A stretch of 64,000 nt of DNA, from the NCBI GenBank assembly GCA_016806145.1, contig CP063166.1, positions 1,550,001 through 1,614,000 of the forward strand. Reading direction: 5' to 3'. This DNA comes from Variovorax paradoxus (GTDB taxonomy: Bacteria > Pseudomonadota > Gammaproteobacteria > Burkholderiales > Burkholderiaceae_C). This document shows positions 1 to 64,000 of the stretch, piece after piece. The position numbers were made by a program, and so were the translations under genes. The notes beneath the pieces are model-generated. The model was given only the letters and a program-made list of their open reading frames with translations, did no database searches and was not told the origin of the DNA. Each line of letters opens with the position of its first letter. Positions within the stretch are counted from its first letter, which is position 1.

Positions 1-699
1 GGCGATGCCTCGGATCTGCTGATCAGGTTGCTGAGACCGCACATTCGCGATCCGCAGGTCACGGTGCGAATCCAATCCTTCAGAAGTCGCCGTGCGTACG
101 TGGAAGGCGAAGTTCGCATCCCCGGCTCGCAGATCTTCACGGACGTGCCGATGACGCTGAATGAAGCCATCAACCGAGCTGGTGGCATCACGGCGGCGGG
201 GAATCGGTCTTCGGTCACGCTTATCCGGAATGGCCAGTCCATCCTCATCGACTTGGTCAAGCTGCGCGAGGCCGGCTATGACGGTAACAGCATCCCTCTG
301 AAAAGCGAGGACACCATCCGCGTGGCCAATAGGGAGGACTCCAAGGTCTTTCTCATGGGCGAGATCTTGGCGCCTTTGGCATTGCCCATGCGCAGCAATG
401 GTCGTCTCAGCTTGAGTGAAGCCTTGGGCGAAGCGGGGGGGCCAATGAATGCCACGGCCAGCGCCGGTCAAATTTATGTCATTCGGCAAGGCGCAACGGG
501 CGCCCCCGCGATCTTCAATCTCAATGCCAAGAATCCCGCTGCACTTGCGATTGCGAGCCAGTTTCGTCTGCAGTCTCAAGATGTTATCTACATCGATCCC
601 GTGCCCTTGGTCAAGTGGAACCGTGTTGTCAACCTGATTTTGCCTTCGGCTTCGGTGGCGAATACCGCGAGCGAAATTTATATCAGACATAACAACTGA
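1..699 (+). CDS. wza: Polysaccharide export protein, Wza/GfcE family (C-terminal part)
   Basis: The reading frame is open from the first base, so the start lies outside the window and only about 232 C-terminal residues are present. The visible part has two SLBB-like stretches, around AYVEGEVRIPGSQ and VFLMGEILAP, each followed by the typical 'leading to L(S/N)EA' helix of the family (TLNEAINRAGG, SLSEALGEAGG). Wza-type proteins form the outer-membrane channel through which capsule or exopolysaccharide leaves the cell. It heads a polysaccharide locus that also encodes the partner phosphatase and tyrosine kinase (19274–21954), which supports the assignment. Whether a lipoprotein signal is present cannot be seen here. 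Confidence 0.88.
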   Translation, partial: GDASDLLIRLLRPHIRDPQVTVRIQSFRSRRAYVEGEVRIPGSQIFTDVPMTLNEAINRAGGITAAGNRSSVTLIRNGQSILIDLVKLREAGYDGNSIPLKSEDTIRVANREDSKVFLMGEILAPLALPMRSNGRLSLSEALGEAGGPMNATASAGQIYVIRQGATGAPAIFNLNAKNPAALAIASQFRLQSQDVIYIDPVPLVKWNRVVNLILPSASVANTASEIYIRHNN

Positions 700-826
700 T
701 TGCAGCCCCATTCGTTGCCTGAACGGCGGATACGGTGACTAGGGCTATCAAAAAATCGTTCAGGCGCTCAGGCGAAGTCTTCTGTCGGAGACACGTCGAC
801 AAGTCTTTGGCTTCGGTGTTTTTAGT

Positions 827-3099
<2,273 letters not shown>

Positions 3100-3116
3100 T
3101 GCGGAGCGAGGTCGCC

Positions 3117-3707
3117 ATGGCATACAAAGCCCACCCTACCGCCATCATCGACGAGGGGGCCCGCATCGGCGACGGTTCCCGCATCTGGCATTGGGTTCAC
3201 GTCAGCGCGCAAGCATCCATTGGCGAGGGATGCTCGTTGGGTCAGAACGTCTATATAGGCAACGACGTAACCATTGGCCGGAACGTAAAGATTCAGAACA
3301 ACGTCAGCGTCTACGACGCAGTCACGTTGGAAGACGACGTGTTCTGCGGACCAAGCATGGTCTTTACCAATGTCTATAACCCGCGCTCGGCCGTCACTCG
3401 CAAGGACGAGTACCGCCGCACTGTCGTGAAGCGCGGCGCGACGCTGGGCGCCAATTGCACCATCGTTTGTGGCAACACGGTGGGGGAATACGCCTTTGTC
3501 GGCGCCGGTGCCGTAATCAACAGGAATGTGCCGGCGTATGCACTCATGGTTGGCGTACCAGCCCGGCAAATCGGCTGGATGAGCGAATTTGGCGAGCAAC
3601 TTTCATTGCCACTCGAGGGCGAGGCAGAAGCCGTCTGTGCACAAACCGGTGCGCGTTATGTACTCGAAGGCAACGCCGTGACTAAGTTGGATACAAAGAA
3701 ACCATGA
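3117..3707 (+). CDS. wbpD: UDP-2-acetamido-3-amino-glucuronate N-acetyltransferase, WbpD-like
   Basis: A 196-residue left-handed beta-helix acetyltransferase with many hexapeptide-type repeats (for example [10 protein letters not shown] and [20 protein letters not shown]). It carries the typical WbpD ending [19 protein letters not shown]. Expected to acetylate the 3-amino group made by WbpE. ATG 3117 is preferred over the in-frame ATG at 3099 because a GAGG ribosome site lies about five bases upstream and family members start here. Its stop overlaps the ATG of wbpE, which suggests coupled translation. Confidence 0.9.
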
Positions 3708-4792
3708 TTGAATTCATCGACCTCAAGACCCAGCAAGCGCGTATCAAGGACAAGATCGACGCTGCCATTCAGCGCGTCCTTGCCCATGGGCAGTACATCC
3801 TCGGCCCTGAAGTCGCTGAGTTGGAGGAAAAATTGGTTGCCTACACAGGCGCTAGGTATTGTATTACTGTAGCCAACGGCACCGACGCATTGCAGATTGC
3901 CCAGATGGCGCTTGGCATTGGACAGGGTGATGAAGTTATTACGCCAGGCTTTACGTACATAGCTACTGCGGAAACCGTGGCGCTGCTGGGTGCCAAACCA
4001 GTGTACGTGGATATTAGTCCGCGAACCTATAACTTGGATCCGATGCTGCTTGAAGCGGCGATTACTTCGCGGACCAAGGCTATTATTCCTGTGAGTTTGT
4101 ATGGACAGTGTGCAGATTTTGACGCGATCAATGCAATTGCTGCTAAGTACGGAATTCCTGTAATTGAGGATGCAGCGCAAAGTTTCGGAGCAACGTATAA
4201 CGGACGCAAAAGTTGTACCCTCAGCACACTTGCATGCGCCAGTTTTTTCCCAAGTAAACCTTTGGGCTGTTACGGGGACGGGGGTGCGATCTTTACCGAT
4301 AATGCCGATCTTGCGAAGGCATGTCGTCAGATCGCGCGGCACGGTCAAGATATACGGTATCACCACATTCGCGTCGGCGTAAACAGTCGCCTAGACACAA
4401 TTCAGGCGGCAATTCTTTTAGCAAAGATGGCAATCTTTCCCGATGAGTTGGCGGCGCGGGAGGAAGTCGCAAACAGATACAATCAACTATTTACGAACAA
4501 TAAAAATGTTGAGAGGCCGTATATAGAGCATTCTAATAGAAGCTGCTGGGCCCAGTATACCGTTAAAGTTCGTGATCGCGAGCGAGCACAGACATATTTG
4601 CGTAAAAATGAGATTCCAACGGTTGTGCATTATCCAATTCCCTTGAACTTGCAGCCGGCAGTAGGAAACGATACCGCCTCGCTCCCTGTTGGTAATTCGG
4701 CTGCCAACTCCGTGTTAAGTTTGCCGATGCACCCCTACTTAGCGCCGGCAATCCAGGAGCGCATTGCTGAGCTTCTAATGCAATTCGAATGA
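3704..4792 (+). CDS. wbpE: UDP-2-acetamido-3-keto-glucuronate aminotransferase, WbpE-like (DegT/DnrJ/EryC1/StrS)
   Basis: A 362-residue PLP-dependent sugar aminotransferase. The PLP-binding lysine is predicted at Lys185 in SFFPSKPLG, followed by GDGGAIF; the cofactor-contact motif NGTDAL occurs near residue 58. With the WbpB-like dehydrogenase it should add the 3-amino group to UDP-GlcNAcA. The ATG overlaps the wbpD stop (ATGA). The first 130–150 bases are GC-rich like the upstream genes, and the rest is clearly AT-richer, so the base composition changes inside the gene. Confidence 0.9.
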
Positions 4793-4840
4793 ATATCGCG
4801 GTAGCTTTCGAATTTAATTTGCATCCAGCCGGTTTAAGCA

Positions 4841-6232
4841 ATGAAGCTGTTTAATCTGATTGGCGTAAAAATTGGCAAAGCATTGCCTCAGCGATCTTTT
4901 TTGCGAAGTGTAAGCATTCTCGCCGGAGGCACGGCATTTGCTCAGGCCATTGGCGTAGTTATGCTTCCAATAATTACGCGTATATACACGCCCAATGAAT
5001 TTAGTGTGCTGGCGGTCTATACTTCAATTTTAGCGATTGTGGCGGGTGTGGCGTGTCTAAGACTTGATATCGCAATTCCTTTGCCCAAGAGTGACGCAGA
5101 TGCGGCCAACTTGCTCTCGGTTAGTCTTGTAATTTGTACCATTCTTTCAGTATTTACTGGAGTGGCTGCATTCCTATTCGCCGATCAAGTCATTTTTTTT
5201 GTTAAGCAGCCAGATCTGCGTCCATACATTTGGATGATACCGCTTGGGATATGGCTGGCGAGCACGTATTCTGCTTTCCAATTCTGGGCCACAAGAAAGA
5301 AGCGATATGGAGCCATTGCTAAAACTCGAATAAGCCAAACTGGAAGCAGTGTTTTCGTTCAAATTAGCTTAGGTCTTGGAAGCGCATTTGGCCCCCTTGG
5401 CCTATTGTTAGGTCAAGCTATGAGTAGCGGCGCTGGAGTGTTCGCTCTAGCACGTCTGATGTGGCTGAAGGACAAAAGGCATTTCCGCCGAGTGAGTCGA
5501 GAACGCATGCGCGCTATGTTTATTGCGTATAAAAGATTCCCAAAGTATTCGGCGCTTGAGTCGTTTGCAAATAACGGGGCGGTTCAGTTGCCAGTTATTC
5601 TTATAGCAGCAGTGTCATCTGAATCGGACGCTGGGTACTTATTATTGGCAATGAAAGCAATGGCGATGCCTTTGGGATTGATTGGAGGCGCGGTGTCTCA
5701 AGTATATCTATCACGGGCTCCGGACGAGTGGCGTGCAGGAACACTTCCAACATTTACGCTGAATTCTATTGCGGGGCTGGCAAAAGTTGGAATCGGCCCA
5801 CTAATATTTGCAGGGATAACCGCTCCCATTCTATTTCCAGTATTTTTTGGCACCGAGTGGAGACGCGCCGGCGAGATGGTCGCGTGGATGACTCCTTGGT
5901 TAATCCTGCAGTTCCTCTCCTCGCCAGTGTCAATGGCACTTCACATAACCGATCATCAGCGTGCCGCTCTGGCCCTTCAGTTGGTTGGATTAGTTGTTAG
6001 GCTCGGTTTGACGGCATTAGCGGTCCTGCTGTTGCCTAAATATACGTTTTTTGTTTATGCTATTTCTGGGTTGGTATTCTATTTTCTCTACCTACTCGTT
6101 ATTACTCACGTCGTAGGAATTAAAGGAGTCGAATTGTGTTCCGCTATATTTAGAGAGGGTAGGGTCGTCGCCCTTTGGAGTGGGGCCGGCTTAGTTTTAG
6201 CCCTTGCACTACGACTTGGCCTTTCTCTTTAG
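4841..6232 (+). CDS. wzx: Oligosaccharide repeat-unit flippase, Wzx-like
   Basis: A 463-residue multi-pass membrane protein of the polysaccharide transporter (MATE/MOP) type. The N-terminus SILAGGTAFAQAIGVVMLPI followed by ITRIYTPNEFSVLAVY is characteristic of Wzx-type LPS/O-unit exporters, and around 12 hydrophobic segments are spread along the protein. It should move the undecaprenyl-linked repeat unit across the inner membrane. It is AT-rich like the next five genes, as is usual for the type-specific core of such loci. Confidence 0.87.
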   Translation: MKLFNLIGVKIGKALPQRSFLRSVSILAGGTAFAQAIGVVMLPIITRIYTPNEFSVLAVYTSILAIVAGVACLRLDIAIPLPKSDADAANLLSVSLVICTILSVFTGVAAFLFADQVIFFVKQPDLRPYIWMIPLGIWLASTYSAFQFWATRKKRYGAIAKTRISQTGSSVFVQISLGLGSAFGPLGLLLGQAMSSGAGVFALARLMWLKDKRHFRRVSRERMRAMFIAYKRFPKYSALESFANNGAVQLPVILIAAVSSESDAGYLLLAMKAMAMPLGLIGGAVSQVYLSRAPDEWRAGTLPTFTLNSIAGLAKVGIGPLIFAGITAPILFPVFFGTEWRRAGEMVAWMTPWLILQFLSSPVSMALHITDHQRAALALQLVGLVVRLGLTALAVLLLPKYTFFVYAISGLVFYFLYLLVITHVVGIKGVELCSAIFREGRVVALWSGAGLVLALALRLGLSL

Positions 6233-6332
6233 CACGTTATGGAATAGCAATTCTAGCGCTGGGTAAATGGCGAAGCCAAAATTAAGCGGCCGATTTCATT
6301 AAATCGTACGTTACTCCCATTCTTTACTGACA

Positions 6333-7532
6333 ATGAGCGACAAAGAATCCAAAATCCTAACGGTCGTCCAAATGAACCCGCGTCGACGGTTCTTGACTGC
6401 TAAAGCGATCGCCGATTTAGGAATGCTAAAAAGTATGCATATCCATGCATCAGCAATCGGTCGTGAAAGACGTCTGCAGCGATTTTTGTCGCCGAAAATA
6501 ACGGCTGTAGGTGTAAAAAAAGATCTCGAGAATAACTTCCAATTGACAGGAGATTTCGATCTCCATCTTTATGATTCCTTTACCTCATCCGTCTTAAACA
6601 AAGTCCGAGGCAAATTTCTGCCTTCGGACGCATATGCATACAATAGGGAAATTGTAAAGTCCTTCTGTTTAGCTGCTAATAAGAATATAGCGAAATCCGA
6701 AGATGTCTACGCTTTTTCGGGTTGCGCGCTCGAACTCTTCAGAGAACGAAGCGGCGTAAAAATTCTTGATCAAGTTGCCCTTCTTCCTCTAGATGAGGTA
6801 GCCCTTTTAGAGTCCGATAAAAGGGCCGACCCTGTTTGGGTCCGACATATGAACTATTTGCACCTACGTAACTTGGAGGAGTTGGACCGTGCAGACATCG
6901 TATTGTGTCTTTACAACCAAATCCAAGATAGCGTCTTGAAATATCGTCCCGAAATAAGAACGGCTATCGTTAACCACCCATGTGCGCTTCCTCGAGCCAA
7001 GACTTTCGAGAGCCGGCCTCGGTTGAGGTTCCTATTCGCCGGGACTAAGTCGGTTGGGAAGGGGGTGAACCTGATTGAAAATTGGCTCTTACATTCAAGT
7101 TATGCGGAGAGAGTCGAAGTTTTAATCTGCGGAGGCGACGGAAACTACCCGCTGACACGCCTGAAACATCGACCAAACGTTAAGCTGCTGCCTCATCTAA
7201 AGAAGAGAGATCTCGAGTCGTTATACGCTAGTGTTGATATATGCCTGTTCCCGGAGCAACAAAATGCACTGGGTAATACGGCGTTCGAAGCGATGGAATT
7301 TGGTACACCCGTTCTCGCACGCGTGAACGAATTTATCGACCATAATCACAATGGATTTGTATTTGAGACTAACGCCGATTTCTTTCAGAAAATGGACGAA
7401 ATATCTCAGTTGGACTCTGCTCAACTTTTCCGTGTGGGGCGGGCGGCGCTTAAAATCGCCGAAAATCGATATCTAAATTTTAAGAAAGAATTGAAAGCTG
7501 CAATAAATAGTTCTAAAACTTCCGGTGCTTAA
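6333..7532 (+). CDS. Glycosyltransferase, GT4 family (GT-B fold)
   Basis: A 399-residue predicted cytoplasmic glycosyltransferase. The C-terminal half has the GT4 layout: RLRFLFAGTKSVGKGVNLI opens the second Rossmann domain, and the stretch LFPEQQNALGNTAFEAMEFG carries the EX7E-like donor-binding region near residues 305–325. The acceptor and sugar donor cannot be told from sequence. AT-rich, between wzx and wzy. The ATG at 6333 lacks a strong ribosome site, but no better start is visible. Confidence 0.8.
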   Translation: MSDKESKILTVVQMNPRRRFLTAKAIADLGMLKSMHIHASAIGRERRLQRFLSPKITAVGVKKDLENNFQLTGDFDLHLYDSFTSSVLNKVRGKFLPSDAYAYNREIVKSFCLAANKNIAKSEDVYAFSGCALELFRERSGVKILDQVALLPLDEVALLESDKRADPVWVRHMNYLHLRNLEELDRADIVLCLYNQIQDSVLKYRPEIRTAIVNHPCALPRAKTFESRPRLRFLFAGTKSVGKGVNLIENWLLHSSYAERVEVLICGGDGNYPLTRLKHRPNVKLLPHLKKRDLESLYASVDICLFPEQQNALGNTAFEAMEFGTPVLARVNEFIDHNHNGFVFETNADFFQKMDEISQLDSAQLFRVGRAALKIAENRYLNFKKELKAAINSSKTSGA

Positions 7533-7533
7533 A

Positions 7534-8685
7534 ATGCGAATTACACTAAGGGGTTTTCAGAAAATGATTGTGGCGTTGCTGTTTCTGTGCGGGACGTTGC
7601 TGCATAGTGGGGAGTCGGATTCCAATACCGGGTGGGCGCCGCCTGCGCTAATTGTCCAAATTGGGCAATTTTCAGTATATACGGCATACGGACTTTTGCT
7701 TGTCTGTTTTGTATTAATTTTATTTCAGAGAAATTTTAGGTTCTATGGCGGCGGATATTTCCAGGTGGGAATGGCATATGTTTTCTTACTTGCTATCGCA
7801 GTTGCACATACGGATGACTTGGTCCGATATTTAGTGCTTGCTATCACTTCCATTTGTATCCCTCAAGTACTGCTCAAGCTTCAAAAAAGAAAGGGGCATG
7901 AGGAGGTTATTCTAGACGGAATGCAGGCGTGGGCACTTATGTATACGTTAATCTCGGTGTCCGGATTTCTTATAAACGATGCCCCTAGTGGCAGGTTGAG
8001 CGGGTATATGACAAACCCGAACTCGTTTGGTTTCTCGATGGTCGTTGCCCTATTGGTAAATTTATTTATAGGGCGCTATTCATTTGCCAAAAAAACTGTA
8101 ATCGGATTGGTTGAGTTTTATCTAATACACGCTACCGGATCGAGACTTTCGGTGTTAGCGGCGGCCATCGTAGTTATGTATTGGATTGTTGCGCGTGCGA
8201 GATCCTCTAAGGCGGGATTTGCGCCGTTGGTTTTTTTTGCTATTACTGTGTGTATTTACCTCTTGATTTTTCAAAACCCGAGTGAGGGTGATCGGGGGTT
8301 GCAATTCGCCAGTGCCTTTTCGGATTCGGGGAGAGACATTTTGTATCAGCAGGCAATACAAGGAATTGCACGTAATCCGATTTTAGGATACGGAATGACC
8401 GCGCATGAGCTCATTTTGGGAACAGGTAACGTTCATAGTTCATTCCTTCGACTGGGATTTATGATTGGATTGCCATTGGCTGCGGTATTTTTTTTATTTT
8501 ACGCTTACGGGTTGTTTTCAGTATATAAAATGAGCGCAAAGGGGAGCATGCTGCGGCCTTTCGTGATGGTCATTCCCTTGTTTTTTGTCGGCGAAGATTA
8601 CATTGTAGGGGTCGGGTCGTTTTTTTATTTCGTATTTTTGGCAATGATGGGATTGTCGATACGTGCCCCTGCTGAAATGAATTGA
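7534..8685 (+). CDS. wzy: O-antigen/repeat-unit polymerase, Wzy-like
   Basis: A roughly 383-residue integral membrane protein with about ten hydrophobic segments, no soluble domain and a large periplasmic loop before the last segments (around the stretch SGRDILYQQAIQGIARNPIL). The SGRD…NPILGYG pattern is typical of the O-antigen polymerase/ligase superfamily. It lies between glycosyltransferases in a Wzx-dependent locus, so polymerase rather than ligase is inferred. Wzy proteins are poorly conserved, which limits certainty. The ATG at 7534 follows the previous stop by one base; a GTG at 7525 is an alternative. Confidence 0.75.
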   Translation: MRITLRGFQKMIVALLFLCGTLLHSGESDSNTGWAPPALIVQIGQFSVYTAYGLLLVCFVLILFQRNFRFYGGGYFQVGMAYVFLLAIAVAHTDDLVRYLVLAITSICIPQVLLKLQKRKGHEEVILDGMQAWALMYTLISVSGFLINDAPSGRLSGYMTNPNSFGFSMVVALLVNLFIGRYSFAKKTVIGLVEFYLIHATGSRLSVLAAAIVVMYWIVARARSSKAGFAPLVFFAITVCIYLLIFQNPSEGDRGLQFASAFSDSGRDILYQQAIQGIARNPILGYGMTAHELILGTGNVHSSFLRLGFMIGLPLAAVFFLFYAYGLFSVYKMSAKGSMLRPFVMVIPLFFVGEDYIVGVGSFFYFVFLAMMGLSIRAPAEMN

Positions 8686-8690
8686 TCGGT

Positions 8691-9638
8691 ATGAGCGCAG
8701 CTGCGTTGGGCGTCTTGAAGATGGTGGCAATTTATTCGATTGTCTCGGCTCATGTGGATGTTAAGGAGGGCGCGTCTGGGGTCTTAGCTGTCCTTAAGAC
8801 TGTCTATTATGTTTTTGGGTCAATGGGAGTGGGTTTATTCTTCATTGTCACGGGCTGTGGGGTCGCAGCTCGCCCTAAGAAAATTAGCGCGACCTTCACG
8901 AAGCTATTCTCTTTTTACGCCTTGCCGTGGGTGCTATCCGGTTGCGTTGTTTATTCTTACCTATACTTTAGGAAAGGCGCACCCAATCTTTCCTTGGTTA
9001 ACTTCCTTATTGGCAATGGAAGTTATTTGTATTTCATGCCCGTATTTTTTCTGGTTCTGCTTTTTGGTGTAAGCCTCAGGTTTAGAGTGCTAAGAATCTT
9101 TGCTCTCGTCGCTAGTTTGGCATACACAGTTTCTGGTCAAGCTTTAATGTCTCACGTAATCAGCGAACACTTAAATCCCTTACTATGGATCCCTTATGTC
9201 GTATTTGGATTCGCGCTTGATGCTTCTTCTCGCCAATCACGCAATGTTTTCATAAGTTTAGAGTTCTTATTGATCATAATTTTTGCTCTTTGGGGATTTT
9301 TATTTACTAAAGATCAATTTGTTACGCAAAGCGGTCTCAACTATCAGAGCGCGACCCTCGTTTTCTTGGTGTGTTCAGTTGGCGGAATATTAGTGTCGCA
9401 CAGGAAGCTTCCTCTCGGCTCTTCAATAGACGAGGTTTCCAAAAATACTCTCCTCGTTTATCTATGGCACATGCCCTTAATTGGGGCTTTGAATTTTGCG
9501 TCGAATAATTATGTGAAACCGTTATTTCTTGTGAGTCCTGCGATTGTTTTGGGTTGCTTTTTCTTGCTTCTCAAATTGGCTCGACGTTTCGCTCCTTCAG
9601 CATGGGGGTTGAGACTTCTGGGGGCGCGTTTGCAATGA
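8691..9638 (+). CDS. Membrane acyltransferase, acyltransferase_3 family
   Basis: About 315 residues with roughly ten membrane segments, resembling the OafA/WecH acyltransferase_3 family. An early helix holds IYSIVSAHVD, including a histidine placed like the catalytic His of the family; SMGVGLFFIVTG matches the usual 'vpvFFviSG' segment, and LLVYLWHMPLIG fits the family's C-terminal HxP motif. Likely adds an acetyl or other acyl group to a sugar of this polysaccharide. A TTG nine bases upstream is an alternative start. It overlaps the next gene. Confidence 0.72.
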   Translation: MSAAALGVLKMVAIYSIVSAHVDVKEGASGVLAVLKTVYYVFGSMGVGLFFIVTGCGVAARPKKISATFTKLFSFYALPWVLSGCVVYSYLYFRKGAPNLSLVNFLIGNGSYLYFMPVFFLVLLFGVSLRFRVLRIFALVASLAYTVSGQALMSHVISEHLNPLLWIPYVVFGFALDASSRQSRNVFISLEFLLIIIFALWGFLFTKDQFVTQSGLNYQSATLVFLVCSVGGILVSHRKLPLGSSIDEVSKNTLLVYLWHMPLIGALNFASNNYVKPLFLVSPAIVLGCFFLLLKLARRFAPSAWGLRLLGARLQ

Positions 9639-10801
9639 AATTTGGCACCACATTCGCGCAGGTAGATGAGATATGGTTCTGGCACCAGATCGTTAGTCCA
9701 CATATGGCCTCCCTTGCGGTAGCAATCGCTAAAAAAGGTGTCGTGGTCCGCTACTTTGCCCGATGCGCAATTAGCGAGGAGCGAGCGAGTCAGGGTTGGA
9801 AATCACCGCCAATGCCAGGTGTTGATTTGGTTTATCTGGATTCTTTGGATGATATTAAGCGCGCAATTGATGAATCCTCGAATCGCGTCATTCACGTTTG
9901 CGAGGGCATCCGTGGCAATGGCTTTGTACAGCGCGCCGAAAATTATCTGAAATCTAAGCGTAAGGAATTTTGGATAATTATGGAAACCGTAGATGACAGC
10001 GGTTTCCGCGGCATAGTCAAACGTGCTTGCTACCGTTGGCTTTTTTGGCGATACCGAGCGGTTGTACAGGGATTCTTCGCCATTGGACGCCTGACGGCTT
10101 CTTGGATCGAAAGCCGTGGAGTTTCAAGAGCTAGAATCTTTGCCGCTACGTACTTTCTACCCGAAGAGTCTCTGCCGCCAACTTCTAAAGAGAGGGCCGA
10201 AACAATCTTTAGGTTTATATTCGTGGGCCAACTTATTAGGCGAAAGCAAATAGACATACTCATCGATGCTCTGGCCTCAGTCGCCGCTTTTCATCCAAAC
10301 TTTGAGCTTCGAATTATTGGTGCAGGACCGCTGGAAGAGGTTCTGCGAAAGAGGGCTTCTCAGCTACTAGGTTCACGAGTTTTTTGGGTCGAACAGCTTT
10401 CGATGTCTGAGGTACGTAGAGAGATGAGAGACAGCGATTGTTTAGTTCTGCCAAGCCTCCACGACGGTTGGGGAGTGGTGGTCACAGAAGCGCTAATGGT
10501 AGGAACGCCTGCTATTTGCAGCGACCGGTGTGGCGCTGCAGAGGCGGTAATGGCGAGCGGTGTTGGAGGAGTGTTCCGCAGTAACGATCCCACTTCGCTT
10601 TCGAAACTTCTGTGCCGTCAAATTGAGTTGGGTAGACAAAAATCGTCAGATAGAACGGCGTTGGCTTCGTGGGCCTCGTCATTTGGCGCACGGGTGGGTG
10701 CGGAATATTTGTTGTCAGTTTTTTCGCATCGGCTCGCCGATGCTCCTCGCCCGATTGCTCCTTGGACTAGTTCTCGAAGTTTGCTTCAAAATGATGATTA
10801 G
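9635..10801 (+). CDS. Glycosyltransferase, GT4 family
   Basis: A 388-residue GT-B glycosyltransferase. The second domain begins with FRFIFVGQLIRRKQIDILI; the donor site region is LPSLHDGWGVVVTEALMVG, with the E…E spacing of GT4 enzymes, followed by PAICSDRCGAAE. The ATG at 9635 forms an ATGA overlap with the upstream stop, which argues for translational coupling and against the longer upstream frame. The donor and acceptor sugars are unknown. Confidence 0.82.
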   Translation: MKFGTTFAQVDEIWFWHQIVSPHMASLAVAIAKKGVVVRYFARCAISEERASQGWKSPPMPGVDLVYLDSLDDIKRAIDESSNRVIHVCEGIRGNGFVQRAENYLKSKRKEFWIIMETVDDSGFRGIVKRACYRWLFWRYRAVVQGFFAIGRLTASWIESRGVSRARIFAATYFLPEESLPPTSKERAETIFRFIFVGQLIRRKQIDILIDALASVAAFHPNFELRIIGAGPLEEVLRKRASQLLGSRVFWVEQLSMSEVRREMRDSDCLVLPSLHDGWGVVVTEALMVGTPAICSDRCGAAEAVMASGVGGVFRSNDPTSLSKLLCRQIELGRQKSSDRTALASWASSFGARVGAEYLLSVFSHRLADAPRPIAPWTSSRSLLQNDD

Positions 10802-10835
10802 TTCGACTTCAAGAAATATCGAAGGCAAGGCTGAT

Positions 10836-12011
10836 ATGCTTGCTCCCGGAGATTTGAAAACTTCAATTTTGATATTTGTCGCGTATTATCTGCCCGGCTT
10901 TAAAGCGGGGGGGCCCATTCGCACCATTTCTAATATGGTGGAGAAACTCGGGAGCGAATTTGATTTTTTTGTGGTGACGGCTGACCGTGATTTGGGAGAG
11001 CAAGTCGCATACCAAGGGATCCGTCGAAATAGTTGGCACGAACTGGGCAAGGCATGCGTGTATTACGCTTCCTCCTCAGTGTTTTGGTTTTTCCGCCTTT
11101 TTTCCATCATTAAAAGATTTAATGGTGATATTCTTCATCTAAATAGTGTATTCTCTTTCAGGTTTAGCATACTCCCTATGTTGGTTTGGAGTATCTTAAG
11201 ATCTCGCGGACTAATCGTTATTGGGCCGCGAGGAGAATTTTCTAAGAATGCTCTTCTTTTAAAAAAGAGAAAAAAAAGATTCTTTATCGCGATTGCTCGC
11301 GCCTTTCTTTTGTATAGAAATGTGACTTGGCACGCGTCGACGCAGCACGAGGCCGAAGATATTCGTGATGTAATTGGTAAAGATGCCAAAATTCGTGTTG
11401 CAATCGACATTGCCTGCCCCCCAAAAGAAATAATTTTTTCTCGCAAGATTGCAGGTAGCTTACGAATTGTGTTTGTTTCTCGAATTGCGCCAATGAAGAA
11501 TTTGATTGGCGCAATAGAGATGCTTGAAGCTGCGCCATGCCCAGTTCTTTTTGACGTCTATGGCCCGATTGAGGATGCTGCATATTGGTCTAAATGTCAA
11601 ACTGCTGTGGAGCGTTTGCCTGATCATGTACGGTTTAATTATTGTGGCCCGTTACCAGCGTCCGACGTACATTCGACGCTGACTGAGTACGATGTCTTTT
11701 ACCTGCCTACCTTAGGAGAAAATTTTGGCCATGTGATCGCCGAAGCTCTAGGATGTGGGTTGCCTGTGATAATTAGTGACAAAACACCTTGGCGCGGATT
11801 GCAGCAAAGTAACTTAGGGTGGGATATTCCACTCGAACGCCCGGTGGAGTTTGTGGATGCGATACATCGCTGTTTTTTAATGACTGCCGAAGATCATCTC
11901 GCTTGGCGAGTGCGCATACGAAATTGGGCTTTGTCGAATGTTGGGGGCGGAGAAGCTAAAAAACAAAATCGTGAGCTTTTTTTGAATTTGGAGTTCGCTA
12001 ATGAGCATTGA
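10836..12011 (+). CDS. Glycosyltransferase, GT4 family
   Basis: About 391 residues, GT-B fold. The N-terminal glycine-rich loop follows SILIFVAYYLPGFKAGGPIR, as in WbuB/PimB-like enzymes, and the donor site is LPTLGENFGHVIAEALGCG. ATG 10836 is chosen because an AAGG ribosome site lies five bases before it and the first strand follows closely; ATG 10791, overlapping the upstream gene, is an alternative. The 3' end overlaps the start of fnlA by 11 bases. AT-rich. Confidence 0.8.
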   Translation: MLAPGDLKTSILIFVAYYLPGFKAGGPIRTISNMVEKLGSEFDFFVVTADRDLGEQVAYQGIRRNSWHELGKACVYYASSSVFWFFRLFSIIKRFNGDILHLNSVFSFRFSILPMLVWSILRSRGLIVIGPRGEFSKNALLLKKRKKRFFIAIARAFLLYRNVTWHASTQHEAEDIRDVIGKDAKIRVAIDIACPPKEIIFSRKIAGSLRIVFVSRIAPMKNLIGAIEMLEAAPCPVLFDVYGPIEDAAYWSKCQTAVERLPDHVRFNYCGPLPASDVHSTLTEYDVFYLPTLGENFGHVIAEALGCGLPVIISDKTPWRGLQQSNLGWDIPLERPVEFVDAIHRCFLMTAEDHLAWRVRIRNWALSNVGGGEAKKQNRELFLNLEFANEH

Positions 12012-13053
12012 TTTTTATAAAAAAATTCTATTAATATCGGGCGGTACTGGTTCTTTTGGTAATGCTGTACTCAAGCGATTTCTAGATACTGATGTTGCCG
12101 AAATTAGAATTTTTAGTCGCGATGAAAAGAAACAAGATGATATGCGTAAGCGCTATGGTAGCGCGAAGCTTAAATTTTATATTGGCGATGTGAGAGATGG
12201 TAGGAGTCTCTCTGCTGCAATGCGTGGAGTGGATTATGTGTTTCATGCCGCAGCGTTAAAGCAGGTTCCATCTTGCGAATTCCACCCGATGCAAGCCGTT
12301 CGCACCAATGTATTGGGCACCGAGAACGTTTTGGAGGCCGCAGTTGCAGCGCACGTGTCGCGTATTGTTTGCCTTAGCACAGATAAAGCGGTTTATCCCA
12401 TTAACGCCATGGGCATCAGCAAGGCGATGATGGAAAAGGTGATGGTCTCCGCCAGTCGAAATCTTGAGAGTACTAACACCGTGATTTGTGGAACCCGTTA
12501 TGGCAACGTGATGGCCTCGCGCGGTTCGGTCATTCCGTTGTTTGTGGAACAGGTACTTTCTGGTAGGCCCATTACCGTGACCGACCCCTCCATGACCCGC
12601 TTCATGATGACATTGGAGGACGCTGTTGAATTGGTGTTGCACGCATTCGAACATGGAAGCAACGGCGATATTTTTGTACAGAAGGCCCCCGCAGCAACCG
12701 TGCAGGTGTTGACGCAGGCCATCCTGGAACTGATGGGTAAGCCCAATCACGAGATTCGCGAGATTGGCACGCGCCATGGAGAGAAGCTCTATGAAGCGCT
12801 TTTGAGCCGTGAGGAAATGGCTTGTGCCGAAGATCAAGGAGGGTACTACCGGGTGCCACCCGATGGACGAGACCTGAACTATGCCAAGTATGTGGAACAA
12901 GGCGAGCAGCGCATCACTCGCAGTACGCACGGCGAAGACTACAACTCGCACAACACCACGCGGCTCGATGTGGAAAGCATGAAGAGGCTGCTGCTCAAGT
13001 TGGAATTCATGCAGCGGATCGCGCGCGGCGAACACGCCGAAGCAGAGGGCTGA
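12001..13053 (+). CDS. fnlA: UDP-GlcNAc 4,6-dehydratase/5-epimerase, FnlA/CapE/WbjB-like
   Basis: A 350-residue extended SDR enzyme, the first step to UDP-N-acetyl-L-fucosamine. The NAD-binding motif GGTGSFGN is at residues 14–21, and the catalytic segment STDKAVYPINAMGISK has Met in place of the usual Tyr, as in the CapE/PglF group. Residues HGEKLYEALLSREE near the C-terminus are also typical. It is followed directly by the CapF- and CapG-like genes, which fixes the pathway. The first 300 or so bases are AT-rich and the remainder GC-rich, mirroring the change in wbpE at the other end of the AT-rich block. Confidence 0.93.
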   Translation: MSIDFYKKILLISGGTGSFGNAVLKRFLDTDVAEIRIFSRDEKKQDDMRKRYGSAKLKFYIGDVRDGRSLSAAMRGVDYVFHAAALKQVPSCEFHPMQAVRTNVLGTENVLEAAVAAHVSRIVCLSTDKAVYPINAMGISKAMMEKVMVSASRNLESTNTVICGTRYGNVMASRGSVIPLFVEQVLSGRPITVTDPSMTRFMMTLEDAVELVLHAFEHGSNGDIFVQKAPAATVQVLTQAILELMGKPNHEIREIGTRHGEKLYEALLSREEMACAEDQGGYYRVPPDGRDLNYAKYVEQGEQRITRSTHGEDYNSHNTTRLDVESMKRLLLKLEFMQRIARGEHAEAEG

Positions 13054-13056
13054 ATA

Positions 13057-14184
13057 ATGAAGGTGTTGATTACCGGTGCCGAAGGGTTTTTGGGCAAGAA
13101 CCTGCGGCTTCATTTAGCCGAGCGCAAAGATGTCCACGTGGTCTGCTTCACACGCGACAACGGCGTGGAGGAGTTGCCAGCATTGCTGCAGAATGTCGAC
13201 TTCGTTTTTCACTTGGCAGGAGTCAATCGCCCTCGAGATCTGCGGGAATTCGTTACTGGTAATTCGGAACTCACGCAGACCCTCTGTTTCGCTGTTGGAG
13301 CTGTTGCGGAAGCGGCAGGCAAGAAGGTGCCGATCGTCTACACGTCGTCTACGCAGGCCGCATGCGACAATCCTTACGGCAATAGCAAGCGTGATGCAGA
13401 AGACGCGTTGCGAGGAGTCGCAGTCAACATCGGGATTCCTGTGCACATTTTCCGCTTGCCCAATGTATTCGGAAAATGGTGCCGGCCTAACTACAACTCT
13501 GCGGTGGCAACGTTCTGCCATAACATCGCCCGCGATATCCCGATTCAGGTCAACGATCCGGCCGCGCCAGTTACGCTGGTGTATGTGGACGATGTCATCG
13601 AGCGCTTCGTTCAGCTGATGGATGGCGCGGATACTACTGCGGACAAGGATGGCTTCGCGACGGTCGTGCCGCTGTATAGCTCCACGGTCGGGGAGGTTGC
13701 GCGGCAGATTCAGTCGTTCAAGGAAAGCCGTAGTACGCTTGTGACCGATCGCGTGGGAACCGGGTTCGTGCGTGCACTTTATTCCACCTATGTGAGCTAT
13801 CTACCGCCAGAATCTTTTGCCTACGTCGTACCGCAACATGCAGATGCACGCGGCGTGTTCGTCGAGATGTTGAAGACGCCGGATGCGGGTCAATTTTCTT
13901 TCTTCACCGCGCATCCGGGTATCACCCGAGGCGGCCACTACCATCACAGCAAAACCGAAAAGTTCCTTGTCATTAAGGGATTGGCGCGCTTTAAGTTCCG
14001 GCATATGCAGACCGGCGAAATTCATGAATTGGTGACTACGGGAGAGAAGTCGGAAATCGTCGAGACGGTTCCAGGTTGGACGCACGACGTCACCAACATC
14101 GGTGCCGAAGAAATGGTCGTCATGCTATGGGCCAACGAAGTGTTTGATCGCGCACGGCCAGACACCTTCGCCTGCCCGCTGTAG
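13057..14184 (+). CDS. fnlB: UDP-2-acetamido-2,6-dideoxy-hexulose reductase, FnlB/CapF/WbjC-like
   Basis: A 375-residue two-domain enzyme of the L-FucNAc pathway. The N-terminal SDR domain begins [16 protein letters not shown]. The C-terminal cupin domain (about residues 250–375) contains [18 protein letters not shown] and [11 protein letters not shown], with histidines suited to metal binding, as in CapF, where the cupin does the C3-epimerisation and the SDR domain the reduction. It starts three bases after fnlA and precedes the 2-epimerase. Confidence 0.93.
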
Positions 14185-14207
14185 GCCGGGGGCATAGGAT
14201 CTTTTCG

Positions 14208-15344
14208 ATGAAAAAACTCAAAGTCATGACCGTGGTCGGCACTCGACCCGAAATCATTCGTCTTTCGTGTGTCTTGGCTCGTCTGGATGAGCACTGCGAT
14301 CACGTGCTGGTGCATACCGGCCAGAACTATGACTACGAACTCAATCAAGTTTTCTTCGATGACTTGGGTGTGCGCAAGCCCGACTATTTCCTGAACAGCG
14401 CAGCCAATGCAGCCAGTGCGGCGCACACTATCGGCAATCTCATCATAGCCGTGGACCAGGTGTTGGGCGAGGTGAAGCCTGAAGCGATGCTTGTACTGGG
14501 CGATACCAATAGCTGTCTCTCGGTGATTCCAGCCAAGCGCCGGAAGATCCCGATCTTTCATATGGAGGCAGGGAACCGTTGCTTCGATCAGCGTGTGCCA
14601 GAGGAAACCAACCGACGCATCGTGGACCACACGGCTGATGTCAATTTGACCTACAGCACAATCGCGCGCGATTACCTTCTGCGCGAGGGGCTGTCGCCTG
14701 ATCTGGTCATTAAGACAGGTAGCCCTATGTTCGAAGTGCTGACGCACTACCGCCAGCGCATCGACGAATCCAAGGTGCTCGAGCGCTTGGGTTTGCAAGC
14801 TGAGCGGTATTTCGTAGTGAGCGCTCATCGCGAAGAGAACATCGAGTCTCCACAGTCCTTTGGCAAGCTCGTGGCAGTCTTGAATGCAGTTGCCGAAGAC
14901 CATGACTTGCCAGTCATCGTCTCCACACATCCGCGCACGCAAAAACGCATCGACGCGACGGGCGCGCAGTTTCACAGCCAGGTACGTTTGCTGAAGCCGC
15001 TGGGCTTCCATGACTATGTGAAGCTGCAGCTTTCAGCGCGTGTCACGCTTTCCGACAGCGGTACCATCAACGAGGAATCGTCAATCCTCAATTTTCCGGC
15101 ACTCAATCTGCGCGAAGCGCACGAGCGCCCCGAGGGGATGGAAGAGGCGGCCGTCATGATGACGGGCCTTGAAGTGGACCGCGTCCGCCAGGGCCTGTTA
15201 ATTTTGGCTAACCAGCCCCGAGGGGGTGCGCGCGGCTTGCGCCAGGTGGCGGATTACAATATGCCTAACGTGTCGGACAAGGTGCTACGCATTGTCCACA
15301 GCTACACGGATTACGTGAACCGCGTGGTCTGGAAAAAGTACTGA
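14208..15344 (+). CDS. fnlC: UDP-N-acetyl-L-fucosamine synthase (UDP-HexNAc 2-epimerase), FnlC/CapG/WbjD-like
   Basis: A 378-residue non-hydrolysing UDP-HexNAc 2-epimerase. It has the family's start [11 protein letters not shown], the HTGQNYD segment, [20 protein letters not shown] in the active site and [10 protein letters not shown] for UDP binding. Given fnlA and fnlB just upstream, it should catalyse the last step to UDP-L-FucNAc rather than make ManNAc. It could in principle also epimerise the diacetamido-uronic acid as WbpI does; only one such epimerase is present in the window. Confidence 0.92.
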
Positions 15345-15347
15345 CAC

Positions 15348-16571
15348 ATGGCAATTCGTGTGTTGCTACTGACGCAGTGGTTCGATCCCGAACCGACATT
15401 CAAAGGCATCGTGTTCGCCCGTGAGTTGGTGCGGCAGGGTTTTGAAGTCGAGGTATTGACGGGGTTCCCCAACTATCCCGGCGGCAAGGTGTACCCGGGC
15501 TATCGGATCAACCTGCTGCAGCGCGAAGTGATCGACGGCGTCCAGGTGACGCGCGTTCCTCTTTACCCTAACCATAACCAGTCGGCGATCAAGCGGGTGT
15601 TGAACTACGCGAGTTTCGCCGCATCGTCGTTCGTTTATGGTCTGTTCATGGCGCGGCGACCCGACGTGATCTATGCCTATCATCCGCCACTCACGGTGGG
15701 TATCACGGCCGGGCTGCTGCGGCTTTTGCGCCGCATCCCAGTGGTCTACGACATTCAGGACATGTGGCCGGACACCCTGCGTGCCACTGGTATGGTCAGC
15801 AATAACAGAGCCTTGAGCGTAGTAGGGACTGTATGCCAATGGGTGTATCGGCGTATGGACCACATCGCAGTGCTCTCACCGGGGTTCAAGCGCCTTCTGT
15901 TGCAGCGTGGCGTGCCTGACACCAAAGTGGATGTGATCTACAACTGGGCCGATGAGGTTGCGCTGGCCTCACCGCAGGGCCATCCTCCCGCAAACTTTCC
16001 GGGTCCGGAGCGACTTCGCATCCTTTTTGCAGGGAATATGGGCAAGGCTCAGGCCCTGGACACCGTACTGGAAGCTGCTGCCCTCCTGCAAGCACGCGAC
16101 GCCAGGGTGTGTTTCGTATTGCTGGGAGGGGGTGTCGAAGCTGCTCGGCTCGAGCAGCGCGCTATCGATATGCAATTGCACAACACGATCTTTTTACCTC
16201 CCGTACCTATGTCGGAAGTTGGAGCTCTGTTGAATGAGGCCGAAGTTCTCCTGGTCCACTTGCGCAAGGATTCGTTGTTTGAAATCACGATTCCGTCCAA
16301 GACGCAGGCCTATATGGCGGTGGGAAAACCGCTATTGATGGCGGTCGATGGTGATGCGGCCGAGCTAGTTTCACGGTCGGGTGGTGGTGTGGTCGTTGAA
16401 TCCGAGAATGCACCGGCGCTCGCGGATGCCGCGGAAGCACTGGCAGCAGTGCAACAGGACGCGTTGGCCACCATGGGGCGCCAAGCTCAGCGTTTCTATC
16501 GTGAGCAACTGGCCTTGCAAGTCGGCGTCTCTAAGTTCGGTGCCATCTTCACGCGGCTGGCTGCGAGGTGA
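15348..16571 (+). CDS. Glycosyltransferase, GT4 family, WbuB/WbjE-like (probable L-FucNAc transferase)
   Basis: A 407-residue GT-B enzyme starting four bases after fnlC. The N-terminus LLLTQWFDPEPTFKGIVFAR and the segment VVYDIQDMWPDTLRATGM match the WbuB/WbjE group, whose members usually sit next to fnl genes and transfer FucNAc onto the lipid-linked acceptor. The nucleotide-sugar site is around VLLVHLRKDSLFEITIPSK. The assignment to FucNAc is an inference from gene context and overall resemblance. Confidence 0.85.
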   Translation: MAIRVLLLTQWFDPEPTFKGIVFARELVRQGFEVEVLTGFPNYPGGKVYPGYRINLLQREVIDGVQVTRVPLYPNHNQSAIKRVLNYASFAASSFVYGLFMARRPDVIYAYHPPLTVGITAGLLRLLRRIPVVYDIQDMWPDTLRATGMVSNNRALSVVGTVCQWVYRRMDHIAVLSPGFKRLLLQRGVPDTKVDVIYNWADEVALASPQGHPPANFPGPERLRILFAGNMGKAQALDTVLEAAALLQARDARVCFVLLGGGVEAARLEQRAIDMQLHNTIFLPPVPMSEVGALLNEAEVLLVHLRKDSLFEITIPSKTQAYMAVGKPLLMAVDGDAAELVSRSGGGVVVESENAPALADAAEALAAVQQDALATMGRQAQRFYREQLALQVGVSKFGAIFTRLAAR

Positions 16572-16578
16572 TAGCGAA

Positions 16579-17184
16579 ATGAAGCGTCTTTTCGACATCG
16601 TACTTGCTTGCTTGGCTTTGCTGGTCCTTAGCCTTCCGCTGTTGTTTTTGACATGGCAGGTGCGCCGTAAGCTGGGTAATCCAGCATTTTTTCGTCAGCG
16701 GCGACCGGGTCTGGGCGGCCGGCCATTCAATATGGTGAAGTTCCGCACGATGACTGACGCGCGTGACGCCGGTGGTGTGCTGCTGCCCGATGCAGACCGC
16801 TTGACCCCCTTCGGCCACTTTCTGCGCGCCAGTAGTCTCGACGAATTGCCTGAGCTCTGGAACGTGCTCAAGGGTGATATGAGCTTAGTTGGACCGCGCC
16901 CGCTGTTGATGGATTACCTGCCGCTTTATTCCGCCGAGCAAGCCCGCCGCCATGAGGTGCGCCCCGGTATCACCGGTTGGGCGCAGATCAATGGGCGCAA
17001 TGCGCTCAGTTGGGACGAGAAATTCAAGCTCGATGTTTGGTATGTTGACAATCGTTCGCTCTATCTCGATATCAAGATCCTCTGGCTGACAGTACGCAAG
17101 GTGCTGGTGCGCGATGGCATCACCGCCAAGGGCGAAGCCACGATGCCGCGCTTTACAGGATCGCGAATGGAGCATAAGCAATGA
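16579..17184 (+). CDS. Initiating phosphoglycosyltransferase, PglC-like (bacterial sugar transferase)
   Basis: A 201-residue monotopic phosphoglycosyltransferase. One N-terminal hydrophobic re-entrant helix (residues 5–25) is followed by KFRTMTDA, the catalytic Asp-Glu pair in SSLDELPELWNVL, and GPRPLL and RPGITGWAQINGRN. Small single-domain members like PglC transfer sugar-1-phosphate to undecaprenyl phosphate; the PglD- and PglE-like genes just downstream suggest a bacillosamine-type sugar as first residue. The long upstream frame runs through the preceding gene; ATG 16579 with GAGG about 10 bases upstream is preferred. Confidence 0.9.
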   Translation: MKRLFDIVLACLALLVLSLPLLFLTWQVRRKLGNPAFFRQRRPGLGGRPFNMVKFRTMTDARDAGGVLLPDADRLTPFGHFLRASSLDELPELWNVLKGDMSLVGPRPLLMDYLPLYSAEQARRHEVRPGITGWAQINGRNALSWDEKFKLDVWYVDNRSLYLDIKILWLTVRKVLVRDGITAKGEATMPRFTGSRMEHKQ

Positions 17185-17855
17185 GTCTGCCGCTGTTTGC
17201 TGTGTTTGGCGCTAGTGGATGCGGTCGTGGCGTGATGCCTTTGGCCCGCCTGCAGCTTGCGCGTGAAGGCATCCCGGCCACACAGCTGGTATTCGTTGAC
17301 GACCGGCCCGAGGCCAGCGAGGTCAATGGCCATCGCGTACTGCGTTATGAAGAATTCGTGCAAATTGATGCAAGCACAAGACGAATAGTGATCGCCATTG
17401 CAAACAGCACTGTGCGGGAAAGTCTAGCCGACCGCTGTGCTGTAGATGGTGTGCTGCCCTGGACGGTCCAAGCCGCGAATGTCGTGATCATGGACGACGT
17501 GTCGCTGGGGGAGGGCGCGGCACTGAGCCCGTTCGTCACCATTACGTCCAACATTCGCATTGGCAAGCACTTCCACGCGAACCTGTACAGCTATGTCGAA
17601 CACGATTGCGTGATAGGCGACTTCGTAACTTTTGCGCCTGGCGCAAAGTGCAATGGCAACGTGCACATCGAAGACCATGCGTACATCGGAGCCGGCGCTG
17701 TTATCAAGCAGGGCCAACCGGGCCGTCCTCTTGTGATCGGTCGAGGTGCCTTGGTTGGCATGGGCGCGGTCGTCACGCGCGATGTGCCACCTGGCGTCGT
17801 CGTGGTCGGAAACCCTGCCAACCCATATCTGAAAAAGGCTGAACTCTCGTGTTAA
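17181..17855 (+). CDS. pglD: Sugar N-acetyltransferase, PglD-like (NeuD/PglB family)
   Basis: A 224-residue acetyltransferase with an N-terminal Rossmann-like domain for the UDP-sugar (LFAVFGASGCGRGVMPLAR) and a C-terminal left-handed beta-helix (HDCVIGDFVTFAPGAKCNGN, AYIGAGAVIKQG). The PglD-type histidine in the VEHDCVIGDF segment is present. Predicted to acetylate the 4-amino group of the sugar made by the PglF- and PglE-like enzymes. It starts with an ATGA overlap of the upstream transferase and overlaps the next gene. Confidence 0.85.
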   Translation: MSLPLFAVFGASGCGRGVMPLARLQLAREGIPATQLVFVDDRPEASEVNGHRVLRYEEFVQIDASTRRIVIAIANSTVRESLADRCAVDGVLPWTVQAANVVIMDDVSLGEGAALSPFVTITSNIRIGKHFHANLYSYVEHDCVIGDFVTFAPGAKCNGNVHIEDHAYIGAGAVIKQGQPGRPLVIGRGALVGMGAVVTRDVPPGVVVVGNPANPYLKKAELSC

Positions 17856-19036
17856 GTACTTCTTTCTCCCCCTGGCCTAGCTTCACTGCCGAAGAAGCCG
17901 ATGCAGTGCAGCGCGTGCTGCTGTCCAACAAAGTCAACTACTGGACGGGGCAGGAGTGCCGCACCTTTGAAAAGGAGTTCGCCACTTGGGTTGGCACCTC
18001 GCATGCACTGGCTCTCGCCAATGGCACTTTGGCGCTGGACGTGATCCTCAAGGGCATGGGCATCGGGCCAGGCGACGAGGTGATCGTCACACCGCGCACT
18101 TTCATTGCCAGCGTGTCCTGTGTTGTGAATGCAGGGGCGACACCGGTATTTGCGGATGTCGATGCGGAAAGCGGCAATCTAGCGGCTGAAACCATCGCAC
18201 AAGTCGTCACGCCTCGCACCAAGGCGGTGATCTGTGTACATCTGGGAGGCTGGCCCTGTGACATGGACCCGATCATGGCGCTGTCCGCCGAACACGGCTT
18301 CAAAGTGATCGAAGACTGCGCTCAGGCGCACGGCGCGCGCTACAAGAATCGCTCGGTCGGCTCGATTGGGCATGCGAGCGCTTGGTCGTTCTGCCAGGAC
18401 AAGATCATGACGACAGGCGGCGAAGGTGGCATGGTCACCACCGACGACAATGCGTTGTGGCGTGCCATGTGGGAGTACAAGGACCATGGTAAGAGCTTCG
18501 AGGCCGTTTACGAGCGGGCGCATCCGCCAGGCTTTCGCTGGCTGCACGAAAGCTTTGGTACGAACTGGCGCATGCTCGAGATCCAGGCGGTCATCGGTCG
18601 AATCCAATTGCAGCGAATGGCGCAATGGACTGCAGTGCGTACGCGGCATGCGAAAGCGTTGTGGAATGCAGCCCGTCCTTATGCTGCTGTGCGTGTTCCC
18701 GATTTCGGCCACAACGAAGCCGCAGGGAGCGCTCATGCGCAGTACAAGTGCTACCTCTACACACAGCCAGAACGGTTGGCGCACGGCTGGACGCGCGACC
18801 GTATCATCGACGCCATTCAAAACGGTGGCGTTCCTTGTTATCAAGGATCATGCTCTGAGGTGTACTTGGAGAGAGCCTTCGATGACACCGGATGGCGGCC
18901 GATGCAACCACTTCCCATCGCGCAGGCGCTCGGCGAAACAAGCCTGATGTTTCTTGTGCATCCCACGCTGACGTCGCTCGAAATCGACAGGAGTTGCAGC
19001 GTGATTTCTCAAGTGCTGGCTGAGGCAACGGCTTGA
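17849..19036 (+). CDS. pglE: UDP-4-keto-6-deoxy-sugar aminotransferase, PglE-like (DegT/DnrJ/EryC1/StrS)
   Basis: A 395-residue PLP-dependent sugar aminotransferase. The cofactor lysine is expected in CQDKIMTTGGEGGM, preceded by VIEDCAQAHGA, where the Asp contacts the PLP ring. It starts at GTG 17849, inside the last codons of the PglD-like gene, with AAGG about ten bases upstream. In context it should aminate the 4-keto product of the dehydratase at 22169, giving a bacillosamine-type sugar after acetylation. It is distinct from the WbpE-like aminotransferase at 3704. Confidence 0.87.
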   Translation: MLSTSFSPWPSFTAEEADAVQRVLLSNKVNYWTGQECRTFEKEFATWVGTSHALALANGTLALDVILKGMGIGPGDEVIVTPRTFIASVSCVVNAGATPVFADVDAESGNLAAETIAQVVTPRTKAVICVHLGGWPCDMDPIMALSAEHGFKVIEDCAQAHGARYKNRSVGSIGHASAWSFCQDKIMTTGGEGGMVTTDDNALWRAMWEYKDHGKSFEAVYERAHPPGFRWLHESFGTNWRMLEIQAVIGRIQLQRMAQWTAVRTRHAKALWNAARPYAAVRVPDFGHNEAAGSAHAQYKCYLYTQPERLAHGWTRDRIIDAIQNGGVPCYQGSCSEVYLERAFDDTGWRPMQPLPIAQALGETSLMFLVHPTLTSLEIDRSCSVISQVLAEATA

Positions 19037-19273
19037 TTGGTGGCGTAAGTCTGTGTGGTTTTGCGACTCGGATTTGCAAGTCGAGGCGGCAGTGGTGGTT
19101 GGGTCTAGAAAAACTGCTACATGCGAGGGCGAGACGCGTCCCGATCGATTTGGTCATGCCGAATCAACGCAAAGCAATGGGCAACTAAAATGTGAAACAA
19201 GGGAAGAGAATATTGTGATCGATTCTTCAACGCGGTTGAAAACCGCCCTCAACTTCTCGGGTCATTGCTCGGC

Positions 19274-19708
19274 ATGAAGTCTGTATTGGTCGTATGCATC
19301 GGCAATATCTGTCGTAGTCCGATGGGAGAGGCGCTGCTTGCGGCAGCATTGCCTGATTTAAATGTTCGGTCTGCCGGTGTTGGAGCTCTCGTTGGGCAGC
19401 CTGCAGATCCGTTGGCCTGTGCTTTGATGGCCGAGCGTGGACTAAACATCGAAGGCCATCGTGCGCGACAGTTGACTAGTCATATGTGCCAAGAGGTCGA
19501 CCTGATTTTGGTCATGGACGAAGAGCAGCGCCTTCATATTAACCAGCGGCACCCGTTTGCCCGTGGCAAATTATTCCGCTTGGGCGAGGTTGCGCGTGTA
19601 GACATTCCCGATCCATATCGCCTGGGCCGAGCGGCCTTTGACGAAGCCTTGCAACTCATCGACGCCGGCGCTTCAGCCTGGGCCGAGCGCATTAAGAAGC
19701 TTTCATGA
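19274..19708 (+). CDS. wzb: Low-molecular-weight protein tyrosine phosphatase, Wzb/Etp-like
   Basis: A 144-residue phosphatase. The P-loop CIGNICRSP gives nucleophile Cys8 and Arg14, and the general acid is Asp113 in VDIPDPYRLG. Wzb/Etp dephosphorylates the tyrosine tail of the partner kinase, whose gene overlaps this one by four bases (ATGA). A TTG three codons upstream is ignored in favour of ATG 19274. It follows a 237-base gap without a recognisable promoter, so it may have its own transcript. Confidence 0.93.
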   Translation: MKSVLVVCIGNICRSPMGEALLAAALPDLNVRSAGVGALVGQPADPLACALMAERGLNIEGHRARQLTSHMCQEVDLILVMDEEQRLHINQRHPFARGKLFRLGEVARVDIPDPYRLGRAAFDEALQLIDAGASAWAERIKKLS

Positions 19709-21954
19709 ACGCCTTAGCTACATCATCTGCCTCGCCAGTAGGCGCTACTCCTTTGCACGACGACGACGGCATTCGCTTGTCGGAGTATCTGGATATCCTG
19801 ATCGATCGTAGATGGCTCGTGGTGGCTATTACCGGCGTCGCGGTCGCGCTCGGAATGGCCTATGCAATGCTTTCCACGCCCGTATATCAGTCGAACCTCT
19901 TGATTCAGGTTGAGGACTCGGCGCCGGACGCAAAGAGCTTTCTCGGTGATACGGCGAACCTGTTCGATGTGAAGACCTCGGCGGCTGGCGAAATTCAGAT
20001 ACTGCGTTCGCGCATGATCATGGGCGGAGCCGTGGAGGCTACTCGACTTTACATCGACGCCCGGCCTCGCTATGTGCCATTCATCGGTGCATGGCTTGCA
20101 AGGCGTGCCAAGACGCTCTCCGAGCCTGGTTTTCTTGGGATGAGCGGGTATGTTTCAGGTACTGAAGCAATTGCCGTTGCTAAGTTTGATGTTCCTCCAG
20201 CTTTTGAGGATCAACAAGCTTTTACCATCACGGTCCAGTCTGACGGGCAGTACACGCTTACGCACCCTGGCCTTGAGGAAACGTTAAACGGGACCGTTGG
20301 TACGCCACTGACGCAGCATATTCCCGGAGGAGATTTGGTGCTAATCGTCTCGCAGTTGGAGGGAAAGCCTGGCGCTCAGTTCGTAGTGTCGCGTGCGTCC
20401 TCACTCGCCACCACAGAGAGCTTGCAGCGACGCGTTCAACTCAGCGAGCAGGGCAAACAATCGAATGTTATCAATGCGATGCTCGAAGACAGCGATCGTG
20501 ATCGCCTGCGTCGGATCCTTGATGAAATTGGGGCTCAATATGTGCGTCAAAACGTAGATCGAAAAGCGGCGGAAGCGGAAAAAACGCTTCAATTTCTTGA
20601 CTCTCAATTGCCGGACTTCAAAAAGCAACTTGAAAGTTCGGAAGATGCCTATGCGGATTTCCGTAACAAAAATGGAACTATTGCTTTTGATGAAGAGGCG
20701 AAGGCAGTTCTCGGTCAAGCGATTCAATTGCAAACCAAGCTGCTTGAGTCGCAGCAGCTTCGTCGAGATCTGCTTTCGCGTTTTACCGAAACAAACCCAA
20801 AGGTGCGTGTCATCGACGGTCAAATAGCTGCATTTCGCAATGAACTTGATGGTGTTGATCGGCGAGTAAGTTCAATGCCGGCGTTGCAGCGAGATGCATT
20901 GCGACTCGAGCGAGATGTCCGGGTTAATGGAGAGCTGTACAAGTCGCTTCTCAATAGCTCTCTTCAGCTGCGCCTTGTGAAAGAGGGTAAGGTCGGGAAT
21001 GTACGTTTGTTGGATAAAGCCATCAAGCCAAAAAATCCGGTGAAGCCGCAGAAACCCCTAATCGTTGCGTTGTCGCTCATCTTGGGCCTGCTGTCTGGTA
21101 TTGCGATAGCAATTGCACGCAGTAAAATGTCCAATGGCATTCACAATCCACAGGAAATCGAGGATCGTCTTGGATTGAGCGTATATTCGGTGGTGCCGCA
21201 AGCGATGGAACAAGACGCACTTCTCCAGCTGATTGCAACTGGAGCCGGTGGTGCTCAAGTTCTTGCCGTTACTGCTCCGGAAAGCCTTGCGATTGAGAGC
21301 CTGAGGAATTTGCGAATTTCCTTGCAACTCGCTCTTATGGAATCAGGAAGCAACCGAGTTTTAGTGACCGGCGCAACGCCAGGTGTTGGCAAGAGTTTTG
21401 TTTCTAGCAATTATGCTGTCATCATGGCTCAGGCTGGCAAGCGTGTATTGTTAATTGATGCGGACTTGCGCAAGGGGCATCTCAACAAGTCTTTTGGTCT
21501 TCCGCGCCAGGGGGGGCTTGCGGATGTTTTAGCCGGCGATATGACCTTTGAGCAAGCCCTTCATGCGCAGGTACTTCCCAATCTTGATGTGCTCACGACA
21601 GGAAATTATCCCTTCAACCCGGCCAATATGATGCTGTCGTCTGCTCTAGGAGAAATCTTGGACGGGGCGTCGCAGCGGTACGACTTGATAGTGATCGACA
21701 GCCCACCAGTTCTTGTTGCAGCAGATGCGGCCGCGGTGTCTGCTCACGTTGGGGCGATCTTGTTAGTTGCTCGCGATGGATTGACTCAGGTCGGAGAGTT
21801 GAGCGAGAGCGTCAAGAGGCTGGCACATGCCAATCAACGAGTCAGTGGGGTAGTCTTTAATGGGATGGACCTCTCTCGCAGACACTATGGGAGCTATGGA
21901 TACAAGTATGGCGGCTATCGCTATACGGAGTACAAGTACAAGCAAGCGAGTTGA
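19705..21954 (+). CDS. wzc: Polysaccharide co-polymerase and tyrosine autokinase, Wzc/Etk-like
   Basis: A 749-residue inner-membrane protein. The N-terminal Wzz domain follows a hydrophobic segment near residues 33–55 and ends at a second membrane segment near 450 (PLIVALSLILGLLSGIAIAI). The cytoplasmic BY-kinase domain has Walker A GATPGVGKS with Lys563, Walker A' LLIDADLRKG and Walker B LIVIDSPPV. The C-terminus is a tyrosine cluster (RRHYGSYGYKYGGYRYTEY) for autophosphorylation. It controls chain length and export with Wza and is reversed by the upstream phosphatase. Confidence 0.94.
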   Translation: MNALATSSASPVGATPLHDDDGIRLSEYLDILIDRRWLVVAITGVAVALGMAYAMLSTPVYQSNLLIQVEDSAPDAKSFLGDTANLFDVKTSAAGEIQILRSRMIMGGAVEATRLYIDARPRYVPFIGAWLARRAKTLSEPGFLGMSGYVSGTEAIAVAKFDVPPAFEDQQAFTITVQSDGQYTLTHPGLEETLNGTVGTPLTQHIPGGDLVLIVSQLEGKPGAQFVVSRASSLATTESLQRRVQLSEQGKQSNVINAMLEDSDRDRLRRILDEIGAQYVRQNVDRKAAEAEKTLQFLDSQLPDFKKQLESSEDAYADFRNKNGTIAFDEEAKAVLGQAIQLQTKLLESQQLRRDLLSRFTETNPKVRVIDGQIAAFRNELDGVDRRVSSMPALQRDALRLERDVRVNGELYKSLLNSSLQLRLVKEGKVGNVRLLDKAIKPKNPVKPQKPLIVALSLILGLLSGIAIAIARSKMSNGIHNPQEIEDRLGLSVYSVVPQAMEQDALLQLIATGAGGAQVLAVTAPESLAIESLRNLRISLQLALMESGSNRVLVTGATPGVGKSFVSSNYAVIMAQAGKRVLLIDADLRKGHLNKSFGLPRQGGLADVLAGDMTFEQALHAQVLPNLDVLTTGNYPFNPANMMLSSALGEILDGASQRYDLIVIDSPPVLVAADAAAVSAHVGAILLVARDGLTQVGELSESVKRLAHANQRVSGVVFNGMDLSRRHYGSYGYKYGGYRYTEYKYKQAS

Positions 21955-22168
21955 CGCGAAGCGATGTAAGCAATCGGCAGCGGTGACGAGCGCCGTCGCT
22001 TCTCAGAGTTGACGAGATCGAATTTCGTATGTCTTTTGGAGGAATGTCTCCAAACCTAGTGGTTTGTACACTTTCTAACAATCAAGATTTGGGGGCACAA
22101 ACAGCCTTGGAGCATGAGATGCACAATCATTCGCGATATCCGAGTGCGACTCGGGGTAGGAGTCTTGC

Positions 22169-24178
22169 GTGATTAATCGTCTGGCAGAGCGGTTGCTCGG
22201 ATTGCCTAGACCTGCCAAACGGTTATTGGCGCTGTGCGTGGATGCACTCGTGTGTGTACTGTGCGTCTGCTTTGCGTTAAGCCTGCGCTTTGAGCAATGG
22301 ATGCTCCCTCGGGGGTCACAATGGTGGGCGGCAACGATGGCGGTGTTGATTGCACTGCCGCTGTTCACGGTGTTCGGCTTGTACCGCGCGATTTTTCGCT
22401 ATGCGGGTGCACCAGCGGTCTTGGCGATCTTGCGGGCGTGTGCGTTGTTCGGGCTCGCCTATGCCGTACTTTTTACTGTCTTCGGCGTCAGCACGGTGCC
22501 GCGCACGGTAGGGCTCGTGGTTCCATTGCTGCTCTTCATGTGCATCGGCGGTCTCCGCATGCTGGCGCGCTATTGGCTCGGCGGCATGTACATGAGCGCA
22601 GTCCAGCGCAAGTCGCTGCCGCAGGTGGTCATCTATGGTGCGGGCGGCGCTGGGCTGCAACTCGCGGCAGCGCTCGCCCAGAGTCGCGACATGCTGGTGC
22701 GAGCGTTCATCGACGATGCAAAGCATCTTCATGGCAGTACCCTCAACGGCATCAGGATTCAACCGCCAAGCTGGTTGCGAGAGAACGCCGCGATGCTCGG
22801 GATCTCGGACGTCTTGTTGGCGATGCCCTCTACCAGCAGGTCACGGCGAGCCGAGATCCTGCATGATTTGCTTCCCCTCCATCTGCATGTACGTACGCTG
22901 CCCGCGCTCGCCGACCTGGCCAATGGCCGCGTTCAAGTTCATGACTTGGTCGAAGTCGATATCGAGGATCTGCTGGGCCGTGATCCTGTCGCGCCGGTCG
23001 ACGATCTACTGCACAAGCACATACGGCACCAGGTGGTATTGGTCACAGGCGCCGGCGGTTCGATCGGCAGCGAGCTCTGCCGGCAGATCGTCAAACTTTC
23101 GCCGTCGAAGCTGCTGTTGGTGGAGCTGACGGAGTTTGCGCTTTATGCCATTCATCAAGAACTAGAGGCGATGAGTCCGGAGGTCCAGATCATCCCTCTC
23201 CTGGCCTCGGTGCGAGACCCGGCACGCCTGCGCGAAATCATGCGTACTTGGCGGCCCGATACCGTCTACCACGCGGCCGCTTACAAGCACGTACCGCTCG
23301 TCGAGCACAACCCTGTCGAAGGCGTTCGGAACAACTCGCTGGGTACGCTTTTGGCGGCGCAGGTCGCAATGGAATGCCAGGTTCGCCGATTCGTGCTAGT
23401 GAGTACCGACAAGGCGGTGCGGCCGACCAATATCATGGGAGCGAGCAAGCGCTTGGCCGAACTCGCCTTGCAAGGGTTGGCACAGCAGCCTTCAGGAACC
23501 TGCTTTTCGATGGTGCGCTTCGGCAATGTCCTGGGCTCTAGCGGCTCGGTGGTTCCGTTGTTTCGCCGGCAGATCAAGGCTGGTGGCCCGATTACTTTGA
23601 CGCACGCCGATATCACCCGTTACTTCATGACGATCCCGGAGGCGGCGCAACTCGTCATCCAGGCCGGCGCTATGGCGCAAGGTGGAGACGTCTTCGTTCT
23701 CGACATGGGCGAGCCAGTTCGAATCATCGATCTGGCCCGGAGACTGGTGGAGCTGTCGGGGCGAACCGTTCGTGACGAGAGTGCCCCTGACGGAGACATT
23801 GAACTTCGCATTACGGGTCTGCGACCGGGTGAAAAGCTCTACGAAGAGCTTCTCATCGGGGACAACGCGATGCAGACCACGCACTCTCGGGTGATGAAGG
23901 CCCACGAGCCTTGCCCACCTGCCGAGGAGCTATGGCGGCAGTTCGCAATGTTGGGGGCCATCCTCGATCGCAACGATGTACCGGCGCTCAAGCACGCGCT
24001 GGCGCAGATGCTTCCAGGATACCAGCCGCACGCGGAGGTGGTCGACTGGGTGCATTTGGAAAGGCACTCGGCAAACGCAGTGCTGTTGTGTGACACCGAT
24101 CCGGATTCAGACGTCATCGGTGGTGAGGTCCTGCTGGACGGCTCTCCTCGGGTTGCCGGAGCTGCTCTGGTGGCTTGA
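22169..24178 (+). CDS. pglF: Membrane UDP-GlcNAc 4,6-dehydratase, PglF/WbpM-like
   Basis: A 669-residue protein with four N-terminal membrane segments (about residues 15–120), a Rossmann-like middle domain (VVIYGAGGAGLQLAAAL) and a C-terminal SDR dehydratase domain. That domain has VTGAGGSIGSELCRQI and STDKAVRPTNIMGASKR, with Met in place of the usual Tyr. It should form UDP-4-keto-6-deoxy-GlcNAc for the PglE/PglD-like enzymes. The start is GTG 22169, supported by an AGGAG ribosome site six bases upstream. The 214-base gap before it holds nothing recognisable. Confidence 0.9.
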   Translation: MINRLAERLLGLPRPAKRLLALCVDALVCVLCVCFALSLRFEQWMLPRGSQWWAATMAVLIALPLFTVFGLYRAIFRYAGAPAVLAILRACALFGLAYAVLFTVFGVSTVPRTVGLVVPLLLFMCIGGLRMLARYWLGGMYMSAVQRKSLPQVVIYGAGGAGLQLAAALAQSRDMLVRAFIDDAKHLHGSTLNGIRIQPPSWLRENAAMLGISDVLLAMPSTSRSRRAEILHDLLPLHLHVRTLPALADLANGRVQVHDLVEVDIEDLLGRDPVAPVDDLLHKHIRHQVVLVTGAGGSIGSELCRQIVKLSPSKLLLVELTEFALYAIHQELEAMSPEVQIIPLLASVRDPARLREIMRTWRPDTVYHAAAYKHVPLVEHNPVEGVRNNSLGTLLAAQVAMECQVRRFVLVSTDKAVRPTNIMGASKRLAELALQGLAQQPSGTCFSMVRFGNVLGSSGSVVPLFRRQIKAGGPITLTHADITRYFMTIPEAAQLVIQAGAMAQGGDVFVLDMGEPVRIIDLARRLVELSGRTVRDESAPDGDIELRITGLRPGEKLYEELLIGDNAMQTTHSRVMKAHEPCPPAEELWRQFAMLGAILDRNDVPALKHALAQMLPGYQPHAEVVDWVHLERHSANAVLLCDTDPDSDVIGGEVLLDGSPRVAGAALVA

Positions 24179-24224
24179 TCGGATTGCTTGACTCGCGTGC
24201 CTTAGGACGACTAAAAAATAAGCG

Positions 24225-24262
24225 ACAAGGCGGCCCGTTGCTTCAGCAACGGGCCGCCTTGT
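24225..24262. terminator. Bidirectional rho-independent terminator between the convergent pglF-like and gfcCD-like genes
   Basis: A perfect 17-bp stem (24225–24241 with 24246–24262) and a TTCA loop. A run of A precedes it (24213–24218) and a run of T follows, so it can work in both directions. It separates the polysaccharide gene cluster from the oppositely transcribed gfc/yjb operon. Confidence 0.9.
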
Positions 24263-24347
24263 TTTTGATGTGAGTGCCTTCGAACGCAGTGCGGAGGAAC
24301 TGGAGTTCTCGACCCGTTCCGCAGTCCACAGTAGCCGATCCTCCGCC

Positions 24348-27300
24348 TCAGCGAGCCCCTTCGAAGTTCAAAATATTGTCCCCCGCCCGCGGCGGATTGC
24401 TCTCCGGAGCCCCGATCGAGAAGGCCTTCGGATCCCTGATCGACGTCATGTCGTAAAGCGGATTGATCCGGCCCAGCTTCGCGCCACCGTCCCGAATGAG
24501 CGGCGACCAATTGAACGCGGCCGTGAACTTGCTCGACTTCGGCAGGAAGGCGTCGAAAGGCACCGCCACGTAGATGCCCTTGTCGAAGCTGCCTTCGCCG
24601 AACTCACGCGACGACACGTTCGTCTTCGTCGCGTAGGCGCCGAGCACCACGCCGTTGTCGAAGCTCTTGCTGACGTTGAGCGTGACGCCCTTGTCGCCGG
24701 CGAGGTACTGACCCACGCTGACTGTTGCGCGAACGCCGTTCCAGCCCGTGTCCCAGTACAGCGTGGCGTGGCCCGTGTTGACCTTGTAGTCGCGCAGACC
24801 GAAGTCCTGCGCGAAGTCGCGTTGCCGTACATGGTTGATGTCAATGCCGAAAGCGATACGGCTGCGTGACGGGCGATAGAGCCATTCAGCGCCGACGCCC
24901 GCGAACATGGGTTCGAGTGCGCCACCATAGACGCTGTAGTACTGATCTTCCGCCAGGCGGCCCACATGCGTGAGCTGGAACACCGGCAAGGTGAGCCGCT
25001 TCGTCGTGGCGTACTCACGCTGGAAGGTCCGCACGCGCGGCAGATTGCTGGGGGCGGTGTAGCTGAACTTGTCGAAGTTGTCGAACATGCGCCAGTTGAG
25101 AGCGCCATTGAACCAGGTGCTGTCGGTGAACCGGTACTCGAGAACCGCTTGAATGCCGATTTGGTAAAGCAGGAAGGCGTCCGGGCCGCCGACGATCTGA
25201 GAGGTGCTGGGCGTGATGCCGAACGTGTAGCGTTCACGCTTGCGTTCCCATGGCGCCATCGGCGCAGGCGCCGTCGCCGTGGCAGTGGCCACATTGGTCG
25301 ACGAACCATCCTCTGCCTTCTGCGGCGCATTGACGGATGCGCTCGCCGCCGTGGCGGCGACGGCAGGCAGAGGCTGCATGTCTTCGCTGCTGTCCACGTT
25401 GGGTGCGTACTCGCGCTGGCCAACAGCACGCTTCTCGCTCGGAGTCATCGCCCTGTAGTGCTCGTTGACCCACTCGTCGCGATTGATCACTTGCGCGTGC
25501 AGAGAGAGCCCGCGTTCGCGGTAGTGGAGGACGAAGTACTTGATCGAGGCCGGCGCGTCGCGATGCAGCAGCGCGGTGATGGTCTCGACGCGTGCTTCGC
25601 GATAGACCGTCAAGCTTTCGCTGATCCAGACATGCAGCTTGTCGCCCTGCGGGGCGATGCGCTGCACGGTCCATTCGGTACGGGCCTCGATGTCCGCCGC
25701 GGTGGTCGGCCAGCCAGGCGGCGCTTTGGGTGCTTCGGGCGTGAAGCGTGGCAGCGGCGCATCGAGCGCCTTGGGGGACTGGAGCTTGGCGAGATTGGTC
25801 GAGAGCGAGACGCCGAGCATGACCTTGTCGCCGCGTTCGAAGCCCAGGGAGAACGACAGTCCGGGCGCGTAGCGGTACTCGAGCCCCACGTTGAACGGGG
25901 TTCGCTGGCGCTGATTGATGCCCGACGGCTCGTGCTGATAGTCGTTGCCGTCGTATTCGAGCTTCAGGGTCAGCGGGTCCCAGGGAGTACGCCATTCGAC
26001 GCCGCCGAAAAGCGCTGCGGGCCCGCGGAAGAAGCTGTTGAAGTTGGCCTGGCCGCCGGTGGTGGCTGTGCTGCCGGGACGTGTTCTGAAGCGATTGCTG
26101 ACGGCGATCAGCGGATTCTTGATGTTGCCGCTGCTGCCCATGTAGCCCCAGCCGATGCCGAGGCTGAAATCGAAGTCGCCGTAGCGTTTGCTGGCGACGA
26201 GGTATTCGGACGAGAACAGGCCGGTACCGCCGAAGTCGCGGAATCCGAGCGCGAGTTCCGGCACGTAGGCCGACTCCTTGGCGAGCCGGACCTTGAAATC
26301 GATACTCTTGTCCTTGTTCGATTGGCCCGTGGTGCTTGCCGCGTAGGCCTGGTTGCTGATCGAGGTGTAGCGAAAGCCTGCCTCGAGCCAGTCCAGCGGC
26401 TGGAACATGAAGTTCAGCCGCGAGTAGGGATAGACGTTGGTGAGCGAGAGCCGGAAGTCTCCGAGCTCCCCCATGCGCGCTGAAGGCGTTTGGAGGAGGC
26501 CGGTTTCGCCCCAGTCGTTGGCGCTGGTCCGGAAGACCTTGGGCGTGGGCACCGGCTCAGGCAGCACGGAGCGCACAGGCGCGTAGTGGGTTGCGTCGAC
26601 GCCTTTTCGTGTGTCGAGGGACGTGATCAGCGGCGCGCGCTTGTCGGCGGCGGGCGCCGGCGCGACAGCATCGAGCGCAGCGGCATCCAGGACCTGGGGC
26701 GAGGGCCCCTGGGTCGCCAGGAACTTGATCATCCCCTCCGACGCCGCGACCAGATCCGGCATGGCTCGCGGCGCGGCCCAGATCCAGGATCCAGGCGCGG
26801 GTTCGTCCGATGGCTGCGCGTTCCAGGGCGCGACAGCGACGCGTGCGGTGCGGCCATCGGGCTGCGCCACCCAGGCCCAATCGGCGGCGGGAAGATCGCA
26901 GGCGTTGGCATAGTCCAAGGCGCTGCGGCCGGCCTCGTGCCGGACATGGCAGAGCTCGCCGTTGGAACGCACCACGGCGATCGTCTTCAGTTCAGGCGGG
27001 CCTGCCACGAATTGCTGGCCGGCCGACAGGACGGGGTCCTCCGCGGGATGAGTTTCCAGCCACCGAGGGTCGACGATGCCCAGAGCCACGCGCCCGGTCA
27101 CGGGCAGGCCTTGCAGCCAGGTGATCAGTGCAAGCCGGTCGACCTGGTCCGCACGAGGAGCGCGGCGGGCTTCGGCCTCGAGGCGGACCAGCAGGGTGTT
27201 CTTCAGGAACTGCTGCGCCAGCCGCTCCTCGGGAACACGCCATGAGAGTCCGGGGGATGCCGTCTCCGGCGGCTGCCGCAGCAGCCAGGTGCTGAAGCGC

Positions 27301-27461
27301 TCGCCGGCGCGGACATCGGCGTCCGAGCGCGTGGTTGGGCCGTTCGAAGGTGCCGTACCGCTTTGCTGGGCCCAAGCGCCGCATGTGACGAGCAGCGCGC
27401 ACGCCGCCGCTATGTGACGGGGCCAATGGGAATGCCGAGGGGATGGGCCTCGCGAGCTCAT
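24348..27461 (-). CDS. GfcC–GfcD (YjbG–YjbH) fusion, capsule/exopolysaccharide outer-membrane protein
   Basis: A 1037-residue secreted protein. A signal peptide is visible (HIAAACALLVTCGAWAQQ, cut after AWA). Residues of roughly 60–200 resemble GfcC/YjbG (VTGRVALGIVDPRWLE, LKTIAVVRSNGELCHVRHEA). From about residue 350 to the end it resembles the YjbH/GfcD beta-barrel family, opening at DWGETGLLQTPSARMGELGD. In E. coli these are two genes. ATG 27461 is chosen because it overlaps the upstream stop (ATGA) and starts just before the signal peptide. The exact role in polysaccharide export or processing is not established. Confidence 0.82.
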   Translation of the reverse strand: MSSRGPSPRHSHWPRHIAAACALLVTCGAWAQQSGTAPSNGPTTRSDADVRAGERFSTWLLRQPPETASPGLSWRVPEERLAQQFLKNTLLVRLEAEARRAPRADQVDRLALITWLQGLPVTGRVALGIVDPRWLETHPAEDPVLSAGQQFVAGPPELKTIAVVRSNGELCHVRHEAGRSALDYANACDLPAADWAWVAQPDGRTARVAVAPWNAQPSDEPAPGSWIWAAPRAMPDLVAASEGMIKFLATQGPSPQVLDAAALDAVAPAPAADKRAPLITSLDTRKGVDATHYAPVRSVLPEPVPTPKVFRTSANDWGETGLLQTPSARMGELGDFRLSLTNVYPYSRLNFMFQPLDWLEAGFRYTSISNQAYAASTTGQSNKDKSIDFKVRLAKESAYVPELALGFRDFGGTGLFSSEYLVASKRYGDFDFSLGIGWGYMGSSGNIKNPLIAVSNRFRTRPGSTATTGGQANFNSFFRGPAALFGGVEWRTPWDPLTLKLEYDGNDYQHEPSGINQRQRTPFNVGLEYRYAPGLSFSLGFERGDKVMLGVSLSTNLAKLQSPKALDAPLPRFTPEAPKAPPGWPTTAADIEARTEWTVQRIAPQGDKLHVWISESLTVYREARVETITALLHRDAPASIKYFVLHYRERGLSLHAQVINRDEWVNEHYRAMTPSEKRAVGQREYAPNVDSSEDMQPLPAVAATAASASVNAPQKAEDGSSTNVATATATAPAPMAPWERKRERYTFGITPSTSQIVGGPDAFLLYQIGIQAVLEYRFTDSTWFNGALNWRMFDNFDKFSYTAPSNLPRVRTFQREYATTKRLTLPVFQLTHVGRLAEDQYYSVYGGALEPMFAGVGAEWLYRPSRSRIAFGIDINHVRQRDFAQDFGLRDYKVNTGHATLYWDTGWNGVRATVSVGQYLAGDKGVTLNVSKSFDNGVVLGAYATKTNVSSREFGEGSFDKGIYVAVPFDAFLPKSSKFTAAFNWSPLIRDGGAKLGRINPLYDMTSIRDPKAFSIGAPESNPPRAGDNILNFEGAR

Positions 27462-28222
27462 GTCCCAGCGCTCGCCGGGGCGCCGGTTGCCGGCGTGGGA
27501 GGTGTCCAGCGCTCGAAGCTCATACACAGATTGTTGGAGATGCACTGCTCGGAATAGATGACAACAGGTGTGCCTGTCTTGTTCGAGATTCCGAATCGGG
27601 CGGCAGGAAGAGAGGCGCTTGCCGGACGCGAGACGCTGCGCTCCTCATACCACTGAAGCGACTTCGGGTCCGTGCCGGCAATCGCGCTGTCGCCGGGCGC
27701 CGGTATGGAGATGCGGGTGATTTCGTCGTTGATGCCGAATCGATAGCCAGGCATGACGTCGCGCTCGCGTTCGTAGCGCTGCACGGGGGCGCTACCGGCG
27801 TTCGAAGCCGTGGTGGGCCAAGCGGGCCAGTTGGCAATGCGAACGGCTCGCCAGTCCGTGGAAAGCCCGGTGGTGCCGATCAGGCGGCCATTCAACAACC
27901 GAATGATTTCGCCGCCGCCGCTGTACCAGACTTCGACAGCGCCTTCGGGTCGCTGGTCCAGGTAGCCAAGCACCATGTAAAGGGTGCGGCCCGAGATGTT
28001 GGCCCGCAGATACGCGAAATTGGGATTGAAAGTCGGCGAGGATGCCGACGTCTGCCCTCTATAGAGGGCGCGTGCTGTGTCCAGCATCGCGGAAGAACCG
28101 GAAGAACAACCGCCAACGCCCAAAAAAAACGTTGCCAAAAGGCAACATTTTATAAGTCGCGTGGCGATACCGACGCGGGGACTTTTTAGCGAATGCCCTC
28201 CGTCAAGGAGGGCTCGCGGCAT
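27458..28222 (-). CDS. yjbF: YjbF/GfcB family lipoprotein
   Basis: A 254-residue predicted lipoprotein with a hydrophobic N-terminal stretch and lipobox LGVGGC near residue 39. The mature part has YjbF features: YRGQTSASSPTFNPNFAYLR, then WYSGGGEIIRLLNGRLIGTTGL, where family members have 'dGRivrT.GL'. It overlaps the stop of the upstream yjbE-like gene and the start of the gfcCD fusion, so the three are one operon. The long N-terminus before the signal suggests that the true start may be an alternative codon further in, but none is clear. Confidence 0.83.
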   Translation of the reverse strand: MPRALLDGGHSLKSPRVGIATRLIKCCLLATFFLGVGGCSSGSSAMLDTARALYRGQTSASSPTFNPNFAYLRANISGRTLYMVLGYLDQRPEGAVEVWYSGGGEIIRLLNGRLIGTTGLSTDWRAVRIANWPAWPTTASNAGSAPVQRYERERDVMPGYRFGINDEITRISIPAPGDSAIAGTDPKSLQWYEERSVSRPASASLPAARFGISNKTGTPVVIYSEQCISNNLCMSFERWTPPTPATGAPASAGT

Positions 28223-28482
28223 CAGCGCGTGGTGCCAGTCGTGCCGGTGGTGCCGGTGCCGGGGATCAGGCCGAAGCCGCCGCCCGAATTGCCACCGTTG
28301 CCGCTCACGGCTGCGACGAACAGAGCCGCGCCTGCAGCAGCAGCGATCTTCTCTCCATCCGTGAAGCTGCCTTGCGCGTTGTTCGTGGCGGTGTTGCCGC
28401 CAGCAGGAGCGGTCTGAGCGAACGCCGACGAGGCCGCCAGGGCGGACAGAGCGACAGCTGCAAGCAGTTGGTTGGTCTTCAT
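28222..28482 (-). CDS. yjbE: YjbE/GfcA-like small secreted protein
   Basis: An 86-residue protein with a clear signal peptide (MKTNQLLAAVALSALAASSAFA, cut after AFA). A short Asn/Thr-rich segment, a hydrophobic glycine/alanine stretch and a Gly-Thr tail (GTGTTGTTGTTR) follow, like the threonine-rich GfcA/YjbE proteins. ATG 28482 is supported by an AGAGGA ribosome site; the longer frame upstream is not credible. First gene of the − strand gfc/yjb operon. Function is unknown even in E. coli. Confidence 0.78.
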   Translation of the reverse strand: MKTNQLLAAVALSALAASSAFAQTAPAGGNTATNNAQGSFTDGEKIAAAAGAALFVAAVSGNGGNSGGGFGLIPGTGTTGTTGTTR

Positions 28483-28863
28483 AAGGGATCCTCTCAAAGA
28501 TTTTTTAGGCAATCGATTCGAGAGTAGCAGCATTGAAAGTGGGTCGCAACCCGTTTGCACTCGGTTTCTTCTCTGTGACCCGATGCGGGCCGCATCCGTG
28601 AAAAAGGTTACGCATCTGATGTTACGTAGCGACAGGCGTGACGTCGACCGTAACGGGGCCTTCGAAACGCTCGAAATCCACCGTGTTCCGGGGGCTGTTG
28701 GCCAAATTCGCATCAAAAAAGACCAATGAAATCAAACGCTTAGATGCCTTGAGCGCGGGTTGTTGGCTCCAGCGCGCCACGCAGGCATCGATCCTGCGTT
28801 TGCGTAAACCAACGTTAACTTTTTTCAGACCCGCAACCCAGTTGCCGCACCGGGAGACCCAAG
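28483..28863. other. Divergent intergenic region, yjbE-like gene and LuxR-type regulator
   Basis: 381 bases without a gene. It must hold the control regions of both divergent units. It is less GC-rich than the flanks and contains the weak promoter candidate noted separately. No inverted repeat long enough to call an operator was found by eye. Confidence 0.6.
28521..28549 (-). promoter_or_regulatory. Possible sigma-70 promoter of the yjbE/gfc operon
   Basis: On the − strand, TTGCGA and TACTCT are spaced by 17 bases, which would place the transcript start about 30 bases before the yjbE ATG. The −10 box is a weak match (three of six positions), so this is only a candidate. Confidence 0.3.
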
Positions 28864-29601
28864 GTGGAAATTCTGTTGGAAAAGACCGACGCCAGCGTGA
28901 TGGCGAGGAATTCGAAGTTCCAGAGCGTGCTGATCGTCCATGACGATCTTCAGGTGACCGAGCGTCTGCGTACCGTCGTGTCGGTGCTCGAGCCCCGAGC
29001 CCGCGTGCTGGTCGCCCGCTCGTGCGCCCAGGCCCGCGAGATCCTGGCGCGCAGTTCCTGCTCGCTGGCGCTGGTCGGCATGGACCTGCCCGAGGACGGC
29101 GGTGTCTCGACGATCCTGCATCTGCGCGAGGCGCACCCGCACATGGAGCGCATCGCCGTCTCGGCGCTGCCCGATACGCAGCGTGTGCGCGCCGCGGTCT
29201 CGGCCGGCGTGGCGGGCTACCTGCTCACCGATGCGCTCGACACCGAACTGGTCTTCCTGCTGCGCTCGCTCGAGCGCGGCGGTGCGGCCATGGACCCGCG
29301 CGTCGCCCGTTGCGTGCTCGAACGCATGTTCGGCACGCCGCGCCGCGCGCCGGCCAGCAGCAGCACGCAGGTGCCGTCGGCCGCCGCCGAGACCGAAGCG
29401 CCGAAGTCCGTGCTGTCGGTCAGCGAGCTCAAGGTGCTGAACCTGATCGCGCAGGGCTGGAGCAATCGGCAGATCGCCGAGGCCTTCTACCTCTCGATCA
29501 ACACGATCGAGTTCCACGCCAAGAGCATCTACCGCAAGCTCGCGGTCAAGTCGCGCACGCAAGCCGTTCGCGAAGCGATGCAGCACGGCCTGCTGAACTG
29601 A
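28864..29601 (+). CDS. LuxR-type response regulator with degenerate receiver domain
   Basis: A 245-residue regulator with an N-terminal receiver-like domain (residues about 20–140) and a C-terminal LuxR/FixJ helix-turn-helix (SVSELKVLNLIAQGWSNRQI through SINTIEFHAKSIYRKL). The acidic pair Asp27–Asp28 is kept. The position of the phosphoacceptor aspartate is Gly72 (LALVGMDLPEDGG), and the conserved lysine is Thr in GYLLTDA, so normal phosphorylation is unlikely. It starts at GTG 28864 with GGGAG seven bases upstream; an in-frame ATG at 28900 is the alternative. It is divergent from the gfc/yjb operon, with no sensor kinase nearby. Confidence 0.85.
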   Translation: MEILLEKTDASVMARNSKFQSVLIVHDDLQVTERLRTVVSVLEPRARVLVARSCAQAREILARSSCSLALVGMDLPEDGGVSTILHLREAHPHMERIAVSALPDTQRVRAAVSAGVAGYLLTDALDTELVFLLRSLERGGAAMDPRVARCVLERMFGTPRRAPASSSTQVPSAAAETEAPKSVLSVSELKVLNLIAQGWSNRQIAEAFYLSINTIEFHAKSIYRKLAVKSRTQAVREAMQHGLLN

Positions 29602-29614
29602 ATCTCCCCTCGTG

Positions 29615-29646
29615 AAGCGCCCGCGGTCGCAAGCCGCGGGCGCTTT
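29615..29646 (+). terminator. Terminator after the LuxR-type regulator
   Basis: A GC-rich 12-bp stem (29615–29626 with 29634–29645) and a seven-base loop, directly after the stop codon. The following T-run is short, so efficiency is uncertain. Confidence 0.65.
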
Positions 29647-29825
29647 CGCGCGCGCTCGTTCCGTTCATCGATAGCCCATCGATCACGAGCGGACGGCACC
29701 CCGCCGATGTCGGATCGGAGCGTCATTCGCGCGACCGCGCGGTCCTGCAACCGTTGAATTCGCACGTTGCGCCCCGCTACAATCGTCGGTTGACCCTGCT
29801 CCAGCGAAGAAGATAGAGGATCCCC

Positions 29826-30443
29826 ATGAGTGACATGACCGCCGGCTCCCCCCGGATCGACACAAGCAAGCGGACCTGGTTGATCGCGTCCGGCTGTGCC
29901 GGTGCAGTGGGAGGCGTGGCCACCGCGATTCCCTTTGTCAGCACGTTCCAGCCCTCCGAAAAGGCCAAGGCCGCCGGCGCTGCCGTCGAGGTCGACATCT
30001 CCGGCCTGAAGGTCGGCGAGAAAGTCACCGTCGAGTGGCGCGGCAAGCCGGTCTGGATCCTCAAGCGCTCCCCGGAGCAGATCGCCGAGCTCCCGAAGCT
30101 CGATGCGCAGCTCGCGGACCCGCAGTCCAAGCGTCATCCCGACGAATTCACGCCCAAGTACGCCCAGAACGAGCACCGCTCGATCAAGCCCGACGTGCTG
30201 GTCGTGGTCGGCATCTGCACCCACCTCGGCTGCTCGCCGGTGGACCGCCTGCAGTCCGGCCCGCAGCCCTCGCTGCCCAACGACTGGGAAGGCGGCTTCC
30301 TCTGCCCTTGCCACGGTTCCACGTTCGACCTGGCCGGCCGCGTCTTCAAGAACAAGCCCGCGCCCGACAACCTGCCTGTGCCGCCGCACATGTACCTGTC
30401 GGACACCAAGCTCCTGATCGGTGAAGACTCCAAGAAGGCCTGA
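29826..30443 (+). CDS. petA: Ubiquinol–cytochrome c reductase, Rieske iron–sulfur subunit
   Basis: A 205-residue Rieske protein of the cytochrome bc1 complex. The 2Fe–2S ligands are in CTHLGC (Cys131, His133) and CPCHGS (Cys160, His163), with the disulfide cysteines in the same loops. The N-terminus has a hydrophobic anchor (residues 18–38) preceded by a twin-arginine-like stretch reduced to DTSKRTW. AGAGGA precedes the ATG. It heads the petABC operon, with petB 14 bases downstream. Confidence 0.97.
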   Translation: MSDMTAGSPRIDTSKRTWLIASGCAGAVGGVATAIPFVSTFQPSEKAKAAGAAVEVDISGLKVGEKVTVEWRGKPVWILKRSPEQIAELPKLDAQLADPQSKRHPDEFTPKYAQNEHRSIKPDVLVVVGICTHLGCSPVDRLQSGPQPSLPNDWEGGFLCPCHGSTFDLAGRVFKNKPAPDNLPVPPHMYLSDTKLLIGEDSKKA

Positions 30444-30457
30444 GGCAGAAGAAGAAC

Positions 30458-31894
30458 ATGGCTGAATTCCACGAAATCTCCCCCAACGCCCCGGCCAGCG
30501 CCAAGCTGCTGAACTGGGTCGACAACCGCTTCCCGCTGACCAAGCTGTGGAACGATCAGTGGGGCAAGTACTACGCGCCGAAGAACTTCAACTTCTGGTA
30601 CATCTTCGGCTCGCTGGCGATGCTGGTCCTCGTGATCCAGATCGTCACCGGCATCTTCCTCGTCATGCACTACAAGCCCGACGCGAACCAGGCGTTCGCA
30701 TCGGTCGAGTACATCATGCGCGACGTGCCATGGGGCTGGCTGATCCGCTACATCCACTCGACGGGCGCCTCAGCGTTCTTCGTGGTGGTCTATTTGCACA
30801 TGTTCCGCGGGCTCATGTACGGCAGCTACCGCAAGCCGCGCGAGCTGATCTGGGTGTTCGGCTGCGCGATCTTCCTGTGCCTGATGGCAGAAGCCTTCAT
30901 GGGCTACCTGCTGCCCTGGGGCCAGATGTCCTACTGGGGCGCCCAGGTGATCGTGAACCTGTTCGCCGCCATCCCGTTCATCGGTCCTGACCTGGCCCTG
31001 CTGATCCGCGGCGACTACGTGGTGAGCGACGCCACGCTCAACCGCTTCTTCAGCTTCCACGTGATCGCCGTGCCGCTGGTGCTGCTCGGCCTGGTGGTGG
31101 CCCACCTGATCGCGCTGCACGAAGTGGGTTCGAACAACCCCGACGGCATCGAGATCAAGGCCAAGCGCGGTCCCGACGGCCATCCGCTCGACGGCATCCC
31201 GTCGCACCCGTACTACACGGTGCACGACATCTTCGGCGTGGTGGTGTTCCTCACGATCTTCTCGGCGGTGATCTTCTTCGCCCCCGAAGCCGGCGGCTAC
31301 TTCCTGGAGTACAACAACTTCATCCCGGCCGATTCGCTGAAGACGCCGAACCACATCGCGCCGGTCTGGTACTTCACGCCCTTCTATTCGATGCTGCGTG
31401 CGACCACCGACGACATGGTCAACGTGTTCGCGCTGATCATCGGCGCGGCCGCGATCTGGAACTTCGTCAAGGGCAAGTCGGGCGTGGCGCTCAAGGTCGC
31501 GATCATCGTCGTGGCCGCCGTGGCGATCTTCCTGCTCAAGACCTTCGACGCCAAGTTTTGGGGCGTGGTCGTGATGGGCGGCTCGGTCATCATCCTGTTC
31601 TTCCTGCCGTGGCTCGACCACAGCGAAGTCAAGTCGATCCGCTACCGTCCGAGCTGGCACAAGTACGTGTACGGCGTGTTCGTCTTCTTCTTCCTGATCC
31701 TGGGCTACCTCGGCATCCAGCCGCCCGGCGTCTGGGGCAATCTCGTGATCGGCTCGTTCGCGCTCGACATCGCGCAGACCATCTCGCAGATCGGCACGCT
31801 GTTCTATTTCGGTTTCTTTCTGCTGATGCCGTGGTGGAGCCGCAAGGGCGAGTTCAAGACCGTGCCCGACCGCGTGACCTTCGCCGCCCATTGA
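30458..31894 (+). CDS. petB: Ubiquinol–cytochrome c reductase, cytochrome b
   Basis: A 478-residue membrane protein that carries the two b haems and the quinol sites. The haem-ligand histidines fall in RYIHSTGASAFFVVVYLHMF and FFSFHVIAVPLVLLGLVVAH. The Qo-site motif is PVWY where mitochondria have PEWY; this change is common in beta- and gammaproteobacteria. It is somewhat longer than mitochondrial cytochrome b because of a C-terminal extension with added membrane segments. It lies between petA and petC. Confidence 0.97.
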   Translation: MAEFHEISPNAPASAKLLNWVDNRFPLTKLWNDQWGKYYAPKNFNFWYIFGSLAMLVLVIQIVTGIFLVMHYKPDANQAFASVEYIMRDVPWGWLIRYIHSTGASAFFVVVYLHMFRGLMYGSYRKPRELIWVFGCAIFLCLMAEAFMGYLLPWGQMSYWGAQVIVNLFAAIPFIGPDLALLIRGDYVVSDATLNRFFSFHVIAVPLVLLGLVVAHLIALHEVGSNNPDGIEIKAKRGPDGHPLDGIPSHPYYTVHDIFGVVVFLTIFSAVIFFAPEAGGYFLEYNNFIPADSLKTPNHIAPVWYFTPFYSMLRATTDDMVNVFALIIGAAAIWNFVKGKSGVALKVAIIVVAAVAIFLLKTFDAKFWGVVVMGGSVIILFFLPWLDHSEVKSIRYRPSWHKYVYGVFVFFFLILGYLGIQPPGVWGNLVIGSFALDIAQTISQIGTLFYFGFFLLMPWWSRKGEFKTVPDRVTFAAH

Positions 31895-31923
31895 AAAGCG
31901 CAAGACAGCTCGAGAGACACACG

Positions 31924-32700
31924 ATGAAGAAAAGCATTTCCGGCTGGCTCGCGGCCCTGGGCTTGGCACTGGGCCTGACCTTCTCCGCAGCCGCTTCGGC
32001 CGAATCCGGCGGCCTCGCCTGGGACAAGGCCCCGAACAAGACCAACGACGTGGCAGCGCTGCAGAACGGCGCCAAGCTGTTCGTCAACTACTGCCTCAAC
32101 TGCCACTCGGCCGCCTTCATGCGCTTCAACCGCCTGCAGGACATCGGCATCAGCGAGCAGCAGATCAAGGACAACCTTCTGTTCACGACCGAGAAGGTCG
32201 GCGAGACCATGAAGGCCAACATCGATGCACGCCAGGCCAAGGAATGGTTCGGCACCACGCCGCCCGACCTGACGCTGGTGGCGCGCTCGCGCGCCGGCCA
32301 CGGCGGCACCGGTGCTGATTACCTCTACACCTACCTGCGCACCTACTACCGCGACGACACCAAGGCGACCGGCTGGAACAACCTCGCATTCCCGAGCGTG
32401 GCCATGCCCAATCCGCTGTGGGAGCTCCAGGGCGAGCGTCGTCCGATCCACGCCAAGGTCGAACAGCATGGCCACGAGGCCGATGTGTTCACCGGCAAGT
32501 GGGAGCAGGTCACGCCCGGCACCATGACCCCGCTGCAGTTCGACACCGCCGTGGGCGACCTGGTGAGCTACATGCAGTGGATGGCCGAGCCGGCTCAGAA
32601 CACGCGCATCCGCATCGGTGTCTGGGTGCTGCTGTTCCTGTCGATGTCGGTGATTTTCGTGTGGCGACTGAACGCCTCGTATTGGAAAGACGTCAAGTAG
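31924..32700 (+). CDS. petC: Ubiquinol–cytochrome c reductase, cytochrome c1
   Basis: A 258-residue periplasmic cytochrome. A signal peptide runs to about residue 26 (SAAASA), the haem c site CLNCH is at residues 57–61, and a C-terminal membrane anchor lies at about 235–252 (IGVWVLLFLSMSVIFVW). ATG 31924 directly precedes the signal peptide; the much longer upstream frame is a shadow of petB. It accepts electrons from the Rieske protein and passes them to a soluble or membrane cytochrome. Confidence 0.97.
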   Translation: MKKSISGWLAALGLALGLTFSAAASAESGGLAWDKAPNKTNDVAALQNGAKLFVNYCLNCHSAAFMRFNRLQDIGISEQQIKDNLLFTTEKVGETMKANIDARQAKEWFGTTPPDLTLVARSRAGHGGTGADYLYTYLRTYYRDDTKATGWNNLAFPSVAMPNPLWELQGERRPIHAKVEQHGHEADVFTGKWEQVTPGTMTPLQFDTAVGDLVSYMQWMAEPAQNTRIRIGVWVLLFLSMSVIFVWRLNASYWKDVK

Positions 32701-32743
32701 TTCCATCCTTGCCGACCGGAGCGTCAAGTGCGCCGGTCCCGTG

Positions 32744-32774
32744 GAGTGGGTTGCCAACGCAACCCACTCTTTTT
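32744..32774 (+). terminator. Terminator of the petABC operon
   Basis: A perfect 11-bp stem (32744–32754 with 32759–32769), a CAAC loop and five T after it. It lies between petC and sspA, so sspA likely has its own transcript or depends on read-through. Confidence 0.9.
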
Positions 32775-32795
32775 GATTTTTAGGAGTCTTTCGCC

Positions 32796-33407
32796 ATGAT
32801 GGTGCTGTATTCAGGTACGACCTGCCCCTTTTCCCACCGCTGCCGTTTCGTGCTGTTCGAGAAGGGCATGGACTTCGAGATCCGCGATGTCGATCTCTAC
32901 AACAAGCCTGAAGACATCAGCGTGATGAACCCGTACGGCCAGGTCCCGATCCTGGTCGAGCGCGACCTGATCCTGTACGAGTCGAACATCATCAACGAGT
33001 ACATCGACGAGCGTTTCCCCCATCCGCAGCTGATGCCCGGCGACCCGGTCGACCGCGCGCGCGTGCGCCTGTTCCTGCTCAACTTCGAGAAGGAACTGTT
33101 CGTGCACGTGTCGACGCTCGAGAACCGCACCGCCAAGGGCAACGAGAAGGCGCTCGAAAAGGCACGCTCGCACATCCGCGACCGCCTCACGCAGCTCGCG
33201 CCCGTGTTCCTCAAGAACAAGTACATGCTGGGCGACAACTTCTCCATGCTCGACGTGGCCATTGCGCCGCTGCTGTGGCGCCTGGACTACTATGGCATCG
33301 ACCTCAGCAAGAACGCCGCGCCGCTTTTGAAGTACGCCGAGCGCATCTTCTCGCGCCCGGCCTACATCGAAGCGCTGACCCCCTCCGAAAAGGTCATGCG
33401 CAAGTAA
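32796..33407 (+). CDS. sspA: Stringent starvation protein A (GST-fold regulator)
   Basis: A 203-residue GST-fold protein. The N-terminal thioredoxin-like domain starts MVLYSGTTCPFSHRCRF and carries NPYGQVPILVERDLILYES, as in SspA. The C-terminal helical domain includes LGDNFSMLDVAIAPLLWRLD. SspA binds RNA polymerase and alters promoter choice under starvation in E. coli. AGGAG lies about nine bases before the ATG. The petABC–sspA–sspB order is common in betaproteobacteria, and sspB directly follows. Confidence 0.93.
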   Translation: MMVLYSGTTCPFSHRCRFVLFEKGMDFEIRDVDLYNKPEDISVMNPYGQVPILVERDLILYESNIINEYIDERFPHPQLMPGDPVDRARVRLFLLNFEKELFVHVSTLENRTAKGNEKALEKARSHIRDRLTQLAPVFLKNKYMLGDNFSMLDVAIAPLLWRLDYYGIDLSKNAAPLLKYAERIFSRPAYIEALTPSEKVMRK

Positions 33408-33451
33408 TCCTCGCGCAGGTCCGTTTCCGCTTCGCTTCATCGCCGTCCTTC

Positions 33452-34042
33452 ATGATCAACGCGCTCGAGTCGTCTTCCACCCGCCCGTATCTCATCCGGG
33501 CGCTGTACGAATGGTGCACCGACAACGGGTTCACGCCCTATGTCGCGGTGCAGGTCGACGACACCGTGCAGGTGCCGCGCGAGTACGTGAAGAACGGCGA
33601 GATCGTGCTGAACATCAGTTTCGACGCGACCAGCTCGCTCAAGCTCGGCAACGACTTCATCGAGTTCAAGGCCCGTTTCGCGGGCACGGCGCGCGAGATC
33701 AGCGTGCCCGTGGGCCGCGTGATCGCGATCTATGCGCGCGAGAACGGCCAGGGCATGGCCTTTCCCGCACCGCCCCCGGCGGCCGACACCGGCATGGGGC
33801 TCGACTCCCCGGCCGCCACGGGCGTGTCGGCACCGGCGAGCCCGGTGCGTTCGGCGCTGCGTGATGCCTCGCGCGGCGGTAGCGAGAGCGAGGCCAACCG
33901 GGTCGTGCACCTGGTGACGGCCGACGATGCGGGCAGCGACGTGACCGACATCGGCGACGGCCCCGAGGCCGACCCGACCGACGAGCCGCCGCGCCCTCCG
34001 GCCGGCGGCGGTGCGCGGCCTTCGCTCAAGCGCGTCAAGTAG
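33452..34042 (+). CDS. sspB: ClpXP specificity-enhancing factor SspB
   Basis: A 196-residue adaptor that delivers ssrA-tagged proteins to ClpXP. The conserved domain (residues 1–110) starts SSTRPYLIRALYEWCTDNGF, then TPYVAVQVD, and has VGRVIAIYARENGQGM at its end. The C-terminal part is a flexible Pro/Ala/Asp-rich linker that ends in a basic segment (RPSLKRVK), corresponding to the ClpX-binding tail. ATG 33452 is chosen by homology; the longer upstream frame overlaps sspA. Confidence 0.92.
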   Translation: MINALESSSTRPYLIRALYEWCTDNGFTPYVAVQVDDTVQVPREYVKNGEIVLNISFDATSSLKLGNDFIEFKARFAGTAREISVPVGRVIAIYARENGQGMAFPAPPPAADTGMGLDSPAATGVSAPASPVRSALRDASRGGSESEANRVVHLVTADDAGSDVTDIGDGPEADPTDEPPRPPAGGGARPSLKRVK

Positions 34043-34121
34043 CGGCCCGGGCCCGCACGACGCGCCGGCTTCCGGACCCTGGTGGGCACGCCACTAGAAT
34101 CCGCAGCAGGTTTTCTTTTCG

Positions 34122-34197
34122 GCCGCTTTAGCTCAGTTGGTAGAGCACCCGCCTTGTAAGCGGAAGGTCGTCCGTTCGATTCGGACAAGCGGCACCA
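34122..34197 (+). tRNA. tRNA-Thr (anticodon TGT)
   Basis: A full cloverleaf can be folded: acceptor stem GCCGCTT/AAGCGGC, D-arm GCTC…GAGC, anticodon loop CTTGTAA with anticodon TGT, T-stem GTCCG/CGGAC with TTCGATT loop, discriminator A and an encoded CCA. One mismatch is present at the outer pair of the anticodon stem. It reads ACA codons. The sequence just downstream is disturbed by an insertion element and decayed genes. Confidence 0.96.
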
Positions 34198-34231
34198 AAT
34201 CAAAGCCTTGTGATAAAGACAAGGCACCCCG

Positions 34232-34270
34232 AAAAGCCCGGCAGTTCAAGAACGACCGGGCTTTTTCTTT
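34232..34270 (+). terminator. Terminator after tRNA-Thr
   Basis: A 10-bp stem, AAAAGCCCGG with CCGGGCTTTT (34232–34241 and 34256–34265), a 14-base loop and a T-rich tail. It likely ends the tRNA transcript. Confidence 0.85.
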
Positions 34271-34379
34271 CGCATGAAAAGCCGAGATCGCCATGTGATG
34301 CGAATCTGAAGTCCAAACAGTTACGCTCGAGTTCCTTGAGAATCCTTCTGAGGTAGGCCTATTAAGGAATAGGTTGGTA

Positions 34380-34399
34380 GTGTGGTGAGTTAGAAGTTC
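34380..34399. repeat. Left terminal inverted repeat of the IS630 element
   Basis: The 20 bases GTGTGGTGAGTTAGAAGTTC are the exact reverse complement of the right end, next to the TA target site. Confidence 0.95.
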
Positions 34400-34459
34400 A
34401 TTGAATTATTCTTGAACGTTGATGTCTCTCGTGTACCGTGTGTACTCGACGAGGCTGCA

Positions 34460-35545
34460 ATGAGCGGAAGACCCAAAGCGACATTGGTTTTGACGGACAC
34501 CGAGCGCGAAGAGCTTAGGGCGTTGACGCTGCGACGCAAGACAGCGCAGGCCTTGGCGTTGCGCGCGCGCATCGTGCTGGCCTGCGCCGAAGGGCAAGAC
34601 AACAAGGTGGTCGCGGCGCGCCAGCGCGTCACACCGCAGATGGTGAGTAAGTGGCGAGCACGGTTCGTCGAACAACGCCTGGATGGTCTGCTGGACGCGC
34701 CGCGCAGCGGTGCGCCAAGAACCATCGACGATGCCCGGGTGGATGCGGTGATCGCCAGGACGTTGGAGAGCGTGCCACACGGGGCGACGCACTGGAGTAC
34801 GCGCACAATGGCCAGCACAGCCGGGCTTTCGCAGACGGCCGTCTCGCGCATCTGGCGTGCCTTTGGCTTGCAGCCGCATCGCCAAGAGACGTTCAAGCTG
34901 TCGAGTGATCCGATGTTTGTCGAGAAGGTACGAGACATCGTCGGCCTCTGCATGGATCCGCCTCTGATGGCGATGATGCTTTGCGTAGACGAGAAAAGCC
35001 AGATCCAGGCGTTGGATCGCACGCAACCCCTGCTGCCGCTCGCTCCTGGCATCCCCGAGCGGCGCACCCATGACTACGAGCGCCATGGCACGACCACGCT
35101 GTTCGCGGCGCTCGACATCGCTACAGGTGCGGTCATCGGCCAGATGCACCGGCGCCACCGCAGCAGCGAGTTCCTGCAGTTCCTGCGAACCGTGGAGGCC
35201 AGCGTGCCAGCGGTGCTGGACATCCACTTGGTCATGGACAACTACGGCACACACAAGACGGCTTCGATCAGATCGTGGCTGGCCCGCCACCCGCGCATTC
35301 ATGTGCACTTCACGCCGACTTCGGCGTCATGGCTCAACCAGGTCGAGCGCTGGTTCGCGACGCTCACTCAACGCTGCATTCGTCGCGGCACACACCGTTC
35401 CACGCGACAACTCGAGCAGACCATCCGGGAGTACCGGGACATCAACAATGCCAAGCCGAAGCCCTTTGTTTGGTCGAAAACCGCCGAAGACATCCTCGCC
35501 AGTGTCGAGAGATTTTGTCTGCGAACTTCTAACTCACCACACTAG
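34460..35545 (+). CDS. IS630-family transposase
   Basis: A 361-residue transposase. N-terminal helix-turn-helix regions (around [16 protein letters not shown] and [14 protein letters not shown]) bind the ends. The DDE catalytic residues are in [22 protein letters not shown] and [10 protein letters not shown], as in IS630. ATG 34460 (MSGRPKATL) is preferred over a frame-extending ATG at 34412. The stop codon TAG is made from the target-site TA plus the first flanking base, so the element itself does not carry a full stop codon. Confidence 0.93.
35523..35542. repeat. Right terminal inverted repeat of the IS630 element
   Basis: An exact reverse complement of the left end. It also encodes the last six or so codons of the transposase. 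Confidence 0.95.
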
Positions 35546-35571
35546 GAAGTGATGGTTTTAGACCTTATTCC

Positions 35572-35609
35572 AAAAGAGCTTCAGCGAACACTAATATTGT
35601 GCCGAAGCT
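35572..35609 (-). terminator. Possible terminator of the acyltransferase gene
   Basis: An imperfect hairpin (arms 35577–35591 and 35599–35609, with an internal bulge) followed by four T on the − strand, just after the − strand acyltransferase stop. Confidence 0.4.
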
Positions 35610-35617
35610 TCCTATAG

Positions 35618-37615
35618 TCAATACTGTATTGGCTTGTCGATCGTTCTGAAGACTTCTGCGAACATAGGCACAAGCAGTTTGTTGCCAAACTCACTCAGAT
35701 GGTCATCATCAACATAAAGAGGATGTCCATTTTTCGCTCCGTTGCAGCGCCCATCCTTGCACAAATATGGCAGAGGATCAAGTATTTTCACCCCGCAGCG
35801 ATCGCGCGCGCTATCCTGTGCCGCCCAAACGGTTGCATGGCGTTGGTGGTAGTCTTCAAGCGAAATTGAGATTTCCTTGTACCTCCCGAGTATCATAGCT
35901 CGTGACATCGCTTTTGGAACATCGATACCCATTTCTGGAATTGGACGAACTAAGTATACAAGTCGATTTCTTGAAAATTGGCATGCAGTATCTGCGAGTT
36001 TTTGAGAAAATTCAGCTAGAGATTCTGGAGTGATAGTGTTGTAAGGGTTTTTAAAATAGACCAAAGGCTGGTCTCTAGTTTTTTCCCAGGGTTCATTGTT
36101 GCCCACGGCATAAGCAGAGGTGCGATTGACAATTACTAAAGGAACGTCTTGGCGAATGTCCTTAAGTTTTTCTTCCGCCCATAATAAAAATTCACCGCAT
36201 TTTTCATTTGAGCCATCATTTGATTTGAGCTGTTTGACGCCTAACAGCGTCGGGCAACTCGAATATGCCCAGGCCATGATGCCATCTCTGTCATCAGTAA
36301 GTGCAGCGGCCAAACCTGTTGTAACCGCATCTGCGTGGCTGTCACCGATTAAAACCGCTCGCAAATTATTACCACCATAGATACATGAAGGGGATTCAGT
36401 GCCGCCTCTTACATAACACTCATTGTATCGAGGGTTTTTGTTGTTACTTTCATTTGCAACGAGTTCAATTGCTTCGGAGAAACGGCCGGGGATTCCTGGC
36501 ATTGAACGAATTGCAATTCCTATTGCTGCCACTGCTGCGAAAGTACCTAACAGAAAAGCTGCGCCCGATATTTTCCAAAACCGTCCCAAAAATATGCGGG
36601 CCGGTGTTTCTACTAAACGGTAAGACAGTTCACCCAACGCCAATGTCAGGGATAGGCCTAAGGCGATAGCAATAAATTCTGTCTGCCGTTCCAAATATGT
36701 CAGCGCCACTACGATTGGCCAGTGCCAAAGGTACAAGGAGTAGGAGCGTGTACCGAGCCACTGTGCCAGGGGGCATCCAGTCCAACGGGAAGCAGGTTGC
36801 GCAGCCAGCAGCATCGTCGCAGTGCCTATCACGGGCACCATCGCGAGCGCGCCGGGCCAGGGCGATGAAGAGTCAAACCCGAAGATGGAAACAATCACCA
36901 GCGTAAGGCCGACCGCTTCAAGTGCTGTACGTTGCCGCGCGGCCAGTGTCCAACGGTTGGCCAACAAGTACGCCAGGCCGCCGGCCAGCATTTCCCAGGC
37001 TCGCGTAGGCAGTAGGTAAAAAGCCGCAGAGGGTCGTAGCGACGTTACTACCACTGACAACGCGAGCGAAGCCACCAATCCCGCAACCATTGCAACAAGC
37101 ACGGGGCGCCTGCCTGGGCGCCACTTCCAAACAGCCAGCAGTACTAACGGTAGCAATAGGTAAAACTGCCACTCAACAGCCAGCGACCAAGTGTGCAGTA
37201 GCCATTTTTCGTGCGAAGCGGCATCAAAGTACCCAGCCTCGCGCCAAAACTTGATATTCGAAAGAAAGGCCAAGCTAAATGCCGCATGCGTTCCCAGAAT
37301 TTGGTAATCGAGGGTCGCCAATGTCCACCATCCTAGGAGGAGCAACACTGCGCACAGCGCGATCAACGCGGGAAGAATGCGGCGCGCCCTTGCAAGGTAG
37401 AAATTTAAGACTGAGAAATTTCCGCGCTCCAGGCCCACTACGACGATGCCAGTCATTAAAAAGCCTGAAATCACAAAAAACACGTCGACCCCAACGAAGC
37501 CTCCGCCAAAGCCCGGTACGCCAAAGTGATAGAGGATGACGGCGACAACGGCCCAAGCGCGAAGGCCATTGATGTCGTTGCGAAAGCTCGTAGGATTGCT
37601 AGATGCAGACTGCAT
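35618..37615 (-). CDS. OafA/YrhL-type membrane acyltransferase with C-terminal SGNH domain
   Basis: A 665-residue protein. The acyltransferase_3 domain (residues 1–370, about ten or eleven membrane segments) starts RNDINGLRAWAVVAVILYHF, with its histidine after the first helix, and has VGVDVFFVISGFLM. The C-terminal SGNH/GDSL-like domain (from about 395) has the block I motif VLIGDSHAD and a catalytic Asp-His pair in VDDDHLSEFG. Such proteins O-acetylate cell-surface glycans such as O-antigen or peptidoglycan. The SGNH half is distinctly more AT-rich than the membrane half. It is not linked to the polysaccharide locus by position. Confidence 0.9.
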   Translation of the reverse strand: MQSASSNPTSFRNDINGLRAWAVVAVILYHFGVPGFGGGFVGVDVFFVISGFLMTGIVVVGLERGNFSVLNFYLARARRILPALIALCAVLLLLGWWTLATLDYQILGTHAAFSLAFLSNIKFWREAGYFDAASHEKWLLHTWSLAVEWQFYLLLPLVLLAVWKWRPGRRPVLVAMVAGLVASLALSVVVTSLRPSAAFYLLPTRAWEMLAGGLAYLLANRWTLAARQRTALEAVGLTLVIVSIFGFDSSSPWPGALAMVPVIGTATMLLAAQPASRWTGCPLAQWLGTRSYSLYLWHWPIVVALTYLERQTEFIAIALGLSLTLALGELSYRLVETPARIFLGRFWKISGAAFLLGTFAAVAAIGIAIRSMPGIPGRFSEAIELVANESNNKNPRYNECYVRGGTESPSCIYGGNNLRAVLIGDSHADAVTTGLAAALTDDRDGIMAWAYSSCPTLLGVKQLKSNDGSNEKCGEFLLWAEEKLKDIRQDVPLVIVNRTSAYAVGNNEPWEKTRDQPLVYFKNPYNTITPESLAEFSQKLADTACQFSRNRLVYLVRPIPEMGIDVPKAMSRAMILGRYKEISISLEDYHQRHATVWAAQDSARDRCGVKILDPLPYLCKDGRCNGAKNGHPLYVDDDHLSEFGNKLLVPMFAEVFRTIDKPIQY

Positions 37616-38508
37616 TTTTTTGGCTCATAGGGCGTTGGGGATGGCACGCGGTTGAAAAGAAAGTTCGACGATGAGGCATCGAGCCATCCAGCGACCGGCA
37701 ACGTGTGCGGGTGATTCTAGTTCTACCGTGACTTGGTATCAAAAAGGCGTCGGCGAGCGCACGACCTCGACTGGCCCGGCGCCAAAGTGAAGGCCATTGG
37801 CCGCGCTGGTCGCGTACCGGGAAATAACCTTTTGGCAACTCGGTGACGGAATAGTCGGTGGGCAGGCCTGGGAGGATGTGGGCCTGGTGCCGGCCAGTGG
37901 CCTTGCACGGAGCATGCAAAAGTGTGGGGTAGGTTTGGATCACCGGGGCCTTCCGGGCACCACCCACCATGACTGATGGATGGCCGGATCGCTCGGCAGG
38001 TGAGGATCAACGCCTACCAGCCGCATTCCCACGCCATCATGGCTCGCAGCCAGCAGTGGTCAAGCTCGTAGAGAAGCGCGTTCTCTGAGGCGGTGGAGCT
38101 GGGGAGGATGAATGCTTGTGAAAACGGCATGCCAACGCCAGGCGTCTTCGAATGCATACGCAGCCAGCCGAAGATGAAGTTGGCCTTGGCCTTTTCCGCA
38201 GGGAGTAGCTTGCCATCGCGGTAAAGCATATGATGGCATCTCGAGCCTAGGATGATAGACATTTGGGTCAAAGAAAATGCATAGCCTACTTAGCCCGGCT
38301 AGACCTGCCTGCTGCGCTTGTGCTTTGCTTAAAGGAGAGAACAGAGTGCGCCAGTTTGCGTTGGCGTATTGCTCAAAAAAATCATAAAAGGAAGCGGGGT
38401 AAAGGCTTTGATCTGAACTCCGCCCAAGGATGTTTCGCACCTAAGGCCATTTACGTTGGAGTCGTGCGATGGAGGTGGGGGTTTATGTTTTTTCATGCGT
38501 TGTCCTGT
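37616..38508. other. No confident gene; probably decayed or foreign sequence
   Basis: About 0.9 kb. Several short overlapping frames occur on the − strand: 37599–37970 (123 codons), 38014–38271 (85 codons, the most protein-like, including YRDGKLLPAEKAKANFIFGW) and 38060–38440 (126 codons). I recognise none of them. The two overlapping frames at 38014–38440 could be one frameshifted gene. Base composition is mixed and below that of the core genes. Confidence 0.45.
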
Positions 38509-39185
38509 TCAAAAGCATTCCGCGCGCCGCAGCGCTGTGCGTGCCAGCAAGCGGGTCGAGTCCAGCGTCGGCAGCGATGAGCTGCCGTCGTTCAGCACTA
38601 GCCGCAGCTCGGTACAGCAGAGTACGACGGCACCGCGGTTCTGCGCTTTCAGCCGATCGATCAGCCGCCGCAACACGTCGGTCGACGGGCCTGACCACGC
38701 CGCGCACGAGTCCGTCCATGATGATGGGGCCCATCTGCTACGGTTCGTCGGCGCCGGGTCGCACCACCTCGAGCCCTGCCGCCGAGAGCGCCTGCGCGTA
38801 GACCTCGTTGTCCACCAGCCAGTGCGTGCAGAGCACGCCGACGCTGCGAAAGCTGTACGGCACCGCCTCGGCCGCAACGACTTCGGCGATATGCAGCCAG
38901 GGCCGCGGAGACCTGGGCAGCACAAGGTGCGTCACTTGGTGGATGGTGTTGTCGGGGCAGATCAGAAAGTCGACGCCCGCGACCGCGAGCTTGCTCGCTG
39001 AAGACAGCATCAGCTGCCCGAAGCCGTCTAGGTCGCCGCGGTCCAGGCAGTTAAAGTATGCCGCGAGCGAGTGCGTGTGCATCGACACCTCGGGGGCGCG
39101 CGTACGCGTGGCCCATGTGGCTCGCCCTTCCACGCAGAGCGTGCAATCGCAGCATTGTCAGGTGAGCATGCCTTGCGAGACATTG
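38509..39185 (-). pseudogene. Aspartate/glutamate racemase family pseudogene
   Basis: Broken remains of a racemase of roughly 225 residues. In order along the − strand: an N-terminal fragment near 39185–39150; a main frame with EVSMHTHSLAAYFNCLDRGD, then SKLAVAGVDFLICPDNTIHQ and WLHIAEVVAAEAV; an in-frame TAG at 38738–38740; MGPIIMDGLVRGVVRP; and, after a shift near 38685, RLIDRLKAQNRGAVVLCCTE and LPTLDSTRLLARTALRRA. At least two frameshifts and one nonsense codon are present. The first catalytic cysteine lies in FLICPDN and the second in VVLCCTE. It cannot give a functional enzyme. Confidence 0.82.
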
Positions 39186-39710
39186 AGCGGGTGAAGTTCG
39201 CATCGCTGATTCTTGATAGCCAACCTGGCCATCGATAGTAGGCGCCCCGATCGAAGTGAACCACGGGCCGCGCCGTGCCTCCAGCGCGCCCGTCGATGCG
39301 TTCGAGCCAAGCGGCCGCGTGTTCAAATTCATGCCCCTTCAGGTTCGCGGCGCCTTCGCGCTGCAGCCGGGTCCAGGCCTCGAAGCACTACCCCACCATG
39401 CCGAGCCGCCGATTTGCGCATCGAGCTGGATCCGAAAGGTGAAGCTGGCCACATCGTGTCCTGTACGGTGACTTCCTACCCTGAACTTCGATGACATAGG
39501 GACGCTCGCCGCCCATCGTCTCGACCGCCAAGGACCGAGTATGCCGAGACACCGTAGCCGCCTGCCAGGATCATGAGACGGGCCACTTCGCGCTGGCGCG
39601 GGGTGTCGCCCCGCGTGTGCACAGGACGCGCCCATATGCGATGCTGTGAAACGCCGCGTGGCCCGTTTGACTTGCGGACAAAGACACGCTCTCCTGCAAG
39701 CAGCCGCGGG
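39186..39710. other. No confident gene between racemase pseudogene and SWIM gene
   Basis: About 0.5 kb with only short, unrecognised frames on both strands. It probably contains the join between the disturbed segment that follows tRNA-Thr and the conserved yeh-type operon. I found no repeat of the tRNA 3' end here by eye. Confidence 0.5.
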
Positions 39711-41841
39711 CTATTGCCCCACCTTGTGCATCCACAGGCTCAGCAGCGCGAGCCGACCCACCAGCGTGCCGCGCTGCGCCGCGCGTAACTGGGCGGGCAC
39801 GCCGCGCAGCAGCCTGGCGCTGCGCGCGAGCCCGGCCCGCTCGAGTTGCGCGGCCTGCGTTTCGGCGCGCGAGCCGGCGCCGCCGCCCTGGTGGCGCAGG
39901 CCCTGGCGCAGCCACAGCGCGAGCAGGTCGGGTGTCGGTGGCGAGCGCGTTGAGCGCGGGCGGCTCCTCGTGCTCGCCCTGCAGCGGCAGCGGGTGCGGC
40001 GCGGGTGCCTCGGCCTGCAGCACCACGGCGCGCTGCACGGTCAGCAGGGCCGTCGGCTGCATCACGGGCTCGCCGTCCTGCAGCCGCACGCTGCCGGCCA
40101 CGGCGCGCAGCGCGCCCCATTCGCCGGCGAGCGCGCGCGCGAGCGCGTCGACGGCGCCGGGCGCGGCCGCGCGATGGGGCAGGGCGAGGTGCAGCGGCGG
40201 GACTTCATCGGCAGGCGCGGCCGCTTCCGTGTCGTCCGCCGCGCGCCCGATGCGCGCATGCAGCACCTGCGCCGCCGCATCCCAGTGGCTGGCCAGCACC
40301 GCCATGTGTTCGAAGGCCGCCACATGCAACTGGCCCGAGGCGCCCGCCGCGGCACCGCTCGCCGCCTGGCGCGGCCGCACGAAGTCGGGCGGCGTCTCGC
40401 GCAGGTGCGCGACCAGTGCCTGCACGCTCGGCTGCTTGAGCGGCGCGACGAGATCGTCCCAGGACTTCGGCGACAGCGGCATCACGCCGGTCTGGCGCGC
40501 ACCGGGCGCGATGTCGATCTGGCCGTTGGCACGCCGGGTCGCGGTCTTGGTGATGACCTGCCCGCTCGCGAGCTGCCGCAGCGGAAAGCCCGCGACGCGG
40601 CGGCCCAGCAGGTTGGCGGGCGTGCCGCCGGCCGTGGCATCGTCGGCGCGCGACCACTGGCGCTCGAGCACCGTCACGGCCTGCGTGTCGGGGTCGGCGA
40701 ACATCACGCTCGCGCCTTCGCCGCTCTCGTCGGACCAGAGCTCGGCGCCCAGCGACACCAGCCGCAGGTGATCGAGCGCGACCTCGCCCTTCACGCCCAC
40801 GCCGAGGATCTGGCTCGCGGGCAGTGGCGGCGGCCCGGCCGCGCCGTCGGCATGGGCGGCCGCGCGCAGCCGCGCCCAGAGCTCGGCCATCACGTGCAGC
40901 AGGCGCCGCGGATCGAAGCGGCTGCTGCGCGCCTGCTGCGCCTGCAGCAGCATCCAGAGCTCGTCGATGCCGTCCTCCACCCAGCGCCAGCCCAGCGCGC
41001 GCGCCTGCTCGCGCGCGGCCTCGAAGCGCGCCGCCAGCGCCATCAGCGGCTGGCTCGAGCCATCGAGCCAGAGCGAGAGGCTCAGCGCCTCGAGCTTCGC
41101 CTGCAGCGCGCGCGCGGCCTCGCCGTGCATCAGCGCCGCGGGGCGGTGGCCGTCGCCAGTCTCGTCGTCGGCGGCCGGCGCGCGCACTTCCACCATGCGC
41201 TCGGCCGAGCCCCCGGCCAGCGGCCCGGCCTGGCGGAAGGCCCACAGCGCCACCACCACGTGGGCGCAGCCGCTGCCCTGCTTGCAGTCGCAACGCGCAT
41301 GCACCAGCGAGCTGCGCGAGAAGAAGCGCACGCTGCACATCGGCAGCCGCGCGATCGGCGGCGCGCTCGCGCTGCGCCAGGCCTGTACCGCGACCACGGG
41401 CCGCGCGGCGGCCAGGCGCTGGGCCTGCTCGATGACGGAGGGCGCGAAGCTCGCGGCCAGCGCGGCGTCGTCGAAATGGGCCGGGCTCCATTCGCCGCCC
41501 GCGGCCGAGGCGTCGACCTCGTCCTTCGCCGGCGTGGCCGAGGGCGCGGGCGCGGCACTGGCCGCCTGCGCCTGGTAGGCCAGCACCAGCATCACGCGGT
41601 GCCGGCACATGCCGCTGGCCGGACAGCTGCACTGCGCATCGCGCAGGGTGCGGCCCGGCGGCAGGCTGGTGCGCACGCCGTCGTCGAAACGCGCGCTCAC
41701 CGTGCCGTCGTCGGCGGTCTCGAGCACCGGCAGCAGGCCGGCCGCCACGTCCTTCTGCGCGCGCTTCACGAAGCCTGCGTTGGCGAGCGCGGTCAGCGCC
41801 TCGGGCGTGAGTTCGAGCAGGTCGCCGCGCACCGCCGTCAT
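39711..41841 (-). pseudogene. yehQ: SWIM zinc-finger protein (YehQ-like), apparent single-base frameshift near its end
   Basis: Read from ATG 41841 (ATGA overlap with the VWA gene). Two SWIM-type CxC…CxH motifs are visible: Cys71, Cys73, Cys79 and His81 (CSCPASGMCRH), and Cys184, Cys186, Cys192 and His194 (CDCKQGSGCAH). The frame is normal up to NALATDT, then turns into arginine-rich nonsense ending at 39571. Adding one base to the GGG run at 39930–39932 restores a credible tail (PDLLALWLRQGLRHQGG … LLSLWMHKVGQ), which stops at 39711. Either a real one-base deletion or a sequencing error; only the last 70 or so residues are affected, so the product may still fold. Confidence 0.8.
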
Positions 41842-42962
41842 GCCTGCACCTTCTCGGCCAGCCAGCCCGCGAGCTGGCCCGGCGTCATGGCGCCGATCTG
41901 CGCGCCCTCGCGCACCAGCCGCGCGGCCATCTCGCGGTCGTAGCTCGGCTCGGCCTTCGCATCGAGCGCGGCCAGGCCCAGCACCTTGGCGCCGGCCTCC
42001 ACCAGCGCCTTCACGCGGCGCACCAGCTCGTAGGGGCTGCCGCCCTCGTAGAAGTCGCTGACCAGCACCACGATGGTCTTCGCGGGATTGGCCACCAGCG
42101 ACTGCGCATAGGCCACCGCCTTGGCGATGTCGGTGCCGCCACCGAGTTGCACCTTCATCAGCAGCTCGACCGGGTCCGACACGTCGGCCGTGAGGTCGAC
42201 CACCGCGGTGTCGAAGGCCACCAGCCGCGTGCGCATGCCGGGCAGTTGCCAGAGGCAGGCGGCCATCACCGCGCTGTGGATCACCGAGTCGACCATCGAG
42301 CCGCTCTGGTCGATCAGCAGGATGATGTCCCAGGGCTCGGCATGGCGCTTGGTGCGGCTGATGAACACCGGCCGCTCGACGTAGAGCTTGCGCCGCTGCG
42401 GGTCGTAGCGGTGCAGGTTGGCCGCCAGCGTCTGCTTGAAGTCGAAGTTGCGCGCCACCTTCATGCGCGAGCGCCGGCGCCGGTCGCGGCTGCCGCTGAA
42501 GGCCTGCCGCACCTCGGTCGCGAGCTTCTCCATGATGCGCCGCACCACCTCGGCCACCAGCTTGCGCGCGGCCGCGAGCACCTCGGGGTTCATCAGGTGC
42601 TTGGTGTGCAGCACGGCCCGCAGCAGCGATTCCGAAGGCTCGATGCGCTCGAGCACCTCGAGGTTGGTCACCACCTCGTCGATGCCGTAGCGCTCCACCG
42701 CGTCCTGCTCGAGCCGCTCGATCACCTCCTTGGGAAACAGCGTGTGGATGGCGTTGATCCAGTCGGGCGTGCTGAGCGCCGAGGGCCCGAGGCCGGCGCT
42801 GCGTTCGCCGCGCTCGGCGCGGTCGCCGTCGCGGCCGTAGAGCCAGTCGAGCGCGGCGTCGGCCGCCTGCGCCTCGGCGCTCAGGCCGCCGCAGGCCCGC
42901 TCGGCCGGATCGCCGAGCAGCAGGCGCCAGCGCTGCAGCGGATCGGGGATGTCGAGGCTCAT
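41838..42962 (-). CDS. yehP: VWA-domain protein, YehP-like
   Basis: A 374-residue protein with a C-terminal von Willebrand A domain. The MIDAS motif DQSGSM is at residues 218–223, and further metal-site residues are in GGGTDIAKA and VSDFYEGGS. The N-terminal half is helical and includes a basic segment (SRDRRRRSRMKV). VWA proteins encoded next to MoxR ATPases are thought to act as their substrate adaptors. Its start overlaps the DUF5682 stop and its stop overlaps the SWIM start (ATGA in both cases), so the three are translationally coupled. Confidence 0.92.
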   Translation of the reverse strand: MSLDIPDPLQRWRLLLGDPAERACGGLSAEAQAADAALDWLYGRDGDRAERGERSAGLGPSALSTPDWINAIHTLFPKEVIERLEQDAVERYGIDEVVTNLEVLERIEPSESLLRAVLHTKHLMNPEVLAAARKLVAEVVRRIMEKLATEVRQAFSGSRDRRRRSRMKVARNFDFKQTLAANLHRYDPQRRKLYVERPVFISRTKRHAEPWDIILLIDQSGSMVDSVIHSAVMAACLWQLPGMRTRLVAFDTAVVDLTADVSDPVELLMKVQLGGGTDIAKAVAYAQSLVANPAKTIVVLVSDFYEGGSPYELVRRVKALVEAGAKVLGLAALDAKAEPSYDREMAARLVREGAQIGAMTPGQLAGWLAEKVQA

Positions 42963-45367
42963 GGCTGTTCTTCCGTATCCAGGCTCGGCAGGCTCAGGCC
43001 CCAGCCGGCCAGGCGCGCGATCGCCGCATCCTCGGCGGCGCGCGCCGCGGCCAGCGCCTCGGGCGCGGCCTCGCCCTCGCGCCGCGCCGTGAGCGCGCGG
43101 CGCGACAGGTGGGTGGCATCGTGCAGCGTCAGCACCTGGTCGGCGAGCCGGCCGCGCTCCTGCGGCGGCAGCCAGGCGAAGGCCGCGCGCAGGCTCGGCA
43201 TGGCGCGCACGAAGTCGGCGTTGTCCAGTGCCTGCACGGTGCGGTCCATGCCGGCGGCGAAGGCGGGCTCGGACGACAGCGTCTCGCGCGCCAGTGCGAG
43301 CAGGCCCGTGAGCGCATCGCCGAGCACCGGCGCGGGCATCGCGTGCAGCAACTGCATCGCATCGGCCACGCCGGCCTGCGTGGCTTGCGGCACGCGGTGC
43401 GCGAGGCTCAGCGTCGCGCCCAGCGCCGCGCCGCGGCTCAGCGGTGCCGCGCCGGCATCGGCCGCCTTGCGCTGCCACACGGCGAGCGCGCGCGCGGGCT
43501 CCACGTCGAGCGGCTCGGCTTGCGCGGCGTCCTCGCGATCGGCCAGCACGTCGGCCACGATGCGGCGCAGCGCGAGGTGGCCCTGCAGGTGCGCGTCGAT
43601 GTCCGACGGCGCGATCGCGGCGGGCGGCTCGAGCAGCCACAGCGCGCGGTCGAAGCCGGCCTCGATCGCCACCCGCAGCACCGGCGCGTCGGCCATGCCG
43701 AGCAGCTGGCCGTGGCGCAGCAGTGTGTGCATCACCGCGAGGGCCGGGCCCATGGCCTCGAAGCGCGGCTCCCGCGCCATCGCCTGCTGCAGCTCGCGCA
43801 GCAGCGCGCCGCTGAGCGCCGGCAGGCCGGCCCAGGCGGCCTGGTTGAGGCCCTCGGCCAGCGGACCGATGCGGCCCTGCGCATGGCGCAGCTCGTCCTC
43901 GAGCCGCGCGCGCGCCGCGTCGTGCAGGTTGGCGCCCCAGGCGCCGGCCTCGATCAGCGCGGCCTGTTGCTCGAAGGGCTGGCCCAGGGTCCAGACCTCG
44001 GTGCGTTCGCCCGACATCGCGAGCTTCGGTCCCTGGCTGCGCACCACGCCGGGCAGGCGCAGCAGCGCGAGCCGGTGCAGCACGCGGCTGCGCGCGCGGT
44101 CGGCGGCATCGAGCAGGTCGAGCTTGCGCTGGCCGCGCAGCTCGAGGCCGTGCGCCGCGAGCTCGTCGCGCACCGCCTTCACCAGCGGCGGCTGCGGCGT
44201 GCCGTCGGCGAGCTGGCCCGCGATGTCGCCGGCCAGCACGTCCATCGCCTGCACCAGCACCGGCGCGGTGCCGGGGCGCATCGGGCCGCGGTAGGTCCAG
44301 GGCAGCCGCGCGTCCAGCGCTTCCTTGACCAGGGCGCCGGCCAGCGCGTCGAGCCAGTCGGAGCGCAGCGGCTTCTCGTGGCCGCGCAGCCGCGCCAGGC
44401 CCTGCGCGCGCAGGTGCACCGCCATCAGGTCGGCGGTGGAGGCAGGCAGCCTCTTGTCGCGCAGCCGCTGCATCACCTGCTGCAGCGCGCGGTGCGCGGC
44501 GCCCTCGGGGCCGAGCTCCCACATCCACTGGTAGTAGGCCGGCGAGGGCATGCCCGAGGCATAGCCCGCGAAGGCATCGAGCCGCTTGAAGGTGTAGGGC
44601 ACGAGGTAGGAGCCGTAGCGCACCACGGGGTCCTGGTCGCGGGCATCGGGCGTGTCCTCGACGCTGGGTTCGGGCGTCTCGGGCAGCTGCGCCGGCAGCC
44701 CGGGCCATAGCCGAGCGAGCGCGGGCGCGTGGTAGCCGCCGCAGACCACCAGCACCGGCGCGCCGGCCCGCACCGCGGGCTGCGCCATGGCCCAGGCGAT
44801 CCAGCGCGCCATCATGGTCTCGCGCGCCTGGTTGCCGAGCGAGCCCGGGTCCTCGCCGCGCAGGTGCTCGAAGTAGGTGGACAGCCGCTGCGCGAGTTCG
44901 GCGCTGTCGCAGCCGTCCTCGAACAGGTGGTCCCACAGCGCATCGCGGCCCTGCACCGAGAGCTGCTCGGTCAGCGCGCGCTCGTAGGCCGCGGCGCGTT
45001 CCTCGTGCTGGGTGTCGGCCACGTCGGCATAGCGGTTCTCCATGCGCGAGAAGGCGTCGTGCCAGGCCGGCAGGTCGATGAAGCGCACGTCGGCACCGAC
45101 CTCGCGGCCCACCTGCAGCGCCTGCCATTCGGGCGAATGCTCGGCGAACGGTGACCACGAGCCGTGGTGCGTCTCGCCGGCCGAGAGGTAGCTGTAGATC
45201 GCCACCGGCAGCCGGTGCGGCAGGTAGAGCTCCTCGAGCCGCGCGTTGAAGTCGGCCGGGCCCTCGATCAGCACATGGGCCGGGCGCAGCGCGCGGATGC
45301 GCTCGGCCACCAGCCGCGCGCAGGCGGGGCTGTGGTGGCGCACGCCGACGATGTGGGGCGCGTTCAT
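42959..45367 (-). CDS. yehM: DUF5682 protein, YehM-like
   Basis: An 802-residue protein of unknown function. The conserved N-terminal part has GVRHHSPAC (residues 8–16) and LIEGPADF (33–40), then WSPFAEHSPEW and a segment VLVVCGGYHAPALARLW. Paired histidines, an EGP motif and a later GGxH suggest a metal or catalytic site and recall, in general layout, the EreA/ChaN/TraB-like enzymes; that link is only my inference. The remainder is helical and alanine-rich. ATG 45367 is chosen because the conserved motif begins there; the frame upstream runs through a palindromic repeat. Confidence 0.85.
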   Translation of the reverse strand: MNAPHIVGVRHHSPACARLVAERIRALRPAHVLIEGPADFNARLEELYLPHRLPVAIYSYLSAGETHHGSWSPFAEHSPEWQALQVGREVGADVRFIDLPAWHDAFSRMENRYADVADTQHEERAAAYERALTEQLSVQGRDALWDHLFEDGCDSAELAQRLSTYFEHLRGEDPGSLGNQARETMMARWIAWAMAQPAVRAGAPVLVVCGGYHAPALARLWPGLPAQLPETPEPSVEDTPDARDQDPVVRYGSYLVPYTFKRLDAFAGYASGMPSPAYYQWMWELGPEGAAHRALQQVMQRLRDKRLPASTADLMAVHLRAQGLARLRGHEKPLRSDWLDALAGALVKEALDARLPWTYRGPMRPGTAPVLVQAMDVLAGDIAGQLADGTPQPPLVKAVRDELAAHGLELRGQRKLDLLDAADRARSRVLHRLALLRLPGVVRSQGPKLAMSGERTEVWTLGQPFEQQAALIEAGAWGANLHDAARARLEDELRHAQGRIGPLAEGLNQAAWAGLPALSGALLRELQQAMAREPRFEAMGPALAVMHTLLRHGQLLGMADAPVLRVAIEAGFDRALWLLEPPAAIAPSDIDAHLQGHLALRRIVADVLADREDAAQAEPLDVEPARALAVWQRKAADAGAAPLSRGAALGATLSLAHRVPQATQAGVADAMQLLHAMPAPVLGDALTGLLALARETLSSEPAFAAGMDRTVQALDNADFVRAMPSLRAAFAWLPPQERGRLADQVLTLHDATHLSRRALTARREGEAAPEALAAARAAEDAAIARLAGWGLSLPSLDTEEQP

Positions 45368-45408
45368 CCTTGGCAACCGCGAGCGTCTATGAATGCGGGA
45401 TCGGACTT

Positions 45409-45521
45409 CCGGACGCAGAGGACGCGAAGATTTCGCGAAGGTCGCGAAAGGAACAGCCCCAAGAAGTTTTTCATTTCTTCTTTCGCGTTCTTCGCGGAAC
45501 CTTCGCGTCCTCTGCGTCCGG
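45409..45521. repeat. Palindromic intergenic repeat, copy 1
   Basis: The arms 45409–45429 and 45501–45521 are perfect 21-bp inverted repeats (CCGGACGCAGAGGACGCGAA plus G), with further pairing inside, so the transcript would form a long hairpin. The same arms occur at 57711–57820 and, diverged, at 62461–62586. This copy lies inside the yeh-type operon, between the MoxR and DUF5682 genes. Translation of the repeat gives arginine-rich nonsense frames. Confidence 0.93.
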
Positions 45522-45562
45522 CTGTTGGTGTTGTTTGCTGGTCGCCCATGGCACAACGCTTC

Positions 45563-46705
45563 TCAAGGCAGCCGATGGCGTGCTTCGTAGTAGGCGCGCC
45601 AGTGCTCGCCGCTGCGCTTGGCCGCCTTCTGCTCGAAGTAGCGGCGCAGCTTGGCGCGGTCGTCGGCGTTGTCCTTGACCACCGTGCCCGCGATGCAGTC
45701 GACCAGGTCGGCCGGCGAGCCCTCGCGCTGCTCGAGGAACCAGGCGCGCACGCCCACCGCGTGCGCCACGTTGACCGCCTCGGCGGTCGACATCACGGCC
45801 GTGAGCCGGTCCATCGCGGCATCGCTGCCGCCGCCGTTCTTCTCGGAGGAAGCGGGCGCGCCGCGCAGGTCGCGGAAGGTGGCCACCAACAGCTCGAGCA
45901 CCGGCTGCGGCACGGTCTTCGGAATGCCGCTCTGCGCGAGCAGCCGCGCTGACGATTCGCGCACCAGCGCGAGCTCGCGCTCGAAGTCGAGGATCGGGAA
46001 CACGGTCTCGAAGTCGAAGCGGCGCTTGAGCGCGGCGCTCATCTCGTTGACGCCGCGGTCGCGCGTGTTGGCGGTGGCGATGATGTTGAAGCCCTCGCGC
46101 GCATAGAGCATGCCGTGCTCGCCCGAGAGCTCGGGCACGGCCATCACGCGGTCGGACAGCATGCCCAGCAGGCAGTCCTGCACCTCGAGCGGCGCGCGCG
46201 TGATCTCCTCGAAGCGCACCACCTGGCCCTGCTGCATGCCGATGTACAGCGGCGCCGGCACCATCGCGCGCGGGCTCGGGCCCTCGTTGATCAGCAGCGC
46301 GTAGTTCCAGCCGTACTTGATCTGGTCCTCGGTGATCGAGGCGCCGCCCTGGATGGTCAGCGTGGACACGCCCGAGATCGCGGTCGCCAGCAGCTCCGAG
46401 AGCATCGACTTCGCGGTGCCCGGCTCGCCCACCAGCATCAGGCCGCGGCCCGTGGCAAGGGTGACCAGCATGCGCTCGATGCTCGCGACCGGCGCGACGA
46501 TCTTCGGCGCGATGCCCAGCGGCGCATCGCCGAGGATGAAGGCGCGCGCGGCCTTCAGGCTCATGGCCCAGCCCGGCGGGCGCGGGTCCTTGTCCTGCGC
46601 CTGCAGCTGCGCGATCTGCGCGGCGTACTGGATCTCGGCGGGCGGGCGCTGCAGGGCGGGGGAACCGGTGGGTGGGGTGTCGGTCGGCTTGCGGGAGGTG
46701 GCCAT
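45563..46705 (-). CDS. yehL: MoxR-family AAA+ ATPase, YehL-like
   Basis: A 380-residue AAA+ ATPase. Walker A GEPGTAKS is at residues 93–100, Walker B VVRFEEI ends at Glu167, and sensor 1 is ATANTRDRG. The short lid region ends near residue 360. The neighbouring VWA, DUF5682, SWIM and DUF4132 genes place it in the YehL branch of MoxR ATPases. MoxR proteins act as chaperone-like remodelling machines with VWA partners, but the target of the YehL branch is not known. It is separated from DUF5682 by a 195-base gap holding the palindromic repeat. Confidence 0.93.
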   Translation of the reverse strand: MATSRKPTDTPPTGSPALQRPPAEIQYAAQIAQLQAQDKDPRPPGWAMSLKAARAFILGDAPLGIAPKIVAPVASIERMLVTLATGRGLMLVGEPGTAKSMLSELLATAISGVSTLTIQGGASITEDQIKYGWNYALLINEGPSPRAMVPAPLYIGMQQGQVVRFEEITRAPLEVQDCLLGMLSDRVMAVPELSGEHGMLYAREGFNIIATANTRDRGVNEMSAALKRRFDFETVFPILDFERELALVRESSARLLAQSGIPKTVPQPVLELLVATFRDLRGAPASSEKNGGGSDAAMDRLTAVMSTAEAVNVAHAVGVRAWFLEQREGSPADLVDCIAGTVVKDNADDRAKLRRYFEQKAAKRSGEHWRAYYEARHRLP

Positions 46706-46792
46706 GGTCGGGATCGGTGTCGGATCTGAAAAGGGCGCGGGATGGTGCCCGCGGAAACATAGCAGAGCGATGGCAGGACGGCGCAGCGCTCC

Positions 46793-49700
46793 TCAGCGCG
46801 CGCCCAGCGCGTCGATGTCGCGCACCGCCTCGCTGAAGACGATGGGATCGAGTTCGCAGAACGGGTGGCCGTGGTGCAGCACGTCGAGCGTCTGGTCCTC
46901 GCCGGCGCCCGCGTTGTCGAGGCCGGGCCCGAAGCGCAACGAGAGCGCGCGACCGCCGCCCAGCCCTTGCCAGGCATGGTCGTAGGCACCGCCGCCGCCG
47001 CGCCCGCGCAGCCAGCCGCGCGACTCCAGCGCCCACAGCGGCCCGGGCCGCGCGATGCGGCCCGACCAGCGTGTGAGCGCGGTCAGCGTGCGTTCGTCTT
47101 CGCGTGGTGCATGCACGGCGCGGTGCAACTGCTCGAAGGGCTGGATCAGCTCGTAGTCGGCGAACTGCTGCGCGAAGGCGGCGATCTGCGCGGCGCTCAG
47201 CTGCAGCGGATGGGCGACGACGATGCGCGCGGCGGCGCCATCGTCGAGTGTCTGTGGCACTTCATCGGCATCGACCCATTCGCCTTCGGCGCTCACGCGG
47301 AAGGCGGCGCGCAGCAGCGTCAAGCCGCGCGCATCGCGCCCGCCCTCGCTCACGCCCCACACCAGCCGCTCGGCCAGGTGGCGCATCAGCGGATGCCCGG
47401 CGATGAAGCGGCGGAAGTCCTCGACCGGCCAGCCGCGGCCCGTGCGCATCGCGCGTTCCAGCCGCAGCGGCTGCTGGGCCGCGACGGTGGCGGCATCCTG
47501 CTTGAGCGCCTTGAAGCGTTCCGCGGCCGTGGCCGCGCGTTCGGCATCGTCGCTCGCGCGCGGCCGCGGCGCCGAGGCCAGGCGCGCGCCGGGCCGGCCC
47601 TCGACCGATTCGCGCACGAAGGGCACCAGCGCCTCGTCGAAGCCGACGTGGAACTGGCGCGGCCCGAAGTCCAGCAGCAGGCCGCCGCGCTCGTCCAGGC
47701 CGAGGTCGGGCGCGATCCGGTCCTCGAGTTCGTCGGCGCTCAGGCCGCGTTCGGCCGCGGCCTGCGCCAGCTTCTCGGCGGCCGCATGGCGCACCGTGGC
47801 GATGCGGTTCTTGCGCGCGATCGCGTCGAGCTGCATCAGCGCGACGTCGCTGCCCAGCCGCGCCAGCGCCTCGAGCACCCAGCCGATGCGCGTGGCGGTG
47901 CCGCCGGCGCCGGGTGCGCTCCAGCGCCGCACGAGGGCGCCGAGCCGGCGCGCCGTGTCGTCGGTGCCGACGAGGCCGAGCGCGCGCAGTGCCCAGTTGC
48001 CCGGCGCGCCGGCGCCAGCGGCCTCCCACGATTCGCAGACGTCCCAGCCGAAGTCGGCCAGGCTCTGGGGCTCGCAGGCGGCGCGCACGGCGTCCAGGCC
48101 CGCATAGCCCTGCGGCAGATCGGCCGCGAAGCTCAGCATCAGGCCCAGCGGCTGCAGTGCCTCGTCGGGCAGCGCGAGGCCGTCGTCGCGCAGCCGCGGC
48201 TTGCGCCAGCCGGCCGGTTGCCAGAAGGTCGGAAGCTTGCTGCGTGCGTGGATGCGCGACGGGAAGTCGCGCAACGGGTCCTCGGCCAGCAGCGCATCGA
48301 CGGCGGCTGCCACGGCCGGGTCGTCGTGGCGGCGCGCGGTGGCGCGCAGCGCCTCGGCCTGTCCCAGCGCGGCCATGGCGCGCAGCGCGGCGCGGGCCTG
48401 CTGGCGTGCCTCGCCCTCGGGGCCCAGCACGGCGGGCAGCAGGCCGGCCGCGCCATGCGGCGCGAAGCGCACCAGCCACTGCCGTGCTTGCGCGCGGCGC
48501 GTCGGTCGGCGTGCGAGCGCCTGCGCCATGAAGGGCGCGAGCTGCGTGGCCCCGATGAAGCGCGCGACGAAATACTCGTCGCCGTCGTTGGCCAGCGCCT
48601 GCAGCAGGCCCGGCAGCGCGGCGCTGCCGAAGCGTGCCACGAAGCCGCCGGCGCGCGGTGCTTCCTTGCCACTGCCCACGGCATTCCAGAACGCCAGCCC
48701 GGTGGCCGGCGGCAGGAACCAGGCGGCCTGCACCGCAATGAAGTTGCCGTACTGGCGGCGGTCGGGCGCGGCATCGTCGTGCACGCGTTGCCAGTCGGCG
48801 ATGAAGCGCTCGAGCTCCCGCGGCGGCTGCGTGTGCAGCGCGGCGACGCGCTCCGGCGTCCATTCGCGCAGCCGCTCGCCGATGGCGCGCTCGGCCTCCA
48901 TCGGCTGGCGGTAGACATAGGGCGTGTCGCGGTCGATCCAGTCCTGTCGGACCTCGTCGCCCCAGTCCTCCTCGGGCGGCACCTCTAGCACGGGCAGGCC
49001 GGCCAGCACCAGCGGCGGCGCCGCATCGGCCGCACGCCGCGCCCACGGCGGGTCGGCGAGCACCGCGGGCCAGCGCGCGCGCTCGGCGAAGGCTTCTGGT
49101 GCCGACCCGGACTGGTCGGCGACCGCGCCGAGCTGGCGCCGCACGGCCGCCGGCAGCGCCGGCAACAGCGCGGGCAAGCGCTCGCCGAGCGTGCCGGCCA
49201 GGGTCTTGAGCTGTGGCACGAGGCGCGCGGCGCCGGCTTTGGGCAGGCCGCCGTCCTCGAGCACCTGCGCGAGCGCGAGGAAGCAGCGCTCGGGCCGTTC
49301 GCCCGCGACCCAGCCCAGCGCCTTGGCACAGGCGGCGTCGGCGGCGGTCATGCGCGCCAGCGCCTCGGCGGCCTCGGGCGTGTCGAAGGCGGCCAGCGTC
49401 CAGGCCACGGCCACGCTGCGCTGGCGGGCGCCGAGGTCCAGCAGCAGCGGCAGCAGCGCCTCGCCGTGTTCGCGCAGCAGCAGCGCGAGCATCGACGGCT
49501 GGTCGAGCAGCCGCATGCCGTCGCCCGCCACCTCGGCCAGCGGCAGGCCGGCGGCCCAGCGCAGCCAGGGACCGCAGCGCTCGAGCTGCTCGGGCGTGGC
49601 CTGCTCGAACAGCTGCCGCGCGCGCGGGCGCCATTCGGGCAGCGCGATCGCGAAGCGGGCGCGCGCGGCCAGCGGCAGCTGCGGGTCGAGCGCGCGCAGC

Positions 49701-50227
49701 CGTTCGATGCAGGCGGCGCGCGTCGCGGCGTCGGCCGCCATCCAGTGGCCGCGGAACTGCCACAGCGAACTCGCGGGCTGGCCCCAGAAGGAATGGGCGC
49801 CATCGTCGGGTGGCGCATCCTGGCGCAGCGGCTTGTGGCCGATACGTTCGCGGCGCCAGCGCGCCGCATGCAGCAGCGCGTCGAAGGCCGTGTCGAGGCC
49901 GTGCTGCAGCACCAGCCAGTGCACCAGCGCCTCGGCCGGCTCGTCGCGGCCGGTGTAGGCCTGCTCGCGGAAGCGCGCGATCATCAGGCCCAGCAGCCGC
50001 GTGTCGGCCGCGTCCATCGCGGCCTCGAGCCAGCCGCGCGTGGCGGGCGAGCGCACTTCGAAGGGCTCGGGCAGCAGCGCGTCGACCGCGTACTCGTTGC
50101 ACTTGTCGAGCACGCGCTTGCGCAGCGTGGGCAAGGTCGAGGCCTTGGGCGGCGGCTTCGCGCCGGGTTCGCCGGGCGGCAGCGCGTTCTGGAGTTCCGG
50201 TGGCAGCACGAGCGGCGCCGCGCTCAT
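46793..50227 (-). CDS. DUF4132 protein without WGR domain, YehI paralogue
   Basis: A 1144-residue protein. The middle (about 150–750) is a long run of alanine/leucine-rich helices that look like HEAT-type repeats. The C-terminal third is DUF4132 and can be aligned with the next gene: ELEDRIAPDLGLDERGGLLL, FGPRQFHVGFDEAL, FADYELIQPFEQL. It lacks the WGR domain found at the N-terminus of the upstream paralogue. Tandem duplication of a yehI-type gene is the simplest explanation. Its start lies 62 bases after that gene; the first 14 bases of this gene (ATGAGCGCGGCGCC) also occur around the upstream gene's stop codon. Confidence 0.85.
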   Translation of the reverse strand: MSAAPLVLPPELQNALPPGEPGAKPPPKASTLPTLRKRVLDKCNEYAVDALLPEPFEVRSPATRGWLEAAMDAADTRLLGLMIARFREQAYTGRDEPAEALVHWLVLQHGLDTAFDALLHAARWRRERIGHKPLRQDAPPDDGAHSFWGQPASSLWQFRGHWMAADAATRAACIERLRALDPQLPLAARARFAIALPEWRPRARQLFEQATPEQLERCGPWLRWAAGLPLAEVAGDGMRLLDQPSMLALLLREHGEALLPLLLDLGARQRSVAVAWTLAAFDTPEAAEALARMTAADAACAKALGWVAGERPERCFLALAQVLEDGGLPKAGAARLVPQLKTLAGTLGERLPALLPALPAAVRRQLGAVADQSGSAPEAFAERARWPAVLADPPWARRAADAAPPLVLAGLPVLEVPPEEDWGDEVRQDWIDRDTPYVYRQPMEAERAIGERLREWTPERVAALHTQPPRELERFIADWQRVHDDAAPDRRQYGNFIAVQAAWFLPPATGLAFWNAVGSGKEAPRAGGFVARFGSAALPGLLQALANDGDEYFVARFIGATQLAPFMAQALARRPTRRAQARQWLVRFAPHGAAGLLPAVLGPEGEARQQARAALRAMAALGQAEALRATARRHDDPAVAAAVDALLAEDPLRDFPSRIHARSKLPTFWQPAGWRKPRLRDDGLALPDEALQPLGLMLSFAADLPQGYAGLDAVRAACEPQSLADFGWDVCESWEAAGAGAPGNWALRALGLVGTDDTARRLGALVRRWSAPGAGGTATRIGWVLEALARLGSDVALMQLDAIARKNRIATVRHAAAEKLAQAAAERGLSADELEDRIAPDLGLDERGGLLLDFGPRQFHVGFDEALVPFVRESVEGRPGARLASAPRPRASDDAERAATAAERFKALKQDAATVAAQQPLRLERAMRTGRGWPVEDFRRFIAGHPLMRHLAERLVWGVSEGGRDARGLTLLRAAFRVSAEGEWVDADEVPQTLDDGAAARIVVAHPLQLSAAQIAAFAQQFADYELIQPFEQLHRAVHAPREDERTLTALTRWSGRIARPGPLWALESRGWLRGRGGGGAYDHAWQGLGGGRALSLRFGPGLDNAGAGEDQTLDVLHHGHPFCELDPIVFSEAVRDIDALGAR

Positions 50228-50288
50228 TCGAAGACCTTCGTGCTTCGCACTGCGGTGCGGGCTTGCTTGGGGCTACCCGGCGCCGCGC

Positions 50289-53200
50289 TCATGCCCTCAG
50301 TCCCTCCATGTCGCGGATCAGCTCGCTGGCCGAGATCGGATCGAGCTGGTCCAGCGTCTCGGCGTTCTGCATGTTGCCCCAGCCCGAGGGCTTGCCGACC
50401 TGCACCTCGCCGAGCTTCTGCTCGGGGTACTCGTCGACCATGCCGACGATGATGCCGGGGTCGAGGTAGAGCTCGATCACGCGGCTCGGGCCCAGCGGCT
50501 TGGTGAAGTACCAGATGCCGCCACCGTCCTGCGCCTCGCCGCGGCGCCAGCCCTTGTTGACCAGGCCCAGCACGCGGCCCGTGGGCACGGTGGCGTCCTT
50601 CCAGCGCTCGAGCTTCTGGCTCTTCTTCTCGTCCTCGGTCAGCACGTAGGTGTCGCGGCCGATCTGCGCGAAGGGCTGCAGCAGCTCGTAGTCGGCGAAC
50701 ACCTGGCCGAAGGCGCCCGCGTCGGCAGGCGAGATCTCGAGCGCATGCGGCACGCCGATGCGGATGTCCTCGCCCGCGGGCAGTTCGAAGGGATCGTCCT
50801 CGGCGGTGGTGAAGCTGCCGTCCTCGGCAACGCGGAAGCACGCCAGCAGCTCGCCGCCGTAGCTGGCTTCGCCCTGCACGCGGTAGGCGCCCCAGATCAG
50901 CCGCTGCACCAGGTGGCGCACCAGCGGATGCTCGACCAGGAAGGTGCGGAACACCTCGGGCGTCCAGCGCCGGCGCGCGCACATCGCGACCTCGAGCCGC
51001 AGCAGCTGCTGGCTCGCGATGGTGCGCACGTCCTTCTTGAGCAGCTTGAAGCGTTCGACCGCCTCCTTGCTCTTCTCGGCGTCGTCGGTCTTCTTGGGCT
51101 TGGGCAGGTCGGACAGGCGCGCGCCGTCGACGCCATCGGCGCGCTCGCGCACATAGGGCTTGAGCGCCTCGTCGAAGCCGACCTTGAAGCTGCGCGGCCC
51201 GAAGTCCAGCAGCAGGGTGCCCTGTTCGTCGAGGCCGAGGTCGGGCGCGAGCCGGTCCTCGAGCTCCTCGGTCGAGAGGCCGCGCGCCTCGGCGATCGTG
51301 TCGATCTTCTCGCGCGCGCGGTCCTGCAGGCCCTTGAACTTCACCTTCTGCGCGATGCCGTTGAGCAGCATCAGCGCCACGTCGGAACCGATGCCGGCCA
51401 GCACGTCGAGGCCGGTGACGGCGCGCGCATGCGCGGCCTCGCCAGGCCAGGCGCGGATGAAGGGCGTGAGCCGGCGCGCCGTGTCGTCGTTGCCGAGGAA
51501 ACCGAGCACCGTGAGCGCCCAGCCTTCCTTGCTCGGGCCGCCGGCCTCGAGCCAGGCGCTGAACGCGTCCCAGGCGAAGTCGGCCAGCGACTCGGGTGCA
51601 CAGGCCTCCTTGACCACCGCGATGCCGCCGTAGACCTCCTCGTTGGTCGGGAAGGTGAACATCTGGCCCAGGTGGTCGAGCGCCTCGTCGGGCAGCGCCT
51701 TGCCGTTGCGCAGCACCGGCCGGCGCCAGCCGCGCGGCTGCCAGAACTCGGGCAGCTTCGCGCGCTTGGTGGGGAAGCGGTCGAGCGGGCTTTCCTCGAG
51801 CACGGCGCGCAGCGCCTGCACCACCTCGTCCTTGCCGTAGCGGCCGGCGACCTCGAGCAGCAGCTCGGCATGGCCCTCGGCCTGCAGCAGGCGCAGCGCC
51901 GAGCCCGCCACGTCGCGCGCCTCGCCGGCCTTGCCGAGCGCGGTCGCGATCAGGCCGCAGGCCGCGTGCTCGGGATACCTGAGCAGCCAGTCGCGGCCGG
52001 CCTGGCGCGCGGTCTTGAGCTTGGCGAAGGCGCGCGCGGCCGGTGCCGCGAGTTCCACCGCGCCGTAGTTCAGCGCCAGCTGCAGGTTCTCGCCGGGCTT
52101 GGCGCGCACCACCGACAGCAGCCCCGGCAGCGCGGGCAGGCCGAAGTTCGCCATCACGAAATCGGCGCCCTGCGTCTCTGCCTGGCCGGCCACCGCGTTC
52201 CAGAACGGCACGCCGATCTCGGGCGGCAGCAGCGCCGCATAGCGCGCATCGAACCAGAAGAAGTAGTAGCGCTCCTGCTTGCGCGCGGCCAGCATGCCGC
52301 GCCAGGCGGCGATCAGCTTGCCCGCATCGCCGCCGCGGATGCCTTCGCGCGCGGTGTCGAGGATCGGGTCGCGCAGGCTCTCGAGCAGTTCCTTCTCGCG
52401 CGCCTCGCCGCGCTGGTGGATGTCCTGCAGCACGGCGGCGTCGGGCATGTCCTCGGCCTCGTAGGCGGCCTGCATCAGCTTCACCTGCTCCTCGTGCGCG
52501 AGCTTGCTGGCCTTGCTCTCGAAGCCCAGCTCCTTGAGCATCACCTGCACGTCGGTGCGCGCGGTCGCGAAGCGGTTGACCTGCCACGAGGTGCCGGGCC
52601 GCTGCGCTTCCTCGCGCGCGCCCGGCGCCCACTGCTCGACCGGCGCCAGCGCGAGCGGCTCGAGCGCGAGCACCGCGGCCGCCTTCTTCTGCACCTTGGC
52701 GAGCCAGGGCGGCGAGGCCAGCACGCCCGGCAGCTCGCTCGCCTCGGCGACCTCGCTCGGGCCCGACAGCAGCGCGAGCTGGCGGTCGATCGCGCCCTGC
52801 GCGCCGGCATCGAGCCAGGGCCGCAGGCCGTCGACCAGGCCGCCATGCGCGCGCAGCAGCCGCGTGAGGCTGGGCGTGAGCAGGCCCGCGTCCTTGCCGC
52901 CGGCCGCCACCAGCCGCGCCAGCGCGACGATGGCGGCCTGCGGCCAGCGGTCCACCGCGAGCGACAGCCGCGCCAGCGCCGCCTTCGAACCGCTCGCGAC
53001 CTTGGCGAGCGCCGCCACCGCCTCGGGCGTGCCGATGGCCGCGAGCGTCTCGCCCGCGTGTTCCTCGGCCGCGCCGCGTTCGAGCAGCGCCACGGCCTCG
53101 GTGCCGCGCTCGAGCAGCGCGGTGGCCGTCATCTTGTAGTGGCCCCAGAAGCCGCTCGAATAGCTGAGCCGCACCTTCGCGGCCTGCGCGGCGGCGGCGG

Positions 53201-54575
53201 CATCGGTGATGGTCAGCAGCAGCCAGTGCAAGGTCTCGCCGCTGTCCTTCTCGCCGGCCAGGCGCAGCGCGAGCGCGTTCGAGAGTTCGGGCCGCTCGGG
53301 CAGCAGCAGCGCCGCCAGCGGCTGGCGGCTCGGATGCAGCGAGGGCAGCGCGGCCTCGATCAGGTCGGCGCACTGCTGCCACTCGGCCTCGGGCGCGGTC
53401 GAGAGCTGCTCGCGCAGCACTTCCTCGGCATCGCCCACGGCGCCGTACCAGCCGTGGTTGACCGCATGGCCGGGGTTGCTCGAGAAATGGCTGCGCCACT
53501 TCTTGGCCTGCTGGTCGTAGCTGCCCTCCACCTGCAGGCGCAGCGCCGACAGATAGACCTCGATCGCGCCGGCCAGTCCGTACTGCGCGACCAGGTACTG
53601 GATCAGGAACACAACAGAGCCGGCCTTGTCGCGGCGCGTGTTGTGGTCCATGAAGGCCAACAGCAATGCATCGGCTTCGGCATCGGGCGCGGGCGCGACG
53701 GGCTTGTCGCGCGCGAGCATGCGTTCGGCCGCGGGCCGCAGCGCGGCATCGGTCGCGGCCATGTCCAGCGGCAGCTCGAGGTCGTTGCAGGCCCGCTTCC
53801 AGGCCTGCGCGAGGTCGAGCACCGGACGGGTCGAGGGGAAGCGCCGCGAGGCATAGGCGAACTCGCGCGTCTGCGACGTGATGCGCAGCGGCGCGCCCTG
53901 CGCGAGCCAGGGCGGCGCGCCTTCGGCCACGGGCTGGGCCGGCACCTCGCTGCGCGCGGTGGCCGTGCGCTGCGCCAGTTCGCGTGCCGCATCCTTCGCC
54001 TTCTCGCGCACCTCGGCGGTGGTGCCCCAGCCCGACAGCAGGCCATGGGACTTGAGCTCCTCGAAGGCCATCGTGGCGCCTTGCTCGCTCACGCCGTACT
54101 GGCGCTTGAGCGCGGCGGCCGAGAACTTGTCGCCGCTCTTGACGCTGCCGTCCTCGATCGCGATGCGCACGGCCTCGACGACGCGCTCGCACTGGCTGTC
54201 GAGGCTTTCGCTCGCGACGGGCGGCGGTGCCGGCGTGGCGGGTGCGGTGGCGACTGGTGCCTGCACCGGTGCCTGGGCGGGTGCGGCGGCAGGCGCCGCG
54301 GCGGGTGCGGCAGCCGGCGCTTCCGCCTTCGGTTTGACCTCGGTCTTGCCGATGCTCGCATCGGCGCTCACGCCGACTTCCTTGTAGCCCTTGCCGGTCT
54401 TCTCGCTCACCAGCTTGGTCAGCGCGGTGGCGGTCTTCGCGGCATCGGCGAAGGACTTGGTCTGGCTCTGGCCCGCGGTGCCAATGCGGCCCCAGCGGAT
54501 GTTGAGATCGTTCTCCGCCTGTTCCACTTCCCAGAACTTGCTGGCGGTTCCCTCGATCAGTTCAAAACGGCGCAT
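50289..54575 (-). CDS. yehI: WGR–DUF4132 protein, YehI-like
   Basis: A 1428-residue protein, the first gene of the operon. Residues 1–75 are a WGR domain (NIRWGRIGTAGQ, with WGR at 28–30). An Ala/Pro-rich linker (about 85–125), a short helical segment that may be a winged helix, long helical repeats, and a C-terminal DUF4132 domain (ELEDRLAPDLGLDEQGTLLL and onward) follow. E. coli YehI has the same WGR–DUF4132 layout at about 1200 residues. WGR domains bind nucleic acid ends in PARP proteins, so DNA or RNA contact is possible but unproven here. AGGAGG lies 11 bases before the ATG. Confidence 0.88.
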   Translation of the reverse strand: MRRFELIEGTASKFWEVEQAENDLNIRWGRIGTAGQSQTKSFADAAKTATALTKLVSEKTGKGYKEVGVSADASIGKTEVKPKAEAPAAAPAAAPAAAPAQAPVQAPVATAPATPAPPPVASESLDSQCERVVEAVRIAIEDGSVKSGDKFSAAALKRQYGVSEQGATMAFEELKSHGLLSGWGTTAEVREKAKDAARELAQRTATARSEVPAQPVAEGAPPWLAQGAPLRITSQTREFAYASRRFPSTRPVLDLAQAWKRACNDLELPLDMAATDAALRPAAERMLARDKPVAPAPDAEADALLLAFMDHNTRRDKAGSVVFLIQYLVAQYGLAGAIEVYLSALRLQVEGSYDQQAKKWRSHFSSNPGHAVNHGWYGAVGDAEEVLREQLSTAPEAEWQQCADLIEAALPSLHPSRQPLAALLLPERPELSNALALRLAGEKDSGETLHWLLLTITDAAAAAQAAKVRLSYSSGFWGHYKMTATALLERGTEAVALLERGAAEEHAGETLAAIGTPEAVAALAKVASGSKAALARLSLAVDRWPQAAIVALARLVAAGGKDAGLLTPSLTRLLRAHGGLVDGLRPWLDAGAQGAIDRQLALLSGPSEVAEASELPGVLASPPWLAKVQKKAAAVLALEPLALAPVEQWAPGAREEAQRPGTSWQVNRFATARTDVQVMLKELGFESKASKLAHEEQVKLMQAAYEAEDMPDAAVLQDIHQRGEAREKELLESLRDPILDTAREGIRGGDAGKLIAAWRGMLAARKQERYYFFWFDARYAALLPPEIGVPFWNAVAGQAETQGADFVMANFGLPALPGLLSVVRAKPGENLQLALNYGAVELAAPAARAFAKLKTARQAGRDWLLRYPEHAACGLIATALGKAGEARDVAGSALRLLQAEGHAELLLEVAGRYGKDEVVQALRAVLEESPLDRFPTKRAKLPEFWQPRGWRRPVLRNGKALPDEALDHLGQMFTFPTNEEVYGGIAVVKEACAPESLADFAWDAFSAWLEAGGPSKEGWALTVLGFLGNDDTARRLTPFIRAWPGEAAHARAVTGLDVLAGIGSDVALMLLNGIAQKVKFKGLQDRAREKIDTIAEARGLSTEELEDRLAPDLGLDEQGTLLLDFGPRSFKVGFDEALKPYVRERADGVDGARLSDLPKPKKTDDAEKSKEAVERFKLLKKDVRTIASQQLLRLEVAMCARRRWTPEVFRTFLVEHPLVRHLVQRLIWGAYRVQGEASYGGELLACFRVAEDGSFTTAEDDPFELPAGEDIRIGVPHALEISPADAGAFGQVFADYELLQPFAQIGRDTYVLTEDEKKSQKLERWKDATVPTGRVLGLVNKGWRRGEAQDGGGIWYFTKPLGPSRVIELYLDPGIIVGMVDEYPEQKLGEVQVGKPSGWGNMQNAETLDQLDPISASELIRDMEGLRA

Positions 54576-54899
54576 GGAAAGAAAATCCTCCTGGGGTTCG
54601 TCGATGAGCGGGCATCAAGAAGCGTTGCCGTACGCAAGCCTGGGGGCAGGATAGGCGCGCCATGTGAACACCGCGTGCAAGCGGCGCAGCGAAGGGCGCG
54701 GGGGTTCAAGACGCAGGCGCCCGATGGGCGTCCGGCAGTCGCATGCTGCGCGCCGGAGCGATCGGGAAAGGACAACGCATGGGCGCGATCATGCCCGCGG
54801 TGCACGCGCGCGTGCACCTCCAAAAGTCGCAAGGCCGCGTAGGGCGTCGGGAATGTACGAAGAAGGTCTGCGGTTCGCGCGCGGACGCCTCGAAAAAGC
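54576..54899. other. Upstream region of the yeh-type operon
   Basis: About 324 bases between the − strand SDR gene end and the − strand WGR–DUF4132 start. It should contain the operon promoter on the − strand. No −35/−10 pair good enough to call, no long hairpin and no credible small gene were found by eye. Confidence 0.5.
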
Positions 54900-55721
54900 T
54901 CAGGAAGGCGCGTGCGCGCTGCCCGGTTCCGCGATCCTGCGGTGCTGCTCGGCCAGCGCGGGCGAGGGCATCACGCGCGACAGCGCCACCTGCATCTTGT
55001 TGCGCCAGCCCGCGATCACGCCGCTCTCGCCCTTCATCAGCGCGTCGAAGCCCTCCTTCGCCACCTCGGCCGGATCGGCCTTGTCGGACTGCTGCCCCAC
55101 GCGCGTGTCGAGCATGTCGGCGCGCGCGAAGAAGTGGGTGTCGGTCACGCCGGGCATCAGGCAGGTCACGGTCACGCCGGTGTCCTTGAGCTCGTTGCGC
55201 AGCGCCATCGCGAAGGAATCGATGAAGGCCTTGGTGCCGTTGTAGACCGCCTGGAAGGCGCCGGGCTGGAAGCCCGCGATCGAGCCCGTGATGAGGATGC
55301 GGCCCTGGCCGCGCTCGCGCATCGCGCGGCCCACGCGCTGCACCAGGTAGAGCGTGCCGGTCACGTTGGTGTTGATCACGTGCTGCACGTCGTGGAACTC
55401 CTGGTCGAGGAAGCCATGGCCCAGGCCGTGGCCCGCGTTGGCGAACAGCACGTCGATCGGCCGGTCCTCGCAGGCCGCGAGCAGCGCGTCGACGCCGTCG
55501 CGCGTGGCGAAGTCCTCGCGCACCGCGAACACGCGCGCGCCCATCGCGCGCAACTCGGCTTCGGCCTGGGCCAGCGACTCGTCGGCGCCGATCAGCAGGT
55601 CGTAGCCATGTTCGGCCGCGCGCCGCGCGAGCTGGTAGCCGATGCCCGAGGAGGCGCCGGTCACCAGCGCGAGCGGGCGGCGTTCGGCGCCGGGGAACAC
55701 GTCGGGGGAGGGTGTCTGCAT
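54900..55721 (-). CDS. Short-chain dehydrogenase/reductase family oxidoreductase
   Basis: A 273-residue classical SDR. The cofactor motif VTGASSGIG is near residue 20, NAGHG marks the NNAG-type strand end, and the catalytic Ser and Tyr-x3-Lys are in ITGSIAGFQPGAFQAVYNGTK. The C-terminal extension (MKGESGVIAGWRNKMQVALS) is like the DltE/YqjQ-type SDRs that act on lipids or acyl ketones, but the substrate cannot be told. ATG 55721 has AGGAG six bases upstream; the much longer frame through the recJ region is a shadow. Confidence 0.88.
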   Translation of the reverse strand: MQTPSPDVFPGAERRPLALVTGASSGIGYQLARRAAEHGYDLLIGADESLAQAEAELRAMGARVFAVREDFATRDGVDALLAACEDRPIDVLFANAGHGLGHGFLDQEFHDVQHVINTNVTGTLYLVQRVGRAMRERGQGRILITGSIAGFQPGAFQAVYNGTKAFIDSFAMALRNELKDTGVTVTCLMPGVTDTHFFARADMLDTRVGQQSDKADPAEVAKEGFDALMKGESGVIAGWRNKMQVALSRVMPSPALAEQHRRIAEPGSAHAPS

Positions 55722-55918
55722 GCCGGTCTCCTGCGTTGCACCGCGTGGACGCTGCCGGAAATCGGCCGTGGCGCGCCGTGCATGGAGATCAGCGTAGAAG
55801 CCCCGCGCGCCTTCCATGTAGGAATGTGTACCGAGCGCGCGCCCGTCGAGGCGGGACGGCGCATGCAATTGCTTGCAGCGGAAACCCCGGCGTAACCTGT
55901 GGCCGAGGCTCGAGCGCT

Positions 55919-57640
55919 TCAGATTTCGGCGCCCTCGACCAGGAAGCGCACGCGCCGCACGCCCTGCCATTCGTCGGCGTCGAGCCGGAACGCCAGCTTC
56001 ACGCGCGGCGGCAGCGGGTCGGTGTGGCCGAACCAGATGCCGTCGATGGGCTGGCCCTGGTGGCGCAGCTTGAGCGCGAGGTGCCGCTCGCCGACCAGCC
56101 GCTGCGACACCACCTCGACCTCCTCGCTGAAGGTGGGCGGCGCGAAGCCCTGGCCCCAGACCTCGCGGTGCAGGGTGTCGATCAGGTCCACGCGCAGGTA
56201 CTCGCGCGAGATCGGGCCGTCGGTGTCGATACGGCGCGTGAGCGTGGCGGCATCGAGCCATTCGTCGGCCACCTGCGCGAGCGCGCGCTCGAAGGTCTGG
56301 AACTGCTCGCGCGCGACCGTGCAGCCGGCCGCCATCGCATGGCCGCCGAAGCGCAGCAGCACGCCCGGATGCCGCTTGGCGACGAGGTCCAGCGCATCGC
56401 GCAGGTGGAAGCCCGGAATCGAGCGGCCCGAGCCCTTGAGCTCGTGCTCCTTGCCGGGCGCGCCGCTGGCCGCGAACACGAAGGTGGGCCGGTGGAAGCG
56501 CTCCTTGATGCGCGAGGCCACGATGCCGACCACGCCCTCGTGGAAGTCGGCATCGAACACGCTGATGGCCGCGGGCACCGTCTCGATGCCTTCGCCGTCC
56601 ACGGTGAACAGCGACTCGGCCAGGAGCAGCGCCTGGTCGCGCATGCCGCCCTCGATGTCGCGCCGCTCGCGGTTGATGCCGTCGAGCAGGCGCGCGAGCT
56701 CGTCGGCGCGGGCGGCATCCTCGGTCAGCAGGCATTCGATGCCCAGCGTCATGTCGGCCAGCCGGCCGGCTGCATTGATGCGCGGGCCGAGCGCGAAGCC
56801 GAAGTCGAAGGTGGTGGCCGCGGCGGCCACGCGGCCCGCGGCCTTGAACAGCGCCGACACGCCCGCGGGCATGGCGCCCGCGCGGATGCGGCGCAGGCCC
56901 TGCGCCACCAGCCGGCGGTTGTTGGCGTCGAGCTTCACCACGTCAGCCACGGTGCCCAGCGCCACCAGCGGCAGCAGCGCGTCGAGCTTGGGCTGCGTCG
57001 CCACGTCGAACACGCCGCGCCGGCGCAACTCGGAGCGCAGCGCGAGCAGCACGTAGAACATCACACCGACGCCGGCGATGCACTTGCTCTCGAAGCCGCA
57101 GTCGGGATGGTTGGGATTCACCAGCACGTCGGCGATCGGCAGCTCGGGGCCGGGCAGGTGGTGGTCGGTCACCAGCACCTGCAGGCCGCGCGCCTTGGCC
57201 GCGGCCACGCCGTCGACGCTGGCGATGCCGTTGTCGACGGTGATCAGCATGTCGGCGCCGCTCGCGGCCACGCGCTCGGCGATCGGCGGCGTGAGGCCGT
57301 AGCCGTCGACCACGCGGTCGGGCACGAGGTAGCTCACGTTCTTCGCGCCCAGCAGGCGCAGGCCGCGCACGCCGACCGCGCAGGCGGTGGCACCGTCGCA
57401 GTCGTAGTCGGCAACGATGCACAGGCGCTTGTCGGCGGCCATCGCGTCGGCCAGCAGCACCGCGGCCTCCTGCGTGCCGCGCAGGGTGTCGGGCGGCAGC
57501 AGGCGTGCCAGGCCGTCGTCGAGCTCGTCCTTGGCGCTGACGCCGCGCGCGGCGAACAGCCGGGCCAGCAGCGGATGCACGCCGGCCTGCTCGAGCGCCC
57601 AGGCGCTGCGCGGGGGAATGTCGCGGGGGTGGATCTTCAT
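55919..57640 (-). CDS. recJ: Single-stranded-DNA-specific exonuclease RecJ
   Basis: A 573-residue DHH-family nuclease that digests single-stranded DNA 5' to 3' in repair and recombination. The motifs are VADYDCDGATA (Asp78, Asp80, Asp82) and TDHHLP (Asp159, His160, His161), then VNPNHPDC and the DHHA1 motif with RFGGHAMAAGCTV. The length fits the family. It precedes, on the same strand, no obvious partner; upstream on the − strand is the RpfE-like gene, an arrangement also known from the Xanthomonas recJ–rpfE region. Confidence 0.96.
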   Translation of the reverse strand: MKIHPRDIPPRSAWALEQAGVHPLLARLFAARGVSAKDELDDGLARLLPPDTLRGTQEAAVLLADAMAADKRLCIVADYDCDGATACAVGVRGLRLLGAKNVSYLVPDRVVDGYGLTPPIAERVAASGADMLITVDNGIASVDGVAAAKARGLQVLVTDHHLPGPELPIADVLVNPNHPDCGFESKCIAGVGVMFYVLLALRSELRRRGVFDVATQPKLDALLPLVALGTVADVVKLDANNRRLVAQGLRRIRAGAMPAGVSALFKAAGRVAAAATTFDFGFALGPRINAAGRLADMTLGIECLLTEDAARADELARLLDGINRERRDIEGGMRDQALLLAESLFTVDGEGIETVPAAISVFDADFHEGVVGIVASRIKERFHRPTFVFAASGAPGKEHELKGSGRSIPGFHLRDALDLVAKRHPGVLLRFGGHAMAAGCTVAREQFQTFERALAQVADEWLDAATLTRRIDTDGPISREYLRVDLIDTLHREVWGQGFAPPTFSEEVEVVSQRLVGERHLALKLRHQGQPIDGIWFGHTDPLPPRVKLAFRLDADEWQGVRRVRFLVEGAEI

Positions 57641-57710
57641 ATCAGTTGTTCACGTTGCCGAGCGCCCCCGCGTCGCATGACACGGTGAATCCGAAGACGG
57701 GAGCGGGCTT

Positions 57711-57820
57711 CCGGACGCAGAGGACGCGAAGGTTGCGCGAAGGACGCAAAAGGAATGCAAGAAAAATTTTGAATTTCTCTTTCGCGCCCTTTGCGAAATC
57801 TTCGCGTCCTCTGCGTCCGG
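57711..57820. repeat. Palindromic intergenic repeat, copy 2
   Basis: The same perfect 21-bp arms as copy 1, at 57711–57731 and 57800–57820, with imperfect pairing between them. It lies between recJ and the RpfE-like gene. Confidence 0.93.
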
Positions 57821-57836
57821 CTGTTGGCGTTTCATT

Positions 57837-58808
57837 TCAGAGCGCCTCCAGCACGGCGGCTGCGCGGGGCCGGTCGAACAGGCTGCGCGCCCAGCCCACG
57901 AAGCCGCGCGGCTGGATCTCGTGACGCTGCGCCGTGCGGTCGCCGCACAGCGTGATCGCGACCGGGGCGCCCGCGTTGTAGTGGTCGAGCAGCGCGGCGA
58001 CGGGGCCCGCGTCGAGCGCCTGCCAGGCTTCGGCCCAGCCGATGCCGTCGTCGTGCAGCGCGGCGGTGCGCAGCGAATCGTCGACCTGCGGCGCCGGGCC
58101 TTCGGGGCTGACGGCACCCGCGGGGAGCACGCCGGTGCCGCTGAGCCAGAAGGAGTTGATCGGCGGCGCGCCGCGCGCGGCGCGGTCGTCGTTCACGCGC
58201 TGGGTGTAGAGCAGCATCTGCATCTCGTTCTGCAGCCGGCGCAGCGGCCGCGCGGCATCGGCCAGCGGCGACCACTGCGAGATCGGGTGGCCCACGGCGC
58301 GGTCGATGGCGGCGGTGGCGAGGTCCTGGAAGATCGGCGCGCGCGCGAGCCAGCGGCCGGGGCGCGCGGACGGATGCAGCGCGATGCCGTCCTCCTCGAA
58401 GAAGGGGCGCGCCGCGGCCAGCAGCGCGGCCGACTCCTCGGCGTCGATCTCGATCGCCGAGGGATCGCCGAGCACCACGTCGTCGATGCCGACCTGCCAG
58501 TGGCACAGCGTGACCAGGCCCCAGGCGCCGGTGTCGTCCGCTCCGGCGGCACCGTTGCGGCGTGCCTCGAGCGCGGCCCAGGGGATGCAGCCGTCGGCCG
58601 CGGCGATGCCGAGCGCGCGCGCCAGGGCGCGTTCGTGCGGCGGGGAGCGGGTGCTTTCGTCCTGCGTGTCGGTGGCCGTGACGGCGAGCCGGCCGAGCAG
58701 GGCTTCGAGCTTCGGCAACCTCAAGGTCGAGAGGGCTGCGCGGCAGGACGGGGAACCGCGGCCGGCAAAGGGAATCAGGAGATGACGGGCGGGAGCGGGT
58801 TCGGCCAT
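57837..58808 (-). CDS. RpfE-like conserved protein of unknown function
   Basis: A 323-residue cytoplasmic protein. The N-terminus HLLIPFAGRGSPSCRAALST and the motifs VTLCHWQVGIDDVVLGD, then LARAPIFQDLATAAIDR and INSFWLSGTG are shared, from memory, with betaproteobacterial proteins often labelled RpfE-type regulatory protein or 'phosphoglycerate mutase'. No catalytic motif of either mutase class is clear to me, so no reaction is assigned. Its position upstream of recJ is consistent with the Xanthomonas rpfE neighbourhood. Confidence 0.7.
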   Translation of the reverse strand: MAEPAPARHLLIPFAGRGSPSCRAALSTLRLPKLEALLGRLAVTATDTQDESTRSPPHERALARALGIAAADGCIPWAALEARRNGAAGADDTGAWGLVTLCHWQVGIDDVVLGDPSAIEIDAEESAALLAAARPFFEEDGIALHPSARPGRWLARAPIFQDLATAAIDRAVGHPISQWSPLADAARPLRRLQNEMQMLLYTQRVNDDRAARGAPPINSFWLSGTGVLPAGAVSPEGPAPQVDDSLRTAALHDDGIGWAEAWQALDAGPVAALLDHYNAGAPVAITLCGDRTAQRHEIQPRGFVGWARSLFDRPRAAAVLEAL

Positions 58809-58915
58809 GGGCCTATTGTCCGGGATGCCACAATTCCGCCCGCCTTCCTCTTCGTCTTCACCCTTTTTCCCATGAACCGACCCATGCCGTCGCCCCGAGC
58901 GCCGCAGGAGACCTG

Positions 58916-60172
58916 ATGCGACTCCCCTACGAACTGCAGCTCGGCTGGCGCTACACGCGCGCGGGCCGCGCGACCCGGCGCAACGGCTTCATCTCGTTCA
59001 TCTCCGGCGTGTCGATGCTCGGCATCGCGCTCGGCGTGGCCGCGCTGATCATCGTGCTGAGCGTGATGAACGGCTTCCAGAAGGAAGTGCGCGACCGCAT
59101 GCTGGGCGTGGTCTCGCACATCGAGATCATCTCGCGCGACGGCCAGGCCCTGCCCGAGCTCGACACCATCATGGCGGCCGCGCGCAAGCATCCCGAGGTG
59201 GTCGGCGCGGCGCCCTTCATCGCGACCCAGGCGCTGATCGCGCGCGGCGAGGACATGAAGGGCACGCTGGTGCGCGGCATCGAGCCCAAGCTCGAGCCCG
59301 AGGTCACCGACATCGCGGCCGCCGCGCCCAAGGGCACGCTCGACAAGCTGGTGCCCGGCGAGTTCGGCATCGTGCTGGGCGGCGAGCTGGCGCGCTCGCT
59401 GTTCGTGCAGCCCGGCGACCAGGTCACGCTGGTGGCGCCGGGCGGCCAGGTCACGCCGGCCGGCGTGGTGCCGCGCCTCAAGCAGTTCACCGTGGTCGGC
59501 ACCTTCGACTCGGGCCACTACGAATACGACTCGGCGCTGGCCCTGATCAACGAGCAGGACGCGGCGCGCGTGTTCCGGCTCGAGGGCCCGACCGGCATCC
59601 GCATCCGCCTGAAGGACCTCAACCAGGCGCGCGACGTGGCCGACGAGATGGCCGTGACCCTGCCGGGCCAGTTCCTGATCCGCGACTGGACGCGCCAGAA
59701 CAAGACCTGGTTCGCGGCCGTGCAGGTCGAGAAACGCATGATGTTCATCATCCTCACGCTGATCGTGGCGGTGGCCGCGTTCAACCTGGTGTCGACGCTG
59801 GTGATGACGGTGACCGACAAGCGCGCCGACATCGCGATCCTGCGCACCCTGGGCAGCTCGCCGCGCAGCATCATGGGCATCTTCGTGGTGCAGGGCGCGA
59901 TGGTGGGCGTGATCGGCACCGTGGCCGGCCTGCTGCTGGGCCTGGGCATCGCCTACAACATCGACGTGATCGTGCCCTTCCTCGAGCAGCTGTTCCACGC
60001 GAGCTTCCTGCCCAAGGACATCTACCTGATCAGCAAGATGCCCAGCGATCCGCAGCGCAGCGACATCATGCCGATCGCGATCATCTCCCTGGTGCTGGCC
60101 TTCCTGGCCACGCTGTATCCGAGCTGGCGCGCCAGCCGCGTGAATCCCGCCGAGGCGCTGCGCTATGAGTGA
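58916..60172 (+). CDS. lolC: Lipoprotein-releasing ABC transporter permease, LolC/LolE family
   Basis: A 418-residue inner-membrane permease of the system that extracts outer-membrane lipoproteins and hands them to LolA. The N-terminus ([20 protein letters not shown], then [20 protein letters not shown]) is typical. A large periplasmic domain (about 50–270) and three C-terminal membrane segments ([19 protein letters not shown] onward) complete the family layout. Only one permease gene is present, so it may serve as a homodimer or pair with one elsewhere. Its stop overlaps lolD. Confidence 0.93.
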
Positions 60173-60839
60173 AGTCGTATTGAAGGCGCGCGGTCTGACC
60201 AAGCGCTTCCACGAAGGGCGCCTCGACCTGACCGTGCTGCACGGCATCGACCTCGACGTGCATGCCGGCGAGACGCTGGCCATCGTCGGCGCCTCGGGTT
60301 CGGGCAAGAGCACGCTGCTGCACCTGATGGGCGGGCTCGATTCGCCGACCTCGGGCAATGTCGAGCTGCTCGGCAAGGACATCGCGCATGCCGACCCCGC
60401 CGAGCAGGGCCGGCTGCGCAACCTGCACCTGGGCTTCGTCTACCAGTTCCATCACCTGCTGCCCGAGTTCAGCGCGCTCGACAACGTGGCGATGCCGCTG
60501 AAGATCCGCCGCGTCGACCCGGCCACGGCCGCGCAGTCGGCGACGAAGATCCTCGAGAGCGTGGGCCTGGGCGAACGGCTGCACCACCGGCCGGCCGAGC
60601 TGTCGGGCGGCGAGCGCCAGCGCGTGGCGATCGCGCGCGCGCTGGTCACGCAACCGGCCTGCGTGCTGGCCGACGAGCCCACCGGCAACCTCGACCGCAG
60701 CACCGCCGACACCGTATTCGCGCTGATGCTCGACCTCGCGCGCCGCCATGGCACGGCCTTCGTGATGGTCACGCACGACCAGGACCTGGCGCGGCGCTGC
60801 GACCGGGTGCTGCAGCTGGTGGCGGGGCGGCTGGCCTAG
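60165..60839 (+). CDS. lolD: Lipoprotein-releasing ABC transporter ATP-binding protein LolD
   Basis: A 224-residue ABC ATPase. Walker [10 protein letters not shown] is at residues 42–50, the signature LSGGERQR at about 146, and Walker B is [26 protein letters not shown] is the LolD-type Q-loop region. It starts inside the last codons of the permease gene (8-base overlap). Confidence 0.96.
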
Positions 60840-60848
60840 TTGTCTTTT

Positions 60849-60960
60849 CTCCCTCCCCCGCTGGGGGAGGGTAGGGGTGGGGGCACCGGGCGGTCGATAA
60901 GCCTTGGCCTTCCCACCGCCGCGTGCCCCCATCCCGGCCTTCCCCCAGAGGGGGAAGGAG
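60849..60960. repeat. Nested G/C-rich inverted repeat after lolD
   Basis: Two 38-base arms (60849–60886 and 60923–60960) are imperfect reverse complements. Each arm also holds its own small hairpin (runs of C, then CTGGGGGAG). This 'CCCTCCCCC…GGGGGAGG' type of element is frequent in betaproteobacterial intergenic regions. It lies between the convergent lolD and ECF sigma genes and may serve as a transcription end. Confidence 0.85.
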
Positions 60961-60971
60961 CAAATGCGGAT

Positions 60972-61748
60972 TCAGAACGAGAGCGCTTCCTTTTCTTCCT
61001 GCCGCGCCTCCAGCGGCAGCACGCACAACAGCTTCCCGCCCAGCGTCAGCACCAGCCCGAGCCGGCCGCCGATCTGCACCACCTGGCAGGCCGCGCGCGG
61101 CGAGCCCGAGGCCCGTGGCGGAGGTGCTGCATCGGCCGACAACCCGATCGCCCGTGCCGGCGGCTGGCGCAGCATCGCGAACAGCAGCCGCGCATCGGCA
61201 TCGCGCAGCGCCTGCTGGTAGAGAGGAAAGGCGGCATCGCGCCCGGCCGCGTCGGACGCCTTCTCGCGCGGCTCGCGCAGCCGCAGCAGCGCGCGGTGCA
61301 TCTGTTGGCGCCAGGCGGCCTCGGTCCGGCCCGTGACCTCGGCCAGCTCCTTGAAGCTGACTTCGAACACCTCTCGCAGCAGCACCGCGGCGCCATCGGC
61401 GGGGCTCAGCCGCTCGGCCAGGAGGCGCAGCGCCTGCCCGGTCTCTTCGGCGCGCGCGGCCTCGGTTTCGGCCGATTCCGCCGTCTCCGGCATGGCGCCG
61501 GCCTCGTCGAGCCAGCGCCGCATCCAGCCTTCGCGCCGCAACCGGTCGATCGCGAGGTGCTGCATCACCGTCGTGAGCCAGGCCTGCGTGCTGTCGATGC
61601 CGGCGTGTTCGCCGGCCTCGAGCGCGCGCAGGTAGCTGTCCTGCACCAGGTCCTCGGCCTGCGCCGTGCCGCCGACCAGCCGCGCCGCCGCGCGCACCAG
61701 CCGGCCGCGCAGGAGGGGGAATTGCGAGAGATAGCGTTCGTCTAGCAT
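60972..61748 (-). CDS. ECF-type RNA polymerase sigma factor
   Basis: A 258-residue protein. Region 2 (about residues 15–80) includes AEDLVQDSYLRALE and WLTTVMQHLAIDRLRREGW. Region 4 (about 105–160) includes LSPADGAAVLLREVFEVSFK and the helix-turn-helix EVTGRTEAAWRQQMHRAL. The C-terminal ~90 residues are an added domain with ACQVVQIGGRLGLVLTLGG, shorter than the SnoaL-like tail of SigJ/ECF41 factors. No anti-sigma gene is adjacent. It is divergent from the ClpP paralogue. Confidence 0.85.
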   Translation of the reverse strand: MLDERYLSQFPLLRGRLVRAAARLVGGTAQAEDLVQDSYLRALEAGEHAGIDSTQAWLTTVMQHLAIDRLRREGWMRRWLDEAGAMPETAESAETEAARAEETGQALRLLAERLSPADGAAVLLREVFEVSFKELAEVTGRTEAAWRQQMHRALLRLREPREKASDAAGRDAAFPLYQQALRDADARLLFAMLRQPPARAIGLSADAAPPPRASGSPRAACQVVQIGGRLGLVLTLGGKLLCVLPLEARQEEKEALSF

Positions 61749-61831
61749 CGGCGCAGCTTGCCACGGCCGGCGATGTCACGAAAGCGTGGGCTTGTTCGTC
61801 AAGACAGCTCCAACCCCCTGGAGCTTTTTTC

Positions 61832-62446
61832 ATGACCGCCATGTTCACGCTGGAATCCGAAGACGACACCCGCCCGGCCGCCACCGCCGAGCCGCGCAAT
61901 TCCTACCTTGAGGAGAAGGCCTTCCGTTCGCGCACCTTGCTGATCTTCGGCAGCATCACCGACGCCGTGGCCGCCGACGTCACGCGCCGGCTGATCGCGC
62001 TCGACGCCGACAGCGCCGACAAGCCCATCGACATCCTCGTGAGCTCGCCCGGCGGGCATCTCGAATCGGGCGATGCGATCCACGACGTGGTGCGCTTCAT
62101 CGCCGCGCCGGTGCACATGATCGGCACCGGTTGGGTCGGCAGCGCCGCCACCCATCTGTTCCTGGCCGCGCCGCGCGAGCGCCGCGTGTGCCTGCCCAAC
62201 ACCCGCTTCCTGATCCACCAGCCCTCGGGCGGGGCCGGCGGCCAGGCCACCGACATCGCGATCCAGGCCCAGGAGATCGTCAAGGCCCGCCAGCGCATCG
62301 CGCACGAGATCGCGCGCGAGACCGGCAAGCCCCTCGAGGTGGTGCTGGCCGACATCGAGCGCGACCGCTGGCTGTCGGCGGAGGAGGCGGTCGAGTACGG
62401 GCTGGTCTCGCGCATCGTGCAGCGCAAGAGCGAGCTGCGGGGCTGA
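61832..62446 (+). CDS. clpP: ClpP-family serine protease, divergent paralogue
   Basis: A 204-residue ClpP homologue. The catalytic triad can be placed at Ser104 (WVGSAATHLF), His129 (RFLIHQPSGG) and Asp178 (IERDRWLSAEEA). The segment around the serine is VGSAAT instead of the usual AASMGA, and the N-terminal axial region differs, so it is likely a second ClpP rather than the housekeeping copy; no clpX or tig is next to it. GGAG lies eight bases before the ATG. The neighbouring ECF sigma gene is divergent. Confidence 0.88.
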   Translation: MTAMFTLESEDDTRPAATAEPRNSYLEEKAFRSRTLLIFGSITDAVAADVTRRLIALDADSADKPIDILVSSPGGHLESGDAIHDVVRFIAAPVHMIGTGWVGSAATHLFLAAPRERRVCLPNTRFLIHQPSGGAGGQATDIAIQAQEIVKARQRIAHEIARETGKPLEVVLADIERDRWLSAEEAVEYGLVSRIVQRKSELRG

Positions 62447-62460
62447 CGCGGGACGGAAAT

Positions 62461-62586
62461 CCGAACAGCCGAACGCAGAAGAAAGCCCAAAGCTGCGCAG
62501 AAGTCGCAGAAAAGACCGAAGGCATCTTTCGGTTTTCTTCTGCGACCTTCGCGCAACCTTCGCGACCTCTGCGTTCGGCTGTCCGG
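62461..62586. repeat. Palindromic intergenic repeat, copy 3 (diverged)
   Basis: Outer arms 62461–62478 and 62569–62586 pair with one mismatch and share the (C)GCAGAG/CTCTGCG core with copies 1 and 2; an inner pairing around TCTTCTGCGAC is also visible. It lies between the convergent clpP-like and ridA genes. Confidence 0.82.
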
Positions 62587-62596
62587 TCCCCGTGTC

Positions 62597-62986
62597 TCAA
62601 GCCTTCGGCTTGTACGCCACCACGTCGATCTCCACCTTCGCATCGACCATCAGCCGCGCCTCGGTGGTCGAGCGCGCGGGCTTGTTCTCGCCGAAGTAGC
62701 TCATGTAGATGCGGTTGAAGGCGCCGAAGTCGCGCGCGTCGTCGAGCCAGCAGGTGGTCTTGCAGACGTCGTCGAGCGTGGCGCCGGCCAGCGCGAGCAC
62801 GGTCTTCAGGTTCTCCATCACCTGGCGCGTCTGCGCCTCGATGCCGCCGGCCACGATCTCGCCCTGCGCATTGGCCGGCACCTGGCCCGACACGTAGATG
62901 AAGTCGCCCGCGCGCACGGCCGGCGAGAAGGGACGCACCTGGCGGTCGGAAGCGGTGGGCGGGGCGCCGAGGTATTCGAGAGGCAT
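62597..62986 (-). CDS. ridA: RidA family enamine/imine deaminase
   Basis: A 129-residue YjgF/YER057c/UK114 protein. FSPAVRAGDFIYVSGQVPAN, QVMENLKTVLALAGATLDDV and ARSTTEARLMVDAKVEIDVV are the family blocks; the substrate-binding arginine is in KPARSTTE. Such proteins hydrolyse reactive 2-aminoacrylate and related imines. It is divergent from the solute-binding protein gene. Confidence 0.93.
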   Translation of the reverse strand: MPLEYLGAPPTASDRQVRPFSPAVRAGDFIYVSGQVPANAQGEIVAGGIEAQTRQVMENLKTVLALAGATLDDVCKTTCWLDDARDFGAFNRIYMSYFGENKPARSTTEARLMVDAKVEIDVVAYKPKA

Positions 62987-63049
62987 GGACGAACTCCTGT
63001 CTAAGAAGGAAAGGGAAGGGGTTGAAAACGGCCGCCAGTATCGGCCGAA

Positions 63050-63068
63050 ACTGAAAATCTATTTCAGT
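63050..63068. promoter_or_regulatory. Possible operator dyad between ridA and the solute-binding protein gene
   Basis: ACTGAAA and TTTCAGT are perfect 7-base inverted repeats spaced by five bases, in the divergent control region (62987–63183). The bound regulator is unknown. Confidence 0.35.
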
Positions 63069-63183
63069 GATAACGCTGAATCAAGGGTTTTCACGGATGA
63101 TTTGGCATGGATACTGCTTCAAAGTGCGGCCCGCAACGAAAGTTTTTTTCACAAACGCGTCTCGCCCCATGAAGGAGAACTCC

Positions 63184-64000
63184 ATGCCCCACGCCGGCTC
63201 TTTCCCGCGCCTGCCCATGCTGTCGAAGCGCACCCTTCTGGGTGCCACCCTGCTCGCGGCGCTGTACGCCGTGGCGCCGCTGAACGCCCAGGCGCAGGGT
63301 CCGCGCAACTTCGCCACGCTGGCGATGGTGGCCGAGCCGCAGACGCTCGATCCGATGGCTTCGACCGCCGACCTGGTCGGAACCATCATGCAGCACGTCT
63401 ACGAGACGCTCTACACCTTCGACGCCAAGTGGAACGTGGTGCCGATGCTGGCCGAGGGCATGCCGAAGATCTCGGCCGACGGCAAGACCTACGCGATCGC
63501 GCTGCGCAAGGGCGTGATGCTGCACAGCGGCCGCGAGCTCACGGCCGACGACGTGGTCGCGAGCCTGCAGCGCTGGATGGACCAGTCGCCGCGCGGCAAG
63601 GCCGTGGGCAAGGAGATCGACAGCCTCAAGGCCAAGGGCCCGCTGGCGGTCGAGATCGTGCTCAAGGAACCCTATGCGCCGCTGCTGTCGCAGCTCGCGC
63701 TGCCCAGCGGCATGGCCGCGATCATGGCCAAGGAATCGATCGCCTCGCCGCTCAAGGACTTCGTCGGCACCGGCCCCTACAAGTTCAAGGAGCGCCGGCC
63801 CGACCAGTTCGTGCTGCTCACGCGCTTCGACAAGTACGCGGCGCGCAAGGAGCCCGCGAGCGGCTACGGCGGCAAGCGCGAGGCGGCGATCGAGGAACTG
63901 CGCTTCGTGCCGGTGCCCAACGCCAGCACGCGCGTCGAGGGCGCGCTGGCCGGCCAGTACGACTTCGCCGACCTGCTGCCGGTGGAGGCACTGCCGCGCC
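63184..64000 (+). CDS. ABC transporter substrate-binding protein, family 5 (peptide/dipeptide type), partial
   Basis: The frame is open to the window end; about 272 residues are seen. A signal peptide precedes APLNAQAQG, and the mature N-terminus AMVAEPQTLDPMAST, then LYTFDAKWNVVPMLAEGMP and ADDVVASLQRWMDQSPRGK are typical of DppA/OppA-like proteins. Transport genes likely follow downstream. AAGGAG six bases before ATG 63184 supports this start over the in-frame ATG at 63169. Confidence 0.93.
   Translation, partial: MPHAGSFPRLPMLSKRTLLGATLLAALYAVAPLNAQAQGPRNFATLAMVAEPQTLDPMASTADLVGTIMQHVYETLYTFDAKWNVVPMLAEGMPKISADGKTYAIALRKGVMLHSGRELTADDVVASLQRWMDQSPRGKAVGKEIDSLKAKGPLAVEIVLKEPYAPLLSQLALPSGMAAIMAKESIASPLKDFVGTGPYKFKERRPDQFVLLTRFDKYAARKEPASGYGGKREAAIEELRFVPVPNASTRVEGALAGQYDFADLLPVEALPR

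Follow-up and report, generated by a model that had tools for sequence, protein, structure and literature searches.

A six-gene YehL-type MoxR locus of Variovorax paradoxus: conserved motifs, relatives and a possible role in the stress or damage response

Introduction

MoxR ATPases acting with a VWA partner are known from RavA-ViaA and other pairs (sections of PMC3893208). Among relatives of the locus described here, damage-induced expression has been published for Deinococcus only. According to the available parts of PMC5552922, the operon ddrTUVWX (Deide_18730 to Deide_18690) is radiation-induced and controlled by IrrE/DdrO; it comprises five genes, with a SWIM gene in first and a CoxE-like VWA gene in last position. 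DUF4132 and WGR proteins of D. radiodurans are likewise DdrO targets (excerpts of PMC8533742). For yehL-Q of Escherichia coli, no function was found in the open-licence literature searched, in line with an earlier reading made without database searches (hereafter the sequence-only reading); the search did bring up the documented regulation of the sister operon.

Genetic organization of the locus

The window analysed is a 64,000-nucleotide stretch of the V. paradoxus contig CP063166.1 (positions 1,550,001 to 1,614,000). The ORF list contains six adjacent − strand ORFs (WGR-DUF4132, DUF4132, MoxR, DUF5682, VWA and SWIM), and Pfam analysis found all six families in the order of the E. coli yeh cluster, so the six-gene set proposed by the sequence-only reading is real. 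As in a YehL-type system, the MoxR, DUF5682, VWA_CoxE and SWIM genes adjoin DUF4132, with the 3′ end of the SWIM gene frame-changed. The features are as follows:

50289..54575, − strand, WGR-DUF4132 protein, 1428 aa (ORF and Pfam)
46793..50227, − strand, DUF4132 protein, 1144 aa (ORF and Pfam)
45563..46705, − strand, MoxR (YehL-like) AAA+ ATPase, 380 aa (Pfam, residue alignment)
45409..45521, no strand assigned, hairpin element in the MoxR/DUF5682 gap, 42-nt arms
42959..45367, − strand, DUF5682 (YehM-like) protein, 802 aa (Pfam, predicted structure, invariant residues)
41838..42962, − strand, CoxE-like VWA (YehP-like) protein, 374 aa (Pfam, MIDAS alignment)
39571..41841, − strand, SWIM (YehQ-like) protein, 756-aa open frame, fingers at residues 71 and 184
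39720..39935, − strand, SWIM C-terminus conserved in relatives, in a different frame here

The intergenic gaps from WGR-DUF4132 down to DUF5682 measure 61, 87 and 195 nt, and 4-nt overlaps join DUF5682 to VWA and VWA to SWIM. The arms of the hairpin separating MoxR from DUF5682 are 90% complementary, and a second copy lies at 57711-57820. The six genes share one strand, as the sequence-only reading stated; with the hairpin lying between MoxR and DUF5682, the single transcript implied by its operon is putative.

The SWIM gene (Pfam 8.4e-07) encodes two SWIM stretches, and both of the fingers announced by the sequence-only reading were found; a pattern search of its relatives detected at least two fingers in 27/75 and one in 46/75. 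The gene shifts frame near 39931-39935: three homologs (L024, L025 and L027) match the main frame until roughly residue 637 and continue in the next one over a further 63-74 residues. The operon end previously placed at 39711 fits the end of this other frame, whereas the main open frame extends to 39571. The frame change is either a real mutation or an assembly error.

Conserved motifs and predicted domains

The MoxR protein (Pfam AAA_5, 5.1e-33) is related to YehL (2e-172; locus L004). In an alignment of 90 sequences, including that of the window, Walker A (G93, P95-K99), Walker B (E166-E167), sensor-1 N213 and R228-R229 are kept in 90/90, while residue 100 is S (S100 in the window) in 81 and T in 9. 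Judged by its sequence, with intact catalytic motifs (Walker A, Walker B and sensor 1), MoxR is a putatively functional AAA+ ATPase. The VWA protein (VWA_CoxE, 3.8e-62) retains the MIDAS residues D218, S220, S222, T277 and D303 in 90/90 aligned sequences and G221 in 87/90. Pfam and the alignments therefore bear out the MoxR-VWA pair read from the sequence, with the motifs of both proteins intact.

DUF5682 (Pfam 1e-96) has the invariant residues H11, E35, R182 and H213, which supports its earlier designation as a candidate enzyme. TraB-type motifs (GxxH, E, R and a second GxxH) follow one another as they do in TraB proteins, with the glycine of the first GxxH replaced by P in 36/94 sequences (G in 56/94). 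The GxxH signature is a defining feature of the TIKI superfamily, to which TraB, PrgY and GumN belong. The predicted architecture is an N-terminal TraB/TIKI-like candidate hydrolase domain followed by a C-terminal helical solenoid. Foldseek returned no match for DUF5682 at E ≤ 0.001, and sequence searches of solved structures with TraB and DUF5682 queries gave no significant match; a Tetrahymena chain (8b6h, chain DQ) of putative identity was matched in the comparison of TraB kinship. With hhalign, DUF5682 aligned to TraB with a probability of 3.8% (E 0.011) and with the motifs in register; the esterase family reached 4.4%, and the three families used as controls 1.3, 0.1 and 0.3%. The erythromycin-esterase profile, tried and set aside, aligned over 24 columns only. 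The fold and profile comparisons are suggestive of kinship between DUF5682 and TraB, but not decisive.

The two DUF4132 proteins (Pfam 8e-50 and 1.2e-46) are paralogues (439 identical of 1106 aligned residues). The longer one carries WGR at residues 7-67 (4.4e-16), a weak GntR-like winged helix at residues 130-181, under the Pfam cut-off, and DUF4132 at residues 1151-1343; relatives of its region past WGR were found only in L025-L027. The C-terminal 539 aa of the 1144-aa protein are predicted (pLDDT 92.3) to form helical repeats and an alpha/beta part, in agreement with the earlier description of large helical-repeat proteins. The alpha/beta end gave no clear structural match, with the helical repeats occupying the matches listed. 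WGR is a DNA-break domain; it is present in only 19/80 named loci, and the argument from nucleic-acid-binding domains (WGR, SWIM) is therefore weaker than claimed.

Distribution and gene order

A co-occurrence survey of loci across phyla, as assigned from record titles, examined whether the genes are co-conserved and found them to be so far over chance expectation (p = 3e-14); the statement that the set is kept together over a wide distance is upheld. Among 61 named loci with full flanks, MoxR is present in 59, VWA in 60, SWIM in 55 and DUF4132 in 53, and the gene order of the window is common to 39. DUF5682 is nearly always encoded between MoxR and VWA. There is also a sister flavour in which DUF4132 and SWIM are replaced by DUF5691 and a different SWIM protein. 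Distribution within the genus is patchy (16/41), and 3/11 copies of the window's flavour are in pieces.

In E. coli, yehL-Q were matched in 5301/5426 genomes. The order in strain K-12 is yehF (WGR), yehH (an annotated pseudogene, DUF4132-like), yehI (DUF4132), yehK, yehL, yehM, yehP and yehQ, and the likeness of the locus to this cluster in families and order was confirmed.

The sister-flavour layout of D. taeanensis fits a counterpart of ddrTUVWX, the D. deserti operon having been compared by the order and product names given in the available part of its report. The window operon is a sister of ddrTUVWX and not a member, having DUF4132 instead of DUF5691 and its SWIM gene last. No LexA-type box with fewer than three mismatches was found upstream of the window operon, whose host may use different damage motifs. 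A search for LexA boxes in 73 upstream regions gave none (control 1/730 windows). Strict SOS boxes (1/73 loci, control 4/730), loose SOS boxes (3/73, control 40/730) and loose RDRM sites (3/73, control 7/730; AT-rich, up to 5 mismatches) were not taken as evidence.

Discussion

The reading we prefer, to which we give somewhat less than an even chance, is that the locus represents, in its Variovorax-type form, an ancient and modular remodelling machine of the stress or damage response, with MoxR-VWA as the driver of a DUF5682 hydrolase. MoxR would act as an ATP-driven ring that the CoxE-like VWA protein may couple to a client, as in other MoxR-VWA pairs. This client or partner would be DUF5682, with its TraB/TIKI-like, probably metal-dependent hydrolase domain and helical solenoid, and SWIM would act together with the large repeat proteins, which are DUF4132 in the window and DUF5691 in the sister flavour and of which some carry WGR, to direct the machine to nucleic acid that is damaged or to proteins on it. 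Gene content, gene order and invariant motifs were observed, the folds are predictions, and damage-induced expression of relatives is published; complex formation, enzymatic activity, substrate and a damage role of the window copy are inferred. The damage role is the best current guess because the sister version is radiation-induced in Deinococcus. As for the "stress- or conflict-response machine" suggested earlier, stress draws support from this published regulation, while conflict is weakly or not supported for the complete operon.

If the locus were instead an anti-phage or conflict system with a logic like that of MoxR-vWA-VMAP, its repeat proteins would sense invasion and the motor would fire a DUF5682 effector. 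MoxR-vWA-VMAP systems co-occur with CRISPR (excerpts of PMC10910872), distribution is patchy within the genus, and conflict-like neighbours do occur, mainly at lone DUF4132 genes and one plasmid copy. Such genes lie near conflict or RNA-repair genes in 5/8 loci looked at, a count that has no control rate: the neighbours are type I restriction and Fic at L020 and, elsewhere, AbiEii with an N6-methylase, a NERD helicase, a PIN gene and RNA repair. On a mobilizable Iodobacter plasmid the operon adjoins type I restriction genes and an integrase. However, no relatives of the L020 and L106 type I restriction proteins turned up beside any other locus searched. Nor did the search for a phage home of the system succeed: a pattern scan of viral contigs yielded no relative, and phage records one unannotated match among 50,697. 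PADLOC gave a single weak match (1.9e-3) for the six proteins, short of any known anti-phage model. For the flanks, 217 ORFs were selected; the 134 within the residue limit came from 47 loci, none beyond L074. After removal of a WGR piece and of two ORFs that begin at position 3, 131 proteins were scanned and matched 6 models with 1-2 members each, which, read without a control set, is no sign of defence-island enrichment. Dedicated phage defence is less likely because yehL-Q occur in nearly all E. coli genomes and are nearly absent from phages, and we consider a conflict system unlikely overall.

A role in RNA repair or in the response to RNA damage, in which the machine would handle cleaved or stalled RNA-protein complexes and SWIM and DUF4132 would be its adaptors on the RNA side, working beside RtcB, is similarly improbable in our judgement. 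RtcB is present in 7/10 DUF4132 genomes versus 67/289 others (p = 0.003, a post hoc value that ignores genome size and lineage) and in 4/4 further DUF4132 genomes, although on the DUF4132 contig in 0/4 of the latter. In G246 (L005, with the complete operon) and in G007, less than 5 kb separate it from DUF4132, against a crude expectation of 0.08 pairs, and it also occurs near a DUF5691-type locus (L101); the lone DUF4132 of G007 stands among RtcR, RtcA, RlaP and KptA. Yet RtcB occurs in just 5/12 DUF5682 genomes, and in the window's genome it is megabases from the operon. The D. deserti radiation-induced table that has ddrTUVWX also lists an RtcB-family gene (PMC5552922, in part). More doubtful still is metallocofactor maturation, in which MoxR-VWA would supply DUF5682 or some other enzyme with its metal or cofactor, a role proposed for CoxD-CoxE. 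Pfam places the VWA protein with CoxE, and DUF5682 has ligand-like residues. Maturation or activation of enzyme complexes is a function of MoxR proteins (sections of PMC3893208), and molR was reported to be indispensable to molybdate use by E. coli, according to a title cited in PMC8533742. Against this, the available part of PMC8533742 shows no co-regulation of moeA and moeB with DR2173 and DRA0166, and no recurrent metalloenzyme was seen among clustered neighbouring ORFs (clusters judged by eye).

A broader form of the damage-response reading, which we regard as rather doubtful, would unite yeh and ddrTUVWX as two variants of a single ancient machine found across phyla, with a MoxR-VWA motor working a TraB/TIKI-fold metallohydrolase (DUF5682) and interchangeable SWIM and HEAT-type (DUF4132/DUF5691) adaptors targeting damaged nucleic acid or its proteins. 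Such a damage-response hydrolase system had no earlier description as such in the literature searched. If true, it would be a new ATP-driven damage-response system whose adaptors are swapped while the motor and the enzyme-like part stay fixed. Its link with a Deinococcus operon induced by radiation, and with a candidate active site that is conserved, makes the orphan yeh gene set testable in a standard laboratory strain of E. coli.

Comparison with known systems

The E. coli K-12 yehF-yehQ cluster contains the same families as the window, in identical order; K-12 has a separate WGR gene (yehF), the pseudogene yehH and the small extra gene yehK, whereas in the window WGR is fused to DUF4132 and SWIM is frame-changed. 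The ddrTUVWX operon differs in having DUF5691 and another SWIM protein instead of DUF4132 and SWIM, another gene order and IrrE/DdrO control; to its published SWIM-first, VWA-last arrangement, as far as the source covers it, the D. taeanensis layout adds a MoxR-type AAA protein and DUF5682. RavA-ViaA and other MoxR-VWA pairs share the ATPase and VWA partner, but belong to other gene sets, while the window has DUF5682 between the two, plus SWIM and DUF4132. The MoxR and VWA core is also common to the MoxR-vWA-VMAP/bpMoxR ternary systems; the window nevertheless scores 15.9 bits for bpMoxR against a cut-off of 27, and its six proteins have no VMAP family listed in Pfam and no strong PADLOC match. 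With the TraB/PrgY/GumN (TIKI) superfamily, DUF5682 shares the order GxxH, E, R, GxxH, but it has no significant sequence-profile match there and is distinguished by its long helical C-terminal part.

Organization of the operon and its surroundings

The operon has the gene order of yehF/yehH, yehI, yehL, yehM, yehP and yehQ of E. coli K-12:

54575 down to 39571, − strand: six-gene operon (WGR-DUF4132, DUF4132, MoxR, DUF5682, CoxE-like VWA, SWIM)

The final three genes (DUF5682, VWA and SWIM) are joined by 4-nt overlaps. The SWIM gene contains a frame switch near position 39931, and the final 63–74 matching residues of three relatives are found in the next frame. The nearest named relatives of the DUF5682 protein come from Variovorax (identity of at most 83%); the host genome comprises 9.44 Mb in three contigs. 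A hairpin with 42-nt arms is located within the operon, between the MoxR and DUF5682 genes (45409–45521), and a second copy is placed past recJ (57711–57820); the pair looks like a dispersed REP-like repeat. In the WGR-DUF4132 protein (50289–54575, − strand), residues 130–181, which follow the WGR domain, weakly match a GntR-like winged helix, and a counterpart of this segment was present only in L025, L026 and L027 (loci around relatives in named genomes).

Upstream of the operon, recJ is found at a distance of 1.3 kb; in Variovorax loci L025 and L026 the distance is approximately 1.5 and 2.2 kb, respectively. The three loci therefore share a chromosomal site. DUF5682 was detected in 16 of 41 genomes of the genus: with the flavour assigned by score alone, 11 copies resemble the DUF4132 (yeh) type of the window and 5 the sister, DUF5691 (ddrTUVWX-like) type. 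Three of the 11 are in pieces.

The G+C content is 0.45–0.57 at 4001–14000 and 36001–38000, compared to 0.70–0.77 across the operon, which suggests foreign DNA on the low-coordinate side. Perfect 22-nt inverted repeats, 1.1 kb apart (34378–35544), adjoin a tRNA-Thr gene (34122–34197) and are arranged as at insertion-sequence ends. A third, lone DUF4132 gene is located elsewhere in the genome (G000:C1:6645309–6645878; L022), with no conflict genes recognised beside it.

Co-conservation of the components

In the named-genome scan, the best 80 of 566 relatives were kept, so this sample leans towards the window's type. Among these 80 loci, several of them cut by contig ends, 75 contain MoxR, 77 VWA, 68 SWIM, 63 DUF4132 and 19 WGR. 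Sixty-one had full flanks (at least 5 kb before and at least 9 kb after DUF5682), with corresponding counts of 59, 60, 55, 53 and 16. The order DUF4132-MoxR-DUF5682-VWA-SWIM occurs in 39 of these 61; in the remainder, DUF4132 is last (8), the MoxR-DUF5682-VWA trio stands alone by the profiles used (4) or other orders occur (10). Judging by record titles, the loci presumably represent Pseudomonadota, Actinomycetota, Planctomycetota, Verrucomicrobiota, Bacillota, Bacteroidota, Myxococcota and Acidobacteriota. DUF4132 is absent from L032 and L066. Two planctomycete DUF5682 genes lack an adjoining MoxR gene by the profiles used: L061, which has VWA, and L070, which lacks every other part.

In the phylum sample (299 genomes, the window's own counted in), DUF5682 was detected in 12 genomes and DUF4132 in 10. 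All eight genomes with a DUF5682 match of 325–371 bits contain DUF4132, and no DUF5682 of this type occurs in the 289 genomes that lack DUF4132 (Fisher p = 3e-14). The two matches are separated by at most about 4 kb in seven of the eight, and lie on separate contigs in genome G167. G007 and G200 carry DUF4132 without DUF5682 of this type, and five other DUF5682 genes (658–865 bits) have no adjoining DUF4132.

Nine loci without DUF4132 (L013–L017, L093, L099, L101 and L102) have two families in common: another type of SWIM protein, and a protein of the 664-aa class. The latter was identified as DUF5691 by Pfam in both cases scanned (L014 and Deinococcus taeanensis L104), with weak HEAT matches in L014. 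The system can be read as a fixed MoxR-DUF5682-VWA core with a variable part, comprising SWIM and a large repeat protein. In the simplest mechanism proposed, ATP would drive a motor, its VWA partner would present DUF5682 or activate it, and the SWIM and repeat proteins would provide targeting.

Possible roles: phage defence, RNA repair or damage response

A match to yehL-Q is present in 5301 of 5426 E. coli genomes (5162 at 80% or more of the stretch), and yehF-yehI reaches at least 80% coverage in 4057; PMC9334617 describes transposon disruption of the latter in 184 ST131 isolates. Plasmid copies were found in Iodobacter (adjoining type I restriction genes), in Methylosinus and in E. coli (yeh region flanked by IS26 copies). 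Dedicated phage defence by the full operon is disfavoured, because the operon is near-fixed in E. coli.

An RNA-repair variant of the machine is plausible. RtcB is present in 7 of 10 DUF4132 genomes, compared to 67 of 289 others (p = 0.003, a value that ignores genome size), in all four additional DUF4132 genomes, and in only 5 of 12 DUF5682 genomes. RtcB and DUF4132 are at most 5 kb apart in two of the ten (G246 and G007) and in none of the four; the vicinity of the DUF5691-type locus L101 contains another RtcB gene. Conflict or RNA-repair genes are nearby in five of the eight lone DUF4132 loci inspected (L018, L020, L131, L132 and L133; a raw count without a control rate), and none were found near L019, L021 and L022. 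In L018, the lone gene is surrounded by an RNA-repair island (RtcR, RtcA, RlaP, KptA and two RtcB genes).

A damage response is the sole reading with published regulatory evidence among the literature examined, and that evidence comes from Deinococcus. No LexA boxes were found in the 73 upstream regions of the loci analyzed here. According to PMC8533742, DRA0165-DRA0166 (DUF4132) and DR2173 (WGR) of D. radiodurans are DdrO targets, and mitomycin C raises the levels of their proteins only when IrrE is present. The D. taeanensis locus, carried by a plasmid, has the order SWIM-DUF5691-AAA-small gene-DUF5682-VWA, and an RDRM-like site, the best of the locus, is placed 37 nt ahead of the SWIM gene (two mismatches to the consensus). 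This layout fits the published description of ddrTUVWX of D. deserti (Deide_18730–18690), a five-gene operon which, according to PMC5552922, begins with a SWIM product, ends with a CoxE-like VWA product, is preceded by an RDRM, is induced by radiation and depends on IrrE/DdrO.
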